Source of the DNA: Streptomonospora salina
Lineage (GTDB): Bacteria; Actinomycetota; Actinomycetes; Streptosporangiales; Streptosporangiaceae
Reading direction: 5' to 3'
NCBI RefSeq assembly: GCF_014204715.1
Contig: NZ_JACHLY010000001.1
Span: 3,370,501 to 3,434,500 of the forward strand
Length of the DNA: 64,000 nucleotides
Part shown: one piece after another, positions 1 to 64,000 of the stretch
Position numbering within the stretch: position 1 is the stretch's first letter
Layout: the number at the start of each line of letters is the position of its first letter
Notes under the pieces: model-generated
What the model was told of the DNA's origin: nothing
The model's database searches: none
Seen by the model: the letters and a program-made list of their open reading frames with translations, nothing else
Position numbers and translations under genes: made by a program

Positions 1-180
1 CAGCGCGTCGATCCGCTCGCGCGCGGTCATCTTGCCCTTGGCGTGCTCTTTCTCGACGGCTCGTCGGGACCCGGCGTGCACCGCTTCGTGCCGGCGGCGC
101 TGGAGGTCGGCGAGTTTTCCCGCGGTGGTGTGGATGTCGATCTCGTCCGCGGGCAGCGGTTCAGGGGCTTCGGTGGCCAT
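1..180 (-). CDS. Acyl-CoA carboxylase beta subunit (carboxyltransferase), N-terminal fragment
   Basis: Only the first 60 codons are in the window, read leftward from ATG at 180. The peptide begins [18 protein letters not shown] and continues with [15 protein letters not shown] and [13 protein letters not shown]. This is the conserved N-terminus of actinobacterial propionyl/acetyl-CoA carboxylase beta subunits (PccB/AccD family). The enzyme transfers carboxyl from biotin to acyl-CoA in the cytoplasm, feeding fatty acid and polyketide precursors. The biotin protein ligase gene lies 3.1 kb away on the other strand, a common actinobacterial association, here separated by ppc. The identification rests on the N-terminus alone, so the exact substrate (acetyl or propionyl) cannot be told. 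Confidence 0.85.
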
Positions 181-600
181 AGGTACTCACGATAGCTCTG
201 GGTGCTCTGTACTGAAACGCCCCCCGCCGCCCGTTCCGGGGTGCGGCGCGGTGCACCGGTGACCGGGGCCGCGCGGCGGCTCCGGCTGCCGGAACCCCAA
301 AGGGCGGAGAAGTGCGGCCGAAACCGCGGGAAACGGCAGGGGGCGGGGGCGTCCGCCGCCCGTGTTGCGGGTACGGCCCGCGGCAGAGGGGCAGCGGGGC
401 GGGACGGCGGAGGGCGGTGCGCCCGCCGCACCGGCACCGGCCGGCCGCAGCGGCGGGGACCCGTCCGGCGGTCGGCATCCGCCGTACACAGGCCCTGCCC
501 TGCGGCTCGTCCGCGGGGTCCGGCGGCGGTGTCCGAGCGCGCCCACGCTGCCCGCGTCCCTGCAAAATGGTTCAGACCAATCGTGGGTAAGGTCGTGCAT
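181..600. other. Divergent intergenic region between acyl-CoA carboxylase and ppc
   Basis: This 420-base GC-rich spacer must hold the promoters of both divergent genes. An open frame continuous with ppc runs through it from 202, but its residues are Arg/Ala/Gly-rich and unlike any PEP carboxylase N-terminus, so I treat it as non-coding. I could not pick a convincing -10/-35 pair. Confidence 0.5.
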
Positions 601-3243
<2,643 letters not shown>

Positions 3244-3258
3244 CGGATCGGCCCCCGG

Positions 3259-3298
3259 CCGCGTCCGGGCCGTCGTGCGCACGACGGCCCGGACGCGG
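3259..3298 (+). terminator. Strong hairpin terminator after ppc
   Basis: Bases 3259-3298 are a perfect 40-base palindrome (core CCGCGTCCGGGCCGTCGT and its complement around GCGC) followed by TT. It starts 15 bases after the ppc stop. It also contains the spurious GTG at 3275 that would otherwise extend birA upstream. Confidence 0.85.
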
Positions 3299-3310
3299 TT
3301 GAATGGGCCT

Positions 3311-4213
3311 ATGAGCACACCCGCCGCAGCCGCCTCCGGCGGCGCCCCGGACGCGGGCGGCCACCGCCCGCCGCTGGACGGGCCCGCACTCGAACGCGCT
3401 CTGGTCCGCCCCGGTGGCCTGTGGCGCTCGGTCGACGTGCGGTCCGAGACCGCCTCCACCAACAGCGCGCTGCTCGACCGCGCCCGCGGCGGGGCCCCCG
3501 GGGGAACGGTCCTGGCCGCCGACCTCCAGACGGCCGGGCGGGGACGGCTCGACCGCGGGTTCGACGCGCCGCCGCGCGCCGCGCTGACCGTTTCGGCGCT
3601 GGTGCGCCCCGGCGTCGCACCGCCCCGCCTGGGGTGGCTGCCGCTGCTCATGGGCGTGGCGGCGGTCCGCGCGCTGCGCAGCGGCCCCGACGTCCCCGCT
3701 GTGCTGAAGTGGCCCAACGACCTCTTGGAGCGGAGCAGCGAGCTCAAGCTCGCCGGGATCCTCTCCGAAGCGGCCTTCCCCGGCGATCCGGACGCCGCGG
3801 GTGGGGGCGCCGGGAACGCGGGGGTCGGTGTCGTTATCGGAATCGGACTCAACGTGTCCCAGCGCCGCGGCGAACTGCCCGTCGACACCGCCTCCTCCCT
3901 GGCGCTGTGCGGCGCCCCCGGCGCCGACCGCCAAGAGCTGTGCGCGGAGCTGCTGAAGGAGTTCGCGGCGCTGTACACCGCCTGGGCGGACGCCGGCGGC
4001 GACGCCGAAGCGGCGGGCCTGGCCGGCGAGTACCACGCCTGCTGCGCGACCCTCGGCCGGCGCGTGCTCGCCCACCTGCCCGGCGGACGCGAGCTGCGCG
4101 GCCGGGCGGCCCGCGTTGACGCCGACGGGCGCCTTGCCGTGCACGACGACGCGGGCGCCGAGCACACGCTCAGCGCCGGCGACGTCGTCCACCTCCGCCC
4201 GGACGGGGGGTAG
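3311..4213 (+). CDS. birA: Biotin--[acetyl-CoA-carboxylase] ligase
   Basis: The enzyme makes biotinyl-5'-AMP and transfers biotin to the carrier lysine of acyl-CoA carboxylases. The 300-residue protein has TAGRGRLDRGF with the biotin-adenylate-binding GRGR at residues 76-79, LKWPND with Lys133, KLAGILSEA, VVIGIGLNVSQ, and the C-terminal SH3-like BPL_C segment (LGRRVLAHLPGG to GDVVHLRP). There is no N-terminal helix-turn-helix, only about 30 low-complexity residues, so it is the monofunctional type and not a repressor. Start ATG 3311 was preferred because the longer frame begins inside the ppc terminator. Its likely substrate partner is the carboxylase encoded at the left edge. Confidence 0.95.
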   Translation: MSTPAAAASGGAPDAGGHRPPLDGPALERALVRPGGLWRSVDVRSETASTNSALLDRARGGAPGGTVLAADLQTAGRGRLDRGFDAPPRAALTVSALVRPGVAPPRLGWLPLLMGVAAVRALRSGPDVPAVLKWPNDLLERSSELKLAGILSEAAFPGDPDAAGGGAGNAGVGVVIGIGLNVSQRRGELPVDTASSLALCGAPGADRQELCAELLKEFAALYTAWADAGGDAEAAGLAGEYHACCATLGRRVLAHLPGGRELRGRAARVDADGRLAVHDDAGAEHTLSAGDVVHLRPDGG

Positions 4214-4328
4214 TCGGCGCACCGCCCGGGGGCGATCCGCGCCGGGCGGATCGCCCGCCCGCTCCTCGGCGCCGGTCGCCAGCACGTGCTGCCGCGCTTT
4301 CCCAGCGGTGCTGTGCGAGGATCGGAGT

Positions 4329-4901
4329 ATGGCAACAGGACGGCGCCATCTGGCAGGCGACGAGGAGCTGATCCACGTCACCCGCAGGCACTGGACCACC
4401 GTGGTGGGAGCGTTCACCGCGCTCGTCGCGATCGCGGCCGCCGCCGCGGTCGTCGTCCGGCTGCTGCCGTTCGGGGAGGAATGGGCGCGCTGGACCTCCT
4501 ACGCCGTGATCGCGGCCGCGGTCGTCGCCGCGGTCCTCCTGTGGCTGATGCCGTTCCTGCGGTGGTGGAGCGACCTCTACATCCTCAGCGACCGGCGGCT
4601 GATGAACAGGTACGGCCTGCTGACCCAGCACGGCCGGGACATCCCGCTCAGCCGCGTCAACGACGTCTCCTACAGCATGTCCCTGGGCGACCGGATCACC
4701 GGACGCGGGACGCTGACGGTGCGCTCCGCGGCGGAGCAGGACGGCTTGGAGCTGCGCGGCATCCCGCGGGTGCGGTGGCTGCAGAGCGAGATCTACCGCG
4801 TGGTCGAGGACTCCCAACGCCGCGAAGCGGGACCGGGCCGGGCGGGCCGGGAGGAGCGCGACGAGGACGGCCCGCCGCCCGACCCGGGCGAAAGCCCGTG
4901 A
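4329..4901 (+). CDS. PH (bPH2) domain membrane protein
   Basis: The protein has 190 residues. Two hydrophobic segments (about residues 20-42 and 52-76, ending WLMPFLRWW) anchor it in the membrane. The bacterial pleckstrin-homology type 2 domain follows: DLYILSDRRLMNRYGLL, DIPLSRVNDVSYSMSLGDRI, GTLTVRSAAEQDG and a C-terminal helix with an acidic tail. Start ATG 4329 is preceded by GAGGATCGGAG. The gene sits between birA and the adenylate cyclase on the same strand, a neighbourhood often seen in actinobacteria. The family is widespread but its ligand and function are not established. Confidence 0.85.
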   Translation: MATGRRHLAGDEELIHVTRRHWTTVVGAFTALVAIAAAAAVVVRLLPFGEEWARWTSYAVIAAAVVAAVLLWLMPFLRWWSDLYILSDRRLMNRYGLLTQHGRDIPLSRVNDVSYSMSLGDRITGRGTLTVRSAAEQDGLELRGIPRVRWLQSEIYRVVEDSQRREAGPGRAGREERDEDGPPPDPGESP

Positions 4902-4928
4902 GCAGGGGCGGTCGAAGACGGAGTCTTC

Positions 4929-4955
4929 TTGACGCGCACCGCCTCCACGTACTAA
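4929..4955 (+). promoter_or_regulatory. Possible promoter of the adenylate cyclase gene
   Basis: TTGACG at 4929-4934 is followed after 15 bases by TACTAA at 4950-4955, about 100 bases before the cyclase start. The spacer is short for a vegetative promoter, so this is tentative. Confidence 0.3.
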
Positions 4956-5055
4956 ACCGACAATGGCAGGCGGGCGACGCACCCCTTGAGCCGTCCGCCC
5001 GCCGCCTCCTCCCCGCAGCACCGCCGCCCACTGGTCTCCGACACGAGAGTTTCTG

Positions 5056-6063
5056 ATGCCGTCGCGTCCCGACCCCACGGAGATCGAATCCGTCCTGCTC
5101 GGCGGGGAGGCCCGCTACACGCGGGAGGAGGCGATCCGGCTCTCCGGCGCCCCCGGCGACTTCTCCAAGCGGGTGTGGCGGGCGCTGGGCTTCGCGACCC
5201 GGGGCGAGGACGAGATCGCCTTCAGCGACGGCGACGTCGAGGCGCTGCGCATCACCGCCGAGCTGATGAAGGACGGCGTCCTGGACGAGGACGCCGCCAT
5301 CCGGCTCGCCCGCTCCATGGGCCAGACGATGGCGCGGCTGGCGGAATGGCAGACCAGCATCCTGTCCACGCTGTCCCACTCGCCCGACAAGAGCACCGAC
5401 GAGGAGCCCCACGGGCCGCTGGTCGGCATGGCCCAAGGGCTGATGCCCGGAATCGAGACCCTGCTGCTGCACATCTGGCGCCGCCAGCTGGCCGCGTCCG
5501 TGGCCCGCCGTATCGCCTTCGTGCGCAGCAGTGAGGACGCCGCGCCCACCTACTTCCCGCTGGCGGTGGGCTTCGCCGACCTGGTGTCGTTCACGACGCT
5601 CAGCCGCGAACTGGACGAGGTGGAGCTGGCCGAGGTGGTCGAGAGCTTCGAGTCCACCGCCACCGACATCGTGGCTTCGGGCGGCGGGCGCGTGGTCAAG
5701 ACGCTCGGCGACGAGATCCTCTACGTCGCCAACACCGCCAAGCAGGCCGCCGAGATCGCGCTGCAGCTCGCCGACGGCGTCAAAACCCATGTCGAGGTGC
5801 CCGACGTCCGGGTGGGGCTGGCCCACGGACCGGTGCTGGCGCTACTGGGCGACGTCTTCGGCACCACCGTCAACCGCTCCTCGCGGCTGACCTCCTTCGC
5901 CCGTCCGGGCACGATCCTGATCGACGAGGCCACGGCCGAGCTGCTCAGCGGCGACTCGTCGCTGCAGGTGGTCGCTGCGCGGGCGCGCCACGCACACGGG
6001 CTGGGCCAGCTGCAGCCCTACGCCCTGCGCCGCAGCTTCGAGCCCGCCGGCCCGGCGGCCTGA
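5056..6063 (+). CDS. Class III adenylate cyclase, Rv1264-like
   Basis: The 335-residue protein is predicted to make cAMP from ATP. The N-terminal 160 residues resemble the regulatory half of Rv1264-type cyclases (YTREEAIRLSGAP near residue 19), which is autoinhibitory and pH-sensing in the mycobacterial enzyme. The catalytic half starts near residue 168. FADLVSFT carries metal-binding Asp175. VVKTLGDEILYV carries Lys215, expected to select adenine, and the second metal Asp219. GTTVNRSSRL carries Asn273 and Arg277 that stabilise the transition state. All catalytic residues are present, so an active homodimer is expected. The actual stimulus here is unknown. An AT-rich hairpin terminator follows. 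Confidence 0.93.
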   Translation: MPSRPDPTEIESVLLGGEARYTREEAIRLSGAPGDFSKRVWRALGFATRGEDEIAFSDGDVEALRITAELMKDGVLDEDAAIRLARSMGQTMARLAEWQTSILSTLSHSPDKSTDEEPHGPLVGMAQGLMPGIETLLLHIWRRQLAASVARRIAFVRSSEDAAPTYFPLAVGFADLVSFTTLSRELDEVELAEVVESFESTATDIVASGGGRVVKTLGDEILYVANTAKQAAEIALQLADGVKTHVEVPDVRVGLAHGPVLALLGDVFGTTVNRSSRLTSFARPGTILIDEATAELLSGDSSLQVVAARARHAHGLGQLQPYALRRSFEPAGPAA

Positions 6064-6126
6064 GCATTCGCGCGCCCGCCTGTCTCCCGCCACCGCCCCG
6101 AGGGGCGCCGGTCCCACCGAGCGCGA

Positions 6127-6164
6127 GGTTTTTACCGGCACAGCGCCGGAGAACGGTGAAAACC
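6127..6164 (+). terminator. AT-rich hairpin terminator between adenylate cyclase and tetR
   Basis: GGTTTTTACCG (6127-6137) pairs with CGGTGAAAACC (6154-6164), 11 pairs with one T-G, around a 16-base loop. It lies between convergent genes. The base-pairing is better for plus-strand transcripts. Its AT content stands out against the GC-rich surroundings. Confidence 0.6.
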
Positions 6165-6208
6165 CCGAGATCGTTTCGGCGGACCCGGCACAACGGGGAC
6201 ACTCGCGC

Positions 6209-6826
6209 TCAGTCGGCGGCGCCGCCGCGCGGACGGAGCCCGTCGAGGGCGGCGACCACGACCCGCTCGGCGTAGTCGCCGGTCAGTTCGCCGCCGCGAA
6301 GCATCCAGCGGTTGAGCAGCGGGCCCCAGATCAGGTCGACGGCCACGTCCGGATCGAGGTCGGCGGAAAGTTCCCCGGCCCGCTGCGCACTGCGCAGCCG
6401 GTCCTTCTTGAGCTCGCGCATCGGCCGTTCCAACCGCTCGGTGTAGGCCCGGGCCAGGTCGGGGTCGTGGGCGATCTCGGTGTTCAGGGCGCGCATCGGC
6501 TCGTCGTAGCGGGGATCGTTCAGTTCGTCGACGGTCGCCCGTAGCACGGCGACGAGGTCGGCCTCCAGGTCGCCGGTATCGGGTAGCGCCGGGGAGCCGC
6601 CGGAATCCTCGGACAGCATCAGGAACGCGTCGAACAGCACTGCGCCCTTCGACGGCCACCAGCGGTAGACGGTCTGCTTGCCGACTCCCGCGCGGGCCGC
6701 GATGCCCTCGATGCTCAGTCCGGCGTAGCCGGCCTCGCCGACGAGGTCGAAGGCGGTGCTGAGGATCGCTCGGCGCGACGCGTCGCTGCGCCGCGCGGGG
6801 TCGGGGTCGGTGCGCACCGCGTGCAT
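6209..6826 (-). CDS. TetR/AcrR family transcriptional regulator
   Basis: The 205-residue protein has the TetR helix-turn-helix in residues 15-60: RRAILSTAFDLVGEAGYAGLSIEGIAARAGVGKQTVYRWWPSK. A C-terminal ligand domain follows (DLDPDVAVDLIWGPLLNRWML), of the TetR_C_33-like type. ATG at 6826 has a good ribosome-binding site (GGAAGG, 6-7 bases upstream) and gives the typical length. The frame stays open to 7153, but that would run through the transposon gene. Its original target may have been the short-chain dehydrogenase whose remnant lies at 8196-8497, before the TnpB element separated them. That link is inference from a common gene pairing. Confidence 0.88.
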   Translation of the reverse strand: MHAVRTDPDPARRSDASRRAILSTAFDLVGEAGYAGLSIEGIAARAGVGKQTVYRWWPSKGAVLFDAFLMLSEDSGGSPALPDTGDLEADLVAVLRATVDELNDPRYDEPMRALNTEIAHDPDLARAYTERLERPMRELKKDRLRSAQRAGELSADLDPDVAVDLIWGPLLNRWMLRGGELTGDYAERVVVAALDGLRPRGGAAD

Positions 6827-6977
6827 GATCCCTTCCGCGAGCGGGTGAACGTCGGGGAATCCCTCGTGGCTGTACTCGGTGGGGAAAGCCGCGTGCGCGT
6901 GGAGGACGGAAACACGGGGTCTGCCGGTTCCGGCGTTTTCGTGCGTGCCCGTGAACCCCGGTAGTACGTGGGTTCGC

Positions 6978-8176
6978 ATGCAGCTTCGGTACCGGTTCCG
7001 CCTGTACCCGAACGGTCCCCAGCGCCAAGCGTTGGCGCGGGCGTTCGGGTGCGCGCGGGTCGTGTTCAACGACGGGCTGCGGGCGCGGGAGGCCGCCCGC
7101 GCCGAAGGCGGGGCGCTCCCGACGACGGGCGGGTTGTCCGCGACGCTGATCACCGAAGCGAAGAAGACCGACGAGCGCGCATGGTCGGGCGACGTGTCCG
7201 CCGTGGTCCTGCAGCAGGCGCTGAGGGATCTGGACGCCGCCTACCGCACCTTCTTCGACGGCCTCAAAGGCACGCGCCCCCGCGTGGGCGCACCCCGGTT
7301 CAAGTCCCGCAAAGACCGGCGTCAGACCGTCCGGTTCACTGCCAACGCCCGCTGGAGGATCACGACCGGCGGCGACCTGTCGCTACCCAAGATCGGGAAC
7401 GTGCGCGTGACGTGGTCCCGCGCGCTACCGTCGGTGCCGTCGTCGGTCACCGTGGTCAAGGACGCCGCCGGACGGTACTTCGCGAGCTTCGTCGTCGAGA
7501 CCGGCCGGGACGAGACGCTGCCCGAGACCACCGGCGAGGTCGGCATCGACCTCGGGTTGGGGCACTTCGCGGTGCTGTCGGACGGCACGAAGGTCGACTC
7601 GCCCCGGTTCCTGCGCCGGGCCGAGAAGAAGCTCAAGCGGGAACAGCGCAACCTGTCCCGCACACAGAAGGGGTCGGCCAACCGGGACAAGGCCAGGGTG
7701 AAGGTCGCCCGCGCTCACGCCCGGGTCGCCGACGCACGGCGCGATTTCCACCACCGGCTCTCCACCCGGCTGATCCGCGAGAACCAAGCGGTGGCCGTGG
7801 AGACCCTGGCGGTGAACGGGCTCGCCCGCACCAGGCTGGCCAAGTCGGTGCATGACGCGGGGTGGTCGGCGTTCGTGCGCATGCTGGAGTACAAGGCCGC
7901 GCGGTACGGCCGGAGGCTGGTCAGGATCGGGCGGTTCGAACCCACGTCCCGGGTGTGCTCGGTGTGCGGCGTCAAGGACGGGCCCAAGCGTGCGGCGACT
8001 GCGGGGCCGTGCTGGACCGGGATATCAACGCGGCGGGCAACGTCGCCACGGCCGCCGGGCTGGCGGCATCAGCCCGTGGAGCGCAGGTAAGACCCGAACC
8101 CGTTCGGGCGCAGCGCGGTGAAGCGGGAACCCGCCGAAGCGGTCACCCGACCGCCGTAGGAATCCCCGGCTTTTAG
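6978..8176 (+). pseudogene. tnpB: TnpB (IS605 OrfB) RNA-guided nuclease, frameshifted
   Basis: The reading frame from ATG 6978 starts MQLRYRFRLYPNGPQR, a typical OrfB start. It has RuvC-I at VGIDLGLGHFAVLSDG, RuvC-II at AVAVETLAVNGL and the first zinc knuckle CSVCGVKDGPK. After lysine codon 7986 the frame is wrong. The second knuckle and RuvC-III (ACGDCGAVLDRDINAAGN) continue in the next frame from 7988 and run to TAG at 8174-8176. The distance between the two CxxC pairs is about six codons shorter than I expect for the family. This looks like a small real deletion rather than a one-base sequencing slip. Without in-frame RuvC-III the product should be inactive. In its own frame translation ends near 8090. 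Confidence 0.85.
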
Positions 8177-8195
8177 GCCGGGGAGCGGAAGCCAA
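8056..8195 (+). ncRNA. Omega-RNA (reRNA)-like hairpin series at the tnpB 3' end
   Basis: Five consecutive perfect hairpins overlap the tnpB 3' end. They are CGGGCTG/CAGCCCG (8056-8076), CCCGAAC/GTTCGGG (8093-8108), GCGGG/CCCGC (8123-8134), GCGGTC/GACCGC (8139-8154) and CCCCGGC/GCCGGGG (8164-8183). The tnpB stop codon lies in the loop of the last one. This matches the known architecture of TnpB guide RNAs, whose scaffold overlaps the tnpB end and whose guide is the sequence beyond the right end. Here the guide would start near 8196 inside the dehydrogenase remnant. Expression is not shown. Confidence 0.6.
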
Positions 8196-8497
8196 TGGAC
8201 GGATCTGTACACGCGCATGCGCACCACCGAACCGCTGGAGGCCTACGCTCCGCTGCGGGCGGAACTGGAGCGGCAGTGGTCCCAGGCCGAATCCGAGCCG
8301 GTCGACAGCGAACCCCGGATCGCCGCCGAGGCCCTGCTCACGCTGGTCGACAACGACGACCGCCGCTGCGGCTGCTGCTCGGCAGCATGGTCTACGACCT
8401 CGCCTTCGACGTCTCCCGGCAGCGTATGGACACCTGGGCGCGGTGGGAGGAGGTGAGCCGGGCCGCCGAGCATCCGGTGCCCGCGCCCTCGGCGTAG
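8196..8497 (+). pseudogene. Short-chain dehydrogenase C-terminal remnant
   Basis: From 8196 the frame reads WTDLYTRMRTTEPLEAYAPL, then PRIAAEALLTLVDNDD. It shifts near 8358 to the next frame, which continues PPLRLLLGSMVYDLAFDV and RMDTWARWEEVSRAAEHP and stops at 8497. This is the usual C-terminus of actinobacterial SDR oxidoreductases (AAEALLTLVD...LRLLLGS). The first 170-200 residues, including the NAD-binding and catalytic regions, are missing, and a frameshift splits the rest. The remnant begins exactly at the right end of the TnpB element. The missing 5' part is not on the element's left side, so an adjacent deletion is likely. Confidence 0.75.
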
Positions 8498-8518
8498 GGT
8501 GCGGCCGCACCCGCGCCG

Positions 8519-8558
8519 CACCCGCGCCGCTGCCGGGCGGCCGGGCGCGGCGCGGGTG
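8519..8558. terminator. Hairpin between the dehydrogenase remnant and purK
   Basis: CACCCGCGCCGC (8519-8530) pairs perfectly with GCGGCGCGGGTG (8547-8558) and ends just before the purK stop at 8561. The left arm is repeated once upstream at 8508-8519, and GGGTGCGGCCGCACCC at 8497-8512 is itself a palindrome. Confidence 0.65.
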
Positions 8559-8560
8559 CC

Positions 8561-9718
8561 TCAGCCCTGGTCGCCGCGCAGGTAGGAGGCCGCGTCCCGG
8601 GCCCGTGCGAGCAGGTCCGCGGGGTCCTCGCCGGCGACGTTGACGTGGCCGATCTTGCGGCCGGGGCGGACCTGCTTGCCGTAGAAGTGGACCTTGGCCT
8701 CGGGGTCCTTGGCCATGACGTGGATGTAGCGCTCGTAGACGGCGGGGTCCTCGCCGCCGAGCACGTTGGCCATCACCGTGTAGGGCGCGGTGCTGCGCGG
8801 GGATCCCAGCGGCAGGTCCAGCACCGCGCGCAGGTGCTGCTCGAACTGCGAGGTGCGGGCGCCGTCCATGGTCCAGTGCCCGGAGTTGTGCGGGCGCATC
8901 GCGAGTTCGTTGACGACGACTCCGCGGTCGGTCTCGAACAGCTCCACGGCGAGGACGCCGGCCACGTTCAGCGCGTGGGCGAGGTCGATCGCCAGTTGCT
9001 GGGCGGCGGTGGCCTTCTCGTCGTCCAGGCCGGGGGCCGGGGCGATCACCTCGCGGCAGATGCCGTCGCGCTGGACGGTCTCGACCACCGGGTAGACGGC
9101 CAGCTGGCCGTAGGGCGAGCGCGCGACCTGCACCGCCAGCTCGCGGCGGAAGGAGACCCGCTCTTCGGCGAGCAGCTGCACACCGTTCTCCGCGGCGCGC
9201 TCCAGCACCTCCCGGGCCTGGGCGCTGTCGGCGGCGACCCACACGCCCTTGCCGTCGTAGCCGCCGCGGGCGGCCTTGAGGACCACGGGCCACCCGGTCT
9301 CACCCGCGAACGCCTCGATCTGGCCGAGGGCGGTCACCATCCGCCAGCGCGGGCACGGCACGCCCAGCTCTTCGGCGCGTGTGCGCATGCGCAGCTTGTC
9401 CTGGGCGTGCTCCAGGGCTGCGCGGCTCGGGCGCACGCGGGCGCCCGCCTCCTCGATCTCCCGCAGGACGGGTTCGGGCACGTGCTCGTGGTCGAAGGTG
9501 AGCACGTCGCAGGACTTGGCGAAGGCCAGCAGGTCGTCCCGGCCCCGGTCGTCACCGAGGTGGACGTCGCCGCAGACGCGCGCCGCGCTGTCGGAGGGCG
9601 AACCCGCCAGGACCCGGAAGTCCACGCCCAGGGCGATGCCCGCCTGGTGGGTCATGCGGGCCAGCTGCCCGCCGCCGACCATCCCCACGCGGGGGACGGG
9701 CCGATGATGCTCGCTCAC
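8561..9718 (-). CDS. purK: N5-carboxyaminoimidazole ribonucleotide synthase
   Basis: PurK is the ATP-grasp enzyme that carboxylates AIR to N5-CAIR in de novo purine synthesis. PurE (13610-14149) then rearranges the product. The 385-residue protein shows VGMVGGGQLARMTHQAG at the start, DVLTFDHEHVP, VVLKAARGGYDGKGVW in the ATP-grasp fold, VVNELAMRPHNSGHWT for metal/ATP binding, and the C-terminal KVHFYGKQVRPGRKIGHVN. GTG at 9718 is preceded by GAGGAAC at suitable spacing. In many bacteria purE and purK are adjacent. Here they are 4 kb apart with GtrA, a two-component system and an MBL-fold gene between them. Confidence 0.96.
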   Translation of the reverse strand: MSEHHRPVPRVGMVGGGQLARMTHQAGIALGVDFRVLAGSPSDSAARVCGDVHLGDDRGRDDLLAFAKSCDVLTFDHEHVPEPVLREIEEAGARVRPSRAALEHAQDKLRMRTRAEELGVPCPRWRMVTALGQIEAFAGETGWPVVLKAARGGYDGKGVWVAADSAQAREVLERAAENGVQLLAEERVSFRRELAVQVARSPYGQLAVYPVVETVQRDGICREVIAPAPGLDDEKATAAQQLAIDLAHALNVAGVLAVELFETDRGVVVNELAMRPHNSGHWTMDGARTSQFEQHLRAVLDLPLGSPRSTAPYTVMANVLGGEDPAVYERYIHVMAKDPEAKVHFYGKQVRPGRKIGHVNVAGEDPADLLARARDAASYLRGDQG

Positions 9719-9841
9719 AGTTCCTCAACTCGTCGACGACTTCTACGCTGGTCCGCGGTCGGGGGAGTAGGCTGGAGCGGCCCCCGGGGCGGCTCCCCCC
9801 GGGAGTCTAGTGACCACCTGGGCAAAGGAGTGGATCCCCCT

Positions 9842-10348
9842 GTGCGATCGGTGCTCGTGACGCCGGAGCGGCTCCCGCGGCTGTTCCGTGAGCTGGCCAA
9901 GTTCGGCACGGTCGGAGGGGCGGCCTACGTGGTCCAGCTGGCCGCGACCAACCTGTTCTGGCTCGCTCTCGACGCCCCGCCGCTGGCGGGCCAGGCCCTC
10001 GGCGTGCTGATCGCCACCGTCGTGGCCTTCCTCGGCAACCGCTTCTGGACCTTCGGCCACCGCGCCCGCACCGGCCTGGCCCGCGAGTACGTCCTGTTCT
10101 TCGTGTTCAACGCGATCGGCCTGGGCATCCAGCTGGCCTGCTTGGGGATCTCGGTCTACGCGCTGGGCTTCGACGGCCCCCTGGCGCGCAACATCGCCGG
10201 CAACGTCGTCGGCGTGGGTGCGGGATCGGTATTCCGGTTCGTGTCCTACAAGCTGTGGGTGTTCCCGCCGCGGCCCGAGGAGCGTCCCGCCGGGGCGCCG
10301 GACGCTGCCGGAACTGCCGCATCCGCGCGCCGGGCCGAGCCCTCCTGA
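9842..10348 (+). CDS. GtrA family membrane protein
   Basis: The 168-residue protein has four predicted membrane helices: ELAKFGTVGGAAYVVQLAAT, LGVLIATVVAFLGNRFWTF, YVLFFVFNAIGLGIQLACL and a final helix containing GNVVGVGAGSVFRFVSYKLWVF. The FLGNRFWTFG and FRFVSYKLWVF motifs are typical of GtrA/DPMS-associated proteins. These are thought to help flip or channel polyprenyl-phosphate-linked sugars. Start GTG 9842 lies 11 bases after AAAGGAG. The frame is open far upstream but there overlaps purK antisense. It is divergent from purK. A polyprenyl-phosphate GT2 is encoded at 46590, but no direct link is shown. Confidence 0.85.
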   Translation: MRSVLVTPERLPRLFRELAKFGTVGGAAYVVQLAATNLFWLALDAPPLAGQALGVLIATVVAFLGNRFWTFGHRARTGLAREYVLFFVFNAIGLGIQLACLGISVYALGFDGPLARNIAGNVVGVGAGSVFRFVSYKLWVFPPRPEERPAGAPDAAGTAASARRAEPS

Positions 10349-10516
10349 GGCGGCCGGCGCGGCGGTAAATTCCCGGTACGGGGCCGGCAAAGAATGCGCC
10401 AACGCCAGAAAATTGTCGCCGTATGTCCGCTATGCGGTCGGTGTGTTTTCGATCGACCCGGGTCTTTACGGCGCGCATCATAGGGAAATACGTGCCGCCG
10501 CTTTACGATCGGTCGT

Positions 10517-11185
10517 ATGACCTGCGTTTTGCTGGCCGAGGACGATACGTCGATTTCCGAGCCCCTTGCCCGCGCACTCCGCCGCGAAGGGTACTCCGTC
10601 GACGTGACAGTCAACGGCAATGAGACTCTGGAACGCGCCCGCGCCGGCGACGTCGATCTGATGGTCCTCGATCTCGGCTTGCCCGAAATGGACGGGTTGG
10701 AGGTGGCTCGCCGGCTGCGCACCGAAGGCCACGGCACACCGATCCTCATCCTCACGGCGCGCGCCGACGAGGTCGACACCGTGGTGGGGCTCGACGCGGG
10801 AGCCGACGACTACGTCACCAAGCCGTTCCGCCTGGCCGAACTGCTGGCCCGCGTCCGGGCGCTGCTGCGCAGGGGCGGTGCCGAGGTGCCCGTGGTGCAC
10901 GGCGTGCGCATCGACAACGAATCCCGGCGCGCCTGGATCGGCGACCGCGAACTGCAGCTCACCACCAAAGAGTTCGACCTTCTGCGCATTCTCGTGCGCG
11001 ACGCCGGAAAAGTCGTCACCCGCGAGCACATCATGCGCGAAGTGTGGGACACCAATTGGTGGGGCTCCACGAAAACACTGGACATGCATATATCGTGGCT
11101 CCGCCGCAAGCTCGGGGACGACGCGAATCAGCCGTCGTACATCACCACGGTGCGGGGTGTCGGCTTCCGGTTCGAACGCGATTAG
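10517..11185 (+). CDS. OmpR/PhoB family response regulator
   Basis: The 222-residue protein has an N-terminal receiver domain with acidic Asp9-Asp10, phosphoacceptor Asp52 in LMVLDLGLP, Thr80 and Lys102 in YVTKPF. A C-terminal winged helix (about residues 125-222) contains LTTKEFDLLRILVRDAGKVV, WDTNWWGSTKTLDMHI and YITTVRGVGFRFE. It should bind DNA as a phosphorylated dimer. The sensor kinase gene follows 62 bases later on the same strand, so the two form an operon. The upstream spacer 10349-10516 is less GC-rich than its surroundings and probably holds the promoter. The regulon is not evident. Confidence 0.95.
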   Translation: MTCVLLAEDDTSISEPLARALRREGYSVDVTVNGNETLERARAGDVDLMVLDLGLPEMDGLEVARRLRTEGHGTPILILTARADEVDTVVGLDAGADDYVTKPFRLAELLARVRALLRRGGAEVPVVHGVRIDNESRRAWIGDRELQLTTKEFDLLRILVRDAGKVVTREHIMREVWDTNWWGSTKTLDMHISWLRRKLGDDANQPSYITTVRGVGFRFERD

Positions 11186-11247
11186 CCGGACCCGTCCCGC
11201 CGTCGGGGACGGGAGCCGGTCCCCGGACCGAGCAGTGGGGGTGTGAC

Positions 11248-12534
11248 ATGCGCAGGCGGATGCTGTTCTCCACGCTGGTGGTGACCGTGATCGCGGTCCT
11301 GCTGCTGGGGCTGCCGCTGGGCGCGCTGACCTACAGCACCATCCACTCCCAGGCCAGGCGCCAGGTCGAGCAAGAGGCCCAGGTCATCGCGGCCGAAATC
11401 GAAGCCGAGCTCGCCGATTCCGACCGGGTCGACCTCGATCGGCTCACCGAGGTGCACCCCGAACGCCACATCGAGATCAGGCTGCAGACCGGGGAGGTCT
11501 TCAGCGCCGGAGGCTGGGGGGTCGACCCCCGCGCGGACGACTCCCCGCCGAGCGTGCACGCCACCGCGTCCTCGGGCGGGGGCACCGCCGTCACCGTCTG
11601 GCGCGACACCGCCCGGGTGCGGGAGAACATCCTCAACGCCTGGCTGGGCATCGGATCGCTGTCGCTTCTGGCCGTCGGCGTCGCCGTCGGGCTGGCGATG
11701 CTGCAGGCCCGCCGGCTGACCCTGCCCCTGGTGGACCTCGCCGCCACCGCCGAGCGCCTGGGCTCGGGCATCGTCACTCCGTGGGGCCACCGTTACGGGA
11801 TCTCCGAGGCCGACCGGGTCGCCGAGGTCCTCGACCGCAGCGCCGAGCGCATCGCCAGCCTCATCGCCACCGAGCGCCACTTCGCCACCGACGCCTCCCA
11901 CCAGCTGCGCACCCCGCTGACGGCGCTGTCGATGCGGCTGGAAGAGATCATCGCCGAGGCCGACAGCCCCGACGTCGTCCGCGACGAGGGCGAGGCGGCC
12001 CTGGCCCAGACCGAGCGACTCGTCGACACCGTCGAGAACCTGCTGGGGCGGGCACGCAAAAGCCAGCAGCCCCAGGCGGAGGCCATCGACATCGACAACG
12101 CCCTCGGGCGGTTCGTTTCGGAGTGGGGGCCCATCCTGCGCAAGGAGGGCCGCGACGTCCTGCGGGCGGGCGATCGCGGGCTGTCGGCCTCGATCCCCAA
12201 CACCGACCTCACCCAGATCATGGCCACCCTGGTGGACAACGCGCGCCGCCACGGCGCGGGCACGGTGACGATCCGCACGGTCGGCGAGGGCGGGTCGGTG
12301 CGTATCGAGGTCGGCGACGAGGGCCCGGGCGTGCCCGAAGATATCGCCGGACGGATCTTCGAACGCGAGGTGACCGGCGGAAACGGCACCGGGCTGGGCC
12401 TGGCGCTGGCCCGCCACATCGCGGAGTCGCAGGGCGCCCGCGTCGAGCTGATCCAGTCGCGGCCCACCACGTTCGCACTGTTCCTGCCCCCGGCCGGCGG
12501 CACGCTGGCCGAGTCGGGGCCGAGCCCGGCGTGA
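11248..12534 (+). CDS. Sensor histidine kinase, partner of the preceding regulator
   Basis: The 428-residue membrane kinase has a first helix at residues 6-28 (LFSTLVVTVIAVLLLGLPLG) and an extracytoplasmic region of about 100 residues rich in charged residues. A second helix (about 130-152) and a HAMP-like linker (RRLTLPLVDLAATAERLGSG) follow. The DHp domain has His218 in HFATDASHQLRTPLTAL. The ATP-binding domain shows the N box TLVDNARRHG, G1 GDEGPGVPEDI and G2 GNGTGLGLALARHI. Start ATG 11248 follows GTGGGGGTG. The paired regulator lies upstream. A 12-bp hairpin terminator lies downstream against the convergent hydrolase gene. Confidence 0.94.
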   Translation: MRRRMLFSTLVVTVIAVLLLGLPLGALTYSTIHSQARRQVEQEAQVIAAEIEAELADSDRVDLDRLTEVHPERHIEIRLQTGEVFSAGGWGVDPRADDSPPSVHATASSGGGTAVTVWRDTARVRENILNAWLGIGSLSLLAVGVAVGLAMLQARRLTLPLVDLAATAERLGSGIVTPWGHRYGISEADRVAEVLDRSAERIASLIATERHFATDASHQLRTPLTALSMRLEEIIAEADSPDVVRDEGEAALAQTERLVDTVENLLGRARKSQQPQAEAIDIDNALGRFVSEWGPILRKEGRDVLRAGDRGLSASIPNTDLTQIMATLVDNARRHGAGTVTIRTVGEGGSVRIEVGDEGPGVPEDIAGRIFEREVTGGNGTGLGLALARHIAESQGARVELIQSRPTTFALFLPPAGGTLAESGPSPA

Positions 12535-12607
12535 GCCGACGCCCTCCGGTGCGCACGCAGCCGCCGGAGCGCCGCGAGGCCGGACCGGTCCGGGGAGGGG
12601 CGAGCGG

Positions 12608-12635
12608 GGAGGCGGGCCGCGACCGGCCCGCCTCC
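12608..12635. terminator. Bidirectional hairpin between kinase and MBL-fold genes
   Basis: GGAGGCGGGCCG (12608-12619) pairs perfectly with CGGCCCGCCTCC (12624-12635) around a 4-base loop, placed between convergent genes ending at 12534 and 12652. Confidence 0.75.
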
Positions 12636-12651
12636 GGCGCCCGCGGGCGGA

Positions 12652-13272
12652 TCACTCCTGCAGGTTCGCGGCCTCGGCGCCGATCGTGGTGGAGTCGCCG
12701 TGACCGGTGAGCACCGCGGTCTCGGGAGCCAGCGGCAGCAGGCGCGTGCGGATCGAGTCGACGATGGTGGGGTAGTCGGAGAACGACCGCCCCGTCGCGC
12801 CCGGGCCGCCCCGGAACAGGGTGTCGCCGGTGAAGACGGTGCCGATCCCCGGCGCGTGCAGGCACACCGCGCCCGGACTGTGGCCCGGGGTGTGCAGCAC
12901 CTCCAGCTCGACGTCGCCGGCCTGGAGCCACTCGCCGTGCAGTAGCTGCGCGTCGGGTTCGCGGCCGGGGTAGACCATCTCCCACAGTTCCGCGTCGTCG
13001 GGATGCAGCAGGATCGGCGCGTCGCCGAAGTCGGCGAGTTCGGCCGCGGCGTTGATGTGGTCGTTGTGGGCGTGCGTGCACACGACCGCCATGAGCTCGC
13101 GCTCGCCCAGAGCCCGGGCGATCCGCTCGGCGTCGTGTGCCGCGTCGATCACGATCGCCGCGCTCTCGTTGCCGACGATCCAGACGTTGTTGTCGACCTC
13201 CCATTCGCCGCCGTCGAGGCGGAATGTGCCGGAGGTGACGACGTGGTCGACGGGCCCCTGTGCCTCGGCCAT
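12652..13272 (-). CDS. MBL-fold metallo-hydrolase, glyoxalase II-like
   Basis: The 206-residue cytoplasmic protein has the metallo-beta-lactamase signature THAHNDH (His67, His69, Asp71, His72), HTPGHSPGAVCL with a further metal histidine, FTGDTLFRGGPGATGR with the bridging Asp, and a final histidine in LTGHGDSTTIG. This arrangement is that of small glyoxalase II-like thioester hydrolases. In actinobacteria close relatives often neighbour mycothiol-dependent formaldehyde dehydrogenase and may hydrolyse mycothiol thioesters. No such dehydrogenase is here, so the substrate is open. ATG at 13272 follows GGAGG. A 14-codon ORF ends directly before it (TGAATG), suggesting translational coupling. Confidence 0.9.
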   Translation of the reverse strand: MAEAQGPVDHVVTSGTFRLDGGEWEVDNNVWIVGNESAAIVIDAAHDAERIARALGERELMAVVCTHAHNDHINAAAELADFGDAPILLHPDDAELWEMVYPGREPDAQLLHGEWLQAGDVELEVLHTPGHSPGAVCLHAPGIGTVFTGDTLFRGGPGATGRSFSDYPTIVDSIRTRLLPLAPETAVLTGHGDSTTIGAEAANLQE

Positions 13273-13317
13273 TCAGTCGGCCTCCGCATCGCGCGGGTGC
13301 TGCTGCCGGTGCATCAC
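13273..13317 (-). CDS. Short leader ORF upstream of the MBL-fold gene
   Basis: GTG at 13317 (or the next codon, ATG 13314) opens a 14-codon frame encoding VMHRQQHPRDAEAD. Its TGA touches the ATG of the hydrolase. It is preceded by AAGGAGG, a near-perfect Shine-Dalgarno sequence, with 8 bases to the GTG. That is as strong as or stronger than most start signals in this window. It may be a regulatory leader peptide or a remnant of a lost upstream gene. The peptide has no family I recognise. Confidence 0.45.
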   Translation of the reverse strand: MMHRQQHPRDAEAD

Positions 13318-13609
13318 TGTCGGCGCCTCCTTGCCTGCTGCGGTGTCGTGCGGCGGCCGACCGGAGCCGCCGCGCCCCCGGGGCGTGCGGCCGACCGTGC
13401 CGGTGAGCCCACCGTAGCGGGCGCGCGCCCGCCCGCAGAAGTCCCGCCGCGCGCCGCGGGCGCCGCTTCACGGGCACACGCCGTGCCGTCCGGCTCCGCC
13501 GGGGCCGCCGCAGCCGTAGGATCGCTCACGTCGTGCGGGGCAGCAGGCCGCCGCAGCGCTTCGCGCCCCGGGCGCGGAGGTGTCGCCGATCAGCGAATGG
13601 AGTGCACAC
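13318..13609. other. Divergent promoter region between the MBL-fold gene and purE
   Basis: The region is very GC-rich. TAGGAT at 13517-13522 could be a -10 element for purE, but no matching -35 was found. I see no gene on either strand beyond the leader ORF. Confidence 0.35.
13326..13332 (-). promoter_or_regulatory. Consensus ribosome-binding site of the short leader ORF
   Basis: The minus strand reads AAGGAGG here, 8 bases before GTG 13317. It cannot serve the hydrolase start at 13272, which is 53 bases away and has its own GGAGG. Confidence 0.5.
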
Positions 13610-14149
13610 GTGAGCGAGGACGCCCCTGCCGTCGGCATCGTGATGGGCAGCGATTCCGACTGGCCGGTCATGGAGGAGGCGGCCAAGGCGCTGGAGGTGT
13701 TCGGCATCGGTTACGAGGCCGACGTCGTCTCCGCCCACCGCATGCCCAACCGGATGATCTCCTACGGTTCCGAGGCGGCCGAGCGCGGCCTCAAGGCGGT
13801 CATCGCCGGCGCCGGAGGCGCCGCCCACCTGCCGGGCATGCTGGCGGCCGTCACGCCGCTGCCCGTGATCGGCGTGCCCGTGCCGTTGCGCCACCTGGAC
13901 GGGATGGACTCGCTGCTGTCGATCGTGCAGATGCCCGCGGGGGTGCCGGTGGCGACGGTCGCGGTCGGCGCCGCCCGCAACGCCGGGCTGCTGGCGGTGC
14001 GCATGCTCGCCGCCCACGACCCCGACTTGCGCGCGCGCATGAGCGAGTTCCAGGACGAGTTGTGCAGCCAGGCCGAGGAGAAGGGCGCGCGGCTGCGCCG
14101 CCAGGTCGCGGCCGGTACGGCCTCGACCGGCTTCGGCGCCGGGGACTGA
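13610..14149 (+). CDS. purE: N5-carboxyaminoimidazole ribonucleotide mutase
   Basis: PurE class I converts N5-CAIR to CAIR in purine synthesis, using the product of PurK (8561-9718). The 179-residue protein has the N-terminal [20 protein letters not shown], the SAHRMPNRM motif with the catalytic histidine, [38 protein letters not shown] and [18 protein letters not shown] at 13610 was chosen because GGAG lies 7 bases upstream. An in-frame GTG at 13580 would add ten unrelated residues. The convergent hypothetical gene ends 9 bases downstream, leaving no room for a terminator. Confidence 0.96.
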
Positions 14150-14158
14150 TCCGGGCGG

Positions 14159-14782
14159 TCAGTCCCTGCCCCAGCGTGCCCACACGTCGGCGGGGATCCG
14201 GTCGACGATGTCGGTCAGCGCTTCCAGGCGCGCCTCTGCGGGGCCGGGGCCGCCGCCGTCGCTGGTGCAGATGAGTACGTCGCGGTCCATCACCAGGTCG
14301 GTGAACCCGTAGTGGCGCAGGTCCGCGCGCACGGGTTCGGACAGCAGCTCCGTGGCGAAGCGGGCCTCCGGGCTTTCGGCGTAGACGCCGTCGCCGTCGC
14401 CGGTGCTCCCGCCGGGGTCGCGGATGTAGATGTAGGGCACCGGGGCCGGGAGCGCCACGGCGCAGACCTCGATCCGCTGCCACGGGGCGCCGGGCGCGCC
14501 GTGGTGGACGTAGTCGAAGATGCGGAACGGCCGTCCGCGGTGGCGGCCGGTCAGCTCGTGGCGCACCCGGCCCAGCGGGCCGGGCGGCAGGGCAGTGCGC
14601 GGCCAGCCCCGGATGGCGGCCTGGTGGCGCTCGGCGTAGTTCCACCCGTGGGTGTCGGCGAGCTCTCGGCGCGCCTCGGCGCGCGCCGGGTCGATCGGCG
14701 GCGGGTCGGTGCCGGCGGCGGTGCCGTTCTGAGCGTCCGGGCGGTCTCCGGCCGGGCCGCGGAGGAAGCGCGGGCGTCGCAT
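14159..14782 (-). CDS. Conserved actinobacterial hypothetical protein
   Basis: The 207-residue protein has no signal peptide or membrane helix. After a 35-residue disordered N-terminus it reads THGWNYAERHQAAIRGWPR, then VRHELTGRHRGRPFRIFDYV and WQRIEVCAVALPAPVPYIYI. The central pattern (W-x-Y-A-E-R, then LTGRHRGRPF, then a beta-rich segment) is one I recognise from uncharacterised actinobacterial proteins. I do not know its function. ATG at 14782 was kept; the first 30 residues could be shorter in reality. It converges on purE. Confidence 0.7.
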   Translation of the reverse strand: MRRPRFLRGPAGDRPDAQNGTAAGTDPPPIDPARAEARRELADTHGWNYAERHQAAIRGWPRTALPPGPLGRVRHELTGRHRGRPFRIFDYVHHGAPGAPWQRIEVCAVALPAPVPYIYIRDPGGSTGDGDGVYAESPEARFATELLSEPVRADLRHYGFTDLVMDRDVLICTSDGGGPGPAEARLEALTDIVDRIPADVWARWGRD

Positions 14783-14919
14783 GGTCGCTCCTTACCCGGC
14801 TCGCCGCCGGGCCAACCGGCCGCGGTCAGCGCTACACACGGCAATTCGCCCGAATTCGGGTGTTAGGCGGCGAATCCCGGTGGAAGCCGCGTCATGCCCG
14901 GAGGCGCGGGGGTGGGCGT

Positions 14920-15336
14920 TCATCCCAGCAGCCGCGGCCACTCGATCGCCGGGCACCGGTCCATCACCATGGTGCGCCCGGCCGCGCCGACCCGTTCGGC
15001 GGCGTCCGCGTCGACCACACCCAGCTGGAACCACACCGTGGAGATGTCGGGGCGTCCCAGAGCCTCGTCGGCGACCGCACCGGCGTCGGAGGACCGGCGG
15101 AAGACGTCGGCGACATCGACCTCGAAGGGGACGTCGGAGAGCGACGCGTATCCCTGCTCGCCGTGCACCGTGGCGGCGGAGGGGTGCACGGGCACGATCC
15201 GCTTTCCGCGCTCCTGCAGGAAGCGGGCAACGCTGTAGGCCGGCCGCTGCGGGTTGTCGCCGAGACCGACGATCGCCCACACCCGGGCCTCGTGCAGCAC
15301 GCGGCGGATCGCGTCCTCGTCGGCGACTGCGCTCAT
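14920..15336 (-). CDS. CoA-binding domain protein (YccU-like)
   Basis: The 138-residue Rossmann-fold protein has VWAIVGLGDNPQRPAYSVARF, then GKRIVPVHPSAATVHGEQGY, DVADVFRRSSDAGAVADEAL and ISTVWFQLGVVDADAAERV. It ends MVMDRCPAIEWPRLLG. These are the hallmarks of the stand-alone CoA_binding_2 family. The cofactor and role are unproven. ATG 15336 was chosen because GGGGGG lies 6 bases upstream; the ATG at 15342 would touch that run. It stands alone between the hypothetical gene and ugd. Confidence 0.85.
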   Translation of the reverse strand: MSAVADEDAIRRVLHEARVWAIVGLGDNPQRPAYSVARFLQERGKRIVPVHPSAATVHGEQGYASLSDVPFEVDVADVFRRSSDAGAVADEALGRPDISTVWFQLGVVDADAAERVGAAGRTMVMDRCPAIEWPRLLG

Positions 15337-15377
15337 CGTCATCCCCCCATGATGCCTTGCTCTGTCCGGCCGCCCGG

Positions 15378-16709
15378 TCAGGGCCGGCCCAGCGCCCGGT
15401 AGGTCCATCCGCAGTCGCGCCAGTGCTGCGGGTCCAGCGCGTTGCGGCCGTCCACGATCCGCGGCTGGGCCGCCACCTTGGCCAGCTCGTCGGGGTCGGC
15501 GTCGCGGAACTCCGCCCACTCCGTCAGCAGCAGTACGACCTCGGCGTCGCGCACGGCCTCCAGCATCGTGTGCGCGTAGCGCAAGTCGGGGAACTCCTGC
15601 TTGGCGCGGTCCAGCGCCTCGGGGTCGTACACGGTCACGACACCGCCCAGCTCGGCGATCGCGGTGGCCACGTGCAGCGCCGGCGAATCGCGGATGTCGT
15701 CGGAGTTGGGTTTGAACGCCGCGCCGAGCACGCCCACGGTGCGCCCGGCGAAGCTGCCGCCGATGAGCCCGCGGGCGATGTCGACGGTGCGCGCCCGCCG
15801 CCGCTGGTTGATGGCGTCCACCTCGCGCAGAAAGGACAGCGCCGGCTCCACGCCCAGCTCGTCGGCGCGGGCCATGAAGGCCCGGATGTCCTTGGGCAGG
15901 CACCCGCCGCCGAACCCGAGTCCGGGTCCCAGGAACTTGCCGCCGATGCGGTCGTCGTGGCTCAGCGCCTCCGCCAGCTTCATGACGTCGGCTCCGGCGG
16001 CCTCGGACACTTCGGCCATGGCGTTGATGAAGGAGATCTTGGTGGCGAGGAACGCGTTGGCCGACACCTTGACCAGCTCGGCCGTCGGCAGGTCGGTGAC
16101 CAGGAAGGGGATGCCCTGCTCGATCTGCGGTGCGCACAGCTCGCGCATGGCGGACTCGACGGCGGGGGAGTCGGTGCCGATGACGATGCGGTTGGGCCGC
16201 AGCGTGTCCTCCACGCCGAACCCCTCCCGCAGGAACTCCGGGCTCCATCCCAGGTGCACCTCCGCACCCGGGGGTGCGCACTCCGCGATGCGCTTCGTCA
16301 GCCGCCCGGCGGTCCCCACCGGCACCGTCGACTTGCCGATGATGATCGCCGGGCCCGTCAGCCGGGCGGCCAGGGAGTCGACGGCGGCTTCGACGAACGA
16401 GAGGTCGGCGGCGTCGGAATCGTCGCGCTGCGGGGTGCCCACGCACAGGAAGTGGACGTCGGCGAAGGCGGCGGCTTCGTCGTAGTCGGAGGTGAAGCGC
16501 AGCCGGCCGTTGGCGAGGTTGCGCTGGAGGACCTCCTCCAGGCCCGGTTCGTAGAACGGCGCCCGTCCGGCGGAGAGGCTGTCGATCTTGGACCGGTCGA
16601 GATCCAGGCCCAGCACTTCGAAACCGAGCTCGGCCATGCAGGCGGCATGCGTGGCACCCAGGTAGCCGGTGCCGATGACGGAGATCCTGCTGCGCGATTC
16701 TGCGACCAA
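15378..16709 (-). CDS. ugd: UDP-glucose 6-dehydrogenase
   Basis: The enzyme oxidises UDP-glucose to UDP-glucuronate using two NAD+. The 443-residue protein has the N-terminal Rossmann motif ISVIGTGYLGATHAACMAELGF, YEPGLEEVL, KSTVPVGTAGRL, WSPEFLREGFGVEDTL, NAFLATKISFINAMAEV, the catalytic GFGGGCLPKD with Cys270, and VLGAAFKPNSDDIRDSPAL in the C-terminal UDP-binding domain. Start is TTG at 16709, supported by GGAAGGA 7 bases upstream. It is the first gene of the surface-polymer region. A second, distinct nucleotide-sugar dehydrogenase lies at 32461-33795. Confidence 0.93.
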   Translation of the reverse strand: MVAESRSRISVIGTGYLGATHAACMAELGFEVLGLDLDRSKIDSLSAGRAPFYEPGLEEVLQRNLANGRLRFTSDYDEAAAFADVHFLCVGTPQRDDSDAADLSFVEAAVDSLAARLTGPAIIIGKSTVPVGTAGRLTKRIAECAPPGAEVHLGWSPEFLREGFGVEDTLRPNRIVIGTDSPAVESAMRELCAPQIEQGIPFLVTDLPTAELVKVSANAFLATKISFINAMAEVSEAAGADVMKLAEALSHDDRIGGKFLGPGLGFGGGCLPKDIRAFMARADELGVEPALSFLREVDAINQRRRARTVDIARGLIGGSFAGRTVGVLGAAFKPNSDDIRDSPALHVATAIAELGGVVTVYDPEALDRAKQEFPDLRYAHTMLEAVRDAEVVLLLTEWAEFRDADPDELAKVAAQPRIVDGRNALDPQHWRDCGWTYRALGRP

Positions 16710-17170
16710 TGGTCCGTCCTTCCAAGCTGAGCTGGCGTCGCTGCCGTCCGCGCCGACGCGGTTTCGCCCTGCGGCGTTGGCATGCTACCGCCGGGCCGAG
16801 CAGGGGTCGGCGCCGGTGCCGGAGCTCCTGCGGGGCTCGCGGAGCCGCACAGCGGACCCCCGCGGCCCCGGAGCCGCCGCGCGCCGCGGGTTCTGCCTGT
16901 GCCGCCCGCCGGGGACGCTCCGCGTCACCCGCCTTCCCCGAGGTGTTTCCGGGATCGTGCCCGGTGCAACGTCGATCCGCGCGTCGGCTGCCGCGGACGG
17001 CCGCGGACGGCCGCGGACGGAAGCGGCCGCCGCGGGCCGGTGCTGCCGGACCCCCGGGAACGCGATGGTGCTGCGCCGGTACGGCGATCGTCGAACGGCC
17101 GCTCGGCCGCAAGATTACCCGTGGGCGAACGATGCGGGCGCCGCCGCCGGCAGCGGCGGCGCGGCAGCGC
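16710..17170. other. Intergenic region with a short tandem repeat
   Basis: This 461-base gap lies upstream of ugd and downstream of the 17171 gene. It presumably holds the ugd promoter and leader. CCGCGGACGG is repeated three times in tandem at 16991-17020. I see no credible gene on either strand. Confidence 0.5.
16991..17020. repeat. Three tandem copies of a 10-bp unit
   Basis: CCGCGGACGG occurs three times head to tail without mismatch in the gap upstream of ugd. Confidence 0.85.
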
Positions 17171-17887
17171 TCAGCCGCGGTCCTGCCACCGCGGCGACGG
17201 GGAACCGCGCGGATCGCCGGCGTCCGGGCGGTGCGGATCGTTCCAGCCCGACGGTCCCGCGGCGGGCGGCGGTCCGGGCTGCTGCGGCTGCCGGTCGCGC
17301 GGATCGGACACGTGGTAGCGCGGCGGCATCCCGTCGGCGTCTGGGCTCATCGTCTGCGTGGTCCCGGTGCCCTCCGGCGGGGCGCTGTCGCCGCCGGAGC
17401 GTGCCGCTGTCGTGCTGGAGCCGTCGTAAGGATCGTCGTCGAACTCGTCCCCGTCCCGGCTGCGCCAGCGCGAGGGCGGCAGGGCGGAGACGACGAGGGC
17501 CGCGCCCACCACGGCGAACACCGGTCCCCAGGGGAACCACGGCTGCTCACCGGGCCAATCGACCGTAAGCAGGTCGGCCACCGCCGGCACCGGCCGGGGC
17601 AGGTCCGCGGTCTCGGCGAAGCCCGCTGCGCCGAGGACCAGTCCGGGCACCAGCGCCGCCAGCGGCGACAGGCGCGACCCCGTCAGCAGGCCCAGCAGCA
17701 GCCCCACCGTGGCCAGCACGGAGACCGGCACCAGCCACGACGGCCCCGGTACGACGGCGGCCAGGTCGTGGTTGAGGAGACCGGCCTCGGCGCTCCAGTG
17801 CGGCGCCCAGGCGAGTCCGACCGCCAGAACCGGGACGGCCAGGATTCCGGCGAGCAGGCCCAGGAAATGGCGCAGGCCGTTGGACAT
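17171..17887 (-). CDS. Four-helix membrane protein with proline-rich tail (paralog 1)
   Basis: The 238-residue protein has four hydrophobic helices in the first 125 residues (LLAGILAVPVLAVGLAW, VSVLATVGLLLGLLTGSRL, ALVPGLVLGAAGF and GPVFAVVGAALVVSALPP). A hydrophilic, Pro/Gly/Asp-rich, probably disordered tail of about 110 residues follows. The start MSNGLRHFLGLLAG has GAGGAG 6 bases upstream. The next gene (18030-18707) encodes the same architecture with matching motifs (LRH-GLL-G, SRLSPLAAL versus ARVSPLAAL, PPSRWRSRD versus VPSRWRARN), so the two are tandem paralogs. The function is unknown. Their place beside an LCP gene suggests a cell-envelope role. Confidence 0.75.
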   Translation of the reverse strand: MSNGLRHFLGLLAGILAVPVLAVGLAWAPHWSAEAGLLNHDLAAVVPGPSWLVPVSVLATVGLLLGLLTGSRLSPLAALVPGLVLGAAGFAETADLPRPVPAVADLLTVDWPGEQPWFPWGPVFAVVGAALVVSALPPSRWRSRDGDEFDDDPYDGSSTTAARSGGDSAPPEGTGTTQTMSPDADGMPPRYHVSDPRDRQPQQPGPPPAAGPSGWNDPHRPDAGDPRGSPSPRWQDRG

Positions 17888-18029
17888 GGGGGACTCCTCA
17901 GGCGGGGACGCGCGCGGACACCACACGCTAGCCCCGACTCCCCGCCCGGTGCCAGAGGGACTGCGGGTCCGGCCCCATCCGGTACGCACCGGATACGGGC
18001 GGGATGCCGACTCGTGTCGTGCCGAGCGG

Positions 18030-18707
18030 TCAGTCCCGCCCGCGCTGGAACTCCAGCGTGTCGCTCTCGGGCGCGCGCGAAGACGAATTCCAGCGCGGCC
18101 GGCCTATGCGCCGGCGCCGCATCGGCGTCGTCGTCGACTCCGGATCGCCTTCCGGCGCTTCGCCGAGCCCGCCGCGTCCGTGGAGTGTGTCAGGGCCGGC
18201 GCCCGTCGGGCCGTCCGGTCGGGCGGGCTCGGGACCGTGCCCGCCGCGCGGCCCGGGCACGCCGTCGGCCGGAAGCGGGCCCGGGTCGCCGGGCCGGGGC
18301 GCGTTGCGGGCGCGCCACCGCGACGGGACCAGTCCCGAGACGAACAGCAGGGTGCCCAGCGGCAGCGCCAGCAGCAGGCCGGGGCCCAGCGGGTGCAGGA
18401 CCGAGTCGTCGGGGATCCAGCCGGGCAGCGCCGCGTCCACCGTCCCCGCGGCCATGACCGGCCACAGCGCGTAGCCCAGCAGCAACCCCCCGCTGAACAG
18501 CGCCGCCAGTGGCGAGACGCGGGCGCCGGCGAGGAACCCGCAGGCGACGCCGACGAACATCAGCACGCCCACCGCGGTCAGCCCCAGCGGTGCGAAGCCC
18601 GCGCCGCCGACCGCGGCGGAGACACGCTGGGCGGACCAGCCCAGGGCGGCCCACAGGGCCGGGGCGATGGCCGCACCGGTCAGCAGACCGATCACGTGGC
18701 GCAGCAT
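18030..18707 (-). CDS. Four-helix membrane protein with charged tail (paralog 2)
   Basis: The 225-residue protein starts MLRHVIGLLTGAAIAPALW. It has four membrane helices up to LLLALPLGTLLFVSGLVPSRW, then a disordered tail rich in Pro, Gly and Arg. It is a tandem paralog of the 17171-17887 product. The DNA at the 3' end holds an inverted repeat, CGCGCTGGAA (18041-18050) with TTCCAGCGCG (18088-18097). CGCTGGA/TCCAGCG at 18043-18058 is nested within it, so a hairpin may form over the last codons. It lies between an LCP gene and its paralog on the same strand. No function is known. Confidence 0.75.
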   Translation of the reverse strand: MLRHVIGLLTGAAIAPALWAALGWSAQRVSAAVGGAGFAPLGLTAVGVLMFVGVACGFLAGARVSPLAALFSGGLLLGYALWPVMAAGTVDAALPGWIPDDSVLHPLGPGLLLALPLGTLLFVSGLVPSRWRARNAPRPGDPGPLPADGVPGPRGGHGPEPARPDGPTGAGPDTLHGRGGLGEAPEGDPESTTTPMRRRRIGRPRWNSSSRAPESDTLEFQRGRD

Positions 18708-18818
18708 CGTGCCTCCTCAGCAGAGCGCCGTACCTCCCGGTTCGGCGTCGGGAACCCCCACGCTATCCGGTGCCGCAGCGCCCTCGGCTGCGGCCCGAAC
18801 GCCGCCGCTGCGGGGCTT

Positions 18819-20366
18819 TCACCCTTCGCAGACCTTCTCCCGGGCGGTGGCGGGCCCGGAGCCGGTCCCGCCGCCGGACCGCTGGGACGACGTGGACGCG
18901 GCCTGCTGCGTCTCGGCCTGTTCCGGCTCGGGCGGCTGCACCTCGCGGTAGTTGAACCCGATCACGACCTGGATCCGCTCGCCGAGCTCCTCGTCCTTCT
19001 CCAGGGACGAGCCCGGGACCGCCTCGGCCACCACGGCGGCCTCCTCCTTGTTGCCCGGGCCGTAGCGCAGCACGGTCTCGGGCACCTCGGTGCTGGACCA
19101 GTTGCGCGCGGCCGAAGGCACCCGGAAGCCGGCGTCGCCGAAGGCCCGGTCGGCTTCGGCGCCGAGCCCGGTGATACCGGTACCGTTGAACACTTGCAGG
19201 TGGATGTCCCCGGGGTCGGGAGACGTGCCGGACCTCCCCGCGGACGCCGACGCGTCCCCGCCGTCGCCGCCGCCGAGCGGCTTGTCGGCGTTGATCCGGG
19301 CGAACATGTCCGAGGCCTGCCGGCGGTCCCAGGTCACCGCGACGTCGCCGTGCGGAGTCCAGAAATCGGTCCGCTCGACGGGCACCGTGGTGAAGGTGAC
19401 GTCGCCCAGCCCGATGCCGCGCAGCTGGCCGGTCAACGCGTTGATGGCGCCGGTGTCCAGGCTCTCGTCCACGGTGACCGAGTTCAGCGCCCGGTCGACG
19501 AAGTCGCCGAAGCGCTGCGGGTTCGACAGGGTGTCGGTGCTCGCCGCGGTCTCCAGCATGGCCGACAGGACCTGCTGCTGGCGGTCGATCCGGTCGAGGT
19601 CGCCGCCGGCGGTGGCGCGGGTGCGGGCGAAGGCCAGCGCCTCCGTACCGTCGACCCGGTGCGTGCCCGCCGCCATGTCCAGGTGGGCTTTCTCGTCTTC
19701 GATGGGCGCGGGCAAGCAGACCTCGATACCGCCGAGGCCGTCGACCATGTCCACGAACCCGGTGAAGTCGACTTCGATGTAGTGGTCGATGCGCACACGG
19801 GTGGCCGACTCGACGGTGCGCACCGCCAGAGACGGCCCGCCCAGCGAGTAGGCGGCGTTGATCTTGTTCTCGCCGCGTCCGGGGATGTCGACCCAGGAGT
19901 CGCGCGGAATACCCACGACGGTGACGTGGTCGCGGTCGTCGTCGAGGTGCACGAGCATCATGGTGTCCGAGCGCTTGCCCTCGGCCCGTCCCACGCCCAG
20001 CTCGTTCTGCCGGTCCCGCTCCATGCCCTCGCGTGTGTCCGAACCGATGACCAGGAAGTTCAGTGCCCCCTGGGCGCCCTCCTCGGGGCGGTCGCCGTCG
20101 GCCAGCCCGCCGAAGACGTCGAAGCGGTCGAGCTGCCCGGATACCCAGCCGGTGAGCGACCACGCGGTGCCCGACGCCAGCAGGACCAGAACCGACAGCG
20201 CCCCGGCCGTCAGCAGCGCCGCGCGTTTTCGCCGGACGGGGCCGCTGGGAGGGGTGAAGCCGCGCCGGGGATCGGGAGGTGTGGGAGCGGAACGCATGCG
20301 GGCAAACCCGCCGTCGCGTCCGGCTCGCTCTCCGCTGCGCCGGTCCTCGCCCGGGCGGTCGCTCAC
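18819..20366 (-). CDS. LytR-CpsA-Psr (LCP) family cell-wall polymer ligase
   Basis: LCP proteins transfer lipid-linked glycopolymers onto peptidoglycan outside the membrane. The 515-residue protein has a cytoplasmic N-terminus of about 50 residues, one membrane helix (AALLTAGALSVLVLLASGTA) and the LCP domain: NFLVIGSDTREGM, KRSDTMMLVHLDDD, VVGIPRDSWVDIPG, ENKINAAYSLGG, HYIEVDFTGFVDMVDGLGG, ALAFARTRATAGGDLDRI. A C-terminal LytR_C domain (IHLQVFNGTGITGLGAEADR) follows. The conserved Arg and Asp residues for pyrophosphate binding are present. GTG 20366 was selected for GGAGGG just upstream. A second LCP gene lies at 41916-43361, at the far side of the polymer cluster. Confidence 0.93.
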   Translation of the reverse strand: MSDRPGEDRRSGERAGRDGGFARMRSAPTPPDPRRGFTPPSGPVRRKRAALLTAGALSVLVLLASGTAWSLTGWVSGQLDRFDVFGGLADGDRPEEGAQGALNFLVIGSDTREGMERDRQNELGVGRAEGKRSDTMMLVHLDDDRDHVTVVGIPRDSWVDIPGRGENKINAAYSLGGPSLAVRTVESATRVRIDHYIEVDFTGFVDMVDGLGGIEVCLPAPIEDEKAHLDMAAGTHRVDGTEALAFARTRATAGGDLDRIDRQQQVLSAMLETAASTDTLSNPQRFGDFVDRALNSVTVDESLDTGAINALTGQLRGIGLGDVTFTTVPVERTDFWTPHGDVAVTWDRRQASDMFARINADKPLGGGDGGDASASAGRSGTSPDPGDIHLQVFNGTGITGLGAEADRAFGDAGFRVPSAARNWSSTEVPETVLRYGPGNKEEAAVVAEAVPGSSLEKDEELGERIQVVIGFNYREVQPPEPEQAETQQAASTSSQRSGGGTGSGPATAREKVCEG

Positions 20367-20837
20367 AGCACCCTCCGTCCGCTCGCCGCTGGAAGGCCTG
20401 CGCGGGCGCAACGGGGCCGGCGGCGCGGCGGGGAGCGGCCACTGCGCACCGTCTCCCGCCGCTCCGCGGGCGCTTTCACCGCCTGCCCCCGGTCGCGTGC
20501 AGGTCCACCGGCCCTCACGTTCGTTCCTCTAGGTTGTCACCGAATCCACCGATGGGTCGCCCGCTGTCACCTCTCGGCGTGTTGCCCCCTTCCGGATGAA
20601 CGGGGCCCGATGCCGCGTCTTTTCGCCCCCGGTAGGACGCGCGCGGCGGGCGCACGGTTCGGTCCGCGATGCGCACCGCGGGTTCGGGGGCGGGCGCGGT
20701 CGCGCGCGGCGAGGCGCGGCCCGCAGGGGTGTCCCGGGTCGCCCTGGCCGGGCGCCGCCGGGCAGTGCAGTACCGTATCGACTGCGAAGCCGCGACCCGG
20801 CCTCGCGCTCCCTGCCGCCCGACCGTTGGAATCGCCC
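20367..20837. other. Divergent promoter region between LCP and GT2 genes
   Basis: This 471-base spacer must carry promoters for both genes. TGTCACC occurs twice (near 20535 and 20567), but I could not define a promoter. The plus-strand frame open through it has no recognisable protein features. Confidence 0.4.
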
Positions 20838-21842
20838 GTGACCTGGCCGGCCGTATCCGTCGTCATGCCCGTGCTCAACGAGGAGCGCCACCTGGCGTCC
20901 GCTGTTAGCCACGTCCTCGCCCAGGACTACCCGGGCGAGCTCGAGATCGTGCTGGCGGTGGGCCCCTCCACCGACCGCACCCGCGAGGTCGCCGCCGAGA
21001 TCGCCGCCGCGGACGGGCGGGTGAAGGTCGTGGACAACCCCACCGGCCGCACGCCGGCGGGTCTCAACGCAGCGATCGACGCGTCCTCCCACGGAATCGT
21101 CGCGCGCATCGACGGGCACTCGATGATGCCCTCCGACTACCTCGCCGTGGCCGTAGGCACCATCGGGGAGACCGGTGCCGACAACGTCGGCGGCATCATG
21201 GCCGCCGAGGGCGAGACCCCGTGGGAGAAGGCGGTGGCCGCCGCCATGACCTCCCGGGTCGGAGTCGGCAACGCCCGCTTCCACACCGGCGGCTCGGGCG
21301 GCCCCGCCGACACCGTGTACCTGGGCGTCTTCCGCCGCTCGGCTCTGGAGCGCGTGGGCGGCTACGACGTGGCGTTCCTGCGCGCCCAGGACTGGGAGAT
21401 GAACCACCGCATCCGCACCACCGGAGGCACGGTCTGGTTCGAGCCGCGGATGCGGGTCTCCTACCGGCCCCGGCCCGGCGTGCGCGCGCTGGCCAAGCAG
21501 TACTTCAACTACGGGCGCTGGCGCCGCGTGGTGTCCCGACAGCACAAGGGCACCATCAACCTGCGCTACCTGGCGGCGCCGACCGCCGTCTGCGCGATCG
21601 CGCTGGGGCTGGCGGGCGGCTTCGCGTTCTGGCCCGCCTGGCTCGTGCCCGGCAGCTACGCCGCGGCGATCACCGCCGCCTCGCTCCCGCTCGGCCGAGG
21701 GCTTTCCGCCAAGGCGCGCCTGAGCATCCCGGCCGCGCTGGCCACCATGCACATGGCCTGGGGGGTGGGCTTCCTCACCAGCCCGCCCGGCCTCGGCGCC
21801 GACTCCCGCGTCGCCCGCGCGAACCGTGAGCAGCACGCCTGA
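20838..21842 (+). CDS. GT2 family glycosyltransferase (ExoA-like)
   Basis: The 334-residue protein starts with VSVVMPVLNEERHLASAV, the nucleotide-sugar-binding strand of GT-A enzymes. It has LAVGPSTDRTREVA, NPTGRTPAGLNAAID, ARIDGHSMMPSDY as the DxD-like metal site, and the acceptor/catalytic segment AFLRAQDWEMNHRIRTTGG. Two or three C-terminal hydrophobic helices follow (TAVCAIALGLAGGFAFWPAW). It resembles ExoA-type succinoglycan transferases. GTG 20838 was selected because similarity begins immediately after it; the upstream frame is open but non-homologous. The donor sugar and linkage cannot be predicted. Confidence 0.88.
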   Translation: MTWPAVSVVMPVLNEERHLASAVSHVLAQDYPGELEIVLAVGPSTDRTREVAAEIAAADGRVKVVDNPTGRTPAGLNAAIDASSHGIVARIDGHSMMPSDYLAVAVGTIGETGADNVGGIMAAEGETPWEKAVAAAMTSRVGVGNARFHTGGSGGPADTVYLGVFRRSALERVGGYDVAFLRAQDWEMNHRIRTTGGTVWFEPRMRVSYRPRPGVRALAKQYFNYGRWRRVVSRQHKGTINLRYLAAPTAVCAIALGLAGGFAFWPAWLVPGSYAAAITAASLPLGRGLSAKARLSIPAALATMHMAWGVGFLTSPPGLGADSRVARANREQHA

Positions 21843-21911
21843 GCACGGGCCGCGCGCTTCTCGGCCGGCGGAGCGGCGCGAGCGCGCGCAGCCGTCCCGG
21901 TGAGCACGGGT

Positions 21912-21927
21912 CGGCGGCGTTCCGCCG
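21912..21927. terminator. Short hairpin between GT2 and GDPD genes
   Basis: CGGCGG (21912-21917) pairs with CCGCCG (21922-21927) next to the phosphodiesterase stop. The stem is only 6 bp, so this is a weak candidate. Confidence 0.3.
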
Positions 21928-22716
21928 TCACCGCTTCTGCCGCCTGGCCTTCAACGCGGCCGCCACGCCCGGGACGTCGTCGACGACGACCGCGTCCACG
22001 CCCGCGTCGGCGAACCGGGCGGCGTCGACGGGGCCGGGGCACCAGGTGACCACGTCCAGGCCCGCGCGGTGGGCGACACCGACCGTGTAGGCGACGTCGC
22101 GGCGGCCGGGACGCTCGGGCTCGCCGGTGAGGCCGAAGGACCGGGCGTCGACCGCCACCAGGCCGCAACCGAGCCCCGCCGCCCCCGCCACAGCCTGGTC
22201 CACGGGATTGCGCACGAACGGCATCCACGCCAGCGGAATCTCCGGAGCCCCCTCCCGCACCGCCAGCAGAACGGCAGGATCGAATGAGCAGACGAACACG
22301 TGCTCGCGGCCGGCGGCGGCGCGGCGGCGCTCGGCCTCGCGGCGCAGCGCGGGCAGCAGCAGCCCGGCGGTGCGCCGCCGCGGCGGGTCGACCGCGTCCT
22401 CCATCACCGACTTGACGTCGACGTCCACCCCCGCGCACACGGGGATGGCCGCGAACGCCTCGTCCAGCCGCAGCAGCCCCGCATCGCGGCACTCCCGCGC
22501 CGGGAGGTCGGCGATCGTCCGGCCGTCCGGCAGCGCCTCGTCGTGGTGGACCACCAGCGCGTCGTCGGCGGTGCGCCGTACGTCGATCTCGACCCACTGC
22601 GCACCGGAGCCGACCGCGGCCAGGTACGACTCCGCGGAGTTCTCCCGGTAGTCCGACGCCGACGAGCGCCCCGCGCCGCGGTGCCCGATGACCTCGGGCG
22701 CGCTGAACACCGTCAC
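21928..22716 (-). CDS. Glycerophosphodiester phosphodiesterase family protein
   Basis: The 262-residue TIM-barrel enzyme has VIGHRGAG with catalytic His12, the metal-binding ExD in WVEIDVRRTADDALVVHHDEAL with the second catalytic His, VDVDVKSVMEDAV, HVFVCSFDPAVL and VVTWCPGPVDAARFADAGVD. No signal peptide is visible, so it is probably cytoplasmic. GTG 22716 overlaps the TGA of the upstream cytidylyltransferase by four bases and has AGGAGG 7 bases upstream, so the two genes are translationally coupled. Such enzymes hydrolyse glycerophosphodiesters or trim glycerol-phosphate polymers. The context suggests recycling of polymer precursors, which is inference. Confidence 0.88.
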   Translation of the reverse strand: MTVFSAPEVIGHRGAGRSSASDYRENSAESYLAAVGSGAQWVEIDVRRTADDALVVHHDEALPDGRTIADLPARECRDAGLLRLDEAFAAIPVCAGVDVDVKSVMEDAVDPPRRRTAGLLLPALRREAERRRAAAGREHVFVCSFDPAVLLAVREGAPEIPLAWMPFVRNPVDQAVAGAAGLGCGLVAVDARSFGLTGEPERPGRRDVAYTVGVAHRAGLDVVTWCPGPVDAARFADAGVDAVVVDDVPGVAAALKARRQKR

Positions 22717-23546
22717 CCGCGGGCCTCCTGGTGCCGCTCCCCGTCCCGGGGCGGGCCGGCGACCGGGCCGCCGCGCACCCGCATCAGGGTCTCGGCGATC
22801 TCGACGTCGCCGGGATTGGTGACTTTGATGTTGGACTCGTCGCCGGGCACGATGCGCACCTGCGCGTCGGGCAGGTAGTCCAGCACCACGCCGCAGTCGT
22901 CGGTGGCCGCCAGCCCGGGGGCGGCCAGCGCCCGGCGGTAGGCCTCGCGCACCACTCCCAGCCGGAACCCCTGCGGGGTCTGCATGCGGCGCAGCGAGGC
23001 CCGGGGCGGGACGTTGCGCAGCACCTCGGCGCCGCCGGAGTCCGGAGCGATCTCCACGACCGTGTCGCCGGCGGGCACGGCCACGCCTACCGCGTCGGCC
23101 TCGGCCAGCGCGCCCACGCACCGGCCGATGACCTCCGGGGTCACCAGCGGGCGGGCGGCGTCGTGCAGGAGGACCAGGTCGTCGTCGCCGCGGTGCTCCA
23201 GCGCGCGCAGCGCCGCCGCCGACGTCGCGGTGCGGTCCGCCCCGCCCGGCAGGACGGCCGAGACGCGGTCCGGACACGTCCGGTCGGCGATCTCCCGGGC
23301 CTCGTCCAGGTGCTCGGGCACCATCAGCACGATGACGTCGTCGACCTCGGGTGCGGCGCAGAATGCGGCCAGGGCGTGCTCCAGAACGGGGCGCCCGGCC
23401 AGCGGCAGCAGCTGCTTGGGGGAGCCCCCGCCCATGCGGGCGCCGACGCCGCCGGCCAGCACCGCCGCCGTGACGTGGGCGCGCGCGCCCGCCTGGGGAC
23501 GCGTGCCCGCCTGGGGACGCGCGGGCGTGGCGGAGTCCTGCGGCAT
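22713..23546 (-). CDS. IspD/TarI-type cytidylyltransferase
   Basis: The 277-residue enzyme transfers CMP from CTP to a polyol phosphate. It shows VTAAVLAGGVGARMG and SPKQLLPLAGRPVLEHAL (CTP binding), VLLHDAARPLVTPEVI, RRMQTPQGFRLGVVREAY and DESNIKVTNPGDVEIAETL. The fold covers both IspD (methylerythritol 4-phosphate) and TarI (ribitol 5-phosphate). Its setting, coupled to a phosphodiesterase and divergent from a TagGH-type transporter, favours a teichoic-acid role over isoprenoid synthesis. Canonical actinobacterial ispD normally sits beside carD and ispF, which are absent. Start MPQDSATP at 23546 has AAAGGA upstream. The N-terminal PQAGTRPQAGARA is a short repeat with low complexity. Confidence 0.85.
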   Translation of the reverse strand: MPQDSATPARPQAGTRPQAGARAHVTAAVLAGGVGARMGGGSPKQLLPLAGRPVLEHALAAFCAAPEVDDVIVLMVPEHLDEAREIADRTCPDRVSAVLPGGADRTATSAAALRALEHRGDDDLVLLHDAARPLVTPEVIGRCVGALAEADAVGVAVPAGDTVVEIAPDSGGAEVLRNVPPRASLRRMQTPQGFRLGVVREAYRRALAAPGLAATDDCGVVLDYLPDAQVRIVPGDESNIKVTNPGDVEIAETLMRVRGGPVAGPPRDGERHQEARG

Positions 23547-23779
23547 CGTCGTCCTTTCCCGCTGCGGTCGCGGCCGGTTGCGGGCTCGCCCGCCGAGCCT
23601 TCGGCCGCACCAGCCGAGATTAGCCGACCCCCGCGGTGCCGCCGGGGCCGTGCGGCCCGCACCGCCCGGTGCGCCGGGCACCCGCCGGTAGGCTGGGCTG
23701 CCGCCGCACCGCCGGATCCGGCGGTGCGGGCGGCGCCGGGCGCACGGGCGGCGCACAGCGGAGCGGGAGGGAGGCGCCG

Positions 23780-24607
23780 GTGGCGTCGCGGTTGCTGGCC
23801 CTCTGGCACAGCCGGCGGATCGTCGGCCTGCTCGTGCGGCGGGACCTGAAGGTCCGGTACCAGGGGTCCGTTCTGGGCTACGCCTGGTCGATGCTGGAGC
23901 CCCTGGCGATGGCGGGGATCTACTTCTTCGTCTTCGGCCTCGTCTTCGACACCGACCGCGGCGTTCCCGGCGGCGGCGACGCGCCCGGCGGCTACCTGCT
24001 GTTCCTGATCTCGGGGCTGCTGCCGTGGCTGTGGTTCTCCCAGTCGCTGAACCGGGCGCCCAACGCGATCCTCAGCCACAGCAGGCTGATCACCACGCTG
24101 CGCGTCCCCCGGGAGGTCTTCCCGGTGCAGGAGGCCGCCGCCAAGTTCGTCGACTACCTGCTGACCTGGCCGGTGCTGCTGGCCTTCGTCGCCGTGCTGG
24201 GCGGGCGCACCAGCGCCCAGGGGCTCATGGTGTGGCTGCCGCTGGCGGTCACCGCGCAGCTGGTGCTCACCGTGGGGACGACCCTGCTGCTGGCGACGGT
24301 GAACGTGCTCGTGCGCGACGTCGAACGGATCGTGCGCATCCTCAACCGGGTGCTGTTCTACGCATCGGCCATCATCATCCCCTCGGGGCTGGTGCTGGAT
24401 TCCGGCCGCTTCCCCGCCTGGTTCACGACACTGTTCCAGCTCAACCCGCTGTTGGGGATCTTCAAGATGCATCACGCCGTCTGGTACCCGGCCGACGCCC
24501 CCGGGGCCCTGGCCCTGACGGCGAGCGTCGCGGGACCGGTCCTGGTCCTGGCCGCCGGCTGTGCGACGTTCCGGCGCCTGGAGGCGCCGGTACTGAAGGA
24601 GCTGTGA
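23780..24607 (+). CDS. ABC-2 type polysaccharide export permease (TagG/Wzm-like)
   Basis: The 275-residue membrane protein starts with the amphipathic segment LLALWHSRRIVGLLVRRDLK, followed by VRYQGSVLGYAWSMLEPLAM, the classic Wzm/TagG N-terminus. About six membrane helices follow. LRVPREVFPVQEAAAKFVDY marks the cytoplasmic loop that meets the ATPase. It should export an undecaprenyl-linked polymer with the ATPase encoded next. GTG 23780 has GGAGG upstream, and the stop overlaps the ATPase start by one base. It is divergent from the cytidylyltransferase gene. Confidence 0.93.
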   Translation: MASRLLALWHSRRIVGLLVRRDLKVRYQGSVLGYAWSMLEPLAMAGIYFFVFGLVFDTDRGVPGGGDAPGGYLLFLISGLLPWLWFSQSLNRAPNAILSHSRLITTLRVPREVFPVQEAAAKFVDYLLTWPVLLAFVAVLGGRTSAQGLMVWLPLAVTAQLVLTVGTTLLLATVNVLVRDVERIVRILNRVLFYASAIIIPSGLVLDSGRFPAWFTTLFQLNPLLGIFKMHHAVWYPADAPGALALTASVAGPVLVLAAGCATFRRLEAPVLKEL

Positions 24608-25401
24608 TGGGCGATCCCGTCATCGAGGCCGAGGGCCTCGGCATCCGGTTCCGCGCCGACCGCGGGCGCCGGCGCAGCCTGCGCGACCTGGTGCTCGGCG
24701 TCCGGCGCGCCCCGGGCACCGACGGCTTCTGGCCGGTGCGCGACGTCTCCTTCCGGATCCGCCGGGGCGAGTGCGTGGGCATCGTCGGCAAGAACGGGAC
24801 CGGGAAGTCCACGCTGCTCAAGCTGATCGCCGGCGTGCTCATCCCCGACGAAGGCAGGGCCGGGGCCCGCGGCCGGGTCGCTCCGCTGCTGGAGCTGCGG
24901 GCGGGGTTCAACGGGCGGCTCACCGGCCGCGAGAACATCTACCTGGTCGGTTCCCTGCACGGGATGGCCCGACGGGAGATCGACGCCCGCTTCGACGCGA
25001 TCGTGGACTTCGCCGGCCTGCGCGAAAGCGACATCGACACGCCGGTGCGGCACTACTCCAGCGGAATGAAGGTCCGGCTCGGTTTCGCGCTGGTCGCCCA
25101 GTTGGACCACCCGGTGCTGTTGGTCGACGAGGTGCTGGCCGTGGGCGACCGGGAGTTCCGGGAGAAGTGCTACCGCACCATCGAGCGGATGCTGGCTCAG
25201 GACCGGACGATGGTGCTGGTCTCGCACAGCGAGGACGACCTGCGGCGCTTTTGCACCCGCGGGCTGTACCTCAAGGACGGCGGTCTGGCGCTGGACGCCG
25301 GGATCGACGCCGTGCTGGAGGCCTACCGCCGCGACCGCGCCGCCGAAGAACCGGAGGCACCGGAGAGCGGCGCGCCGGACACGGCCCGGGAAGGCACGTG
25401 A
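24607..25401 (+). CDS. Polysaccharide export ABC transporter ATPase (TagH/Wzt-like)
   Basis: The 264-residue ATPase has Walker A GKNGTGKST, the TagH/Wzt-typical LLELRAGFNGRLTGRENIYL, signature HYSSGMKVRLGFAL, Walker B PVLLVDEVLAVGD and the H-loop VLVSHSEDDL. There is no C-terminal carbohydrate-binding extension beyond the acidic tail, so it belongs to the chain-length-independent type. The start ATG shares its first base with the last base of the permease stop (TGATG), so the two are translationally coupled. Together they export the wall polymer across the membrane. A hairpin terminator follows. Confidence 0.94.
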   Translation: MGDPVIEAEGLGIRFRADRGRRRSLRDLVLGVRRAPGTDGFWPVRDVSFRIRRGECVGIVGKNGTGKSTLLKLIAGVLIPDEGRAGARGRVAPLLELRAGFNGRLTGRENIYLVGSLHGMARREIDARFDAIVDFAGLRESDIDTPVRHYSSGMKVRLGFALVAQLDHPVLLVDEVLAVGDREFREKCYRTIERMLAQDRTMVLVSHSEDDLRRFCTRGLYLKDGGLALDAGIDAVLEAYRRDRAAEEPEAPESGAPDTAREGT

Positions 25402-25455
25402 AGGGCCGCCGGGCTCATCCGGGGCCGACGGGGGACCGTGGTCCCGCACGGGCTG

Positions 25456-25482
25456 CGGTGGCGGGGCAGCGGCCCGCCACCG
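25456..25482 (+). terminator. Hairpin after the ABC transporter operon
   Basis: CGGTGGCGGG (25456-25465) pairs perfectly with CCCGCCACCG (25473-25482) around a 7-base loop, 54 bases past the ATPase stop. Confidence 0.65.
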
Positions 25483-25643
25483 GCGCGGCTGCCGGGAAAC
25501 AGCAGGCGACGCGCAGCCCCGGCCCCCGCCCTCCGGGCTTAGGGGACTTTTCGCTCTTCCTGCGCGTTCGGTGCGCCGATGGTTGCGATGTGCGCCCCTG
25601 CGGGTAGACGGTGTTTCCGAGGCTGCGGGAGAGGGGCACTGCC

Positions 25644-26618
25644 GTGTCAGACGTCGACGCTCACGCCGGCCGCGGAGGCGGCGGGCGCCCCGGCGCTCCC
25701 GGCGGCCGGCCGCGCCGGGGCCGGATCAGCCCGTCGGCCATGACGCGGACCGGGCTCGTGCTGGCCGTCGCGGCCGCCGTGTGGTTCACCGACGGGAGCC
25801 TGCGCGGCGCCGTGGTCGGGTCGCTCCTGCTGGGCGCCGTCATCACCACCGACCTCCTCGCCGTCCGGCTGCGCGGCGGGCGCCGCGACCGCCTGGACCT
25901 GTGGCTGGCGCTGGTGCTGGGGCGGCTGCGCGAGTACATCGTCTACGCCGGGCTCGCCGTCGGCGGCACGGCCGCCGGCGTGCCCGACGCGTGGGCCTGG
26001 GCGGCGGGCGCGCTCATCGCCCTCGCGCTTCGCGACTCCGTGGCGGCCGCCCGCGGCGCCGACGTCGGCCGTCCCGAGTGGACGCCGGAGTCCGGCCTGC
26101 CGCGGCCCATCGAGGCGGTCGACCCCAGTCGGCCCCCGGACGACGGGGCACCCGGCGACGCCTCGCTCACCGCCGAGCTCCTCGGCGACCCCGATCCCCC
26201 GTCCGCAACGGGGGGTGACGGCCGCAACGAGAGCACCGGCGGTGCCTTCTCCGGCATCCGCACCGTTCCCAAAGGCGCCCCATGGCCGGGCTGGTCCGCG
26301 GCCCGCGCCGAAACCCCGGGTGCGCCGCCCGGCCCCGGCCGCGGCGCCGACGGCTCCGCGGCCCCGCCGGGGACCGGCGCTACCGGCGGTGACGGGCCAC
26401 TCGCCGGCGGTTCCGGCACCGCCGGCCGCCCCGGGGCCCGTCCGCGGGCTGCCCTTCTCGCGCGGGTCGCCGCCTTCCCCCAAGCCGCGCGCTTCGGCAC
26501 GGTGGCCCTGACGATAACGATTTGGGACACCCGGGTGACGTTCATCGCACTGATCGTCGGGTGTGCCTTCGCTGCCACCGCCGAACTCACCGGCGGCCCC
26601 GACGACACCGCGAGGTGA
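25644..26618 (+). CDS. Degenerate CDP-alcohol phosphotransferase-like membrane protein
   Basis: The 324-residue protein has ISPSAMTRTGLVLAVAAAVWF, a matching first helix pair, then LRGGRRDRLDLWLALVLGRL and REYIVYAGLAVGG. These align with the start and end of the CDP-alcohol phosphotransferase core (a family form is REYVVYAGLA). The catalytic pattern D-x2-D-G-x2-A-R-x8-G-x3-D-x3-D is largely lost: only Asp70 remains, with Ala73 and Val74 at the D-G positions. A disordered linker (about residues 130-280) rich in Pro/Gly/Ala precedes two C-terminal helices. GTG 25644 follows GAGAGGGG. It is four bases upstream of the DUF5941 gene. Elsewhere the two modules can be fused in one protein. It is probably non-catalytic. 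Confidence 0.65.
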   Translation: MSDVDAHAGRGGGGRPGAPGGRPRRGRISPSAMTRTGLVLAVAAAVWFTDGSLRGAVVGSLLLGAVITTDLLAVRLRGGRRDRLDLWLALVLGRLREYIVYAGLAVGGTAAGVPDAWAWAAGALIALALRDSVAAARGADVGRPEWTPESGLPRPIEAVDPSRPPDDGAPGDASLTAELLGDPDPPSATGGDGRNESTGGAFSGIRTVPKGAPWPGWSAARAETPGAPPGPGRGADGSAAPPGTGATGGDGPLAGGSGTAGRPGARPRAALLARVAAFPQAARFGTVALTITIWDTRVTFIALIVGCAFAATAELTGGPDDTAR

Positions 26619-26622
26619 GCCG

Positions 26623-27261
26623 ATGGGTGCTTCCCCACCGCCCGGCACCGGCATGGATCTGCGCTATCTCCGCGGCGACGGGCACCTGAGCACGGCCCTG
26701 GGCCGGCTCGCCGCCGGCGGGTTCCCCCCGCTGCTGCCCACCCTGGCCGGGGCCCTGGTTGCGGGTGTGCTGATGGCGACGGGCCTCAACCACCTCACAG
26801 GCATTACCCTGTTCGCACCGGTGGCCGCACTGCTGCTGTCCGGCGTCGCCTCTGGGCACCCGCACGACGGCCGGTTCGACCGGCTGGTCCCGCCCCTGCT
26901 GCGTGCGACGGAGTACCTTTATCTCCTGGCGCTGGGCTACGGGTCCGGTGTCCCCGGGCCACTGGTGTTCGTACTCGTGGCCGCGGTCGCCCTGCACCAC
27001 GCCGACTCCGTGCACCGCACCCGCACCGGTCTGCGCCCGCCCGCTTGGCTCATGCGGGCGATGCTCGGGTGGGACGGGCGGATGGTGGTTCTGGCCGCAG
27101 GCGGGGCACTGGGCTGGCTCCCGTTCACCTACGGTGTACTGACGGGTTACCTTGCGGTGCTGCTCGTGTGGGAGTCCACGACGAGCTGGCTCGCGGCGCC
27201 GATCGCGGAAGCACAGGCTCCGCGCAACGAATCGGGAGGCGTGGACGCCTCCACGATGTAA
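26623..27261 (+). CDS. DUF5941 domain membrane protein
   Basis: The 212-residue membrane protein has motifs I recognise from DUF5941: SGHPHDGRFDRLVPPLLRA, TEYLYLLALGYGSG, LHHADSVHRTRTGLRPP and MLGWDGRMVVLAAG, with about six hydrophobic helices. In other actinobacteria this domain ends large proteins that also carry nucleotidyltransferase and CDP-alcohol phosphotransferase modules. Here those modules are encoded separately just upstream and downstream. The start MGASPPPG at 26623 follows GAGGTGA. It sits in a tight plus-strand operon (25644-29812). The activity is unknown; a role in making a lipid-linked or CDP-linked polyol is inference. Confidence 0.75.
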   Translation: MGASPPPGTGMDLRYLRGDGHLSTALGRLAAGGFPPLLPTLAGALVAGVLMATGLNHLTGITLFAPVAALLLSGVASGHPHDGRFDRLVPPLLRATEYLYLLALGYGSGVPGPLVFVLVAAVALHHADSVHRTRTGLRPPAWLMRAMLGWDGRMVVLAAGGALGWLPFTYGVLTGYLAVLLVWESTTSWLAAPIAEAQAPRNESGGVDASTM

Positions 27262-27277
27262 GGAGGAACACGCCTAC

Positions 27278-28009
27278 ATGCTCGGTATGGTTCTTGCCGC
27301 AGGAGCGGGCCGCCGACTGCGCCCCTACACCGACACCCTGCCCAAGGCCCTGGTGCCGGTCGATGGTGAGACCACCATCATGGACATTTCGTTGCGCAAC
27401 CTCGCCGCAGCGGGCCTGACCGACGTGGTCGTGGTCGTGGGCTACCGCGCCGAGGCCGTCGAGCAGCGCAAGCGGGAGATGGAGCGCCGGCACGGCGTCG
27501 CGATCACCCTCGCTTACAACGACAAGGCCGAGGAGTGGAACAACGCCTACTCCTTGTGGACTGCGCGCGAGCACTTCTCCGAAGGCGTCCTCCTCGTCAA
27601 CGGCGACACCGTCCACCCGGTGAGCGTGGAAAAGACGCTACTGGCCGCACGCGGACCGGAACTGCTCCTCGCGGTGGACAGCGCTAAAACTCTGGCCGAC
27701 GAGGAGATGAAGGTGACCCTGGACGGGTCCGGCCACCTCAGCCGCATCACCAAGCTCATGGACCCCGCCGACGCCGCCGGCGAGTACATCGGCGCCACCC
27801 TCATCGAGGGCTCGCTGTCGGACCGCCTCGCCGACGCGCTCCGGGCGACCTGGGAGCGCGACCCGCAGCTCTACTACGAGGACGGCTTCCAGGAGCTGGT
27901 CGACCGCGGCGGCAAGGTCGGCGTCGCTCCGATCGGCGAGGTCGACTGGGTCGAGGTCGACGACCACGACGACCTGAACCGCGCCAGGGAGATCGCATGC
28001 CGCTACTAG
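27278..28009 (+). CDS. Nucleotidyltransferase of the phosphocholine/polyol cytidylyltransferase type
   Basis: The 243-residue enzyme has GMVLAAGAGRRLRPYTDTLP and KALVPVDGETTIMD (nucleotide binding), VVVVGYRAEAVEQ, LAYNDKAEEWNNAYSLWTA, LLVNGDTVHPVSVE with the metal Asp, and a C-terminal EVDWVEVDDHDDLNRARE with the second metal Asp. The NNAYSLW and WVEVDDHDDL motifs are typical of LicC-like and polyol-phosphate cytidylyltransferases. It probably forms a CDP-alcohol. ATG 27278 lies after AAGGAGG. The stop overlaps the next gene, a glycerol-1-phosphate dehydrogenase homolog, by 13 bases. This suggests that enzyme's product as the substrate. Confidence 0.85.
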   Translation: MLGMVLAAGAGRRLRPYTDTLPKALVPVDGETTIMDISLRNLAAAGLTDVVVVVGYRAEAVEQRKREMERRHGVAITLAYNDKAEEWNNAYSLWTAREHFSEGVLLVNGDTVHPVSVEKTLLAARGPELLLAVDSAKTLADEEMKVTLDGSGHLSRITKLMDPADAAGEYIGATLIEGSLSDRLADALRATWERDPQLYYEDGFQELVDRGGKVGVAPIGEVDWVEVDDHDDLNRAREIACRY

Positions 28010-29064
28010 CCCGCATGATCAACGCCCCGCTGGCGATCGACGTCCGACAGGGCGCCATCGCTTCGCTGGGCTCTCTGCTGGCCGACCGCCGCATCGCCAA
28101 CGAGGGCCGCATCGCCGTGGCCGTGGGGCCCGGCCAGGGCGCCCAGATCGCCGCCGAGCTCGATCTGCCCAACTGCGAGGTCTTCAAGGTCGACGGCGGA
28201 AGCGTCGACGTGGGCACCGAGCTGGGCAAGAAGCTGCGCTCGGGGGCCTACGAGGCCGTGGCCGGCATCGGCGGCGGCAAGACCGTCGACGTCACCAAGT
28301 ACGCCGCGTCCATGGCCGGAATCCCCATGGTCGCCGTGGCCACGAACCTCTCCCACGACGGCATCGCCTCGCCGGTCAGCTCGCTGGAGCACGAGAGCGG
28401 CAAGGGCTCCTACGGGGTCACCATGCCGGTCGCGGTGGTGGTCGACGTCGACTACGTGCGCGCCGCGCCCCAGCGCCTGGTGCGTTCGGGCGTCGGCGAC
28501 GTGGTGAGCAACCTGTCGGCCATCGCCGACTGGGAGCTGGCCGGCCGGGAGCAGGGCGAGCCGGTCGACGGAATGGCCGTCACCTTCGCCCGCACCGCGG
28601 CCGAGGCGATCGTCAACCGCAGCGACACCGTCGATTCCCAGGAGTTTCTGACCGCCCTCGCCGAGGCGCTGGTGCTGTCCGGCATGGCGATGTCGGTGGC
28701 GGGCTCCAGCCGCCCGGCCAGCGGCGCCTGCCACGAGCTGCTGCATGCGATCGACCAGCTTTACCCGGGGACCAGCAACCACGGTGAGCTCGCCGGTATC
28801 GGCGCCCTCTACGCCTACTTCCTGCGCAGCCGGTACCAGGGGTTCGGCGAGGCGCGCATGTACGAGATCCGGGCCTGCATCCGGCGGCACGGCCTTCCCG
28901 CCCTGCCCGCCGACGTCGGTCTGGACGAAGAGCAGTTCGCGCGAGCGGTGGCCCACGCCCCCGCCACCCGGCCGGGACGCTACACCGTGCTGGAGCACCT
29001 GGCCCTTTCGGACGACGACATCAGGCGGAGTGTGGCGGAATATGTCCAAGCCATCGATCGCTGA
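27997..29064 (+). CDS. sn-Glycerol-1-phosphate dehydrogenase-like enzyme (AraM/EgsA family)
   Basis: The 355-residue protein belongs to the iron-containing alcohol dehydrogenase superfamily. It has GGGKTVDVTKYAAS (NAD(P) binding, residues 92-105), VAVATNLSHDGIASPVSSL, SGVGDVVSNLSAIADWEL with candidate metal ligand Asp168, ACHELLHAIDQL with His246/His250, and SNHGELAGIGA with His262. AraM/EgsA enzymes reduce DHAP to sn-glycerol-1-phosphate, the stereoisomer used for archaeal lipids. Gene overlaps with the upstream cytidylyltransferase (13 bases) and downstream phosphotransferase (23 bases) argue for one pathway. The exact substrate could also be another polyol phosphate. Confidence 0.85.
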   Translation: MPLLARMINAPLAIDVRQGAIASLGSLLADRRIANEGRIAVAVGPGQGAQIAAELDLPNCEVFKVDGGSVDVGTELGKKLRSGAYEAVAGIGGGKTVDVTKYAASMAGIPMVAVATNLSHDGIASPVSSLEHESGKGSYGVTMPVAVVVDVDYVRAAPQRLVRSGVGDVVSNLSAIADWELAGREQGEPVDGMAVTFARTAAEAIVNRSDTVDSQEFLTALAEALVLSGMAMSVAGSSRPASGACHELLHAIDQLYPGTSNHGELAGIGALYAYFLRSRYQGFGEARMYEIRACIRRHGLPALPADVGLDEEQFARAVAHAPATRPGRYTVLEHLALSDDDIRRSVAEYVQAIDR

Positions 29065-29812
29065 GATCCGCTCGGGCGGGCAGCCCGAGGGAATCAAGCA
29101 GCGGCTGAACGAGGAGCACTGGGCCGGTCGGCTCTACATGCGCGACCTGTCGCCCTACTTCAGCACGGTCTTCGTGCGGTTGGGTGTGCCGCCCAACCCC
29201 ATCACCTACATGATGATGGGCTCGGGCGTGCTGGCGGGCGTCGTCCTGGCGCTGGGCGGCTTCTGGGCCGCCGTGGCGGCGGTCGTCCTGGTGCAGTTGT
29301 ACCTGCTGCTGGACTGCGTCGACGGCGAGGTCGCCCGGTTCACCGGGCGCACCAGCGTCGCCGGGATCTTCCTCGACCGGATCGGCCACTACCTGGCCGA
29401 GGTCGCCCTGATCATCGGGCTCGGCGTGCGCGCCCAGGGCGGGCTCGACGCCGGCGGATGGGTGGTCGCCGGCATGGCCGCCGCACTCGGCGCCGCCCTG
29501 ATCAAGGCGGAGACCGACAACGTGGTGGTGGCCCGCGCCAAGGCCGGACTCTCGGAGAAGATCGCCGACGAGCAGCTCCAGCCCCGCTCGCCGCGGCTGG
29601 GCACGGCCCGCAAAGCCGCTTCGGCGCTGCGGTTCCACCGGGTCATCCAGGCCGTCGAGCTGTCGCTGCTGGTGCTGGGCGCCTCCGTGATCGACCTGGT
29701 GCGCGGCGACCTGATGGCGACCCGGGCACTCGTTGCGGTGTGCGTCGCCGTCGCCGCCGTGCAGACGATCCTGCACATGGTCAGCGTGCTGGCGTCGCGG
29801 CGCCTGGAGTAG
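29042..29812 (+). CDS. CDP-alcohol phosphotransferase family membrane protein
   Basis: The 256-residue membrane enzyme should replace CMP of a CDP-alcohol with an acceptor alcohol. The catalytic segment is YLLLDCVDGEVARFTGRT followed by SVAGIFLDRIGHYLAE. Asp91, Asp94, Gly95, Ala98, Arg99, Gly108 and Asp112 match the family pattern D-x2-D-G-x2-A-R-x8-G-x3-D-x3-D. The fourth Asp, the general base in characterised members, is His116 here. About six membrane helices are present. ATG 29042 lies inside the end of the dehydrogenase gene (23-base overlap). It ends the operon 25644-29812 and is the only member with a nearly complete active site. Confidence 0.88.
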   Translation: MSKPSIAEIRSGGQPEGIKQRLNEEHWAGRLYMRDLSPYFSTVFVRLGVPPNPITYMMMGSGVLAGVVLALGGFWAAVAAVVLVQLYLLLDCVDGEVARFTGRTSVAGIFLDRIGHYLAEVALIIGLGVRAQGGLDAGGWVVAGMAAALGAALIKAETDNVVVARAKAGLSEKIADEQLQPRSPRLGTARKAASALRFHRVIQAVELSLLVLGASVIDLVRGDLMATRALVAVCVAVAAVQTILHMVSVLASRRLE

Positions 29813-30115
29813 CCCGCGCCGCCCCCGGGGTGCCCCGGCGCCGCACCGCGCCGCCGGACACCCCGGAACCCTCGGAGCGGCGGCCCGGGGACGCGCTGCT
29901 TTATCATTCCGTTAGCCGTGATGTGCAACGGTCACCTTCTATCCACCATGCGTCCACGTTTACGAACGGTTCCCATGACCAGTCCAGGCGTGCCCAGCGA
30001 AACCGGCCCCGCGGCCTCCGAGCCGTTCGCCTCCGCGCCGCAGCGCAGCGCGGACGGCGCGGAGGCGCCGTCCCGTAGCGTCGGCGGTGAGGATTCGGCC
30101 GGGCACGGAGGTGAG
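29813..30115. other. Gap before the GT2 gene
   Basis: This 303-base spacer contains in-frame ATGs at 29918, 29949 and 29975 that could lengthen the next protein by up to 66 residues. None has a good ribosome-binding site, and the encoded stretch is low-complexity Ser/Ala/Gly. I treat it mainly as leader. Confidence 0.4.
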
Positions 30116-30979
30116 GTGCGCTTGAAGACCTCCTGCGTCATCCTGACGATGGGGACGCGACCGGCCGAGCTGCGTCGCGCGGTCACGAGCGTCCTGGAGC
30201 AGGAAGGCGCCGACCTGGAGCTGATCGTGGTCAGCAACGGCGCCGAGCTGCCCCCGCTGCCCGACGGCGTCATCACGGTCATGCTGGACGAGAACATCGG
30301 CATCCCCAAGGGGCGCAACGCGGGGGTCGCGGCGGCCAGCGGCGACATCGTCCTGTTCCTCGACGACGACGGCTGGTACCGCTCGCGCGACCTCGTCCGC
30401 CACGTCAGCCGCCGCTTCGAATCCGACCCCGGGCTGGGCATCGTCACGTTCCGCATCGTCGACCCCGACGGCGGCCCCGACCAGCGCCGCTACGTCCCGC
30501 GCCTGCGGGTCGGCGATCCGCTGCGCTCCAGCCGCGTCACCACGTTCCTGGGCGGCGCGGCCGCCGTGCGCAGAACCGCGTTCGACGAGGCCGGCGGGCT
30601 TCCGGACGGGTTCTTCTACGCCCACGAAGAGAGCGACCTGGCCTGGCGCGTGCTGGACGCCGGTTACGACATCGAGTACGACGCCGAGGCGGTGATGTAC
30701 CACCCCTCGACCCACCCCAGCCGGCACGAAGACTTCTACCGGCTCAACGCGCGCAACCGGGTCTGGCTGGTGCGGCGCAACCTGCCGTGGCCGCTGGCGC
30801 TGGCCCATCTGGGCGTGTGGATCTCCATCACCGTGGCGCGGGAGCGCTCGCTGCCGGAGTTGCGCGCGTGGTTCCGCGGGTTCCGCGAAGGCTGGCGCGG
30901 CGATTGCGGCCCGCGCAGCCCCATGCGGTGGTCGACGGCCTGGCGCATGATGCGCATCGGCCGCCCGCCCGTCGTCTGA
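30116..30979 (+). CDS. GT2 family glycosyltransferase (rhamnosyltransferase-like)
   Basis: The 287-residue GT-A enzyme begins KTSCVILTMGTRPAELRRAV. It has VVSNGAELPPLP, ENIGIPKGRNAGVAAASGDI, the metal site VLFLDDDGWYRSRDL, FLGGAAAVRRTAFDEAGGLP, and FFYAHEESDLAWRVLDAGYD with the acceptor ED-like motif. The C-terminus has an amphipathic WISITVARERS region. GTG 30116 was chosen for GGAGG four bases upstream; longer starts from 29975 or 29918 are possible. It follows the CDP-alcohol operon on the same strand and converges on a GT4 gene. The sugar donor is unknown. Confidence 0.85.
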   Translation: MRLKTSCVILTMGTRPAELRRAVTSVLEQEGADLELIVVSNGAELPPLPDGVITVMLDENIGIPKGRNAGVAAASGDIVLFLDDDGWYRSRDLVRHVSRRFESDPGLGIVTFRIVDPDGGPDQRRYVPRLRVGDPLRSSRVTTFLGGAAAVRRTAFDEAGGLPDGFFYAHEESDLAWRVLDAGYDIEYDAEAVMYHPSTHPSRHEDFYRLNARNRVWLVRRNLPWPLALAHLGVWISITVARERSLPELRAWFRGFREGWRGDCGPRSPMRWSTAWRMMRIGRPPVV

Positions 30980-31105
30980 GAGACGGCCGGGCGTGCAGGC
31001 ACCCACCGTGGCCGAGGGTGCACCCGGCGGCCGCCGGGGCCGCGGGCGGGGCCGGGGCTATAGCGCGGCATCCGCTTGGCGGGTGGGCGGCGGCACCGCG
31101 GCCGT

Positions 31106-32284
31106 TCAACGGCCCGTACGGGCCGTGCGTGCGGAATCGCCTTCGCGGGCGTCGCGGATCGGGGCCGACGGCTGCATCGGCAGTCGCGGACGCCCCTGGA
31201 CACCGGCCCACTCCTCCAGTTGGCGCACGAACGGGTCGGCCTGCAGCGGCCAGTGGAACGCGGCGCGGGCGATGGCGTGCCCGGTGGCGGAGTAGCGGTC
31301 GCGCAGTGCGGAGTCCGAGCGCAGCTGCAGCACGGCGTCGGCCGCCGCCGCGGCGTCGCCGAAGGGCACGACGGTGCCGCAGTCGCCTTCCGCGCTGTCG
31401 TTGACCAGCGCGACCGCCGCGGGGTTGGGGGTACTGACCACCGGCAGGCCGTGCGCCATGTACTCGACCACCTTGGTGGGCAGGGAGCTGCGGTAGTTCG
31501 GGGTGTCCTGCAGCAGGCACACGCCCGCCAGCGCGCCGGAGATCATGCGCAGGGCCTGGTCGTTGGGTACGAAGCCGTACCACTCCACGGCCTCCTCGCG
31601 GTGGGCGTCGCGCAGCATCGGGCGGATACCGGGGTCGGCCGCGCCGATGATCTCGACCCGCACCCCGTGCGGGCGCAGTGTGCGGCCCATCTCCACCAGT
31701 TCGGCGGCGCCGCGCGCGGCCGAGAGGTGTCCCAGGTAGACGACCCGGTCGGTTCCGGGGCCGCGCTCGGGTCGCTCGGGCACGTACGTGGTGTTGGGCA
31801 CGACGGGGTGGTCGCGGGCGAAGCGGTCGCGGTAGCCCTCTTCGGCGAGCAGCAGGTGCATACGCTGTTCGGCGCGCCGTTCGAGCCCGCGTACGACCGG
31901 GGCCAGCGGGCGCCGCAGCGGACGCGGCAGCCACGGCTTGGTCAGCAGCGCCGCCGCGGCGTCTTCGTGGACGTCCCACACCGTGGGCGGGCGGGTGCGC
32001 GGCAGCGCGAGCAGGAGCTCGGGGTCGTGGAAGAGCAGGACGTCGGCCTGCGGAGCCAGGCGGGCCAGCGCGGTGCGGGCGGCGCGCAGCGAGGCCGTGC
32101 GGCGCCGGCCGGACGCGCGCGGAACGTTCACCGGGGCCAGTTCCTGCCACGGCGTGACGCCGCAGTCGGCGAAGGGAGCCATGTAGGTGACGCGGTGCCC
32201 GGCGTCGAGCAGCGCGCGGATCTGGCGGTGCAGGATGCGCGCGTCCTCGGGATGATGCACCACGGTTGCCACGAGAACGTGCAT
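31106..32284 (-). CDS. GT4 family glycosyltransferase
   Basis: The 392-residue GT-B enzyme begins MHVLVATVVHHPEDARILHR. The acceptor half contains DVLLFHDPELLLALP and VWDVHEDAAAALL. The donor half has DRVVYLGHLSAARGAAELV, VEIIGAADPGIRPM, WYGFVPNDQALRMI, YRSSLPTKVVEYMAHGLPVV and the donor-binding VVPFGDAAAAADAVL. The conserved K-V-V-E-Y-M-A-G-P-V pattern fits GT4. ATG 32284 is the first methionine before the Rossmann strand. It lies 176 bases downstream of wecC on the same strand, so the two may be cotranscribed. It might use the uronic-acid donor made by WecC; that is a guess from position. Confidence 0.85.
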   Translation of the reverse strand: MHVLVATVVHHPEDARILHRQIRALLDAGHRVTYMAPFADCGVTPWQELAPVNVPRASGRRRTASLRAARTALARLAPQADVLLFHDPELLLALPRTRPPTVWDVHEDAAAALLTKPWLPRPLRRPLAPVVRGLERRAEQRMHLLLAEEGYRDRFARDHPVVPNTTYVPERPERGPGTDRVVYLGHLSAARGAAELVEMGRTLRPHGVRVEIIGAADPGIRPMLRDAHREEAVEWYGFVPNDQALRMISGALAGVCLLQDTPNYRSSLPTKVVEYMAHGLPVVSTPNPAAVALVNDSAEGDCGTVVPFGDAAAAADAVLQLRSDSALRDRYSATGHAIARAAFHWPLQADPFVRQLEEWAGVQGRPRLPMQPSAPIRDAREGDSARTARTGR

Positions 32285-32460
32285 GTGCGAGTTCACCACT
32301 TCCGAACGCCGAATCCCGGCGCTGTCCGGTCGGAGCCGTTCCGCTCTGCCTGTGACGCTACCGAGCGAAGGGAACAGCAGGTGAATGCCGGGGTTACGCC
32401 GGGACGTTGACCGGGTGAAGGCCTGTGGGCTCCGGAACCGGGCCCGGGCCGGCGGCGGTC

Positions 32461-33795
32461 TTAGAGGACCACCATCCCCTCGCGTTCGATCGGCGCGGTG
32501 ATGTGGCCGTCCTCGTGCATCGTGCCCGAGGGCAGGCGCCGCAGTACGCCGCGGGTGTCCAGGAGCAGCCGGGCGTTCTCGGTCAGCAGCTTGGGCGTGT
32601 AGGCGCTGTGGTCGGTGAGCAGGACGGTGAGGTCGGCCTCGGCCATGGCCTGCTCCAGATCGGTGGCGCGGGGGAGCGGGGCGCCGTTGAGGCGCCACTC
32701 TTCGACGTGCGGGTCGTGGTAGGTCAACGTGGCGCCCTTCTCGGCGAGCTTGCGGGCGACGGGACTGGCCGGGGACTCGCGCTGGTCGGCGATGTCGGCC
32801 TTGTAGGTCACCCCGAGCAGCAGCACCCGCGAGCGGGAGAGCGCCAGGCCGGCGTCGTTGAGCAGCTCCAGGGAGCGCTGCAGCACGTAGCTGGGCATGC
32901 GGGCGTTGATCTCCTGGGCCAGCTCCACGAACCGGAACGGGTACCCCAGGGTCTTGACCTTGTAGGACAGGTAGTTCGGGTCGATCGGGATGCAGTGGCC
33001 GCCCACGCCGGGACCGGGGTAGAAGGCCTGGAACCCGAAGGGCTTGGTGGCGGCGCAGGAGATGGCGTCCCACAGGTCCACGCCCAGCTCCTGGCAGAAG
33101 ATCGCCATCTCGTTGACCAGGGCGATGTTGACGTGGCGGTAGGTGTTCTCCAGCAGCTTGGCCATCTCGGCCTCGCGGGTGCCGCGCGCCTGGACCACGG
33201 TCTCGACGAAGCGGCCGTAGAAGGCGGCGGCGCTCTCGCCGCACCGCTCGGTCATGCCGCCGACGACCTTGGGGGTGTTGGCGACCCCGAAGGTGGCGTT
33301 GCCGGGGTCGATGCGCTCGGGCGAGAAGGCGAGGTGGAAGTCGGAGCCGGCGACCAGCCCGGACTCCTCCAGCAGCGGCCGGAGTACCTCGTAGGTCGTG
33401 CCCGGGTAGGTGGTCGACTCCAGGACCACCAGGGTTCCGGGCGCGAGGTGCCCGGCGATGGACCGGCCGGCGGCGGTCACGGCGCCGAGGTCGGGGCCGC
33501 CTTCGGCGGACAAGGGCGTGGGGACGCAGATGACGACGGTGCGGGCGCCCGCCACCACCGACGGGTCGGTGGTGGCCGTGAAGCCGTGCTCGAGCATCGC
33601 GGCGATGTCGGCGGCGCCGAGGTCGTCGATGTGGGAGCGTCCCTCGTTGAGGCCCGCTGCCACCGCCGGGCTGGCGTCCAGGCCGGCGACGGTGAGCCCG
33701 GCGGACGCGGCCTGGTGCGCCAGCGGCAGGCCCACGTAGCCCAGACCGACGACGACCAGGTCCGATGTTGGGGTTGCGACGTCCACTGGGGTCAC
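32461..33795 (-). CDS. wecC: UDP-N-acetyl-D-mannosamine dehydrogenase
   Basis: This nucleotide-sugar dehydrogenase should oxidise UDP-ManNAc to UDP-ManNAcA. The 444-residue protein has VVVGLGYVGLPLAHQAA, VICVPTPLSAEGGPDLG, VLESTTYPGTTYEVLRPLL, LAFSPERIDPGN, KLLENTYRHVNIALVNEMAI, the catalytic GPGVGGHCIPIDPNYLSYK with Cys268, and VLLLGVTYKADIADQRESPA. It is clearly distinct from Ugd (15378-16709) and of the WecC/WbpA type. UDP-GlcNAc 6-dehydrogenase activity is an alternative, but the UDP-GlcNAc 2-epimerase at 36112-37350 supports the ManNAc route. GTG 33795 has GAAGG upstream. Confidence 0.9.
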   Translation of the reverse strand: MTPVDVATPTSDLVVVGLGYVGLPLAHQAASAGLTVAGLDASPAVAAGLNEGRSHIDDLGAADIAAMLEHGFTATTDPSVVAGARTVVICVPTPLSAEGGPDLGAVTAAGRSIAGHLAPGTLVVLESTTYPGTTYEVLRPLLEESGLVAGSDFHLAFSPERIDPGNATFGVANTPKVVGGMTERCGESAAAFYGRFVETVVQARGTREAEMAKLLENTYRHVNIALVNEMAIFCQELGVDLWDAISCAATKPFGFQAFYPGPGVGGHCIPIDPNYLSYKVKTLGYPFRFVELAQEINARMPSYVLQRSLELLNDAGLALSRSRVLLLGVTYKADIADQRESPASPVARKLAEKGATLTYHDPHVEEWRLNGAPLPRATDLEQAMAEADLTVLLTDHSAYTPKLLTENARLLLDTRGVLRRLPSGTMHEDGHITAPIEREGMVVL

Positions 33796-34330
33796 CCTCG
33801 CCTTCGTTTCGTGGTGGGAGTACCGAAGTACGGTTCACCGCCGCTACTCCGTGTCCGTGCACAGGGACGTGCGAGTGCGGCGACCCGTTGGCACGATTCC
33901 GGAGACGGCCGAAACCGGTCATCTCCGCGAATCTCCTGCGGATTCTCCGAGTCGGTGTCTGGCGCGTGCCGAACGTCGTTGCGGTATCCAGTCGGCTGCA
34001 CAGGGCGAACGCGGTCGCCTCTCCTCGTGGCCGACTCTAGAGCAGCACGCCGCGCCCAACAGGCCGAAACCCACAGTCGTGGGGAGGAATTTACGAGCCC
34101 GCTACCCAGGATTTCTTTATTGTCCTTATCGGGGCTATCGGGGCTATCGGGGCTATCGGGGCTATCGGGGCTATCGGGGCTATCGGGGCTATCGGGGCTA
34201 TCGGGGCTATCGGGGCTATCGGGGCTAATGGTGCTTGGGAGTACGAAAAACCTGGGAATTTCATGATCGTCGGGATGGGCGCCGGGGCGCACACCGGAAT
34301 GCGCGTCGGCGCGGGCTCTGCGCGGCGCGG
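33796..34330. other. Large intergenic region with a 9-bp tandem repeat
   Basis: This 535-base gap separates wecC from the next GT4 gene, both on the minus strand. It must hold the wecC promoter and leader. The tandem repeat at 34131-34229 dominates its distal part. The flanks around 34105-34130 and 34240-34260 are unusually AT-rich for this genome. I see no convincing gene. Confidence 0.6.
34131..34229. repeat. 9-bp tandem repeat, about 11 copies
   Basis: GGGGCTATC is repeated ten times without any mismatch (34131-34220). An eleventh copy changes at its end (GGGGCTAAT, 34221-34229). Because the unit is a multiple of three, copy change would not shift a frame. Translated it would give RGY on the plus strand or PDS/API on the minus strand, but no gene is supported here. 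The perfect identity suggests recent expansion by slippage. Confidence 0.95.
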
Positions 34331-36019
34331 TCAGGCCCGCAGGGACGCGTAGGCCTCGATGTAGCGGTGCGCCGCCGCCCGCCACGTGCGGTCGCGGCCC
34401 ACGCGCTCGCCCGCCGCCCGGCCGTAGGCGCGGCGCGTGTCCGCGTCGGCGGCCAGCTTCTCCAGGCAGTCGGCCAGCTCGCGCGGGCTGTCGGGGCGGA
34501 CCAGCTCGCCCGTGGCGCCCGGCTGCACGATCTCGCGCAGCGCCGCCAGATCGGAGGCCACCACCGGTAGTCCGCCGGCCATCGCCTCCACGGGCTTCAG
34601 GGGCGTCACCAGGCGGCTGACCCGCTCGTCGCGCCGCGGCACGGCGAACACGTCCAGCGCGGCGTGATGGCGGCGGACGTCCCCGGCCGGCACCCGGCCG
34701 GGGAAGGCGGCAGCCGACCCCAGTCCCGCCGCCGCGGCGCGCTCACGCAGGGCCCCCAGTTCCGGGCCGTCGCCCACGATCAGCGCATAGGCGTCGACTC
34801 CGCGGCGGCGCAGCTCGGCGACGGCGTCGATCAGCGTGTCGAGGCCCTCGTAGCCGTAGCAGCTGGTCGTCGTGCCCACCACGAACGCTTCAGGCCCCGC
34901 GCCCAGCTCACGGCGCAGGCCCGCGCCGTCGGGCAGCGGTTCCAGGAACGACTCGTCGACCGCGTTGGGCACGGTGATCACCCGGTCGGCGTCGACGCCG
35001 CGGCCCGCGATCTCGGCGCGCATGGTCTCGCCCAGCGTGACGACCAGGTCGGCGGCCCGCATGCACGCGGTCTCGCGGGCGCGTTCGACGGTGTAGAACG
35101 CGTCGCCGGTGCTGCGCGAGGGATCGCGCGAGAGCCAGGACTCCTCCAGGAACCCCCGCACCTCGTAGACCACCGGCAGCGACAGCCGCCGCCCGAGCTC
35201 CAGCGCGAGCCGGGCGTTGACGTGGTTGCTGGCCGCGTGCAGCACGCCCGGGTCCAGCCGCCGCGCCAGCGGCAGCCCCAGCCGCAGCCCGGCCCGCAGC
35301 TCCGCGGCCTCGCCGTCCGGAGCCAGCCACGGCAGCAGCCGGTGGTAGTCGACGCCGTCGACCTCCACCCGGGGGCGTGTATCCGGGATCCCCTTGGTCA
35401 GCGGATAGCCCGCCCGGGTCACCACATGGGGTTCGAGCCCGGCGGCCAGCTGTCCCTGGGAGATGCGGTGGGTCCGCTGGGTGTAGCCGGCGTTGGTGTG
35501 CGGCAGGGCGTTGGTGACCAGGTGCAGGACGCGGTGGTCGGCCCCGGGCGATTCCCGACCGTTCATCGTGTCGTGGTGCGGCGTTCTCCCCCGCAGAGCT
35601 ACCGTTGAGTCGGGCCACCGGCCCGGAGGGGCTTCGCCGACCTCGCGACCCGTCGTCAGGGCACGACGGTGCTCCAGCGCACTGCGCCGCCGGCCTCGGG
35701 GAAGGCCCCCGAGGAGCTCCTCGGCGGCACCGGGCTGCTCGACGGCCAAGGCGAACGCGGTCAGACGGGCGAGGCGACGGGGGGAGGCTCCATGGGCGGC
35801 CCCGCGGACCGTGTCGAGCGAATCCGCCCGGTGGCCGGCGTCCCACAGGGCATAAGCCCGGCCGAGCGCGCCGCTGCGCCGGAGTACGGTTCGGACACCG
35901 GCGCGCGCGGGCCCCGGCAGCAGCCGCAGTCCCAGCAGCGGCAGTCGGGCGGGCTCACGCCTGAGGTGCCGCCAGGTCAGGCTCGCGGTGAAGGTGGCCG
36001 CTTTCAAGAAATTGCGCAC
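34331..36019 (-). CDS. GT4 family glycosyltransferase with N-terminal extension
   Basis: The protein is about 562 residues if it starts at GTG 36019. The first 165 residues form a helical Arg/Ala/Leu-rich extension (FLKAATFTASLTWRHLRREP). The GT-B core begins RVLHLVTNALPHTNAGYTQR and continues YEVRGFLEESWLSRDPS, DLVVTLGETMRAEIAGRG, VPNAVDESFLEPLPDG, TTTSCYGYEGLDTLIDAVAE, ALIVGDGPELGALR and PLKPVEAMAGGLPVVASDL. The last part is the GT4 nucleotide-sugar site. The N-terminus is uncertain: upstream in-frame codons extend to 36124 and no start has a strong ribosome-binding site. It is divergent from wecB. The donor sugar is unknown. Confidence 0.85.
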   Translation of the reverse strand: MRNFLKAATFTASLTWRHLRREPARLPLLGLRLLPGPARAGVRTVLRRSGALGRAYALWDAGHRADSLDTVRGAAHGASPRRLARLTAFALAVEQPGAAEELLGGLPRGRRRSALEHRRALTTGREVGEAPPGRWPDSTVALRGRTPHHDTMNGRESPGADHRVLHLVTNALPHTNAGYTQRTHRISQGQLAAGLEPHVVTRAGYPLTKGIPDTRPRVEVDGVDYHRLLPWLAPDGEAAELRAGLRLGLPLARRLDPGVLHAASNHVNARLALELGRRLSLPVVYEVRGFLEESWLSRDPSRSTGDAFYTVERARETACMRAADLVVTLGETMRAEIAGRGVDADRVITVPNAVDESFLEPLPDGAGLRRELGAGPEAFVVGTTTSCYGYEGLDTLIDAVAELRRRGVDAYALIVGDGPELGALRERAAAAGLGSAAAFPGRVPAGDVRRHHAALDVFAVPRRDERVSRLVTPLKPVEAMAGGLPVVASDLAALREIVQPGATGELVRPDSPRELADCLEKLAADADTRRAYGRAAGERVGRDRTWRAAAHRYIEAYASLRA

Positions 36020-36111
36020 GGTGGAGTATCCAACCACGTCGACGTGATCCGCCGGTGACGCCTGGGCGTCCGACGAGGACGAGTCCGGAGATCCGAAACG
36101 AAGGGAACACG

Positions 36112-37350
36112 ATGTCGTCAGCACCGGCCGCCCGTTCCGGCAGCGACCGAGCCGACCGTCCCGCCGAAGGCGCGGAGGCTCCCGGGCATGCGGCCGAGGC
36201 GGTGCGCTCCGCGCCCGCCGACCGGCCGGGCTCCGCCGAGATCGTGCATATCGTCGGCGCGCGGCCGAACTTCGTCAAGGCCGCGCCGGTGGTGGCGGCC
36301 CTGGAGGCCCGCGGGCTGCGCCAGTCGGTCGTGCACACCGGCCAGCACTACGACGACCGCATGTCGGCGGTCTTCTTCCGCGAGCTGGGACTGCCCCGGC
36401 CCGACGTCGACCTCGGTGTGGGCTCGGGCTCGCACGCCGAGCAGACCGCCGCGCTGATGACCGGCCTGGAGCGGGAGTTCATCGAGCGTTCACCGGGACT
36501 CGTCGTGGTCTACGGCGACGTGAACTCCACGCTGGCCGCCGGGATGGTCGCCGCCAAGCTCCACATCCCGGTCGCCCACGTCGAAGCCGGGCTGCGCTCC
36601 TTCGACTGGTCGATGCCCGAAGAGGTCAACCGCCGCCTCACCGACCAGCTCGCCGACGTGTGCTTCGCCACCAGCCCCGAAGCCGTCGGCCACCTCGCCG
36701 CCGAGGGGGTCGCGGTGGACCGCGTGCATCTGGTCGGGAACCCGATGATCGACACGCTGCTGGCGCGCCTCGACCGCTTCGACACCGCCGCCCTGCGCGA
36801 GCGCCTGGACCTTCCCGGCTCCTACGTCGCCGCGACCCTGCACCGGCCCGCCAACGTCGACGACCCCGAAACGGTCGCGCGCCTGGTCGCCCGCCTGCAC
36901 GAGGTCGCCGACCAGATCGACGTCGTGATGCCCGTGCACCCCCGGGGCCGGGCGTCCCTCGACGCCGCCGGCCTGGCCGAGCACCCGCGTATGCACCTGC
37001 TGGAACCGCTGGGCTACATCGACTTCGTGGCGCTGGTGCGCGGCGCCACCGCCGTGGTCACCGACTCCGGCGGAGTCCAGGAGGAGACCACGATGCTGGG
37101 TGTCCCCTGCCTGACCCTGCGGCCCAACACCGAACGCCCCATCACCATCACCCACGGCAGCAACCGGCTCGTCACCGACTCCGAACTCCCCGGCCTGGTC
37201 TCCAAGATCCTGGCCGGAGCGGGCACCGACACCGCGGCCCTGGCCGCCGTCCCCCCGATGTGGGACGGCGGCGCCGGCGAGCGCATCGCCACCGTCCTCG
37301 CCGACTGGACGTCCGGCGTGCCGGCGCCGGGACCCCGCCGCAGCGCCTGA
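36112..37350 (+). CDS. wecB: UDP-N-acetylglucosamine 2-epimerase (non-hydrolysing)
   Basis: The enzyme interconverts UDP-GlcNAc and UDP-ManNAc, supplying WecC. The 412-residue protein has, after a 40-residue disordered N-terminus, IVHIVGARPNFVKAAPVVAA, VVHTGQHYDDRMSAVFF, VYGDVNSTLAAGMVAAKLHI, VAHVEAGLRSFDWSMPEEVN, TLHRPANVDDPETV, TDSGGVQEETTMLGVPCLTL and RPNTERPIT. All are conserved in the family. ATG 36112 has GAAGGGA 6 bases upstream. It starts a plus-strand group with the 37395 and 39310 genes, and is divergent from the GT4 gene at 34331-36019. Confidence 0.94.
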   Translation: MSSAPAARSGSDRADRPAEGAEAPGHAAEAVRSAPADRPGSAEIVHIVGARPNFVKAAPVVAALEARGLRQSVVHTGQHYDDRMSAVFFRELGLPRPDVDLGVGSGSHAEQTAALMTGLEREFIERSPGLVVVYGDVNSTLAAGMVAAKLHIPVAHVEAGLRSFDWSMPEEVNRRLTDQLADVCFATSPEAVGHLAAEGVAVDRVHLVGNPMIDTLLARLDRFDTAALRERLDLPGSYVAATLHRPANVDDPETVARLVARLHEVADQIDVVMPVHPRGRASLDAAGLAEHPRMHLLEPLGYIDFVALVRGATAVVTDSGGVQEETTMLGVPCLTLRPNTERPITITHGSNRLVTDSELPGLVSKILAGAGTDTAALAAVPPMWDGGAGERIATVLADWTSGVPAPGPRRSA

Positions 37351-37394
37351 CCCCGTGCCCGACCGGATCCCGATCCCAAGGCAGGAAGTATCCC

Positions 37395-39170
37395 GTGAAA
37401 CGGCGTGAACTGAGCCACACCGAACAGCTGAGGCAGGCCCTGTCCGAGCGGGAAGCCCAGCTCCAGGAGGCCAAGGCGCGACTGGCGGCGCTGGAAGGCT
37501 CCACCTCGCTGCAGGTGGGCCGCGCCCTGACCGCCGCGGCCAAACGGCCCGGGCGCGGCCTCGTGCAGCTGCCCCGCGAAATGTTCCGGCTCTGGCGCAA
37601 AGCCGGCCGGACCGGGCCCGCGACCGGTCGGGGCACCAAAGCCCAACCGGTGCGCTCCTTCGACGCCGAGCGCGAGGAGGCCCGGCTGCTCTCCGGAGGC
37701 GTGGGCGTGCGCGACAGCCGGCTCGTCGTCGCCGGCGTCCTCGCCCCCGAGATCCGCGCGGCACTGGCCCCCTACGTCCGGGTCGTGCCGCTGCGGCCCC
37801 AGGACGCGCAAGCGGCCTTCGAGTCCGTCGACGTCGACATCGTGTGCGTGTCCGCCTCGGCCGCGGCGCCCGGATCGCTGTGGGCCCACGCCGGCGACCC
37901 CGCCGTCGGAGACCGCACCCGGGTGCTCAACTGGGTGATCGACTCCGCGCAGGCGCGCGGCGTGCCCACCGTCCTGATCGCCGACGCCCCGGCACCGCCC
38001 GGGCTGGCGGCCCTGGACTTCGACCACGTCCACCGCGGCGATGCCGGCGTCCCCCTGCACTTGTTCAACCCCGTGGCCGCCGAACCCGAGCGCGCCTCCG
38101 AACCGGCCTACGTCCCCTCGCCCGCACCGGCGGGGGTCGTCGCCGACCGGCTGGTCGAGCGGCTGTCCGAGGACGGCATGCGCCGACTCGCCGGCGTCCG
38201 CGAGGACGCGCAGGAGCTGCCCGCCCGGCTGCGGGCCTGCTCCGGCGTCGTCGTCGGCGACACCGCCCTGGCCGATCGGGCCCTGGCCTGCGGCGCCCGG
38301 GCGCTGCTGCTGGGCGACACCGCACGCGGCGCGGACGAGGGGGCCGGCGAGCGCGACACGACCCTGCGCAGCGTCGCCACCGACGTCCGGGCCCTGCGCT
38401 CCGGCGCCGCGACGGACGAACTGGCCCGGCTGCGCGCAGCCGGGCCGCTCACCTCCGAGGAGCTGCGCCTGGTCCTGCGCTCGGTGTTCCTCACCGACGC
38501 GACCCCGGTACGCCTCGCCGAGATCTTCGGCCGCCTCGGATTCGCGCCCGGCTCGGGCAGCCCCTCGCTGCCGCTGAAGAACCGCCGGACCGCGCTGCTG
38601 GCCCTGCCCGGCGACGACGCCGAAAGCCTCGCCCTGGCCGGTGATGCGCTGCAGCAGTCCCACCCGCCCTTCGAGGTCGTGGTCCCCGACAGCGCGGCGG
38701 GACTGGCCGGGATCGAGCGGCTGCACGCACACGGCGTCCCCGTGCGCACGGTCCCCGGGGCCGCACCCGTCGGCGCCCCGCAGCCCGAGGACTGGGCGCG
38801 CCTCGCCCGCGCCGCCGACGTGCCGTGGACGGCGCTGTGGGACGGCCCCCGCGGGGAGCACTTCCTCGCCGACCTGCTGTGCGCCGCGGAGTGCTCCGAC
38901 GCCGACGCGGTGGGTCCGGCCGTCGCCGGACCCCAGCCGCAGCCGCCCGGGGACGCGGCCGATGCGGTCGGCCACGCGGCGGCCGAGCAGGAGTATGTTT
39001 TCGTGAGTTCCGTCGCTCCGGAGCTGGCCCGCCGCGAGCTCGTCTGCCGCGCACTGCACCCGGGCGTGTGGAACAGGCACGGCGCGCGGCTGCTGGCTCT
39101 GGCACCCGTGCTCGGACCCGGCGCGTCCCGGTCCGAGCCGGAGGCCCGGACCACGCCCGGCGCCGGCTGA
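37395..39170 (+). CDS. Coiled-coil protein with degenerate glycosyltransferase domains
   Basis: The 591-residue protein starts with a short coiled coil (LRQALSEREAQLQEAKARLA) and SLQVGRALTAAAKRPGRGL, an N-terminal motif seen in wall-polymer transferases. A Rossmann-like half (about residues 105-330: SRLVVAGVLAPEIRAALAPY to CGARALLLGDTARG) follows. The C-terminal part (about 385-570) follows a GT2 plan: ALQQSHPPFEVVVPDS, then VPWTALWDGPRGEHFLADLL, then ARRELVCRALHP. Where GT2 enzymes have a D-D-D-D metal site it reads ALWDGPRGEHF, so catalysis is doubtful. GTG 37395 follows AGGAAG. It lies between wecB and a double-domain transferase, perhaps as a scaffold. No close functional homolog is known to me. 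Confidence 0.65.
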   Translation: MKRRELSHTEQLRQALSEREAQLQEAKARLAALEGSTSLQVGRALTAAAKRPGRGLVQLPREMFRLWRKAGRTGPATGRGTKAQPVRSFDAEREEARLLSGGVGVRDSRLVVAGVLAPEIRAALAPYVRVVPLRPQDAQAAFESVDVDIVCVSASAAAPGSLWAHAGDPAVGDRTRVLNWVIDSAQARGVPTVLIADAPAPPGLAALDFDHVHRGDAGVPLHLFNPVAAEPERASEPAYVPSPAPAGVVADRLVERLSEDGMRRLAGVREDAQELPARLRACSGVVVGDTALADRALACGARALLLGDTARGADEGAGERDTTLRSVATDVRALRSGAATDELARLRAAGPLTSEELRLVLRSVFLTDATPVRLAEIFGRLGFAPGSGSPSLPLKNRRTALLALPGDDAESLALAGDALQQSHPPFEVVVPDSAAGLAGIERLHAHGVPVRTVPGAAPVGAPQPEDWARLARAADVPWTALWDGPRGEHFLADLLCAAECSDADAVGPAVAGPQPQPPGDAADAVGHAAAEQEYVFVSSVAPELARRELVCRALHPGVWNRHGARLLALAPVLGPGASRSEPEARTTPGAG

Positions 39171-39309
39171 TGCCCCGGACCGCCCCCGAGCCCACCGCAG
39201 TCAGCACGATCCGAACGTGCCGGACGCCGGCCGCCCTCCGCGACGGCCGTGCGGGCCGGACCGGCGTCCGTGCGAGCACGGCCCCCAGGATCGCAACGAA
39301 GGGAAGTAC

Positions 39310-41607
39310 GTGACCAACCATCCTCGCGAACGCGATCCCGCGAGCGGCGGCGACGACCGGGGCTCCCGGGCCGGCGGCGCCGCCGGCCCGGGGAACGGGC
39401 CCGCCCGCGGCCTGCGCGCACTCGTCTACGGCGATGTCGACCTGAACATCATCGACGGATCGGCGATCTGGGCGCAGTCCATGACCCAGGGCCTGGCCGC
39501 CGCCGGGTGCGAGGCAACGCTGCTGCTCAAGGCGCCGGTGACCACCGACCGGCTGGTCGCGCCGCTGGCGGAGGTGCCGGGCGTGACCGTCCGCCGGCCG
39601 CACGAGGAAGGCCTGGTGCCCGAGGCGGGACGGCGCGGCCTGACACCGGACCAGGCCGTCGAGCTGATCACCCGGCTGGACGCCGAACACGGCTACGACC
39701 TCGTCGTCGTCCGCGGCAGCCGGCTCGCCGTCGCCGCCGCTCAGAACGAGCAGCTGGACGGGCGGCTGTGGACCTACCTCACCGACGTGCCGCAGAGCGT
39801 CGCCGGGATGACCGCCACCGCCGTCTCGGAGATCTCCGACATCGCCGTGGCGTCGCGGCTGCTGCTGTGCCAGACCGAGGAGCTGCGCGGGTTCCTGGAG
39901 TCCTCCGTGCCCGCCGCCTGCGGCAAGAGCGTCCTGTTCCCGCCGGTGGTGGTCACGCCGGACGACGCTCACGGCACGGGCGAACCCCACCAGCCGCTCA
40001 AGCTCGTCTACACCGGCAAGTTCGCACCTCGCTGGAACACGCTGGAGATGACGGAGCTGCCCGCCGCCCTGGCTCGCCGCGGCGTGCCCGCCGAGCTGCA
40101 CATGATCGGCGACAAGGTGCACCGCGACTCGCCGGAGTGGGCGCGCTCCATGAGCCGGGCCCTGGAGTCCACCGATGGGCTGACCTGGCACGGCGGCAAG
40201 CCGCGGGCGGAAGCGCTGGCGATTTCGGCCCAGTGCGACGTCGGCCTGTCCTGGCGGTCGCCGGAGATGGACGCCAGCCTGGAGCTGTCCACCAAGGTCC
40301 TGGAGCTCGGGGCGCTGGGGCTGCCCGTCGTCGTCAACCGCACCCCGATGCACGAACGGCTGCTGGGCGCCGACTACCCGCTGTTCGCCGGTGAGGACGC
40401 CGACTCGGTCGCCGACGCGCTGACCCTGGCCGCCGACCCGGACCTGTACCGCGAAGCGGCCGAACGCTGCCGCACCGCCGCCGCGGACTTCAGCCTGGAC
40501 CGCGCCGCCGAGCGGTTGCGCAGCTACCTGGACCTGGTCTTTCCGCAGGCGCCGGCGGGAACCGACCCGCAGCGGCCGGTCAAGGTGGTCATCGCCGGCC
40601 ACGACCTGAAGTTCTTCACCCGGCTGTCGGAGTTCCTGACGTCGCTGCCCGGTCTGGAGGTGCGCGTGGACCAGTGGGAGTCGCTGCGCAACCACGACCA
40701 GTACCGCAGCAGGGAGCTGGCCGCCTGGGCCGATGTCGTCATCTGCGAGTGGTGCGGCCCCAACGCGCTGTTCTACGCCGAGCACAAGAGGGCCGGCCAG
40801 CGGCTGGTGGTGCGCCTGCACCGCTTCGAGCTCTACGCGGAGTGGCCGCGCAAGCTCGACATCGACAAGGTCGACGCGGTCGTGTGCGTCAGCCCGTACT
40901 ACGCGTCCCTGACGCGCGAGCTCGCCGGATGGCCCGCCGACAAGGTCGTCGTGCTGCCCAACTGGGTCGACGTCGACCAGCTCGACCGGCCCAAGCTGCC
41001 CGGAGCGGAGTTCACCCTCGGCATGGTCGGGATCGCGCCGTCGCGCAAGCGGTTGGACCGCGGTATCGAGGTGCTGGGCGAGCTGCGCCGGCGCGACCCC
41101 CGCTTCACGCTCGCGGTCAAGACCAAGCAGCCCTGGGACTACTGGTGGGTGTGGAACCGGCCGGAAGAGCGCGAGTACTACGAGCGCACCTACCGCACCG
41201 TCCAGCGCGACCCGCTGCTGGCCGAGGGGGTGGTCTTCGACCCGTTCGGCCCCGACGTAGCCACGTGGCTGCGCCGGGTCGGGTTCATGCTTTCCACCAG
41301 CGACGACGAGAGCTTCCACTTGGCCCCGGCCGAATGCGCGGCCTCGGGGGGCGTTCCCGCGGTGCTGACCTGGCCGGGAGCCGACACCATCTACTCCGGT
41401 CGATGGCTGCACGACAGCCCGGCGGAGATGGCCGAGGCCATCCACGGCGTCGTCTCCGAGGGCCGCTTCGACGCCGCGCGCATGGCGGCCAGAGCCGAGA
41501 TCACCGGGAACTACTCGCTGGACCGTGTCTGCGGCATGTGGACCGACCTGGTCGTGCACGGCAAGGTTCCCGCGGTGCAGGATCCCGTGGGAGCCGCGGC
41601 CGCCTGA
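39310..41607 (+). CDS. Double GT-B glycosyltransferase (two tandem GT4-like domains)
   Basis: The 765-residue protein contains two transferase units. The first (about residues 40-410) begins RALVYGDVDLNIIDGSAIWA and contains LKLVYTGKFAPRWNTLEM, AELHMIGDKVHRDSPEW and ELSTKVLELGALGLPVVVNR. The second (about 420-755) begins VKVVIAGHDLKFFTRLSEFL and contains VVICEWCGPNALFYAEHKR, VVRLHRFELYAEWPRKLDID, VVLPNWVDVDQLDRPKLPG, FTLGMVGIAPSRKRLDRGIE and HLAPAECAASGGVPAVLTW. Two activities in one chain could add alternating residues of a repeat unit. GTG 39310 follows GAAGGGAA. A strong terminator lies downstream. Donors are unknown. Confidence 0.82.
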   Translation: MTNHPRERDPASGGDDRGSRAGGAAGPGNGPARGLRALVYGDVDLNIIDGSAIWAQSMTQGLAAAGCEATLLLKAPVTTDRLVAPLAEVPGVTVRRPHEEGLVPEAGRRGLTPDQAVELITRLDAEHGYDLVVVRGSRLAVAAAQNEQLDGRLWTYLTDVPQSVAGMTATAVSEISDIAVASRLLLCQTEELRGFLESSVPAACGKSVLFPPVVVTPDDAHGTGEPHQPLKLVYTGKFAPRWNTLEMTELPAALARRGVPAELHMIGDKVHRDSPEWARSMSRALESTDGLTWHGGKPRAEALAISAQCDVGLSWRSPEMDASLELSTKVLELGALGLPVVVNRTPMHERLLGADYPLFAGEDADSVADALTLAADPDLYREAAERCRTAAADFSLDRAAERLRSYLDLVFPQAPAGTDPQRPVKVVIAGHDLKFFTRLSEFLTSLPGLEVRVDQWESLRNHDQYRSRELAAWADVVICEWCGPNALFYAEHKRAGQRLVVRLHRFELYAEWPRKLDIDKVDAVVCVSPYYASLTRELAGWPADKVVVLPNWVDVDQLDRPKLPGAEFTLGMVGIAPSRKRLDRGIEVLGELRRRDPRFTLAVKTKQPWDYWWVWNRPEEREYYERTYRTVQRDPLLAEGVVFDPFGPDVATWLRRVGFMLSTSDDESFHLAPAECAASGGVPAVLTWPGADTIYSGRWLHDSPAEMAEAIHGVVSEGRFDAARMAARAEITGNYSLDRVCGMWTDLVVHGKVPAVQDPVGAAAA

Positions 41608-41734
41608 GGAGCGGCCCGGAGCCGGGGGCATCCGGACCGCGGGGGAGCTCAGCGGGGGCGTTCGGGAGCGGGCCGGCGTCGAGGCCGGTACCGCCGCCTC
41701 GCCGATCGCGGCCGGGCGGCCCTCGGCACGGACG

Positions 41735-41772
41735 ATCGAAGCCGCCCGGGCGCATCGAAGCCGCCCGGGCGC
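41735..41772. repeat. Perfect 19-bp tandem duplication
   Basis: ATCGAAGCCGCCCGGGCGC occurs at 41735-41753 and again at 41754-41772 without mismatch. Confidence 0.9.
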
Positions 41773-41872
41773 CCGTGCCTGTGTCGACTGCGATGACGCG
41801 GGACCGCGTCCGGGAAGCCGCGGTCGCCGATGAAGCTCATGGGGCGGCGGGTCGGTTCTCCGATGGGCGGCC

Positions 41873-41907
41873 CTCTGCGGGGCGCCCATCGCCGGCGCCC
41901 CGCAGAG
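41873..41907. terminator. Bidirectional hairpin terminator
   Basis: CTCTGCGGGGCGCC (41873-41886) pairs perfectly with GGCGCCCCGCAGAG (41894-41907) around a 7-base loop. It separates convergent genes ending at 41607 and 41916. Confidence 0.85.
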
Positions 41908-41915
41908 CACACCGC

Positions 41916-43361
41916 CTAACTGCACTGCTGCTTGGATTCCTCCGCTGTGGTTCCGTCGACGCCGCCGGGCGAGGAGCCGCCACCGCTGCCCGCGGTGCTG
42001 GTGAAACCGTCCCAGTCCTGGGCGAGGACCAGCTGCACGGTGTCGCCGAGGCTGGTGTTCTCCACGACGGTGGCGTTGACGGCTTCGTCGGCGAGGGCCT
42101 GGGCGTGGGCCTTCTTGCCGGACCCGTAGTAGATCGTGGTCTGGGCGGGGATCTGCACCGGGTTGCCGGTGTTGGCGACCTGGAAGCCTTCCGTGGTCAG
42201 CCACTGGCCCACCTGCTCGGCCAGCCCCGGAGTGCCCTCGCCGTTGAGCACCTCCACGGAGACGTCGCCGGGTGCGACCTGCTCCTGCTGCTCCTCGTCG
42301 CCGTCGCCGTCGCCGCCGCCCCCGTCGCCGCCGTCGTCGTCGCCGGTGAGGCTCTGGTCCTTGGCGATGGCCTCGAACAGCTGCGAGGCCTGCGGCTGGG
42401 TGAGAGCCAGGCGGTTCTCGTTCTCGGGAGCCTGGCCGTTGGGGGTGGTGACGAAGTTGATGTTGCCGAGGTCGACTTCGCGCATCGCGATGGCGATGTC
42501 GGACATGACATCCAGCGTCAGCTCGTCGTCGGTGGTCATGGTCTCGGTGACCGAGCTGAGGAAGCCGGTGATGTTGCTCGGGCGGTTGAGGATCTCGCCC
42601 TGCATGACCTGGTTGAGCATCGCGCCGAGGAACTCCTGCTGGCGCTTGATGCGGCTGACGTCGCTGCCGTCGCCCTGCCCGTAGCGCGAGCGCATGTAGC
42701 CCAGCGACTCCTCGCCGTCGAGCGTCTGCTCGCCGGCGTCCAGGTGCAGCTTGGCGTCCTCGTCGTCGATGGGATCGGGGATGCACATCCGCACGCCGCC
42801 GATGGAGTCGACGATGCCTTTGAACCCGGTGAAGTCGACGCTGACGAAGTGGTCGATGCGGATGCCGGTGACGGACTCGACGGCCTTCCACTGGCACTGC
42901 ACGCCGCCGAGGGACAGCGGCGAGTTGATCATGCCGCGCTGGGCGGCCATGCCGGCGGTGTCGCCCTGGCCCTCGCACGCGGGCAGGTCGACGATCAGGT
43001 CGCGGGGCAGGTTGACCAGCGTCGCGCGGCCGTTGTTGGGAGAGATGTGCGCGACGATCAGGGTGTCGGGGCGCTGTCCCTCGGCCTCGCCGTAGTCCGC
43101 GTTCTCACCGGTGCGGACGTCCGAGCCGATCACCATGATGTTCATCGCGCCCTCGACCCTGTTCGGCCGGTCGCCGAAGGAGTCGGTGTCGATGTTCTGC
43201 TGTTCGATGTTGCCGTAGATGTCGTAGTAGGCGGCGTAGGCGGTGAGGCTGGTGCCGATCACCGCCGCGGTCGTCAGAACCGCGATCCAGCCGCCCACGG
43301 ACAGGCTCTTGCGCGCTGTGCGGCCCTTCGCCGAACCTCGCGATGAGCGTTTTCCGGGCAT
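41916..43361 (-). CDS. LytR-CpsA-Psr (LCP) family cell-wall polymer ligase
   Basis: The 481-residue protein has a basic N-terminus and one membrane helix (VGGWIAVLTTAAVIGTSLTA). The external LCP domain follows: NIMVIGSDVRTGENADYG, RPDTLIVAHISPNNGRAT, LVNLPRDLIVDLPACEGQ, HFVSVDFTGFKGIVDSIGG, SLGYMRSRYGQGDGSDVSRI. An acidic Asp/Gly linker (about residues 335-355) precedes a LytR_C domain (VSVEVLNGEGTPGLAEQVGQ). It should transfer a lipid-linked polymer to peptidoglycan. It shares the same layout with the LCP at 18819-20366 but is clearly divergent in sequence, so the two may handle different polymers. ATG 43361 is the natural start. Confidence 0.93.
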   Translation of the reverse strand: MPGKRSSRGSAKGRTARKSLSVGGWIAVLTTAAVIGTSLTAYAAYYDIYGNIEQQNIDTDSFGDRPNRVEGAMNIMVIGSDVRTGENADYGEAEGQRPDTLIVAHISPNNGRATLVNLPRDLIVDLPACEGQGDTAGMAAQRGMINSPLSLGGVQCQWKAVESVTGIRIDHFVSVDFTGFKGIVDSIGGVRMCIPDPIDDEDAKLHLDAGEQTLDGEESLGYMRSRYGQGDGSDVSRIKRQQEFLGAMLNQVMQGEILNRPSNITGFLSSVTETMTTDDELTLDVMSDIAIAMREVDLGNINFVTTPNGQAPENENRLALTQPQASQLFEAIAKDQSLTGDDDGGDGGGGDGDGDEEQQEQVAPGDVSVEVLNGEGTPGLAEQVGQWLTTEGFQVANTGNPVQIPAQTTIYYGSGKKAHAQALADEAVNATVVENTSLGDTVQLVLAQDWDGFTSTAGSGGGSSPGGVDGTTAEESKQQCS

Positions 43362-43383
43362 TTCGCACCAATGAGGGGAGGGG

Positions 43384-44241
43384 TCAGGTCAACGGCCTGC
43401 GGGGGTCGGCGTGAGCGGGGGTGCCGGGCCGCGCACCGGCTGTCGCCGTGGCGCGCTCCATGTCCAGCCGCTGTTGCAGGCTAGCCGAATCGCCGCCGGG
43501 CAGGAGCACGAGCGCGATCCCGCCCGCGAGGGGGCCCAGCAGCACGTCCAGGCGCGATCCCAGGGCAGCGGGGGAGTCCGGTGCAGAGGTGATGATAGCC
43601 ACGCGGTCGGCGGCTGTCAGCCCCCACTCCTCCAGCTTCCGGCGACCGGACGCGGCCAGCTCGGTCCCGGTGCAGGTGACGGCCGTGATTGCGCCCCCCA
43701 GCAGGTCGGTGCCGCCGGCCGCCTCGGGCGGGACCTCGAACGCCGCAGCGTCGGGGGCCGCGGGATCGGCGTCGAAGCGGTCGCCGTAGCCGCGCACCTC
43801 GACGCCGTAGTCCACGGCCGCCGGAGGGCACGCGTCCAGAGGGGCGCCCAGCGGGTGCAGCGACGTGCCCACGACCTCCCGCGCCGGCGAATCCAGCGCG
43901 GCCGGCAGGCGCTCGGCGTCGGCCACCGCGATGTCGCACTCGGGAACCCGGCCCGGGGCGCCGGCCACGGCGGTCGTTCCGGTGGTGAAGCAGGCCAGCA
44001 GCCACACCAGGCTCTGCCAGTGCAGCGGCAGCGCCAGACCGACCCGGTCGCCCGGCTCGGCGCCGAGGCCGTCGACGAGCATGTTCGCCGTCTTGGACAC
44101 CCAGTTGTCGACGGTGGCGAACGACAGTTCCACCCGGCCGCCGGTGGCCTCGTCGTAGGCGGTGACGAACGGGCGTGCGGGATCTGCCGCCACGGCGGAG
44201 CGCCATAGCTGCAGAGCGGTTTCTGCGGTTTCCGCGCCCAC
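43384..44241 (-). CDS. TIGR03089 family protein (truncated adenylate-forming fold)
   Basis: The 285-residue protein resembles the N-terminal part of acyl-CoA synthetases: RPFVTAYDEATGGRVELSFA, VDNWVSKTANMLVDGLGAEP, GDRVGLALPLHWQSLVWLLA. It lacks the ATP-binding P-loop TSGTTG and the C-terminal lid; the equivalent place reads AITAVTCTGTELAASG. This is the pattern of TIGR03089, a short actinobacterial family often next to LCP genes. It is therefore unlikely to activate acids in the usual way, and the function is unknown. GTG 44241 has AAAGGA 6 bases upstream. It lies 22 bases upstream of the LCP start, probably in one transcript. Confidence 0.8.
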   Translation of the reverse strand: MGAETAETALQLWRSAVAADPARPFVTAYDEATGGRVELSFATVDNWVSKTANMLVDGLGAEPGDRVGLALPLHWQSLVWLLACFTTGTTAVAGAPGRVPECDIAVADAERLPAALDSPAREVVGTSLHPLGAPLDACPPAAVDYGVEVRGYGDRFDADPAAPDAAAFEVPPEAAGGTDLLGGAITAVTCTGTELAASGRRKLEEWGLTAADRVAIITSAPDSPAALGSRLDVLLGPLAGGIALVLLPGGDSASLQQRLDMERATATAGARPGTPAHADPRRPLT

Positions 44242-44502
44242 GGGGGGTCCTTTCCACGTCGCCGTCAGGGGAGTCGGCGCCCGGTGCCGCCGGAGAGCGA
44301 TCGCGGGAGCGGCCCTGCGCCGAGCCACATGTTACTCGCGGGGAACCCGAGGGTGGCCCTACCCCTCGCGCCCGGGCCGTGCGCCCGGGCCCCTCCGTGC
44401 CCGCCGGCCGGGTGCGCGGAGTCCCGCACGCCGCCGGGTGCTGCGCGCGGGACGAAGGCCCGGGTGATACGCCTGCGGCGCCGAAGCTGAGAAGGTGCCT
44501 TC

Positions 44503-46557
44503 ATGGGATCGACTTCCGCACGCCTGTTCGCGCGCGCCACCGCGGCGCCGGCAGTCGTCCTGGCGGCCTGGCTCGTCGTGGCGTTTCCGCTGCTCGTGGC
44601 GGGAGTACTGACGCCGCTCACCGGCGCGCTGCTGGGGATCCCGGCCGTGGCGGCGGGAGCGGTGCTGGTTCTCGGGCCGGTGCCCGCGCTCGCCGGGGCC
44701 GCCTCCGGCGGCGCCCGGCTGCCGTGGTGGCCGCTGGTGCTCACGGCGGCGGTCGCCGCCGCCTTCGCCGCCGTGCAGCTGGGCTACCACTCCGAGATCC
44801 TGGTCGTGCGCCGCGACCCCGCCTCCTATGCGCAGTTCACCGCCTGGATCGCCCAGAACGGCCACCTTCCGATCCCTCAGCAGCGCGGTCTCATCGCCGG
44901 CGACGACCCCTCCCTGGTCTACGGCAGTCTGGCCTACTACGAGGTCGGCGACGTCGTCTGGCCGCAGTTCCTCGCCGGGGCGCCGCTGGTCTACACCGTG
45001 GGCCACTGGCTGGGCGGACTCACCGGCATGCTGCTGGTGCCCCCGGTCGTCGGCGGCCTGGGCGTGTTCACGTTCGGCGGACTGGCCGCACGCCTCGTCG
45101 GCCCCCGCTGGGCTCCGGCCGCAGCGCTGCTGCTGGCGGTGTGCCAGACCCAGCAGTGGATCAGCCGCTCCACCTACAGCGAACCCGTCGCCCAAGTGCT
45201 GCTGCTGGGCGCCCTCGTACTGGCCTTCGACGCCCTGACACGCAGGACGGCGCTCGGCGGCGGCTGGACCCGGTGGCACACGCTGGCGGCCGCCGCCGGC
45301 CTGGTCTTCGGGTTGGGACTGGTGGTGCGCATCACCGCATTGCGCGACCTCCTTCCGCTGGTGGCCTTCGCGGGTCTGCTCCTGGTGGCCCGGCGCGGCC
45401 AGGCGCTGCCGCTCGCCGGCGGCCTCGCGGTCGGCGCCGGCTACGGGGCCGTAGCCGGATACGGCCTTTCGCGCCCCTACCTGGAGCACCTCTCGGATTC
45501 GCTCGTGCCGCTGCTGTGGATCAGCGCGGCCGTCCTCGCCGGCGTCGCGGCGGCCGTGGCGCTGCTGTGGCGGCGCGGCCTGCCGCGCGGCGACCGCCCC
45601 CGCTGGCTCCCCGCCGCCGCCGCGTGGGCCGTGGTCGCCGTACTGGCCCTGATCGCGCTGCGTCCCCTGATCTACACCGACACCGGACACGGCGACCAGG
45701 CCACCGCCGACTACATCGGCCAGGTGCAGCGGATCGAGGGCCTGGCCGTGCAACCCGACCGGACCTACTACGAGATGAGCCTGTACTGGGCGGGTTGGTA
45801 CGTGGGGCTGAGCACCGTGCTGCTGGCGACCGTCGGCGCGGCGCTGATCGTGCACCGGATCATGCGCCACCGCGAGCCGCAGTGGCTGCTGCCGGCGATG
45901 GTGCTGTCGTGGACCGTGGTCACCACGCTGCTGCGCCCCGCCATCACCCCCGACCACCCGTGGGCCAGCAGGCGGCTGATCGTCCTGGTACTGCCGGCGT
46001 TCATCCTCTTCGCGGTGTGGTTCGTCGCCTGGCTGGCGCGCCGGCTCGACACCGGGCCCGGAGCGCTCCGGGCCGAGCTGCGCCGGGCCGCGGCGGCGAC
46101 CGCGGCGGTCGCGGGCGTGGCGGCGATGCTGGTGCCCACGGCGCTCACCGCCGCGGGGGTGATGACCTACCGATCCGACGTCGGCAGCGTCCAGGCGACG
46201 CGACAGCTCTGCCGGGCGCTCCCCGACGACGCCAGCGTGATCGTGGTCGACGGCCTCTACGGCGGCTACCTGCAGCTCCTGCGGGGCATGTGCGGCGTGC
46301 CCGCAGCCGGCCTCGCATCATCGGAACCCGAACCCGACGTCGAGCGCATCGTCGGCGAGATCCGCCGACGCGGCCGCACTCCCGTCCTTGCGGCGTCCGA
46401 GCCGCGCCACATCCTGCCGTACGTGCCGCCGGGAACCGGCATCCGGCATCCGTTCGACGTCGACGCCGAGCGAGACGCCAGCACGCTGATGGAGCCGCCG
46501 GCCGGCGCGTGGGGATTCGACGGCGACGTGTGGGTCGCCGCCGTACCCCGGCAGTAG
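44503..46557 (+). CDS. Polytopic GT-C-like membrane glycosyltransferase
   Basis: The 684-residue protein has about 11-13 membrane helices. An early extracytoplasmic loop has SEILVVRRDPASYAQFTAWI and GHLPIPQQRGLIAGDDPSLV. The acidic R-D-P-A-S-Y region after the first helices is the type of site GT-C enzymes use for polyprenyl-phosphate sugars. The C-terminal 150 residues form a soluble extracytoplasmic domain (SVIVVDGLYGGYLQLLRGMC). ATG 44503 follows GAGAAGGTG. The next gene encodes a polyprenyl-phosphate sugar synthase-like GT2, which could supply its lipid donor. That pairing is inference; the acceptor is unknown. Confidence 0.8.
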   Translation: MGSTSARLFARATAAPAVVLAAWLVVAFPLLVAGVLTPLTGALLGIPAVAAGAVLVLGPVPALAGAASGGARLPWWPLVLTAAVAAAFAAVQLGYHSEILVVRRDPASYAQFTAWIAQNGHLPIPQQRGLIAGDDPSLVYGSLAYYEVGDVVWPQFLAGAPLVYTVGHWLGGLTGMLLVPPVVGGLGVFTFGGLAARLVGPRWAPAAALLLAVCQTQQWISRSTYSEPVAQVLLLGALVLAFDALTRRTALGGGWTRWHTLAAAAGLVFGLGLVVRITALRDLLPLVAFAGLLLVARRGQALPLAGGLAVGAGYGAVAGYGLSRPYLEHLSDSLVPLLWISAAVLAGVAAAVALLWRRGLPRGDRPRWLPAAAAWAVVAVLALIALRPLIYTDTGHGDQATADYIGQVQRIEGLAVQPDRTYYEMSLYWAGWYVGLSTVLLATVGAALIVHRIMRHREPQWLLPAMVLSWTVVTTLLRPAITPDHPWASRRLIVLVLPAFILFAVWFVAWLARRLDTGPGALRAELRRAAAATAAVAGVAAMLVPTALTAAGVMTYRSDVGSVQATRQLCRALPDDASVIVVDGLYGGYLQLLRGMCGVPAAGLASSEPEPDVERIVGEIRRRGRTPVLAASEPRHILPYVPPGTGIRHPFDVDAERDASTLMEPPAGAWGFDGDVWVAAVPRQ

Positions 46558-46589
46558 CGCTCGACCGCGGAGCTATCCTTGACCCCACC

Positions 46590-47522
46590 GTGAGTGAGAT
46601 GCCCCAGAACGAAGAAGACGGCGCGCCCGAGCCGACGCCCGACGTGACCATCGTGCTGCCCTGCTACAACGAGCAGGAGCACGTGATCAAGGAAGTCGAG
46701 CGCGTCTGCGCGGCGATGGACGCCTCGGACCGCTCCTACGAGGTGCTCGCCGTCGACGACGCGTCGACCGACGACACCCTCGCGCTGCTGCGTGAAGCCG
46801 AGCCGCTGTTCGAGCACGTGCGGGTGGTGGCATTCGGGCACAACGGGGGCGCGGGCACCGTGCGCCGCCTCGGTACGCAGCGCGCCCGCGGGCGCATCGT
46901 CGTGTGGACCGACGCCGACATGACCTACCCCAACGAGCGCATCCCCGAGCTCGTGGACATGCTCGCGGCCGACCCCGGAATCGACCAGGTGGTGGGCGCC
47001 CGCAACCAGGAGTCCGGCAGCCACCGGCTGCTGCGGGTCCCTATGAAGTGGCTGATCCGCAAGATCGCCGAGCGGCTCACCAACACGCCCATCCCCGACC
47101 TCAACTCGGGGCTGCGGGCGTTCCGCCGCGACGTTTCGCTGCCCTACCTGCGCCTGCTGCCGCCGGGGTTCTCCTGCGTCACCACGCTCACGCTGGCGTT
47201 CCTGTCCAACCAGCACCCCATCCGCTACGTCCCGATCGACTACGCCAAACGGTCGGGCACCTCCAAGTTCCACTTCGTCCGCGACGCCTACCGCTACCTC
47301 CTGCAGGTACTGCGGATGGTCATGTACTTCAATCCGCTCAAGGTCCTGATGCCGCTCGCGCTGTGGCTGCTGGGCATCGGTGCGGCCAAGTTCGTCTTCG
47401 ACCAGGTCCGCGAGCCGCTCTACCTCCCCAACAACACGGTCATGCTGCTGACCAGCGGGCTCATCGTGGCGGCGCTGGCCCTGCTGGCCGACCTGATCGT
47501 GCGCTCGCGCGACGGTTCCTGA
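46590..47522 (+). CDS. GT2 polyprenyl-phosphate glycosyltransferase (DPM1/ArnC-like)
   Basis: The 310-residue enzyme should move a sugar from a nucleotide to polyprenyl phosphate on the cytoplasmic face. It has VTIVLPCYNEQEHVIKEVER, VLAVDDASTDDTLALLREAE, FGHNGGAGTVRRLGTQRARG, the metal site VVWTDADMTYPNERIPELVD, DLNSGLRAFRRDVSLPYL, KRSGTSKFHFVRDAYRYLLQ and two C-terminal membrane helices, as in ArnC/GtrB-type enzymes. GTG 46590 or ATG 46599 could be the start; neither has a strong ribosome-binding site. It lies between the GT-C gene and a GT4 gene with 7-32 base gaps, so the three form an operon. Confidence 0.9.
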   Translation: MSEMPQNEEDGAPEPTPDVTIVLPCYNEQEHVIKEVERVCAAMDASDRSYEVLAVDDASTDDTLALLREAEPLFEHVRVVAFGHNGGAGTVRRLGTQRARGRIVVWTDADMTYPNERIPELVDMLAADPGIDQVVGARNQESGSHRLLRVPMKWLIRKIAERLTNTPIPDLNSGLRAFRRDVSLPYLRLLPPGFSCVTTLTLAFLSNQHPIRYVPIDYAKRSGTSKFHFVRDAYRYLLQVLRMVMYFNPLKVLMPLALWLLGIGAAKFVFDQVREPLYLPNNTVMLLTSGLIVAALALLADLIVRSRDGS

Positions 47523-47529
47523 GACGCCC

Positions 47530-48681
47530 GTGCGCATCAGCCTGGTCGGCCCCGCCCACCCCTACAAGGGCGGCGGTGCGCGCCACACCACCGAACTGGC
47601 CCACCGGTTGGCCGCGCGCGGGCACGAGACGGTCGTCGAGACGTGGCGGGCCCAGTATCCGGCGCTGCTGTATCCCGGCCGCCAGACCGTGCCCGCGCCC
47701 GAGGGCGAACCGTTCCCCGCCACCCGGCGCGACCTCGCCTGGAACCGGCCCTGGGGATGGTGGCGCGCCGGCCGCCGCATGGGCGCGGCCGCCGACCTGG
47801 TCGTGGTCACCGTGCTGATCCCCGCCCAGGCCGTGCCCTACCTGGGCGTCCTCGCCGGTGTCGGCGGGCGGGCGCGCACGCTGGCGCTGTGCCACAACGT
47901 GCTGCCGCACGAGCGCCGACCGGCCGATACCGCCCTGATGCGCACCCTGCTGCGGCGCGTGGGCGGGGTGCTGGCGCACTCGCCCGAACAGGCCCGCGCG
48001 GCCTGCGGGCTCGCCGGCGAGGACGTTCCCGTGCGCTGGGCCCCGCTGCCGCCGCACCTGCCCCGCGCCCGGGACGCGGACCGCGCCGGCGAGGGGGGCG
48101 CCTCCGGCGACGGCGGTGGGGAGAGCGGCCCGAACGGCGGCCGATCCGGCGGCCTGCGGCGCAACCTGCTGTTCTTCGGCCTCGTCCGGCACTACAAGGG
48201 CGTCGACGTCCTGCTGCGCGCCTTCGCCCGGAGCGCGCCCCCCGACGTCGGCCTCACCGTCGCCGGCGAGTTCTGGGGCACGGCCCCGGAGCTGCGCGGT
48301 CTCGCGGCCGAGCTGGGGATCGCCGACCGCGTGGACTTCCGCGAGGGCTACGTGCCCGCCGACGAGCTGCCCGCTCTGTTCGCCGGAGCCGACGCGCTGG
48401 TGCTGCCCTACCGGTCGGCGACGGCCACCCAGAACGTGCACCTGGCCCACGAGCACGGGCTGCCGGTGATCGCCACGCGCGCGGGCGCGCTGGCCGATGC
48501 GGTGGCCGACGGGAAGGACGGGCTGCTGTGCGCCCCGGACGATCCCGCCGACCTCGCCGACGCGCTGCGCCGGTTCTACGCGCCCGGTGCGGCCGAGCGC
48601 CTGCGGGCCGCCGTGCGCCCGGCCGACCCCGGCCCGCTATGGGACGGCTACATCGACGCGCTGCTCGGCGAGCGGGACTGA
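47530..48681 (+). CDS. GT4 family glycosyltransferase
   Basis: The 383-residue GT-B enzyme begins MRISLVGPAHPYKGGGARHT, with the Gly-rich loop of GT4 acceptor domains. It contains DLVVVTVLIPAQAVPYLG, ALCHNVLPHERRPADT and VLAHSPEQARAACGL. After a low-complexity Gly/Ser insertion (about residues 180-205) it has LLFFGLVRHYKGVDVLLRAF, VGLTVAGEFWGTAPELRGLA, FREGYVPADELPALFAGADA and TATQNVHLAHEHGLPVIATR. GTG 47530 is 7 bases after the preceding stop. It closes the polymer cluster on this side. Donor and acceptor are unknown. Confidence 0.88.
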   Translation: MRISLVGPAHPYKGGGARHTTELAHRLAARGHETVVETWRAQYPALLYPGRQTVPAPEGEPFPATRRDLAWNRPWGWWRAGRRMGAAADLVVVTVLIPAQAVPYLGVLAGVGGRARTLALCHNVLPHERRPADTALMRTLLRRVGGVLAHSPEQARAACGLAGEDVPVRWAPLPPHLPRARDADRAGEGGASGDGGGESGPNGGRSGGLRRNLLFFGLVRHYKGVDVLLRAFARSAPPDVGLTVAGEFWGTAPELRGLAAELGIADRVDFREGYVPADELPALFAGADALVLPYRSATATQNVHLAHEHGLPVIATRAGALADAVADGKDGLLCAPDDPADLADALRRFYAPGAAERLRAAVRPADPGPLWDGYIDALLGERD

Positions 48682-48876
48682 GCCCGGCCGCGGGACCGCA
48701 GCCGGTGCCGAGCGCGGCCGCTGGGGGCGTCGCGCGCGCCGGTCGCACCGCGTCGGCTCGTGTACCGCGCGGACCCCGCCGGACGTGCGCCCCCGGCGGA
48801 TCCCGCGCGGGCGATCGCGCGGTCGACGGCGTCGTCGGGCCGCGCCGCTCCGGGGGACTGATCTAGTGTGTTGCCC

Positions 48877-50022
48877 ATGACGTTCGACGGGTTCGACACG
48901 CAGGCCATCCACGCCGGGCAGGAGGCCGACGCCGAAACCGGCGCGGTCGCGGTCCCCATCTACCAGACGAGCACCTACGCCCAGGACGGCGTCGGCGGTC
49001 TGCGCAGCGGCTACGAGTACTCTCGCACCGCCAACCCCACCCGCGGTGCGCTGGAGGAATGCCTGGCGGCGCTGGAGTCGGGCATCCGGGGTCTGGCGTT
49101 CGCCTCGGGCATGGCCGCCGAGGACACCCTGATGCGCACGATCGCCGGGCCCGGCGACCATGTGATCATCCCCGCCGACGCGTACGGCGGCACGTTCCGG
49201 CTGTTCTCCACGGTGCTGGAGCGCTGGGGCGTGGAGTGGGAGGCGGTGCCCCAGTCGGACACCGAGGCCGTGCGCCGCGCCGTACGCCCCGAGACGGTGG
49301 CGATCTGGGCGGAGACGCCCACCAACCCGCTGCTGACCATCACCGACATCGAAGCGCTGGCCGGGGTGGCCCGCGACGGCGGCGCACTGCTCGTCGTCGA
49401 CAACACGTTCGCCTCGCCCTACCTGCAGCGTCCGCTCACGCTCGGCGCCGACGTGGTCGTGCACTCCACCACCAAGTACCTGGGCGGCCACTCCGACGTC
49501 GTCGGCGGCGCGCTCGTGGTATCCGACCCCGACCTGGGCCACCGGTTGGCCTTCCACCAGAACACGATGGGCGCGATCGCCGGCCCCTTCGACGCGTGGC
49601 TGACCCTGCGCGGCATCAAGACGCTGGGTGTGCGCATGGACCGGCACTGCGCCAACGCCGAGCGTGTGGTCGACGAGCTGGGCCGCCACCCGGGCGTGAC
49701 CGAGGTCTACTACCCGGGCCTGCCCGACCACGCCGGCCACGGGGTCGCGAAGCGGCAGATGCGGGCGTTCGGCGGGATGGTGTCCTTCCGCGTGCGCGGC
49801 GGCGAGGACGCCGCGCTGAAGGTGTGCGACCGCGCGCGGGTGTTCACCCTGGGCGAGTCGCTGGGCGGTGTCGAGTCCCTCATCGAGCACCCGGGGCGGA
49901 TGACCCACGCCTCGGCGGCCGGTTCGCCGCTGGAGGTTCCGGCCGACCTCGTCCGCCTGTCGGTCGGCATCGAGTCCGCCGACGACCTGGTCGCCGACCT
50001 GACCGGCGCCCTGGAGCGGTAG
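48877..50022 (+). CDS. metB: Cystathionine gamma-synthase family PLP enzyme
   Basis: The 381-residue PLP enzyme is predicted to join O-acyl-homoserine and cysteine to cystathionine. It has TQAIHAGQEADAETGAVAVP, YEYSRTANPTRGALEECLAA with the phosphate-binding Tyr/Arg, FASGMAAEDTLMRTI, VVVHSTTKYLGGHSDVVGGA with PLP lysine Lys200, and FTLGESLGGVESLIEHPGRM. Cystathionine gamma-lyase is a close relative and cannot be excluded from sequence. MTFDGFDTQ at 48877 was chosen as start, since homologs begin near there. An in-frame TTG lies at 48871. It is probably monocistronic. Confidence 0.9.
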   Translation: MTFDGFDTQAIHAGQEADAETGAVAVPIYQTSTYAQDGVGGLRSGYEYSRTANPTRGALEECLAALESGIRGLAFASGMAAEDTLMRTIAGPGDHVIIPADAYGGTFRLFSTVLERWGVEWEAVPQSDTEAVRRAVRPETVAIWAETPTNPLLTITDIEALAGVARDGGALLVVDNTFASPYLQRPLTLGADVVVHSTTKYLGGHSDVVGGALVVSDPDLGHRLAFHQNTMGAIAGPFDAWLTLRGIKTLGVRMDRHCANAERVVDELGRHPGVTEVYYPGLPDHAGHGVAKRQMRAFGGMVSFRVRGGEDAALKVCDRARVFTLGESLGGVESLIEHPGRMTHASAAGSPLEVPADLVRLSVGIESADDLVADLTGALER

Positions 50023-50123
50023 GCGGGAGGCGGCGGAGCGGGCGGTCGGCCGCGCGCCCGGTACGCGGAACGTTTCGGGCACGCGGCGTCGAGCGGCAGA
50101 CCGGCGGTCCGCCGGCCGGGTCG

Positions 50124-50564
50124 CTAGACCGCGCCGACGGGCGCGTAGGCGGCCAGCCGGGCGTCGAGCCCGTCGCCGTAGTCGCGGAACGACCGGAACC
50201 GGGGGTGCTCGGGGGTGCCCGCGCACGTTCCGGCGAGCACGCCGCCGACGGCGGCGGCGACCTCGGCGGGGGGCGGAAGCAGCCCTGCGGGCAGGTACCG
50301 GGTGGCCTCCAGCGGGGTCCAGCCCTCGGCGTCCATGGGGCCGTAGCGCCAGCCGCTCTCCTCGTCCCAGACGAAGCGCAGCCGGCCGCCCGCGGGTGCG
50401 CGGACGATGACGGTGGCGTCGCGGGGGTCCATCGGGTCGTTCCAATGGTCGAGTACGGAGACGCCGCCGTCGGCCAGCCGCCGGGCGACGGCGTCGACAT
50501 AGGGCTGGGGGAGCCTGACCCACGCAGGGGAGTACGGGGCGGGCAGAAGGCCGTTGTCGGTCAC
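50124..50564 (-). CDS. Hypothetical protein, possibly DUF6292
   Basis: The 146-residue soluble protein has YVDAVARRLADGGVSVLDHW, DPMDPRDATVIVRAPAGGRL and FVWDEESGWRYGPMDAEGW, then a Pro-rich loop and a C-terminal helix. The W-D-x-P-x-D-P-R-D-A-T and V-W-D-E-E-x-G-W-R patterns recall DUF6292 of Nocardiopsis-like actinomycetes. I cannot confirm this without a search. GTG 50564 has AGGA 8 bases upstream. It converges on the cystathionine synthase gene. No function is proposed. Confidence 0.65.
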   Translation of the reverse strand: MTDNGLLPAPYSPAWVRLPQPYVDAVARRLADGGVSVLDHWNDPMDPRDATVIVRAPAGGRLRFVWDEESGWRYGPMDAEGWTPLEATRYLPAGLLPPPAEVAAAVGGVLAGTCAGTPEHPRFRSFRDYGDGLDARLAAYAPVGAV

Positions 50565-50844
50565 GGCGCGGTCCTATCTAACTGAGGTGCTGCGGAACGG
50601 GTGCGTGCGGGCCCCGCTGCGCCGTGATCCGCGCAGCGGTTCGTTGGTGGAAAGCTACGGGTTCGACCGGTTCCGCGAGTGGATTGGCCCGGGCGTGTCG
50701 CACGGGTCGCACCTCTGCGACGAGGACCGCAGACGCCACCGGAGCGGGCCGGTGGCGCGCCGGGGCGAACGCGACCGCGCGCCCGGGGCGGCCGGGCACG
50801 CGGCGCTCCGCCGGAGCGGACTGCGGGTTCAGCTGTCGTGGAGG

Positions 50845-51147
50845 TCAGACCAGGGCGTCCCGTCGGCCGAGGGCGGAGCCGCCCTCTTCGCTGTCTCCGC
50901 CCTCGGATTCCGCCTGGGAGCCGTCCGCGTCGTCGGCGGCCGAGCGGTTACGCACGAAGCGGAGTCCGGTGAGGGTGCGGCCGGCGCCCGTGAAGGTGCG
51001 GCCGCCGCCGCGGCCGTTGCGCAGGGCGCGGTAGTGCCCGCGGTCGCTGCGCTTGATGCCGATGGTCGCTGCGACCAGCATCCCGAGTAGCACGCTGAAG
51101 AAGGCGACCAGCAGCAGTACGACCGTCCCGATTGCCAGGGGCAACAT
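50845..51147 (-). CDS. Small single-pass membrane protein
   Basis: The 100-residue protein starts MLPLAIGTVVLLLVAFFSVL and has one hydrophobic helix to about residue 30 (GMLVAATIGIKRSDRG). An Arg/Gly-rich stretch (residues 35-66: RALRNGRGGGRTFTGAGRTL) and an acidic tail follow. The orientation should be N-out with the basic part in the cytoplasm. GGAGGGG lies 4-5 bases before ATG 51147, a strong start signal. It is divergent from the GntR gene. I do not recognise the family. Confidence 0.65.
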   Translation of the reverse strand: MLPLAIGTVVLLLVAFFSVLLGMLVAATIGIKRSDRGHYRALRNGRGGGRTFTGAGRTLTGLRFVRNRSAADDADGSQAESEGGDSEEGGSALGRRDALV

Positions 51148-51336
51148 GTTTCCCCTCCTCTCGTCCTGCGCGGGCGCCCGTCCAGCGTCCGCGCCCTCCG
51201 GGCGGGTGGCTCCGGAGAGGAATGAACCCAATCCGGCGGACTGACCGGTCAATCGTTCTGGCTTAGACTTCTTCGTCTCCTGTTCGGCTTCATTGGATTC
51301 ATTCCTACAAGTACAACGATGCGTTTCATCAGATGG

Positions 51337-51373
51337 TGAGTCAAGGCTTTTGGGTAGACTCATTGGCACCAAT
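51337..51373 (+). promoter_or_regulatory. Inverted repeats upstream of gntR, candidate operator
   Basis: TGAGTC (51337-51342) and GACTCA (51357-51362) form an inverted repeat with a 14-base spacer. ATTGGCACCAAT at 51362-51373 is a second near-palindrome (5-bp arms). Both lie 27-63 bases before the GntR start in an AT-richer stretch, a plausible autoregulatory site. Confidence 0.4.
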
Positions 51374-51399
51374 CGGTCGATCGGCGGGAGAGGCAGTCC

Positions 51400-52197
51400 A
51401 TGGAGCCCCGGCACATCGAGATCGCGCACGAGCTCATGGAGGAGATCGATCAGGGGCGCTATGTCCCCGGCCAACCCCTGCCCACCGAGGACCGGCTGAT
51501 CGAGACCTACCGCACCTCGCGCAACACCGTCCGGCGGGCGCTGCACGAGCTGGCCAGCCGCGGCCGCATCGACACCAAGCAGGGCAGCGGGAGCCGGGTG
51601 CGCGACTACCGCCCCACCGTCCACCTGGCATCGCCGCTGCAGGGCCACTCCGACGACGAGCGCTACGCCAACTACCTCGACCGCATGCGCCGCGAGCACG
51701 GTGTCGATCCGCGCGAGGACCTGAAGGTCGGACGGGAACCCGCCACCGGGACACTCGCCCACCTGCTGGACCTCGACCCCGCCGAGGACCGGGGCTTCGC
51801 CGTCATCCGCCGCTGCGACCGCTACGTCGGCACGCGGCTGTGGGAGCGCCAGGAGTCCTACTACCCCGACTTCATCGCCGAGGGCACCGACCTGGACCGC
51901 CCGGCCAACGTCCCCGAGGGGACCAAAAAGCTGCTGGCCGAACTCGGCTATCCGCAGACCGGCTCATGGGACGTCATCGGCGCCAAGATGCCCTCGCTCA
52001 AGGAGTCCTCCCGGTTCGCGCTCGGCCCCGGCGTTCCGCTGCTCGTCCACGAACGGGTGGCCTACTCCGACACGACACCGATCCGGTTCACCCGGACCTA
52101 CCTGCCGGCCGACCGCCACCAACTGCTCTACGCCGAGGGGGCGATCGAGCCGGATCTGCTGCACACAGCCACCGACGTCAACGTCTACGACCGCTGA
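51400..52197 (+). CDS. GntR family regulator with UTRA domain (HutC subfamily)
   Basis: The 265-residue protein has an N-terminal winged helix (HIEIAHELMEEIDQGRYVPG, PLPTEDRLIETYRTSRNTVR, ELASRGRIDTKQGSGSRV) and a C-terminal UTRA effector domain from about residue 105 (AEDRGFAVIRRCDRYVGTRL, WERQESYYPDFIAEGTDL, GYPQTGSWDVIGAKMPS, VPLLVHERVAYSDTTPIRFT). It should bind an operator as a dimer and release on a small ligand. ATG 51400 is a clear start. A second gene 240 bases downstream encodes a UTRA domain without the winged helix. The ligand and targets are not evident. Confidence 0.93.
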   Translation: MEPRHIEIAHELMEEIDQGRYVPGQPLPTEDRLIETYRTSRNTVRRALHELASRGRIDTKQGSGSRVRDYRPTVHLASPLQGHSDDERYANYLDRMRREHGVDPREDLKVGREPATGTLAHLLDLDPAEDRGFAVIRRCDRYVGTRLWERQESYYPDFIAEGTDLDRPANVPEGTKKLLAELGYPQTGSWDVIGAKMPSLKESSRFALGPGVPLLVHERVAYSDTTPIRFTRTYLPADRHQLLYAEGAIEPDLLHTATDVNVYDR

Positions 52198-52437
52198 CCG
52201 GCAGGCCGCCCGGCCCGGTCCGCCCGGTTCCGCGAACGAGGGGAGGCACGAACACCGACCGCTAACCGCACAGCCGGCGCCTCAGGTCCGCGCAGTGATG
52301 ACCGCATCCGGCCGCCCGGGCCCGACGACCAGCGCCCGGGCACCGGTAAGGCAACAGTGCGGGCAAAGGTCGGTCATGCCCTACCGGAAGGGGGTATACC
52401 TCCAGGCGATTGCGACCCTTTCGGGAGAGGTGTATCG

Positions 52438-52998
52438 GTGAAAGAGGAATCCCCCGGTTTCCATTATCCGGCCAGCCGGGAGCGGGTCCGCGACGCCGCC
52501 GGCGGGCACGACGCCTTCGACCGGTTCGTCGTGGACTCCGGTCGGCGGCCGAGTAAGGAACTCCAGGTCGAGCGGACGGACCAGGCGCCGCCCTCCGTCG
52601 CTTCCCGGCTGGGCACCTCCGCCGCACTCGTCAGGCGGGCCGTGCGTGCCGTCGACGGGCGCACCGTCGCGCTCGAAACCTCCTACTACCCCGGCGACCT
52701 GGCGTCCGGCACGGAGCTGGAAGGCCCTGACGACATCGCCGTCGGCACCATCCACGTGCTCGCCGCGAACGGCCACCCCCAGACCGGCTACCGCGACGAG
52801 GTCGCGGCCCACGCCGCCTCCGCCGACGACGCGGCAGCGCTGGGCGTCGAGGCCGGAACGCCCGCGGTGCGCACCCTGCGCACCGCGTGGTCCCACCGGC
52901 GCGTGCTGCGGGTGACCGACACGGTGACACCGGTGGGATCCGGGATGGTGCTGTGCTTCGAGACCGGCGCGCCCGCCCCCGAGGCGACCGGGGAATGA
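52438..52998 (+). CDS. UTRA domain protein lacking a DNA-binding domain
   Basis: The 186-residue protein aligns along its length with the UTRA part of the upstream GntR protein: SRLGTSAALVRRAVRAVDGR, VALETSYYPGDLASGTELEG, DDIAVGTIHVLAANGHPQTG, YRDEVAAHAASADDAAALGV and AGTPAVRTLRTAWSHRRVL. About 40 residues precede it with no helix-turn-helix. GTG 52438 has GGGAGAGG upstream. It may be a free ligand-binding or dimerisation partner of the GntR regulator, or a truncated regulator. The spacer 52198-52437 shows no leftover HTH sequence. A long hairpin overlaps the stop. Confidence 0.75.
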   Translation: MKEESPGFHYPASRERVRDAAGGHDAFDRFVVDSGRRPSKELQVERTDQAPPSVASRLGTSAALVRRAVRAVDGRTVALETSYYPGDLASGTELEGPDDIAVGTIHVLAANGHPQTGYRDEVAAHAASADDAAALGVEAGTPAVRTLRTAWSHRRVLRVTDTVTPVGSGMVLCFETGAPAPEATGE

Positions 52999-53042
52999 CC
53001 CGCCGGCGCCGCGCGGCCTCACGCCGCGCGGCGCCGGCGGGT
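52998..53042. terminator. Long perfect hairpin touching both convergent stop codons
   Basis: A 20-bp perfect stem (arms 52998-53017 and 53023-53042, starting ACCCGCCGGCGCC) encloses a 5-base loop. The last base of the plus-strand TGA (52996-52998) starts the stem. The minus-strand stop (53019-53021) lies in the loop. It is an unusually compact bidirectional terminator. Confidence 0.85.
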
Positions 53043-54977
53043 GAGGAAGTCGCGGACCACGTAGCCGCCGAGGCGGTCGGTGTCGGGGCGGACGACGCGG
53101 CCGCCGTTGCGGCGTGCCACCTCGTCCACGAACCGCTCCAGGCGCGGGTCGTCGGCCAGGAGGAACACGTTGAGGCCGGCGCCGCGGCGGGTCATGCGGT
53201 CGACCTCGGCCAACGTCGCCGCGGTGGTCTCCGACGACGGCGGCCAGGCGAAATCCGCCGAGCCGTCGCGGCGCAGGTGCGCGGTGGGTTCGCCGTCGGT
53301 CACCACCAGCACGATCGGCTCGAAGTCGGCGTGGCGGTCCAGGTGCCGCCCCGCCAGCAGTAGGGCGTGCTGGAGGTTGGTGCCCTGCACCGGCTCCCAG
53401 CTCAGCTCGGCCAGCCCTTCGGGCGGCAACTCGCGCGCGTAGTCGCTGAACCCGACGATCTGCACGGCATCCTGCGGGAACCGGGTGGTCACCAGTGCGT
53501 GCAGCGCCATCGCGGTCTGCTTCGCGGTGCCCCACAGGTCGCGCAGCGCCATCGAGTAGGACAGGTCGACCAGCAGGCACACCGCGGCCGCGTCGCGGCG
53601 CTCGGTCTCGGCGACCTCGAAGTCGTCGGGCCGCATCCGGACCCGGCCCCCGGGTTCGGCGCCGCTCCGGGCGATCGCGTTCTGCAGGGTGCGCACCACA
53701 TCCAGCGGCTCCTCGTCGCCGAACACCCACGGGCGCGTGGCCCCGGTCGCTTCGCCGGAGTGCCCGGCGGCGTCGTCGGAGTGCCCGCCGGGGCGGGGAC
53801 TGTTCGCGGGGTCGGCGAACACCTCGCGCAGCGCGGTCTCGCCGAGCCGGCGCACCGCCTTGGGCGTCAGCCGCAGCCGGTTGCGCGCCCCCTCGACATA
53901 GCCCTGCTCGCGCAGTTCGCGCTCGACCGCGCGCAGCCGCTCCAGGTCGTCGACCGCCCGGCGGCCCAGTGCCCGCCGCACCGCGTCCTCGTCGACGTCG
54001 TCCACCCCGGCCCCGGCGTAGTGCTGGTTCAGCGAGGTGTCGAGATCGGCGAGGTCGGCCAGCTCCTGCAACGCGGTGGTGGCGTCGCCCATGCCGAGCC
54101 CCTGCTCGCCTTCCATCCGTTCGCCGCCGCTCCAGCCGAGGTCGGGGCGGCGGGCGCGCAACGCGCCGGAGAGCCGGTCCAAAGCCCGGCTCATTCCCGA
54201 CTGCGCGTCGGCCTCGTCCATCAGCCCCTGCAGCTGCGACCGCTGCTCAGGCGTCAGCGAGTCCATCATGCGCCGGGCCGCGGCGGCGCGCCGCGCCAGG
54301 GAGTCGACGAGTTCCTCCAGGTTCCGCGGCCGGGGCTCTTCCGGGAACATGTCGCCGTAGGAGTCCATGAAGCGGTCGAAGCCGGCCTGGGTGTGCTCGC
54401 CGCGCTCGTCGGCGTCCAGCATGTCGTTGAGGGCGTCGACCATCTCCCGTACCCGCCGCATGTCGTCGGGCGTACTGTCGGCCAGCGCCTCCTTCATCCC
54501 CTGGAAGCGGGTGTCGAGCACTTCGCGGCGCAGCAGGTCGCGCAGCTCCGCGAAGCTGTCCGCGGCCGCCTGCGAGCGCCACCGGTAGTCCGACAGCCGC
54601 CGCACCGCCGACGAGGTGTCGTCGGGAAGGGAATCCAGTTCGGCCTCGCGGATCCGCGCTTCGTCGGAGGGATCGGGGAACAGTTCGGCGCGCTCCTGGC
54701 CCAGGGCGCGGTCCAGCAGGGCGCGCGCCTGCTCCAGCGTTCCGTCCAGGCGCCCGCGCGAGCGGAGCTGCTCACGGCGCCGCCGGACCTCGCCCAGCAG
54801 GTCGTCGAGTCCGCGCGCGCTCTGGGTGCCGCGCCGCAGCAGGTCGCGCAGCGCCCGCTTCGGGTCGGTGCCGGCCATGACGTCGCGGCCCATCTCGTCG
54901 ACCGCGGAACGCACGTCGTACGGCGGGGCCAGGGGGTCGGGTCCGTCGTCGTATTCGCCGTAGCGGAAGCGGTTCAC
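53019..54977 (-). CDS. VWA domain protein, partner of a MoxR-type ATPase
   Basis: The 652-residue protein has a long helical N-terminal region (GLDDLLGEVRRRREQLRSRG, DDMRRVREMVDALNDMLDAD, SLTPEQRSQLQGLMDEAD). A C-terminal von Willebrand A domain follows, with a MIDAS site at VCLLVDLSYSMALRDLWG (Asp471, Ser473, Ser475) and IVLVVTDGEPTAHL. It ends with basic RRRRAA encoded in a terminator stem. GTG 54977 begins MNRFRYGEYDDGPDPLAPPY. The upstream gene encodes a magnesium-chelatase-like AAA+ ATPase 45 bases away. Such MoxR-VWA pairs act as chaperones that insert metals or assemble complexes. The target is unknown. Confidence 0.88.
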   Translation of the reverse strand: MNRFRYGEYDDGPDPLAPPYDVRSAVDEMGRDVMAGTDPKRALRDLLRRGTQSARGLDDLLGEVRRRREQLRSRGRLDGTLEQARALLDRALGQERAELFPDPSDEARIREAELDSLPDDTSSAVRRLSDYRWRSQAAADSFAELRDLLRREVLDTRFQGMKEALADSTPDDMRRVREMVDALNDMLDADERGEHTQAGFDRFMDSYGDMFPEEPRPRNLEELVDSLARRAAAARRMMDSLTPEQRSQLQGLMDEADAQSGMSRALDRLSGALRARRPDLGWSGGERMEGEQGLGMGDATTALQELADLADLDTSLNQHYAGAGVDDVDEDAVRRALGRRAVDDLERLRAVERELREQGYVEGARNRLRLTPKAVRRLGETALREVFADPANSPRPGGHSDDAAGHSGEATGATRPWVFGDEEPLDVVRTLQNAIARSGAEPGGRVRMRPDDFEVAETERRDAAAVCLLVDLSYSMALRDLWGTAKQTAMALHALVTTRFPQDAVQIVGFSDYARELPPEGLAELSWEPVQGTNLQHALLLAGRHLDRHADFEPIVLVVTDGEPTAHLRRDGSADFAWPPSSETTAATLAEVDRMTRRGAGLNVFLLADDPRLERFVDEVARRNGGRVVRPDTDRLGGYVVRDFLTRRRRAA

Positions 54978-55022
54978 GGTCGGTCTCCCCTACTCCGGCG
55001 GAGGTGCGGCGGTGTGTCCGGG

Positions 55023-56438
55023 TCAGGTCCGGTAGACGGTGCGGTCGTCCACGGTGTCTTTGGACAGCCGCCGGTTCAGGTACAGCCCTTCCAGCGCGAA
55101 CTCCACGGCCGCGGCGGCGAAGCCAGGGGTCTCGCCGGTGTCCTCGTCGGGGGACAGGCGGGCGATCAACTCGGCCAGGCCGGGCAGCGGGCCCAGGCCG
55201 CGCAGCAGCGCGGCGCCGCTGACCAGCTCCCCGGACTCCACCGTGCCGCCGTCGGCGAACAGGTCGGTGAGCGCCGTCAGGTCGGCGCCGCCCAGCGTCC
55301 GGCGGAACGACTCGGCGGTGGCCCGGCGCAGCAGGTGCGCCAGCACCTCGCGTTCGCGGCCCTCCTCGCCGACTTCGAACTCGACCTTGCCCTGCAGCGT
55401 GTCGACGATCGGCGCGAGGTCGCAGACGCGGGCGACCGGGCGGTCTTCGCCGGTGAGCGCGCCGCGCCGCTGCGCCGAAGCGGCGACGGTCTCGACGCCG
55501 GCGACCGCGAAGCGCGCCGAGACGCCCGAGCGGTCGTCCACCGACGAGGACGCGCGCACCAGGCGGGTGAACCGCGCCACGGTCTCGACCAGGTGCCGGG
55601 GCACGACGACGTCGGAGACGAGGTCGGCCTCCTGGTGCACCAAGCCGACCTCGTCGTCCAGCTCGTGCGGGTAGTGGGTGCGGATCTCGGCGCCGAACCG
55701 GTCCTTGAGCGGAGTGATGATGCGGCCCCGGTTCGTGTAGTCCTCGGGGTTGGCGCTGGCGACCAGCAGCACGTCCAGCGGCAGGCGCAGTGCGTACCCG
55801 CGGATCTGGATGTCGCGCTCCTCCAGCACGTTCAGCAGCGCCACCTGGATGCGCGCGGCCAGATCGGGCAGCTCGTTGATGCAGAAAAGCCCGCGGTTGG
55901 TGCGCGGGACGAGCCCGTAGTGCACGGTCTCGGGGTCGCCGAGGCTGCGGCCCTCGGCGAGCTTGACCGGGTCGACGTCGCCGACGAGGTCGCCCACGGC
56001 GGTGTCGGGAGTGGCCAGCTTCTCGCCGTAGCGGCCGTCGCGGTGCCACCACGCCACCGGCAGGTCGTCGCCGGCCTCGGCGGCCAGTGTCCGGCACCGT
56101 GAGCACACCGGTTCGTAGGGATGGTCGTTGACGGGGCAGCCCGGCACGACCGGCGTCCATTCGTCCAGCAGCAGGGGCAGGGTGCGGATCAGCCGGGTCT
56201 TTCCCTGGCCGCGCTCGCCCAGCAGGACCAGGTCGTGGCCGGCGAGCAGGGCGCGCTCCACCTGCGGCAGCACCGTGGCGCCGAAGCCCACGATGCCGGG
56301 GAAGCGTTCCCGTCCGGCCCGCATGCGCGCCAGGAGGTTGTCGCGCACCTCGTGCTTGACCGGGCGGTGCACGTGCCCGGAAGCCCGCAGGGCGCCGAGC
56401 GTGGTAGGGGCGGTGTGGCCGTTGGTCGAGGCAGACAC
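55023..56438 (-). CDS. Magnesium-chelatase-like AAA+ ATPase (MoxR type) with zinc-finger insertion
   Basis: The 471-residue ATPase has Walker A LLGERGQGKTRLIRTL (Lys80, Thr81). A C-x10-C-x2-C insertion (PGCPVNDHPYEPVCSRC, Cys101, Cys112, Cys115, with His106) probably binds zinc. LFCINELPDLAARIQVALLN follows with a Walker B variant (INE), then LLVASANPEDYTNRGRIIT as sensor 1 and DRFGAEIRTHYP with the arginine finger region. It is sometimes labelled sigma-54 interacting or Mg-chelatase, but it lacks the GAFTGA loop. GTG 56438 begins MSASTNGHTA. It is cotranscribed with the VWA gene and divergent from the FIST gene. Confidence 0.9.
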   Translation of the reverse strand: MSASTNGHTAPTTLGALRASGHVHRPVKHEVRDNLLARMRAGRERFPGIVGFGATVLPQVERALLAGHDLVLLGERGQGKTRLIRTLPLLLDEWTPVVPGCPVNDHPYEPVCSRCRTLAAEAGDDLPVAWWHRDGRYGEKLATPDTAVGDLVGDVDPVKLAEGRSLGDPETVHYGLVPRTNRGLFCINELPDLAARIQVALLNVLEERDIQIRGYALRLPLDVLLVASANPEDYTNRGRIITPLKDRFGAEIRTHYPHELDDEVGLVHQEADLVSDVVVPRHLVETVARFTRLVRASSSVDDRSGVSARFAVAGVETVAASAQRRGALTGEDRPVARVCDLAPIVDTLQGKVEFEVGEEGREREVLAHLLRRATAESFRRTLGGADLTALTDLFADGGTVESGELVSGAALLRGLGPLPGLAELIARLSPDEDTGETPGFAAAAVEFALEGLYLNRRLSKDTVDDRTVYRT

Positions 56439-56549
56439 GGTGCCGAGTCTATGCGCGCGTGCCGATTCCGCCAGTGGTCCGGGCCCTGCCGTGCGGCTCG
56501 GTCGGCTCTGCGGCCGGATGTGGTGAAATACGCCGGGCGCCGAACGGGT

Positions 56550-56576
56550 TTGACCGCGTGTGGCTGGGAGTATGGT
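56550..56576 (+). promoter_or_regulatory. Possible promoter of the FIST gene
   Basis: TTGACC at 56550-56555 and TATGGT at 56571-56576 are separated by 15 bases, about 40 bases before the ATG. The spacing is short, so the call is tentative. Confidence 0.4.
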
Positions 56577-56617
56577 CCGGTTGGAGACGTCGGGTCCGAT
56601 GAGCGAGGTGGCGGTCG

Positions 56618-57778
56618 ATGGCCAGGTTCGGTGACGCGTTGGCGACGGGCGCCGACCTTGTGAGCGCCGCCGAGCGGGCGGTGCTGGAGGCGACGCGTTC
56701 GCTCGACGCCCCTGCCGACCTCGTCTGCTTCTTCGTGTGCGGCGCCGACCCCGACGAGGTGACCCTGGCGGGTCGGCGTGTCATGGAGCTGGCCGGCGAC
56801 GCGGTCACCCTCGGATGCAGCGCCACGGGTGTGGTCGGGGCCGGCCGGGGCATGGAGGAGCAGGGCGGGGTGAGCGTGTGGGCGGCGCAGTTGCCCGATG
56901 TGACGCTGGCGCCCTTCCGGCTCGACGTCATCCCCGAGGGCGACCACTTGGCCGTCGTGGGCATGCACGAGCCCGACTCCCACGACCGCGCCGCGCTTCT
57001 GCTGGTCAACCCCTACGAGTTCCCGGCGCAGTCGTTCGTGGAGCGCTCGACCGACGCGTTGAGCGGGCTGCCGATCGTGGGCGGGCTCGCCGACGGCATG
57101 CGCGGCCAGGATTCGGTGCGGCTGTTCTGCGGCGGCGAGGTCGTCGACGCGGGCGCGGTCGGGCTGATGCTGGGCGGCGCCGGTGTCGTTGGCACCATGG
57201 TCAGCCAGGGGTGCCGACCGGTCGGCCGCGCCATGGTCGTCACGAAGGCCGAGGGCAACGTCATCCTGGAGCTGGCCGGGGATTCCGCCTACGAGCGGCT
57301 GGAGAACCTGGTCAACTCGCTTCCGCCGGAAGAGCAGGAGCTGGCGGCCAACGGCCTGCACATCGGTATCGCCATGGACGAGTACGCCGACAGCCATGAG
57401 CACGGCGACTTCCTGGTGCGGTCGGTGGTGGGCGCCGACCCGGAGGAGGGCTCGCTCACCATCGGCGACATGGTCGAGGTCGGGCAGACGGTGCGTTTCC
57501 AGGTCCGCGACTACGACAGCGCCACCGCCGATCTGGTCGACCGCTTGCAGGTGTTCGACGAGGAGACCGGCGGGCGCAGCTCGGCCGCGCTGCTGTTCTC
57601 GTGCAACAGCCGCGGTACGGCGATGTTCTCGACCTCCGACCACGACGTCCGGGCGGTGCAGCAGAACCTCGGTGTCCAGAGCGTGGGCGGTTTCTTCGCC
57701 GCCGGCGAGATCGGCCCGGTCGCGGGGCGCAACCATGTGCACAGCCTGACCGCCTGCCTGCTGGCTTTCGAGAACTGA
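56618..57778 (+). CDS. FIST domain sensory protein
   Basis: The 386-residue protein has an N-terminal FIST domain (DLVCFFVCGADPDEVTLAGR, GDAVTLGCSATGVVGAGRGM, GLPIVGGLADGMRGQDSVRL, VGTMVSQGCRPVGRAMVVTK) and a C-terminal FIST_C domain (LHIGIAMDEYADSHEHGDFL, VRSVVGADPEEGSLTIGDM, AALLFSCNSRGTAMFSTSDH, VGGFFAAGEIGPVAGRNHVH). FIST is an intracellular sensory module proposed to bind amino acids or other small ligands, often fused to signalling domains; here it stands alone. ATG 56618 follows GAGGTGG. It is divergent from the MoxR-VWA operon, so a functional link is possible but unproven. Confidence 0.9.
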   Translation: MARFGDALATGADLVSAAERAVLEATRSLDAPADLVCFFVCGADPDEVTLAGRRVMELAGDAVTLGCSATGVVGAGRGMEEQGGVSVWAAQLPDVTLAPFRLDVIPEGDHLAVVGMHEPDSHDRAALLLVNPYEFPAQSFVERSTDALSGLPIVGGLADGMRGQDSVRLFCGGEVVDAGAVGLMLGGAGVVGTMVSQGCRPVGRAMVVTKAEGNVILELAGDSAYERLENLVNSLPPEEQELAANGLHIGIAMDEYADSHEHGDFLVRSVVGADPEEGSLTIGDMVEVGQTVRFQVRDYDSATADLVDRLQVFDEETGGRSSAALLFSCNSRGTAMFSTSDHDVRAVQQNLGVQSVGGFFAAGEIGPVAGRNHVHSLTACLLAFEN

Positions 57779-57914
57779 CGCGGCCCGGTGCGCCCGGCGC
57801 ACCCGTCCCGATCGGGGGATCTTCATCCTGCCCTGTTCCGGTGCGCCCGGCGCGTCGCGATTGCCGCTTTTCGTGTTTTCCCTCTTACTGAGAGTGACTC
57901 AGTGAGGGGGCAAG

Positions 57915-59528
57915 ATGTCGGTTTCCTGGGGACAGGCCGCGTGTGCCGCAGTGTCGGGTGTTCTGCTGTCCGTTCCGCCGCTGGCTCTGGGGCATGCGCA
58001 TCCCGCGGCGGCGGAGGCGCCCGCCGGGCCGCCGGGCACGGGGTGGATCGAGCGGGATCCGTCGGCCGCCGACCGGGTCGGCGCCGAGCTGACCGGCGAC
58101 GGCGACCTCCGGCTGCCCGTGCCGGAGGCGCCCGCTTCCGCCCAGCGCACCACCGGGCCCCCGGGCACCTCGGCCACCTTCCCCGCCTACGCCCTGGAGG
58201 AGTCCGCGCACGCCGTCGACGTGTGGGTGGACCTCGCCGGCACCGCTGAAGGGATGGTCGTCGAGGCGCGCGGTGTACGCGTCGACGGCATGTGGACCGA
58301 GTGGCGCACGCGACGGCCCGAGATCACCCGGGACGAGGGCGGGGAGCAGGCGGAAGGGGAAACCGAGGGGCAGGCGCTCGGCCGAATCGGGCTGCCCGGC
58401 CCCGTGGCGCGGCTGCAGGTGCGCCTTGCGGTCAGCGGCGCGCAGCGGGACGGTTCCGCCGGTTCCGAGCAGCGCCCGGATCCCTCGGCCGTGGTCTCCG
58501 ACGTGCGGCTGCGTCCGGTGGGGGCCGACGACGCGGACGCCGCCGGCGGAGAGCCGGAGGGGGAGGGGGCGGAAGGCGGCGGGTCCGCGTCGGGCGCGTC
58601 GGACGAGGACGGGCCGGACGAGGCGCCCGGCGGGGGCGGCTCCGGTGACGGCGCCGCCGAAGAGCAGGACGACGAGGGCGGCGCCGACGGCGGCGGGGCG
58701 GACGAGGAACCGGGGGAGGACGCCGGTTCCGGGACCTCCGGCGACGCCGACCAGGACGAGGGCGGCGACGGTCAGGACGCCGAACACGCGCTGCCGGAGC
58801 GGCCCCGCCCCTACTCCGCGCGGGTGTTCGCGACGCGTATCGGCCAGGTCGGCCAGCTGACCGCCAACGGGCACCGCATCGGCGAGAGCGAGCATTTCGT
58901 CGCCCTGCCGTCGCGCCGCGGCCTGTCGGAGCGCGGCGCCGGGGACTACACGGTGCGGGTGTGTACCGAACCCGACGGCGGGGACGGCGGCCGCTGCGCC
59001 TACGCGCCGGTCTGGGACGTGGGCCCGTGGAACATCACCGACGACTACTGGAACCCCGACCGCCAGGACTGGACGGATCTCCCGCGCGGCCTGCCGCAGG
59101 CCCAGGCCGCGAAGCAGGACGGCTACAACGGCGGCCTCGACGGCTTCGGCCGGCGCGTACGCAACCCCGCCGGGATCGACCTCGCCGACGGCACGTTCCG
59201 CGAAGGGCTGGAGCTGCCCACCAACGCCTGGGTCGACGTCGACTACCTGTGGACCGCCGAGTACGCCCACCGCGGGGAGATCTCGGGTACCGCCGTCCGG
59301 GAGACGGTGCCGGTGCGGTCGGGTCCGGGCACCTCCTACCCCGAGCGCGGACTCGCCTCAGCGGGGGCATCGGTCGACGTGGTCTGCCACGTGCAGGGAA
59401 CGGAGGCCACCGGGCCGCAGGGGCGCAGTGGCATGTGGTTCCGGATCTCCGAGCGCGACCACGTCCCCGCCGCCCACGTCCGCGGCGGCGACGGCGCACC
59501 GGCCTGCCCGGACGCCGATGCCGGCTGA
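57915..59528 (+). CDS. Secreted SH3-type protein with long acidic linker
   Basis: The 537-residue protein begins with a signal peptide (residues 1-33: GQAACAAVSGVLLSVPPLAL then AHPAAAEA). A beta-rich domain (about 45-200) includes ATFPAYALEESAHAVDVWVD and RVDGMWTEWRTRRPEITRD. A linker of roughly 85 residues (about 205-290) consists mostly of Gly, Asp, Glu and Ala. The C-terminal part has YSARVFATRIGQVGQLTANG, CAYAPVWDVGPWNITDDYWN, FGRRVRNPAGIDLADGTFRE, and an SH3_3-like repeat at the end (VRETVPVRSGPGTSYPERGL). It is probably extracellular and wall-associated. GAGGGGG precedes ATG 57915. The enzymatic role, if any, is unknown. Confidence 0.82.
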   Translation: MSVSWGQAACAAVSGVLLSVPPLALGHAHPAAAEAPAGPPGTGWIERDPSAADRVGAELTGDGDLRLPVPEAPASAQRTTGPPGTSATFPAYALEESAHAVDVWVDLAGTAEGMVVEARGVRVDGMWTEWRTRRPEITRDEGGEQAEGETEGQALGRIGLPGPVARLQVRLAVSGAQRDGSAGSEQRPDPSAVVSDVRLRPVGADDADAAGGEPEGEGAEGGGSASGASDEDGPDEAPGGGGSGDGAAEEQDDEGGADGGGADEEPGEDAGSGTSGDADQDEGGDGQDAEHALPERPRPYSARVFATRIGQVGQLTANGHRIGESEHFVALPSRRGLSERGAGDYTVRVCTEPDGGDGGRCAYAPVWDVGPWNITDDYWNPDRQDWTDLPRGLPQAQAAKQDGYNGGLDGFGRRVRNPAGIDLADGTFREGLELPTNAWVDVDYLWTAEYAHRGEISGTAVRETVPVRSGPGTSYPERGLASAGASVDVVCHVQGTEATGPQGRSGMWFRISERDHVPAAHVRGGDGAPACPDADAG

Positions 59529-59539
59529 CGGCGGCGCCG

Positions 59540-59573
59540 CCGGGTGCCCGGGGGTTCGGCCTCCGGCACCCGG
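59540..59573. terminator. Hairpin between SH3 protein and RDD genes
   Basis: CCGGGTGCC (59540-59548) pairs with GGCACCCGG (59565-59573). The interior also pairs partly (GGGGG with CCTCC) around TTCGG. It lies between convergent genes. Confidence 0.7.
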
Positions 59574-59596
59574 TACCGGGCGGGGTGACCGGCCGG

Positions 59597-60190
59597 TCAG
59601 CCGCGGACGACGACCGTTCCGCCGGCGCGATCGTGCACGGACCGCGCGTGCTCGGAGTCGGCCAGTCCGGCCAGGCAGTCGATCACCGTGAACAGGTGGC
59701 CCAGGCACGGCAGGGTCTGCGGGAGCCCGAACACGGCCGCGCGGCCCGCCGACTGCCCCTGGCGCAGGGGCCCGCCGTCGGCGCGGACGACCCGGATACC
59801 CAGCGTCGCCTTGCCCAGCGTGCGGCCGCCGGCGGCGTTGCACAGCCAGTCGTGCAGGAATACGACGGGTCCGGCGCCGAACACGAACAGGAAGGCCCAC
59901 GCTTCGAAATAGGGGTCGGCGATGTCCTGCCGACCGGTGGAGACCTCGGCCAGCGCCGAGATCAGGACGAACGCCACGACGACGACCACGCTGATCACCG
60001 TGTAGTCGACGACGCGCGCGGTGAAGCGCCGGCCGAACGAGGCCGCCGGCCGCTGTCGGCCGCCCTGCGGCGCAGGACCGTAGTGGGCGGGAGCGCCGTA
60101 CGGGCCGTGCGGGCCGTAGGGCCCCGCCGGAGGGCCGTGCGGCCCGTGCGGAACGCTGTTCCAGGAATACGGGGAAGAGGCCACCGGCAC
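59597..60190 (-). CDS. RDD family membrane protein
   Basis: The protein is about 197 residues. An N-terminal repeat-like tail of Gly, Pro, His and Tyr (GPHGPPAGPYGPHGPYGAPA) precedes the RDD domain: FGRRFTARVVDYTVISVVVV (Arg-Asp motif), LHDWLCNAAGGRTLGKATLG and IRVVRADGGPLRQGQSAGRA. Three to four hydrophobic helices and a C-terminal SVHDRAGGTVVVRG follow. The start is uncertain: GTG 60190 has GGTGG at good spacing, while GTG 60184 and a longer frame to 60286 are possible. RDD proteins are small membrane proteins; some are transporters, most are uncharacterised. Confidence 0.82.
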   Translation of the reverse strand: MPVASSPYSWNSVPHGPHGPPAGPYGPHGPYGAPAHYGPAPQGGRQRPAASFGRRFTARVVDYTVISVVVVVAFVLISALAEVSTGRQDIADPYFEAWAFLFVFGAGPVVFLHDWLCNAAGGRTLGKATLGIRVVRADGGPLRQGQSAGRAAVFGLPQTLPCLGHLFTVIDCLAGLADSEHARSVHDRAGGTVVVRG

Positions 60191-60395
60191 ATAGTGCCAC
60201 CGCAGGCGGCTGGTCGACCACCGGGCTGCGGCGTCGGACGCCCGGCCCTCGCCGGGCCCGGCCCGCGCGCCGGAGCGGCGGATCACGGACGCAGCACGGC
60301 GCGGATCCGCGCACGTCCGGTCGCCCCCGACGCGGCCGAGGGGCGGCCGGCCGGGGCCGCCCCTACTCGTGCGTTTCGCGCGCTCAGGTGATCCG

Positions 60396-60902
60396 TCAGG
60401 GGGACTCGGAGCCGTAGGGGACGGCGTCGATGATCTCGACGGAGGCGCTGCGGCCGTTGGGCAGCGTGTACGAGACGGATTCGCCGATCTTCTGGCCGTT
60501 GATGGCGCTGCCCAGCGGCGACTTCGGCGAGTACACGTCGATCGGCGCGCCGCTCTCCTCCCGGGAGGCGAGGAGGAAGGTGACCTCTTCGTCGTCGCCT
60601 TCGAACTTGATGGTGACCGTCATGCCGGGAGCCACGGTGCCGGCCTTCTGGGGCGCACCGCCGACGCGCGCGTTGCGGAGGATCTCCTGGAGCTGGATGA
60701 TGCGGGCCTCGATCTTGCCCTGCTCTTCCTTGGCGGCGTGGTAGCCGCCGTTCTCCTTGAGGTCGCCCTCTTCGCGAGCGGCTTCGATCTTGTCGGCGAT
60801 CTCGATACGACCAGTGCCCGTCAGGTGCTCCAGCTCCGTGTTGAGCCGGTCATACGCCTCCTGCGTCAGCCAGGTGACGTTGTCATCGCGGGTCTCGGTC
60901 AC
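60396..60902 (-). CDS. greA: Transcription elongation factor GreA
   Basis: GreA enters the RNA polymerase secondary channel and stimulates cleavage of backtracked transcripts. The 168-residue protein has the N-terminal coiled coil (WLTQEAYDRLNTELEHLTGT, RIEIADKIEAAREEGDLKEN, GGYHAAKEEQGKIEARIIQL) with the tip acidic residues Asp and Glu in EGDLKEN. The C-terminal FKBP-like domain (VTIKFEGDDEEVTFLLASRE, YSPKSPLGSAINGQKIGE) follows. GTG 60902 has AAGGGAG 5 bases upstream. Upstream is DUF4307 and then divergent mca, a conserved actinobacterial neighbourhood. Confidence 0.96.
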   Translation of the reverse strand: MTETRDDNVTWLTQEAYDRLNTELEHLTGTGRIEIADKIEAAREEGDLKENGGYHAAKEEQGKIEARIIQLQEILRNARVGGAPQKAGTVAPGMTVTIKFEGDDEEVTFLLASREESGAPIDVYSPKSPLGSAINGQKIGESVSYTLPNGRSASVEIIDAVPYGSESP

Positions 60903-60963
60903 GGGAACTCCCTTGGTGCTACTAGTGACTGCGGCCGTATCGGCCGTAGATGAACTTACGAGA

Positions 60964-60997
60964 TTATCACCGCGCCATTCGGACGACAGGGTGATAA
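60964..60997. promoter_or_regulatory. Inverted repeat upstream of greA
   Basis: TTATCACC (60964-60971) and GGTGATAA (60990-60997) form a perfect 8-bp inverted repeat with an 18-base spacer, 62-95 bases before the greA start. The minus strand also offers GATAAT as a possible -10. It could be an operator or part of the greA promoter. Confidence 0.4.
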
Positions 60998-61073
60998 ACG
61001 CTGGTCCGCGCGGCGTGGCTGGAGGAGCGGCGTGGTCGGAGGCGGCGGGTAGCCGTAGGGCGGCGCGCCCCGA

Positions 61074-61505
61074 CTACCTTGTGGGACTCTGTTCCCTGCA
61101 CGAGCCCACTTCTACCGCGGAAGCCTCACGAATCGTGTCAACAGTCGCGGTGACATCGCGGATTCCCGACTCGACGTCGACGCTTTTCTGTCCCACTACC
61201 ACGTGCTTGTCGTCGCGCGCGGTGATCACGCATTCCGCCGGGCCGTCGCTGTTGACCTGGAAACTCACACTGGCCTCGGCGGGCTCGGTCTGCCAGGCCA
61301 CCACCTGGACCGAGGCCCCGGCGGATCCGCCGTAGCTCATTAGGGCGTATCCCCACCCGATGGTGAAGACCACGGCCGCGAGCAGCCCCACCACGAAGAA
61401 GACAGGCGTGTTGCCCAGACGGCGCCGCGTCCACGAGGCGGCGGACTCTTCGGCGCCGGACGCGGGCTCGGGCTCGCCGGCGGAGCCGGCAGGGCGGTCG
61501 GGCAT
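61074..61505 (-). CDS. DUF4307 single-pass membrane protein
   Basis: The 143-residue protein has a disordered acidic N-terminus, RRRLGNTPVFFVVGLLAAVV as the start of one membrane helix, and an external beta-rich domain (VQVVAWQTEPAEASVSFQVN, PAECVITARDDKHVVVGQKS, TREASAVEVGSC-like end). This matches DUF4307, a family conserved between greA and mca in actinobacteria. ATG 61505 has GGAGA upstream. It is divergent from mca and upstream of greA on the same strand. The function is unknown. Confidence 0.85.
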   Translation of the reverse strand: MPDRPAGSAGEPEPASGAEESAASWTRRRLGNTPVFFVVGLLAAVVFTIGWGYALMSYGGSAGASVQVVAWQTEPAEASVSFQVNSDGPAECVITARDDKHVVVGQKSVDVESGIRDVTATVDTIREASAVEVGSCREQSPTR

Positions 61506-61680
61506 ACGGGAATCTCCGAACGTGGGGTCTACGTTGTCTAAGATAGCCCCGTCCCGGGTCGCCCCCGTCCCACCCCTGCCTTGCGGGTCCGCAAGGCCGG
61601 CGGCGCGGGACGATCCCGCGGGCGGACGCCTTTCCCGCCCGTACATTCGTCTCACGCGACTACCCAAGGGGACCGTTCCG

Positions 61681-62559
61681 TTGTCCGAGCGTTTGCGGCT
61701 GATGGCCGTTCATGCCCATCCCGATGACGAGTCCAGCAAAGGCGCGGCCAGCATGGCCCGCTATGTGCACGAGGGCGCCGAAGTGCTCGTCGTCACGCTG
61801 ACCGGCGGTGAGGCCGGATCCATCCTGAACCCGGCGATGGACCGCCCCGAAATCCGCGACGACATCGCCGAGGTGCGCCGGAAGGAGATGGCCGAGGCCC
61901 GCGAGATCCTCGGCGTCCACCAGGAGTTCTCCGGTTTCGTCGACTCCGGCCTTCCCGAAGGCGACCCGCCTCCGCCGCTGCCCGACGGCTGCTTCGCTGT
62001 GCAGCCGCTGGAGACCGCCGCCGAGCCGCTCGTGCGCTCGATGCGGTCGTTCCGCCCGCACGTGGTCACCACCTACGACGAGCAGGGCGGATACCCCCAC
62101 CCCGACCACATCATGACCAACAAGGTGTCGGTCGAGGCCTTCGACGCCGCGGGCGACCCCGAGCGCTACCCCGGTACCGGCGACCCGTGGCAGCCGCTCA
62201 AGCTCTACTACCACGTGTCCTTCCCCCGGGCGCGGTTCGAGCGGGTGGCCGAACTCCTCGACGCGCGCGGCCTGGAGAACCCCCTCACCGAGTGGCTGGA
62301 GCGGATGCGCAAGCGCGAATTCCCCGAGTGGGACATCACCACCCAGGTCGAGTGCGACGAGTTCTTCGAGACCCGCGACCGGGCGCTGATCGCCCACGCC
62401 ACCCAGATCGACCCCAACGGCTTCTGGTTCGCGGTGCCGATGGACGTCCAGCGCGAGGCCTGGCCGTATGAGGATTACCACCTCGCGCGCTCGCTGGTGG
62501 ACACCGACGTCCCCGAGGACGACCTCTTCGTGGGCGTGCGCGAGACGGTGCGAGTATGA
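61681..62559 (+). CDS. mca: Mycothiol S-conjugate amidase
   Basis: Mca is a zinc amidase that cleaves mycothiol conjugates of electrophiles and antibiotics, releasing a mercapturic acid for export and GlcN-Ins for recycling. The 292-residue protein has RLMAVHAHPDDESSKGAASM with zinc ligands His13 and Asp16 and catalytic Asp15. VVTTYDEQGGYPHPDHIMTN (third zinc histidine), KLYYHVSFPRARFERVAELL and ITTQVECDEFFETRDRALIA follow. The Mca-type length and the last motif favour Mca over MshB. The start is TTG 61681 with AAGGGGA upstream. The next small gene overlaps the stop by 4 bases. Confidence 0.94.
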   Translation: MSERLRLMAVHAHPDDESSKGAASMARYVHEGAEVLVVTLTGGEAGSILNPAMDRPEIRDDIAEVRRKEMAEAREILGVHQEFSGFVDSGLPEGDPPPPLPDGCFAVQPLETAAEPLVRSMRSFRPHVVTTYDEQGGYPHPDHIMTNKVSVEAFDAAGDPERYPGTGDPWQPLKLYYHVSFPRARFERVAELLDARGLENPLTEWLERMRKREFPEWDITTQVECDEFFETRDRALIAHATQIDPNGFWFAVPMDVQREAWPYEDYHLARSLVDTDVPEDDLFVGVRETVRV

Positions 62560-62825
62560 GCGGCATGAACGCCCTTCTTACGCTCGCCGGCGAGGGACCC
62601 GCCGCCGAGACCGTCACGCCCGGCGTGCTCGGGTTCATCGCCATCGCCTCCATCGGCGTCGCGCTGTACTTCCTGATGAAGTCCATGCGCGAGCGCCTCG
62701 ACGGCATCCAGGTCGAGCGCGACGACACCGGCGACGCCCGCGCGGATTCCGACTCCGCGGAGGCCGCCGACGAGGGCTCCGACTCCGCCGCCGACACGAC
62801 GGGCACCGCCTCCCCGTCGTCGTAG
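62556..62825 (+). CDS. Small membrane protein coupled to mca
   Basis: The 89-residue protein has one hydrophobic helix (VLGFIAIASIGVALYFLMKS, residues 24-43), then RERLDGIQVERDDTG and an acidic Ser/Ala/Asp tail. Its ATG overlaps the mca TGA (ATGA, 62556-62559), so translation is coupled. Similar small proteins follow mca in other actinobacteria. A role beside Mca or in membrane localisation is possible but unknown. A hairpin follows the stop. Confidence 0.75.
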   Translation: MSGMNALLTLAGEGPAAETVTPGVLGFIAIASIGVALYFLMKSMRERLDGIQVERDDTGDARADSDSAEAADEGSDSAADTTGTASPSS

Positions 62826-62831
62826 GCGTCT

Positions 62832-62876
62832 GCGCCGCCTCCGCCGACCGCCCTGCGGCGAGGGCTGGGGCGGCGC
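62832..62876. terminator. Hairpin between small membrane protein and DinB-fold genes
   Basis: GCGCCGCC (62832-62839) pairs with GGCGGCGC (62869-62876), with an inner GCC/GGC stem. It lies directly before the convergent gene's stop at 62877. Confidence 0.5.
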
Positions 62877-63521
62877 TCAGCCGGTCGGGCAACGCGACCG
62901 CAGGGTCGCGACTCCGTCGCCGGTGAGGTCGTCGCAGTAGGCGGAGCGCCCGGCCATCGCCATGGTCAGCGCCAGCGTGCCGCCGCGCACCACGGGACCG
63001 GAGCCGACGGCGAACGGGCCGTCGTCGGCCTCCAGACGCAGCCCTGCGGCCGCTTTGCGGCTGTCGACGGTGAAATCGCGCACGGCGAAGAACCGTGCGA
63101 CCTCGGTCACCGCGTCGCTCTCCGGGGTCGTCTCCAAGCCCAGCGGGTGCCGGATGTCCTGGCCGTGGACCACGACCTCGCCCAGCCACGCAGCCGTGTC
63201 GCGCGTGGGTGCCACCGTGCTGCGGATCACATCGCGGAAGCGGTCGAGCGTATCGGCGGGCGTGGCACCCCGGTACTCCTCCAGCCGTCGGCGATTGTGC
63301 ACGTCGGGGTCGAACCGCGCGCCGGCGATGCTGCGCAGCCAGCGCAGCCTGCCCACGCTCGCGGTCGCCGTCAGGTGGGCCACGACCTCTTCCACGGTCC
63401 ATCGCCCGCACAGCGACGGCGCGGCCCATTGCTCAGCGCGCAGACCGGAGAGGTCGTCGGCCAGTCTCGCGCGCTCCGCGTGGACGGACTCCCACAGCCG
63501 CTCGCGCCCAGTCTCCGCCAT
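62877..63521 (-). CDS. Maleylpyruvate isomerase family (mycothiol-dependent, DinB-fold) protein
   Basis: The 214-residue protein has the TIGR03083 plan: [40 protein letters not shown] (the W-x-V-x-x-V-V-A-H-L helix with a metal histidine), [20 protein letters not shown], and [20 protein letters not shown] with the H-x-x-D-I-x-x-P motif holding further metal ligands. This superfamily uses mycothiol or bacillithiol as cofactor in transfer or isomerase reactions. That fits the neighbouring mca. ATG 63521 gives the usual length; 13 further residues upstream are possible. The substrate is unknown. Confidence 0.85.
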
Positions 63522-63615
63522 GACGCCATCCAAGCAGAACCCGGGAGGCGGCGCCGGCACCGCCGCGCCGCTTCCGCGGTGGCGTCCGCGGCGGATGCGT
63601 GGGCAGAGTGGGGGT

Positions 63616-64000
<385 letters not shown>

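Follow-up and report, generated by a model that had tools for sequence, protein, structure and literature searches.

A paired cytidylyltransferase and EgsA/AraM-type dehydrogenase as a candidate source of CDP-sn-1-glycerol for actinobacterial teichoic acid

Two overlapping genes of Streptomonospora salina, encoding a cytidylyltransferase (CyT) and an EgsA/AraM-type sn-glycerol-1-phosphate dehydrogenase (G1PDH), form a tight unit, and we propose, with a probability of roughly 0.58, that this unit supplies CDP-sn-1-glycerol in place of TagD for a TagF-family glycerol teichoic acid. G1PDH would reduce DHAP to sn-glycerol-1-phosphate, CyT would convert this compound and CTP to CDP-sn-1-glycerol, and TagF-family polymerases fed by this nucleotide instead of the TagD product would make a glycerol teichoic acid from the mirror image of the unit used in Bacillus wall teichoic acid (WTA). 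The chain may then leave via a TagGH-type transporter and be attached by LCP ligases; as an alternative end point it may also be placed on a lipid to give lipoteichoic acid (LTA), as suggested in print for Streptomyces. The sn-1 enantiomer is predicted because CyT is tied to G1PDH. Gene families, gene order, co-occurrence and the lack of a TagD match in this genome were computed directly, and from these we infer the substrates, the enantiomer and the polymer.

A gene pair in a teichoic acid setting

The window, the whole stretch of 64,000 nt that was analysed, spans positions 3,370,501-3,434,500 of the forward strand of contig NZ_JACHLY010000001.1 (GCF_014204715.1). A preliminary description of this DNA had reported three overlapping genes, the third (CAPT1) encoding a CDP-alcohol phosphotransferase (CAPT), among genes for TagGH-type export and LCP ligases. 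The open reading frames were confirmed on the + strand with overlaps of 13 nt (27997-28009) and 23 nt (29042-29064), and profile matches recovered a TagG-like permease, a TagH-like ATPase and two LCP proteins flanking the trio (Table 1). TagGH proteins act in the export and LCP proteins in the attachment of teichoic acid.

Table 1. Features of the window (window positions).
Feature	Position	Strand	Length	Remarks
LCP ligase	18819..20366	-		PF03816, PF13399
GT2a glycosyltransferase	20451..21842	+		PF00535 E 1.6e-20; start codon unsure
Glycerophosphodiester phosphodiesterase family protein	21928..22716	-		PF03009 E 4e-19
IspD-family cytidylyltransferase	22713..23546	-		PF01128 E 1.5e-46; best of 3 IspD-model matches in genome
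TagG-type ABC-2 permease	23780..24607	+		PF01061, 26.9 bits, equal to cut-off (ORF from 23636)
TagH-type ATPase	24607..25401	+		NCBIfam teichoic acid export ATPase E 2e-48, 165 bits, below equivalog cut-off of 538 (ORF from 24025)
Decayed CAPT2 domain	25740..26618	+	292 aa	No Pfam match; catalytic motif lost
DUF5941 protein	26653..27261	+		PF19365 E 2e-28 (match on ORF from 26563)
CyT	27278..28009	+	243 aa	No internal stops; cytidylyltransferase, alcohol-phosphate type
G1PDH	27997..29064	+	355 aa	No internal stops; EgsA/AraM-type sn-glycerol-1-phosphate dehydrogenase
CAPT1	29042..29812	+	256 aa	No internal stops; CDP-alcohol phosphotransferase homologue with His116 in place of the fourth motif Asp
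GT2b glycosyltransferase	29990..30979	+		After CAPT1; PF00535 (ORF from 29918)
UDP-GlcNAc 2-epimerase	36112..37350	+		PF02350 E 7.6e-99 (ORF from 36055)
Second LCP ligase	41916..43298	-		PF03816, PF13399

Among the 196 genomes of the class that were surveyed, CyT and G1PDH occur together in 47, G1PDH alone in one (G302, where the match lies 119 nt from a contig start) and CyT alone in none. CyT sits immediately upstream of 47 of the 52 G1PDH copies in these genomes, and 42 of the 47 adjacent pairs keep the 13-nt overlap. The full trio lies within 5 kb for 40 of the 52 copies and is present in Thermobifida fusca (locus L021); in a scan limited to close relatives each of the 21 named loci keeps the three genes together, with G1PDH 77-95% identical. 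GT2b is found in 20 of these loci, and the remaining one stops short of its position. The trio is therefore not a chance arrangement, given the 21 loci and the conserved overlap, and the co-occurrence anticipated by the preliminary description is near-obligate for CyT and G1PDH but incomplete for CAPT1, the looser member, which occurs in 66 of the 196 genomes, 22 of which have no G1PDH. The 48 genomes with G1PDH represent 20 genera in 7 families, and Fisher values therefore overstate the independence of these counts. Self-trained gene calls conflicted with BLAST positions in several loci (e.g., L073, L074 and L086) and were left unused there.

The IspD-family gene upstream was considered as an IspD/TarI-like source of CDP-ribitol and set aside. 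It is probably the housekeeping IspD, since the other two IspD-model matches in the genome are GlmU and a protein below the cut-off at 20.7 bits; a double role, as housekeeping IspD and in CDP-ribitol supply, is conceivable.

A syntenic region of Streptomyces with the gene set of the window (araM, tagG, tagH, CAPT, GT2 and a sugar-phosphate nucleotidyltransferase) has been linked to teichoic acid biosynthesis (PMC13118837; this paper and PMC3196553, PMC5059525, PMC6801904, PMC7086022 and PMC12286996 are cited from excerpts). The gene order in Streptomyces is thus already in print; the excerpt treats synteny and duplication only, the enzyme step, enantiomer, TagF/TagD pattern and CAPT motif being absent from it.

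TagF, TagD and the place of CAPT1

The distribution of TagF and TagD is what would be expected of such a supply. Among the matches listed, a strong TagF-family protein (PF04464, E<=1e-50) is found in 47 of the 48 G1PDH genomes versus 23 of the 148 others, while TagD-like proteins (TIGR01518, E<=1e-25) are found in 0 of 48 versus 15 of 148, "TagD" being defined here by E-value, with 0 of 196 genomes reaching the TIGR01518 cut-off. For G311, which carries both CyT and G1PDH, the matches listed include none to PF04464. Six genomes with G1PDH, which belong to a single Streptomyces-like genus, have weak TIGR01518 matches (59-66 bits), and the two proteins read are apparent small cytidylyltransferases that could supply CDP-3-glycerol. 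Of the 23 genomes with strong TagF and no G1PDH, 15 also have no TIGR01518 match at 1e-25 among the matches listed; therefore other sources of CDP-polyols exist.

The window's own cluster holds no TagF-family polymerase; the genome (99.98% complete) has one, at G000:C1:958119, 2.4 Mb from the pair, and its best TIGR01518 match scores 20.8 bits (E 1.3e-3, positions 1-65 of 125) against a cut-off of 165. In at least four other G1PDH genomes TagF and a G1PDH are no more than 7 kb apart, in a check that covered part of the TagF rows among the matches listed, a proximity with a chance probability of 0.001-0.015 under a rough uniform model. In genome G292 (locus L099), CyT, G1PDH, TagG, TagH and TagF (945 aa) follow one another on a single strand, and the whole genome yields no CAPT1 match at E<=1e-10. 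The proposed route resembles the TagD-TagF route of Bacillus WTA in its CDP-glycerol and TagF-family polymerase (PMC7086022) and in its TagGH-type export, and differs from it in that the window's genome has no TagD match and CyT has an NTP_transferase/LicC fold and is tied to G1PDH.

CAPT1 matches CDP-OH_P_transf (PF01066) at E 2.6e-5, with 25 bits against a cut-off of 22. Its predicted fold (pLDDT 78) is nearest to AF2299 and PIP synthases (best E 5.9e-4, TMq 0.50), with 2 of 166 matches at E<=0.001. In what we take to be the CDP-alcohol phosphotransferase motif, D-x2-DG-x2-AR-x8-G-x3-D-x3-D, the last Asp is His116 in the window and His or Ala in 47 of 47 CAPT1 tree rows, versus Asp in 21 of 21 CAPT2 tree rows and in all 7 other CAPTs of the window's genome; CAPT1 is for this reason treated as a predicted CAPT homologue only. 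The count of 66 genomes comes from 68 rows (E<=1e-40) of 87 listed, the 19 weaker rows having been dropped and with them genomes G192 and G396, which are included in the wider listing of 68 genomes. Of the 48 genomes with G1PDH, 44 also carry CAPT1; the other 4, G292 among them, have no good match. Coevolution of CAPT1 with G1PDH was rejected: in a tree built by a quick method from 68 rows, in which one CAPT1 branch is long, the CAPT1 proteins of genomes with and without G1PDH are intermingled, with 6 changes.

CAPT2, the usual partner gene of CAPT1, is decayed in the window, where the product matches CAPT2 of locus L022 (BLASTP E 3e-19) with motif residues not conserved. In Streptomyces-like genomes the DUF5941 protein forms the C-terminal end of CAPT2, and it is fused to a CAPT domain in L056 and L057. 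The nucleotidyltransferase-like part of CAPT2 was considered as a second CTP enzyme and rejected: its signature is lost by eye in the 11 copies read, and also in genomes without CyT, although Pfam still detects the domain at L080.

These observations bear on the self-contained route that the preliminary description had envisaged, in which the unusual enantiomer is made, activated and transferred. Making and activating are supported by the families and pairing of G1PDH and CyT; the transfer step is unsupported because the motif Asp of CAPT1 is lost, CAPT1 occurs without G1PDH in 22 genomes and its CAPT2 partner is decayed. We therefore regard as unlikely a single TagF-independent route in which CAPT1, with CDP-1-glycerol as donor, places Gro-1-P on a lipid or sugar acceptor: the conserved order and overlaps, the frequency of CAPT1 in G1PDH genomes, the CAPT fold and the presence in G192, which has no good CAPT1 match, of another CAPT directly behind the pair speak for it, and the replaced Asp, the interleaved tree and the pair beside TagF without CAPT1 in G292 speak against it. 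CAPT1, with CAPT2/DUF5941 in relatives, would belong to the same envelope pathway, and our guess is that it acts at a lipid or linkage-unit step.

Identity of the two enzymes

The assignment of the dehydrogenase to the AraM/EgsA type in the preliminary description is supported. G1PDH matches Fe-ADH_2 (PF13685, E 2.3e-25) and, over residues 6-342, PRK00843, the NAD(P)-dependent glycerol-1-phosphate dehydrogenase of NCBIfam (E 1.4e-71), with 241 bits against an equivalog cut-off of 413, so that we claim membership of the wider EgsA/AraM family only and not of the PRK00843 equivalog. Its best solved-structure matches by sequence are the G1PDHs 4rgq and 4rfl (E 8e-47, residues 82-344), followed by 3ce9, deposited as a glycerol dehydrogenase, and again by G1PDHs in fourth and fifth place. 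D168, H246 and H262 align with 4rgq chain positions 181, 259 and 280, which lie at a constant offset of 33 from what we take to be the archaeal metal ligands, D148, H226 and H247; in a 24-row alignment both His are invariant and the Asp nearly so. The predicted activity is the reduction of DHAP to sn-glycerol-1-phosphate.

The dehydrogenase superfamily is versatile, and the enzyme could yield another alcohol phosphate and hence a CDP-alcohol other than CDP-glycerol. The score under the PRK00843 cut-off would suit such a substrate, as would two genomes without G1PDH in which a CyT-like gene is paired with a TagF-like gene. We consider it quite improbable in view of the four G1PDHs among the first five structures, the complete metal site and the Streptomyces protein included in a published EgsA/AraM alignment (PMC5059525).

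CyT matches NTP_transferase (PF00483, E 4.4e-14), its closest solved structure by sequence is LicC (1jyk), and its first five fold matches are LicC (1jyk/1jyl), PntC (6pd2) and inositol-1-phosphate CTP transferase (4jd0), with sugar-nucleotide enzymes close behind; the top NCBIfam model is the sugar-nucleotide enzyme AglF, at 74.5 bits versus a cut-off of 400. Residues G9, G11, R13, P22, K23 and D110 are invariant in the 24-row alignment and fit what we take to be the cytidylyltransferase signature, G-x-G-x-R...PK and GD, which is common to sugar nucleotidyltransferases. CyT thus has the fold and signature of a LicC/IPCT/PntC-type alcohol-phosphate cytidylyltransferase, in line with the preliminary description, and as the near-obligate partner of G1PDH it is proposed to be a CTP:sn-glycerol-1-phosphate cytidylyltransferase.

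The pair might instead make a soluble or lipid glycerophospho-compound, the link to TagF being a coincidence of lineage. Inositol-phosphate CAPTs are the closest matches of both CAPT1 and CAPT2, and CDP-1-glycerol is known from the archaeal glycerophosphoinositol route (PMC8262930), which like IPCT-DIPPS (AF2299 and relatives) combines a cytidylyltransferase and a CAPT of the same folds. IPCT-DIPPS gives an inositol solute or lipid, whereas the window has separate genes, a G1PDH, a wall cluster and a CAPT1 without the fourth Asp; the TagG/TagH, LCP and TagF surroundings, with strong TagF in 7 of 7 families holding the pair, make this a poor prospect. An archaeal-type ether lipid, as with the bacterial G1PDH of the same family in B. 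subtilis AraM-PcrB, is highly improbable, with PcrB (PF01884) in 0 of 196 genomes (controls positive in B. subtilis and four archaea) and a cytidylyltransferase as partner.

Bearing on actinobacterial walls

Dedicated enzymes for an unusual CDP-glycerol of a surface polymer have a precedent in the pneumococcal CDP-2-glycerol pathway (Gtp1-3), which differs in using Gro-2-P and other enzymes. The preliminary description knew of no characterised wall polymer built in the proposed way. That remark calls for qualification: Gro-1-P polymers as such are known, among them B. subtilis LTA, with LtaS taking its units from phosphatidylglycerol outside the cell and not from CDP-1-glycerol (PMC7086022). 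Within the open-licence literature covered, archaeal glycerophosphoinositol is the one case for which CDP-1-glycerol is described (PMC8262930), and the CDP-1-glycerol reading of the pair did not turn up in that literature, whose scope leaves most teichoic-acid chemistry journals outside.

In Streptomyces hygroscopicus, LTA and WTA have the same polyglycerolphosphate backbone, and no LtaS orthologues were known from actinobacteria as of 2011 (PMC3196553); for another actinobacterium, Bifidobacterium bifidum, an LtaS homologue is annotated in a paper of 2025 (PMC12286996). Poly(ribitol phosphate) is among the teichoic acids of Nocardiopsis (PMC6801904), which we count against the glycerol teichoic acid reading. 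A wider scheme, which we hold tentatively and think somewhat doubtful, is that in a large share of actinobacteria, among them Streptomyces-like and Thermobifida/Nocardiopsis lineages, CyT-G1PDH could fill a single cytoplasmic pool of CDP-sn-1-glycerol that serves both a WTA that mirrors that of Bacillus and an LtaS-free LTA, with CAPT1/CAPT2 making the lipid anchor of the chain.

If CyT-G1PDH, a pair present in many soil actinobacteria, does supply CDP-sn-1-glycerol, these walls would have the opposite handedness to the textbook Bacillus polymer. With such a pathway feeding TagF they would also resist GlpQ-type enzymes, GlpQ being specific for Gro-3-P (PMC7086022). LTA synthesis in Streptomyces and Thermobifida without a clear LtaS orthologue (PMC3196553) would become testable, and the pair would offer an enzyme source for enantiopure CDP-1-glycerol.

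Architecture of the locus and assignment of the first two genes

The preliminary description had three genes overlapping by 13 and 23 nt. The ORF check, which puts all of them on the forward strand, bears this out (table below). They lie in a 5.6 Mb genome whose nearest named relatives, judged by the glycerol-1-phosphate dehydrogenase (G1PDH), are Streptomonospora (95% identity). On the 5' side stand a TagG-like gene, a TagH-like gene, a 292-aa ORF without a Pfam match and a DUF5941 gene, and on the 3' side a GT2 gene. Farther away are two LCP ligases, a GDPD, an IspD-family gene, glycosyltransferases, two UDP-sugar dehydrogenases and one UDP-GlcNAc 2-epimerase. The IspD-family gene, which adjoins the GDPD gene in this wall cluster, is the best IspD homologue of the genome and probably the only one.

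Coordinates of the features in the window
Feature	Position	Strand	Remark
IspD homologue	22713-23546		
CAPT2 relative, first part	25740-26618		
CAPT2 relative, second part	26653-27261		
CyT, cytidylyltransferase	27278-28009	+	overlaps G1PDH by 13 nt
G1PDH, dehydrogenase	27997-29064	+	overlaps CAPT1 by 23 nt
CAPT1, CDP-alcohol phosphotransferase homologue	29042-29812	+	third of the three overlapping ORFs

The assignment of the dehydrogenase to the EgsA/AraM type holds, as it matches the solved G1PDH structures 4rgq and 4rfl (E 8e-47) and the archaeal zinc ligands have aligned counterparts in its residues D168, H246 and H262. An offset that is constant at 33 for all three ligands supports the archaeal numbering used. 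The score against model PRK00843 is 241 bits, below the cut-off of 413. A published EgsA/AraM alignment includes a Streptomyces protein (PMC5059525).

The predicted CyT model (pLDDT 88) has as its first five fold matches LicC, a CTP:phosphocholine enzyme, PntC, a phosphonate-specific cytidylyltransferase, and the inositol-1-phosphate CTP transferase of T. maritima; a sequence search of solved structures likewise returns LicC first, followed by 4y7t (nucleotidyl transferase), 4jd0 and 6pd1. The likely substrates are CTP and an alcohol phosphate, a prediction that is weakened because the best NCBIfam model is the sugar-nucleotide model AglF (74.5 bits, cut-off 400) and because sugar-nucleotide enzymes appear in the fold list from rank 6 on.

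Distribution of the pair and of TagF and TagD

Of 196 genomes sampled from the class, 48 have G1PDH (E<=1e-30), 47 have CyT (E<=1e-20) and 47 have the two together. In the one genome with G1PDH and no CyT, 119 nt separate the G1PDH match from the start of its contig, and CyT without G1PDH occurs in 0 of the 196. CyT lies directly upstream in 47 of 52 G1PDH copies, and 42 of these 47 adjacent pairs keep the 13-nt overlap. Co-occurrence is tight for CyT with G1PDH and looser for CAPT1. By the rows used, 44 of the 48 G1PDH genomes carry CAPT1, as do 22 that lack G1PDH, which makes 66, and CAPT1 lies with the other two within 5 kb for 40 of the 52 copies. The pair is the unit. In a wider phylum sample, G1PDH matches at E<=1e-15 occur in 47 of 246 genomes, many of them weak.

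The teichoic acid polymerase family TagF (PF04464, E<=1e-50) is present in 47/48 G1PDH genomes vs. 23/148 others (Fisher 1.4e-26, ignoring kinship; the 48 represent 7 families and 20 genera). TagD, the usual CDP-glycerol maker (TIGR01518), is judged here by E-value only, its cut-off being reached in 0/196 genomes; at E<=1e-25 it is found in 0/48 G1PDH genomes vs. 15/148 others and, among the 70 strong-TagF genomes, in 0/47 with G1PDH vs. 8/23 without (Fisher 5e-5, kinship again ignored). At the looser 1e-10, 6 of the 48 G1PDH genomes match (59-66 bits). Two loci read among these six Streptomyces-like genomes, L104 and L105, resemble small cytidylyltransferases, so that some such genomes may have a second CDP-glycerol source.

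The window's own genome has one TagF-family match and no TagD beyond a partial 20.8-bit TIGR01518 match. The TagF-family match (G000:C1:958119-959186, L064) lies inside a protein of ~1226 aa, with PF04464 at 868-1223 and no Pfam match in the first 860 residues. TagF lies <=7 kb from G1PDH in at least 4 G1PDH genomes; in one of these, G337, the G1PDH near the TagF-family genes is a second copy that has no CyT (G337:C1:856399-857448, L101). Genome G292 (L099) carries on one strand, in this order, CyT, G1PDH, TagG, TagH and TagF (945 aa, GT2 + PF04464). One genome, G311, has the pair and no PF04464 match at E<=1e-5.

The phosphotransferase homologues

The CAPT motif ends in Asp. This last Asp is replaced by His or Ala in CAPT1 copies and kept in the genome's seven other CAPTs; a tree built ignoring the position resolves two clades, both with full support, one of the 47 His/Ala rows and the other of the 21 Asp rows. 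CAPT2, a fusion of a nucleotidyltransferase-like part, a CAPT domain and DUF5941, has the full motif in 21 of 49 loci scanned. L022 and Streptomyces-like genomes retain the full motif; the window lacks it, as do 20 of 21 named loci, of which some are short. In the window a split, decayed relative of the fusion is seen, the first part aligning to the L022 CAPT2 (E 3e-19) without catalytic residues and being followed by DUF5941. With CAPT1 lacking the last Asp and CAPT2 decayed, the window cluster therefore holds no complete-motif CAPT. CAPT1 His116 might act as base, and the Ala of CAPT1 in Streptomyces-like genomes suggests that a partner is required there. G292 has the pair beside TagF and no CAPT1 match in 17 kb of L099, nor at E<=1e-10 genome-wide, which weakens a role for CAPT1 in the pathway. 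Of the three-gene route first proposed, CDP-sn-1-glycerol supply by the first two genes is supported as their likely role, and transfer by CAPT1 is not supported.

Teichoic acid context

Two genomes that lack G1PDH pair a divergent CyT-like gene with a TagF-like one (L068 14054-16008, L069 1988-3959), with CAPT1, CAPT2 and TagGH nearby. Between TagH and CAPT2, both loci also encode a conserved ~385-aa protein without a Pfam match (L068 11210-12364, L069 5533-6702), whose start presumably resembles sulfotransferases by motif. The L068/L069 arrangement suggests that CAPT1, CAPT2 and TagGH belong to a teichoic pathway in which the CDP-alcohol supply can be exchanged.

A 2026 synteny study calls the corresponding Streptomyces region, with araM, tagG, tagH, CAPT and GT2, teichoic-associated (PMC13118837), and glycerol and ribitol teichoic acids both occur in Nocardiopsis (PMC6801904). 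In B. subtilis, wall teichoic acid contains Gro-3-P and lipoteichoic acid (LTA) Gro-1-P, drawn from phosphatidylglycerol, and GlpQ distinguishes the two (PMC7086022). The LTA polyglycerolphosphate chain of Streptomyces hygroscopicus closely resembles its wall polymer, and the same source states that, as of 2011, clear orthologues of the LTA synthase LtaS were not known from actinobacteria (PMC3196553); a 2025 paper annotates an LtaS homologue in Bifidobacterium bifidum (PMC12286996). Inferring substrates, enantiomer and polymer alike, we consider it most likely that CyT and G1PDH supply CDP-sn-1-glycerol for a glycerol teichoic acid.
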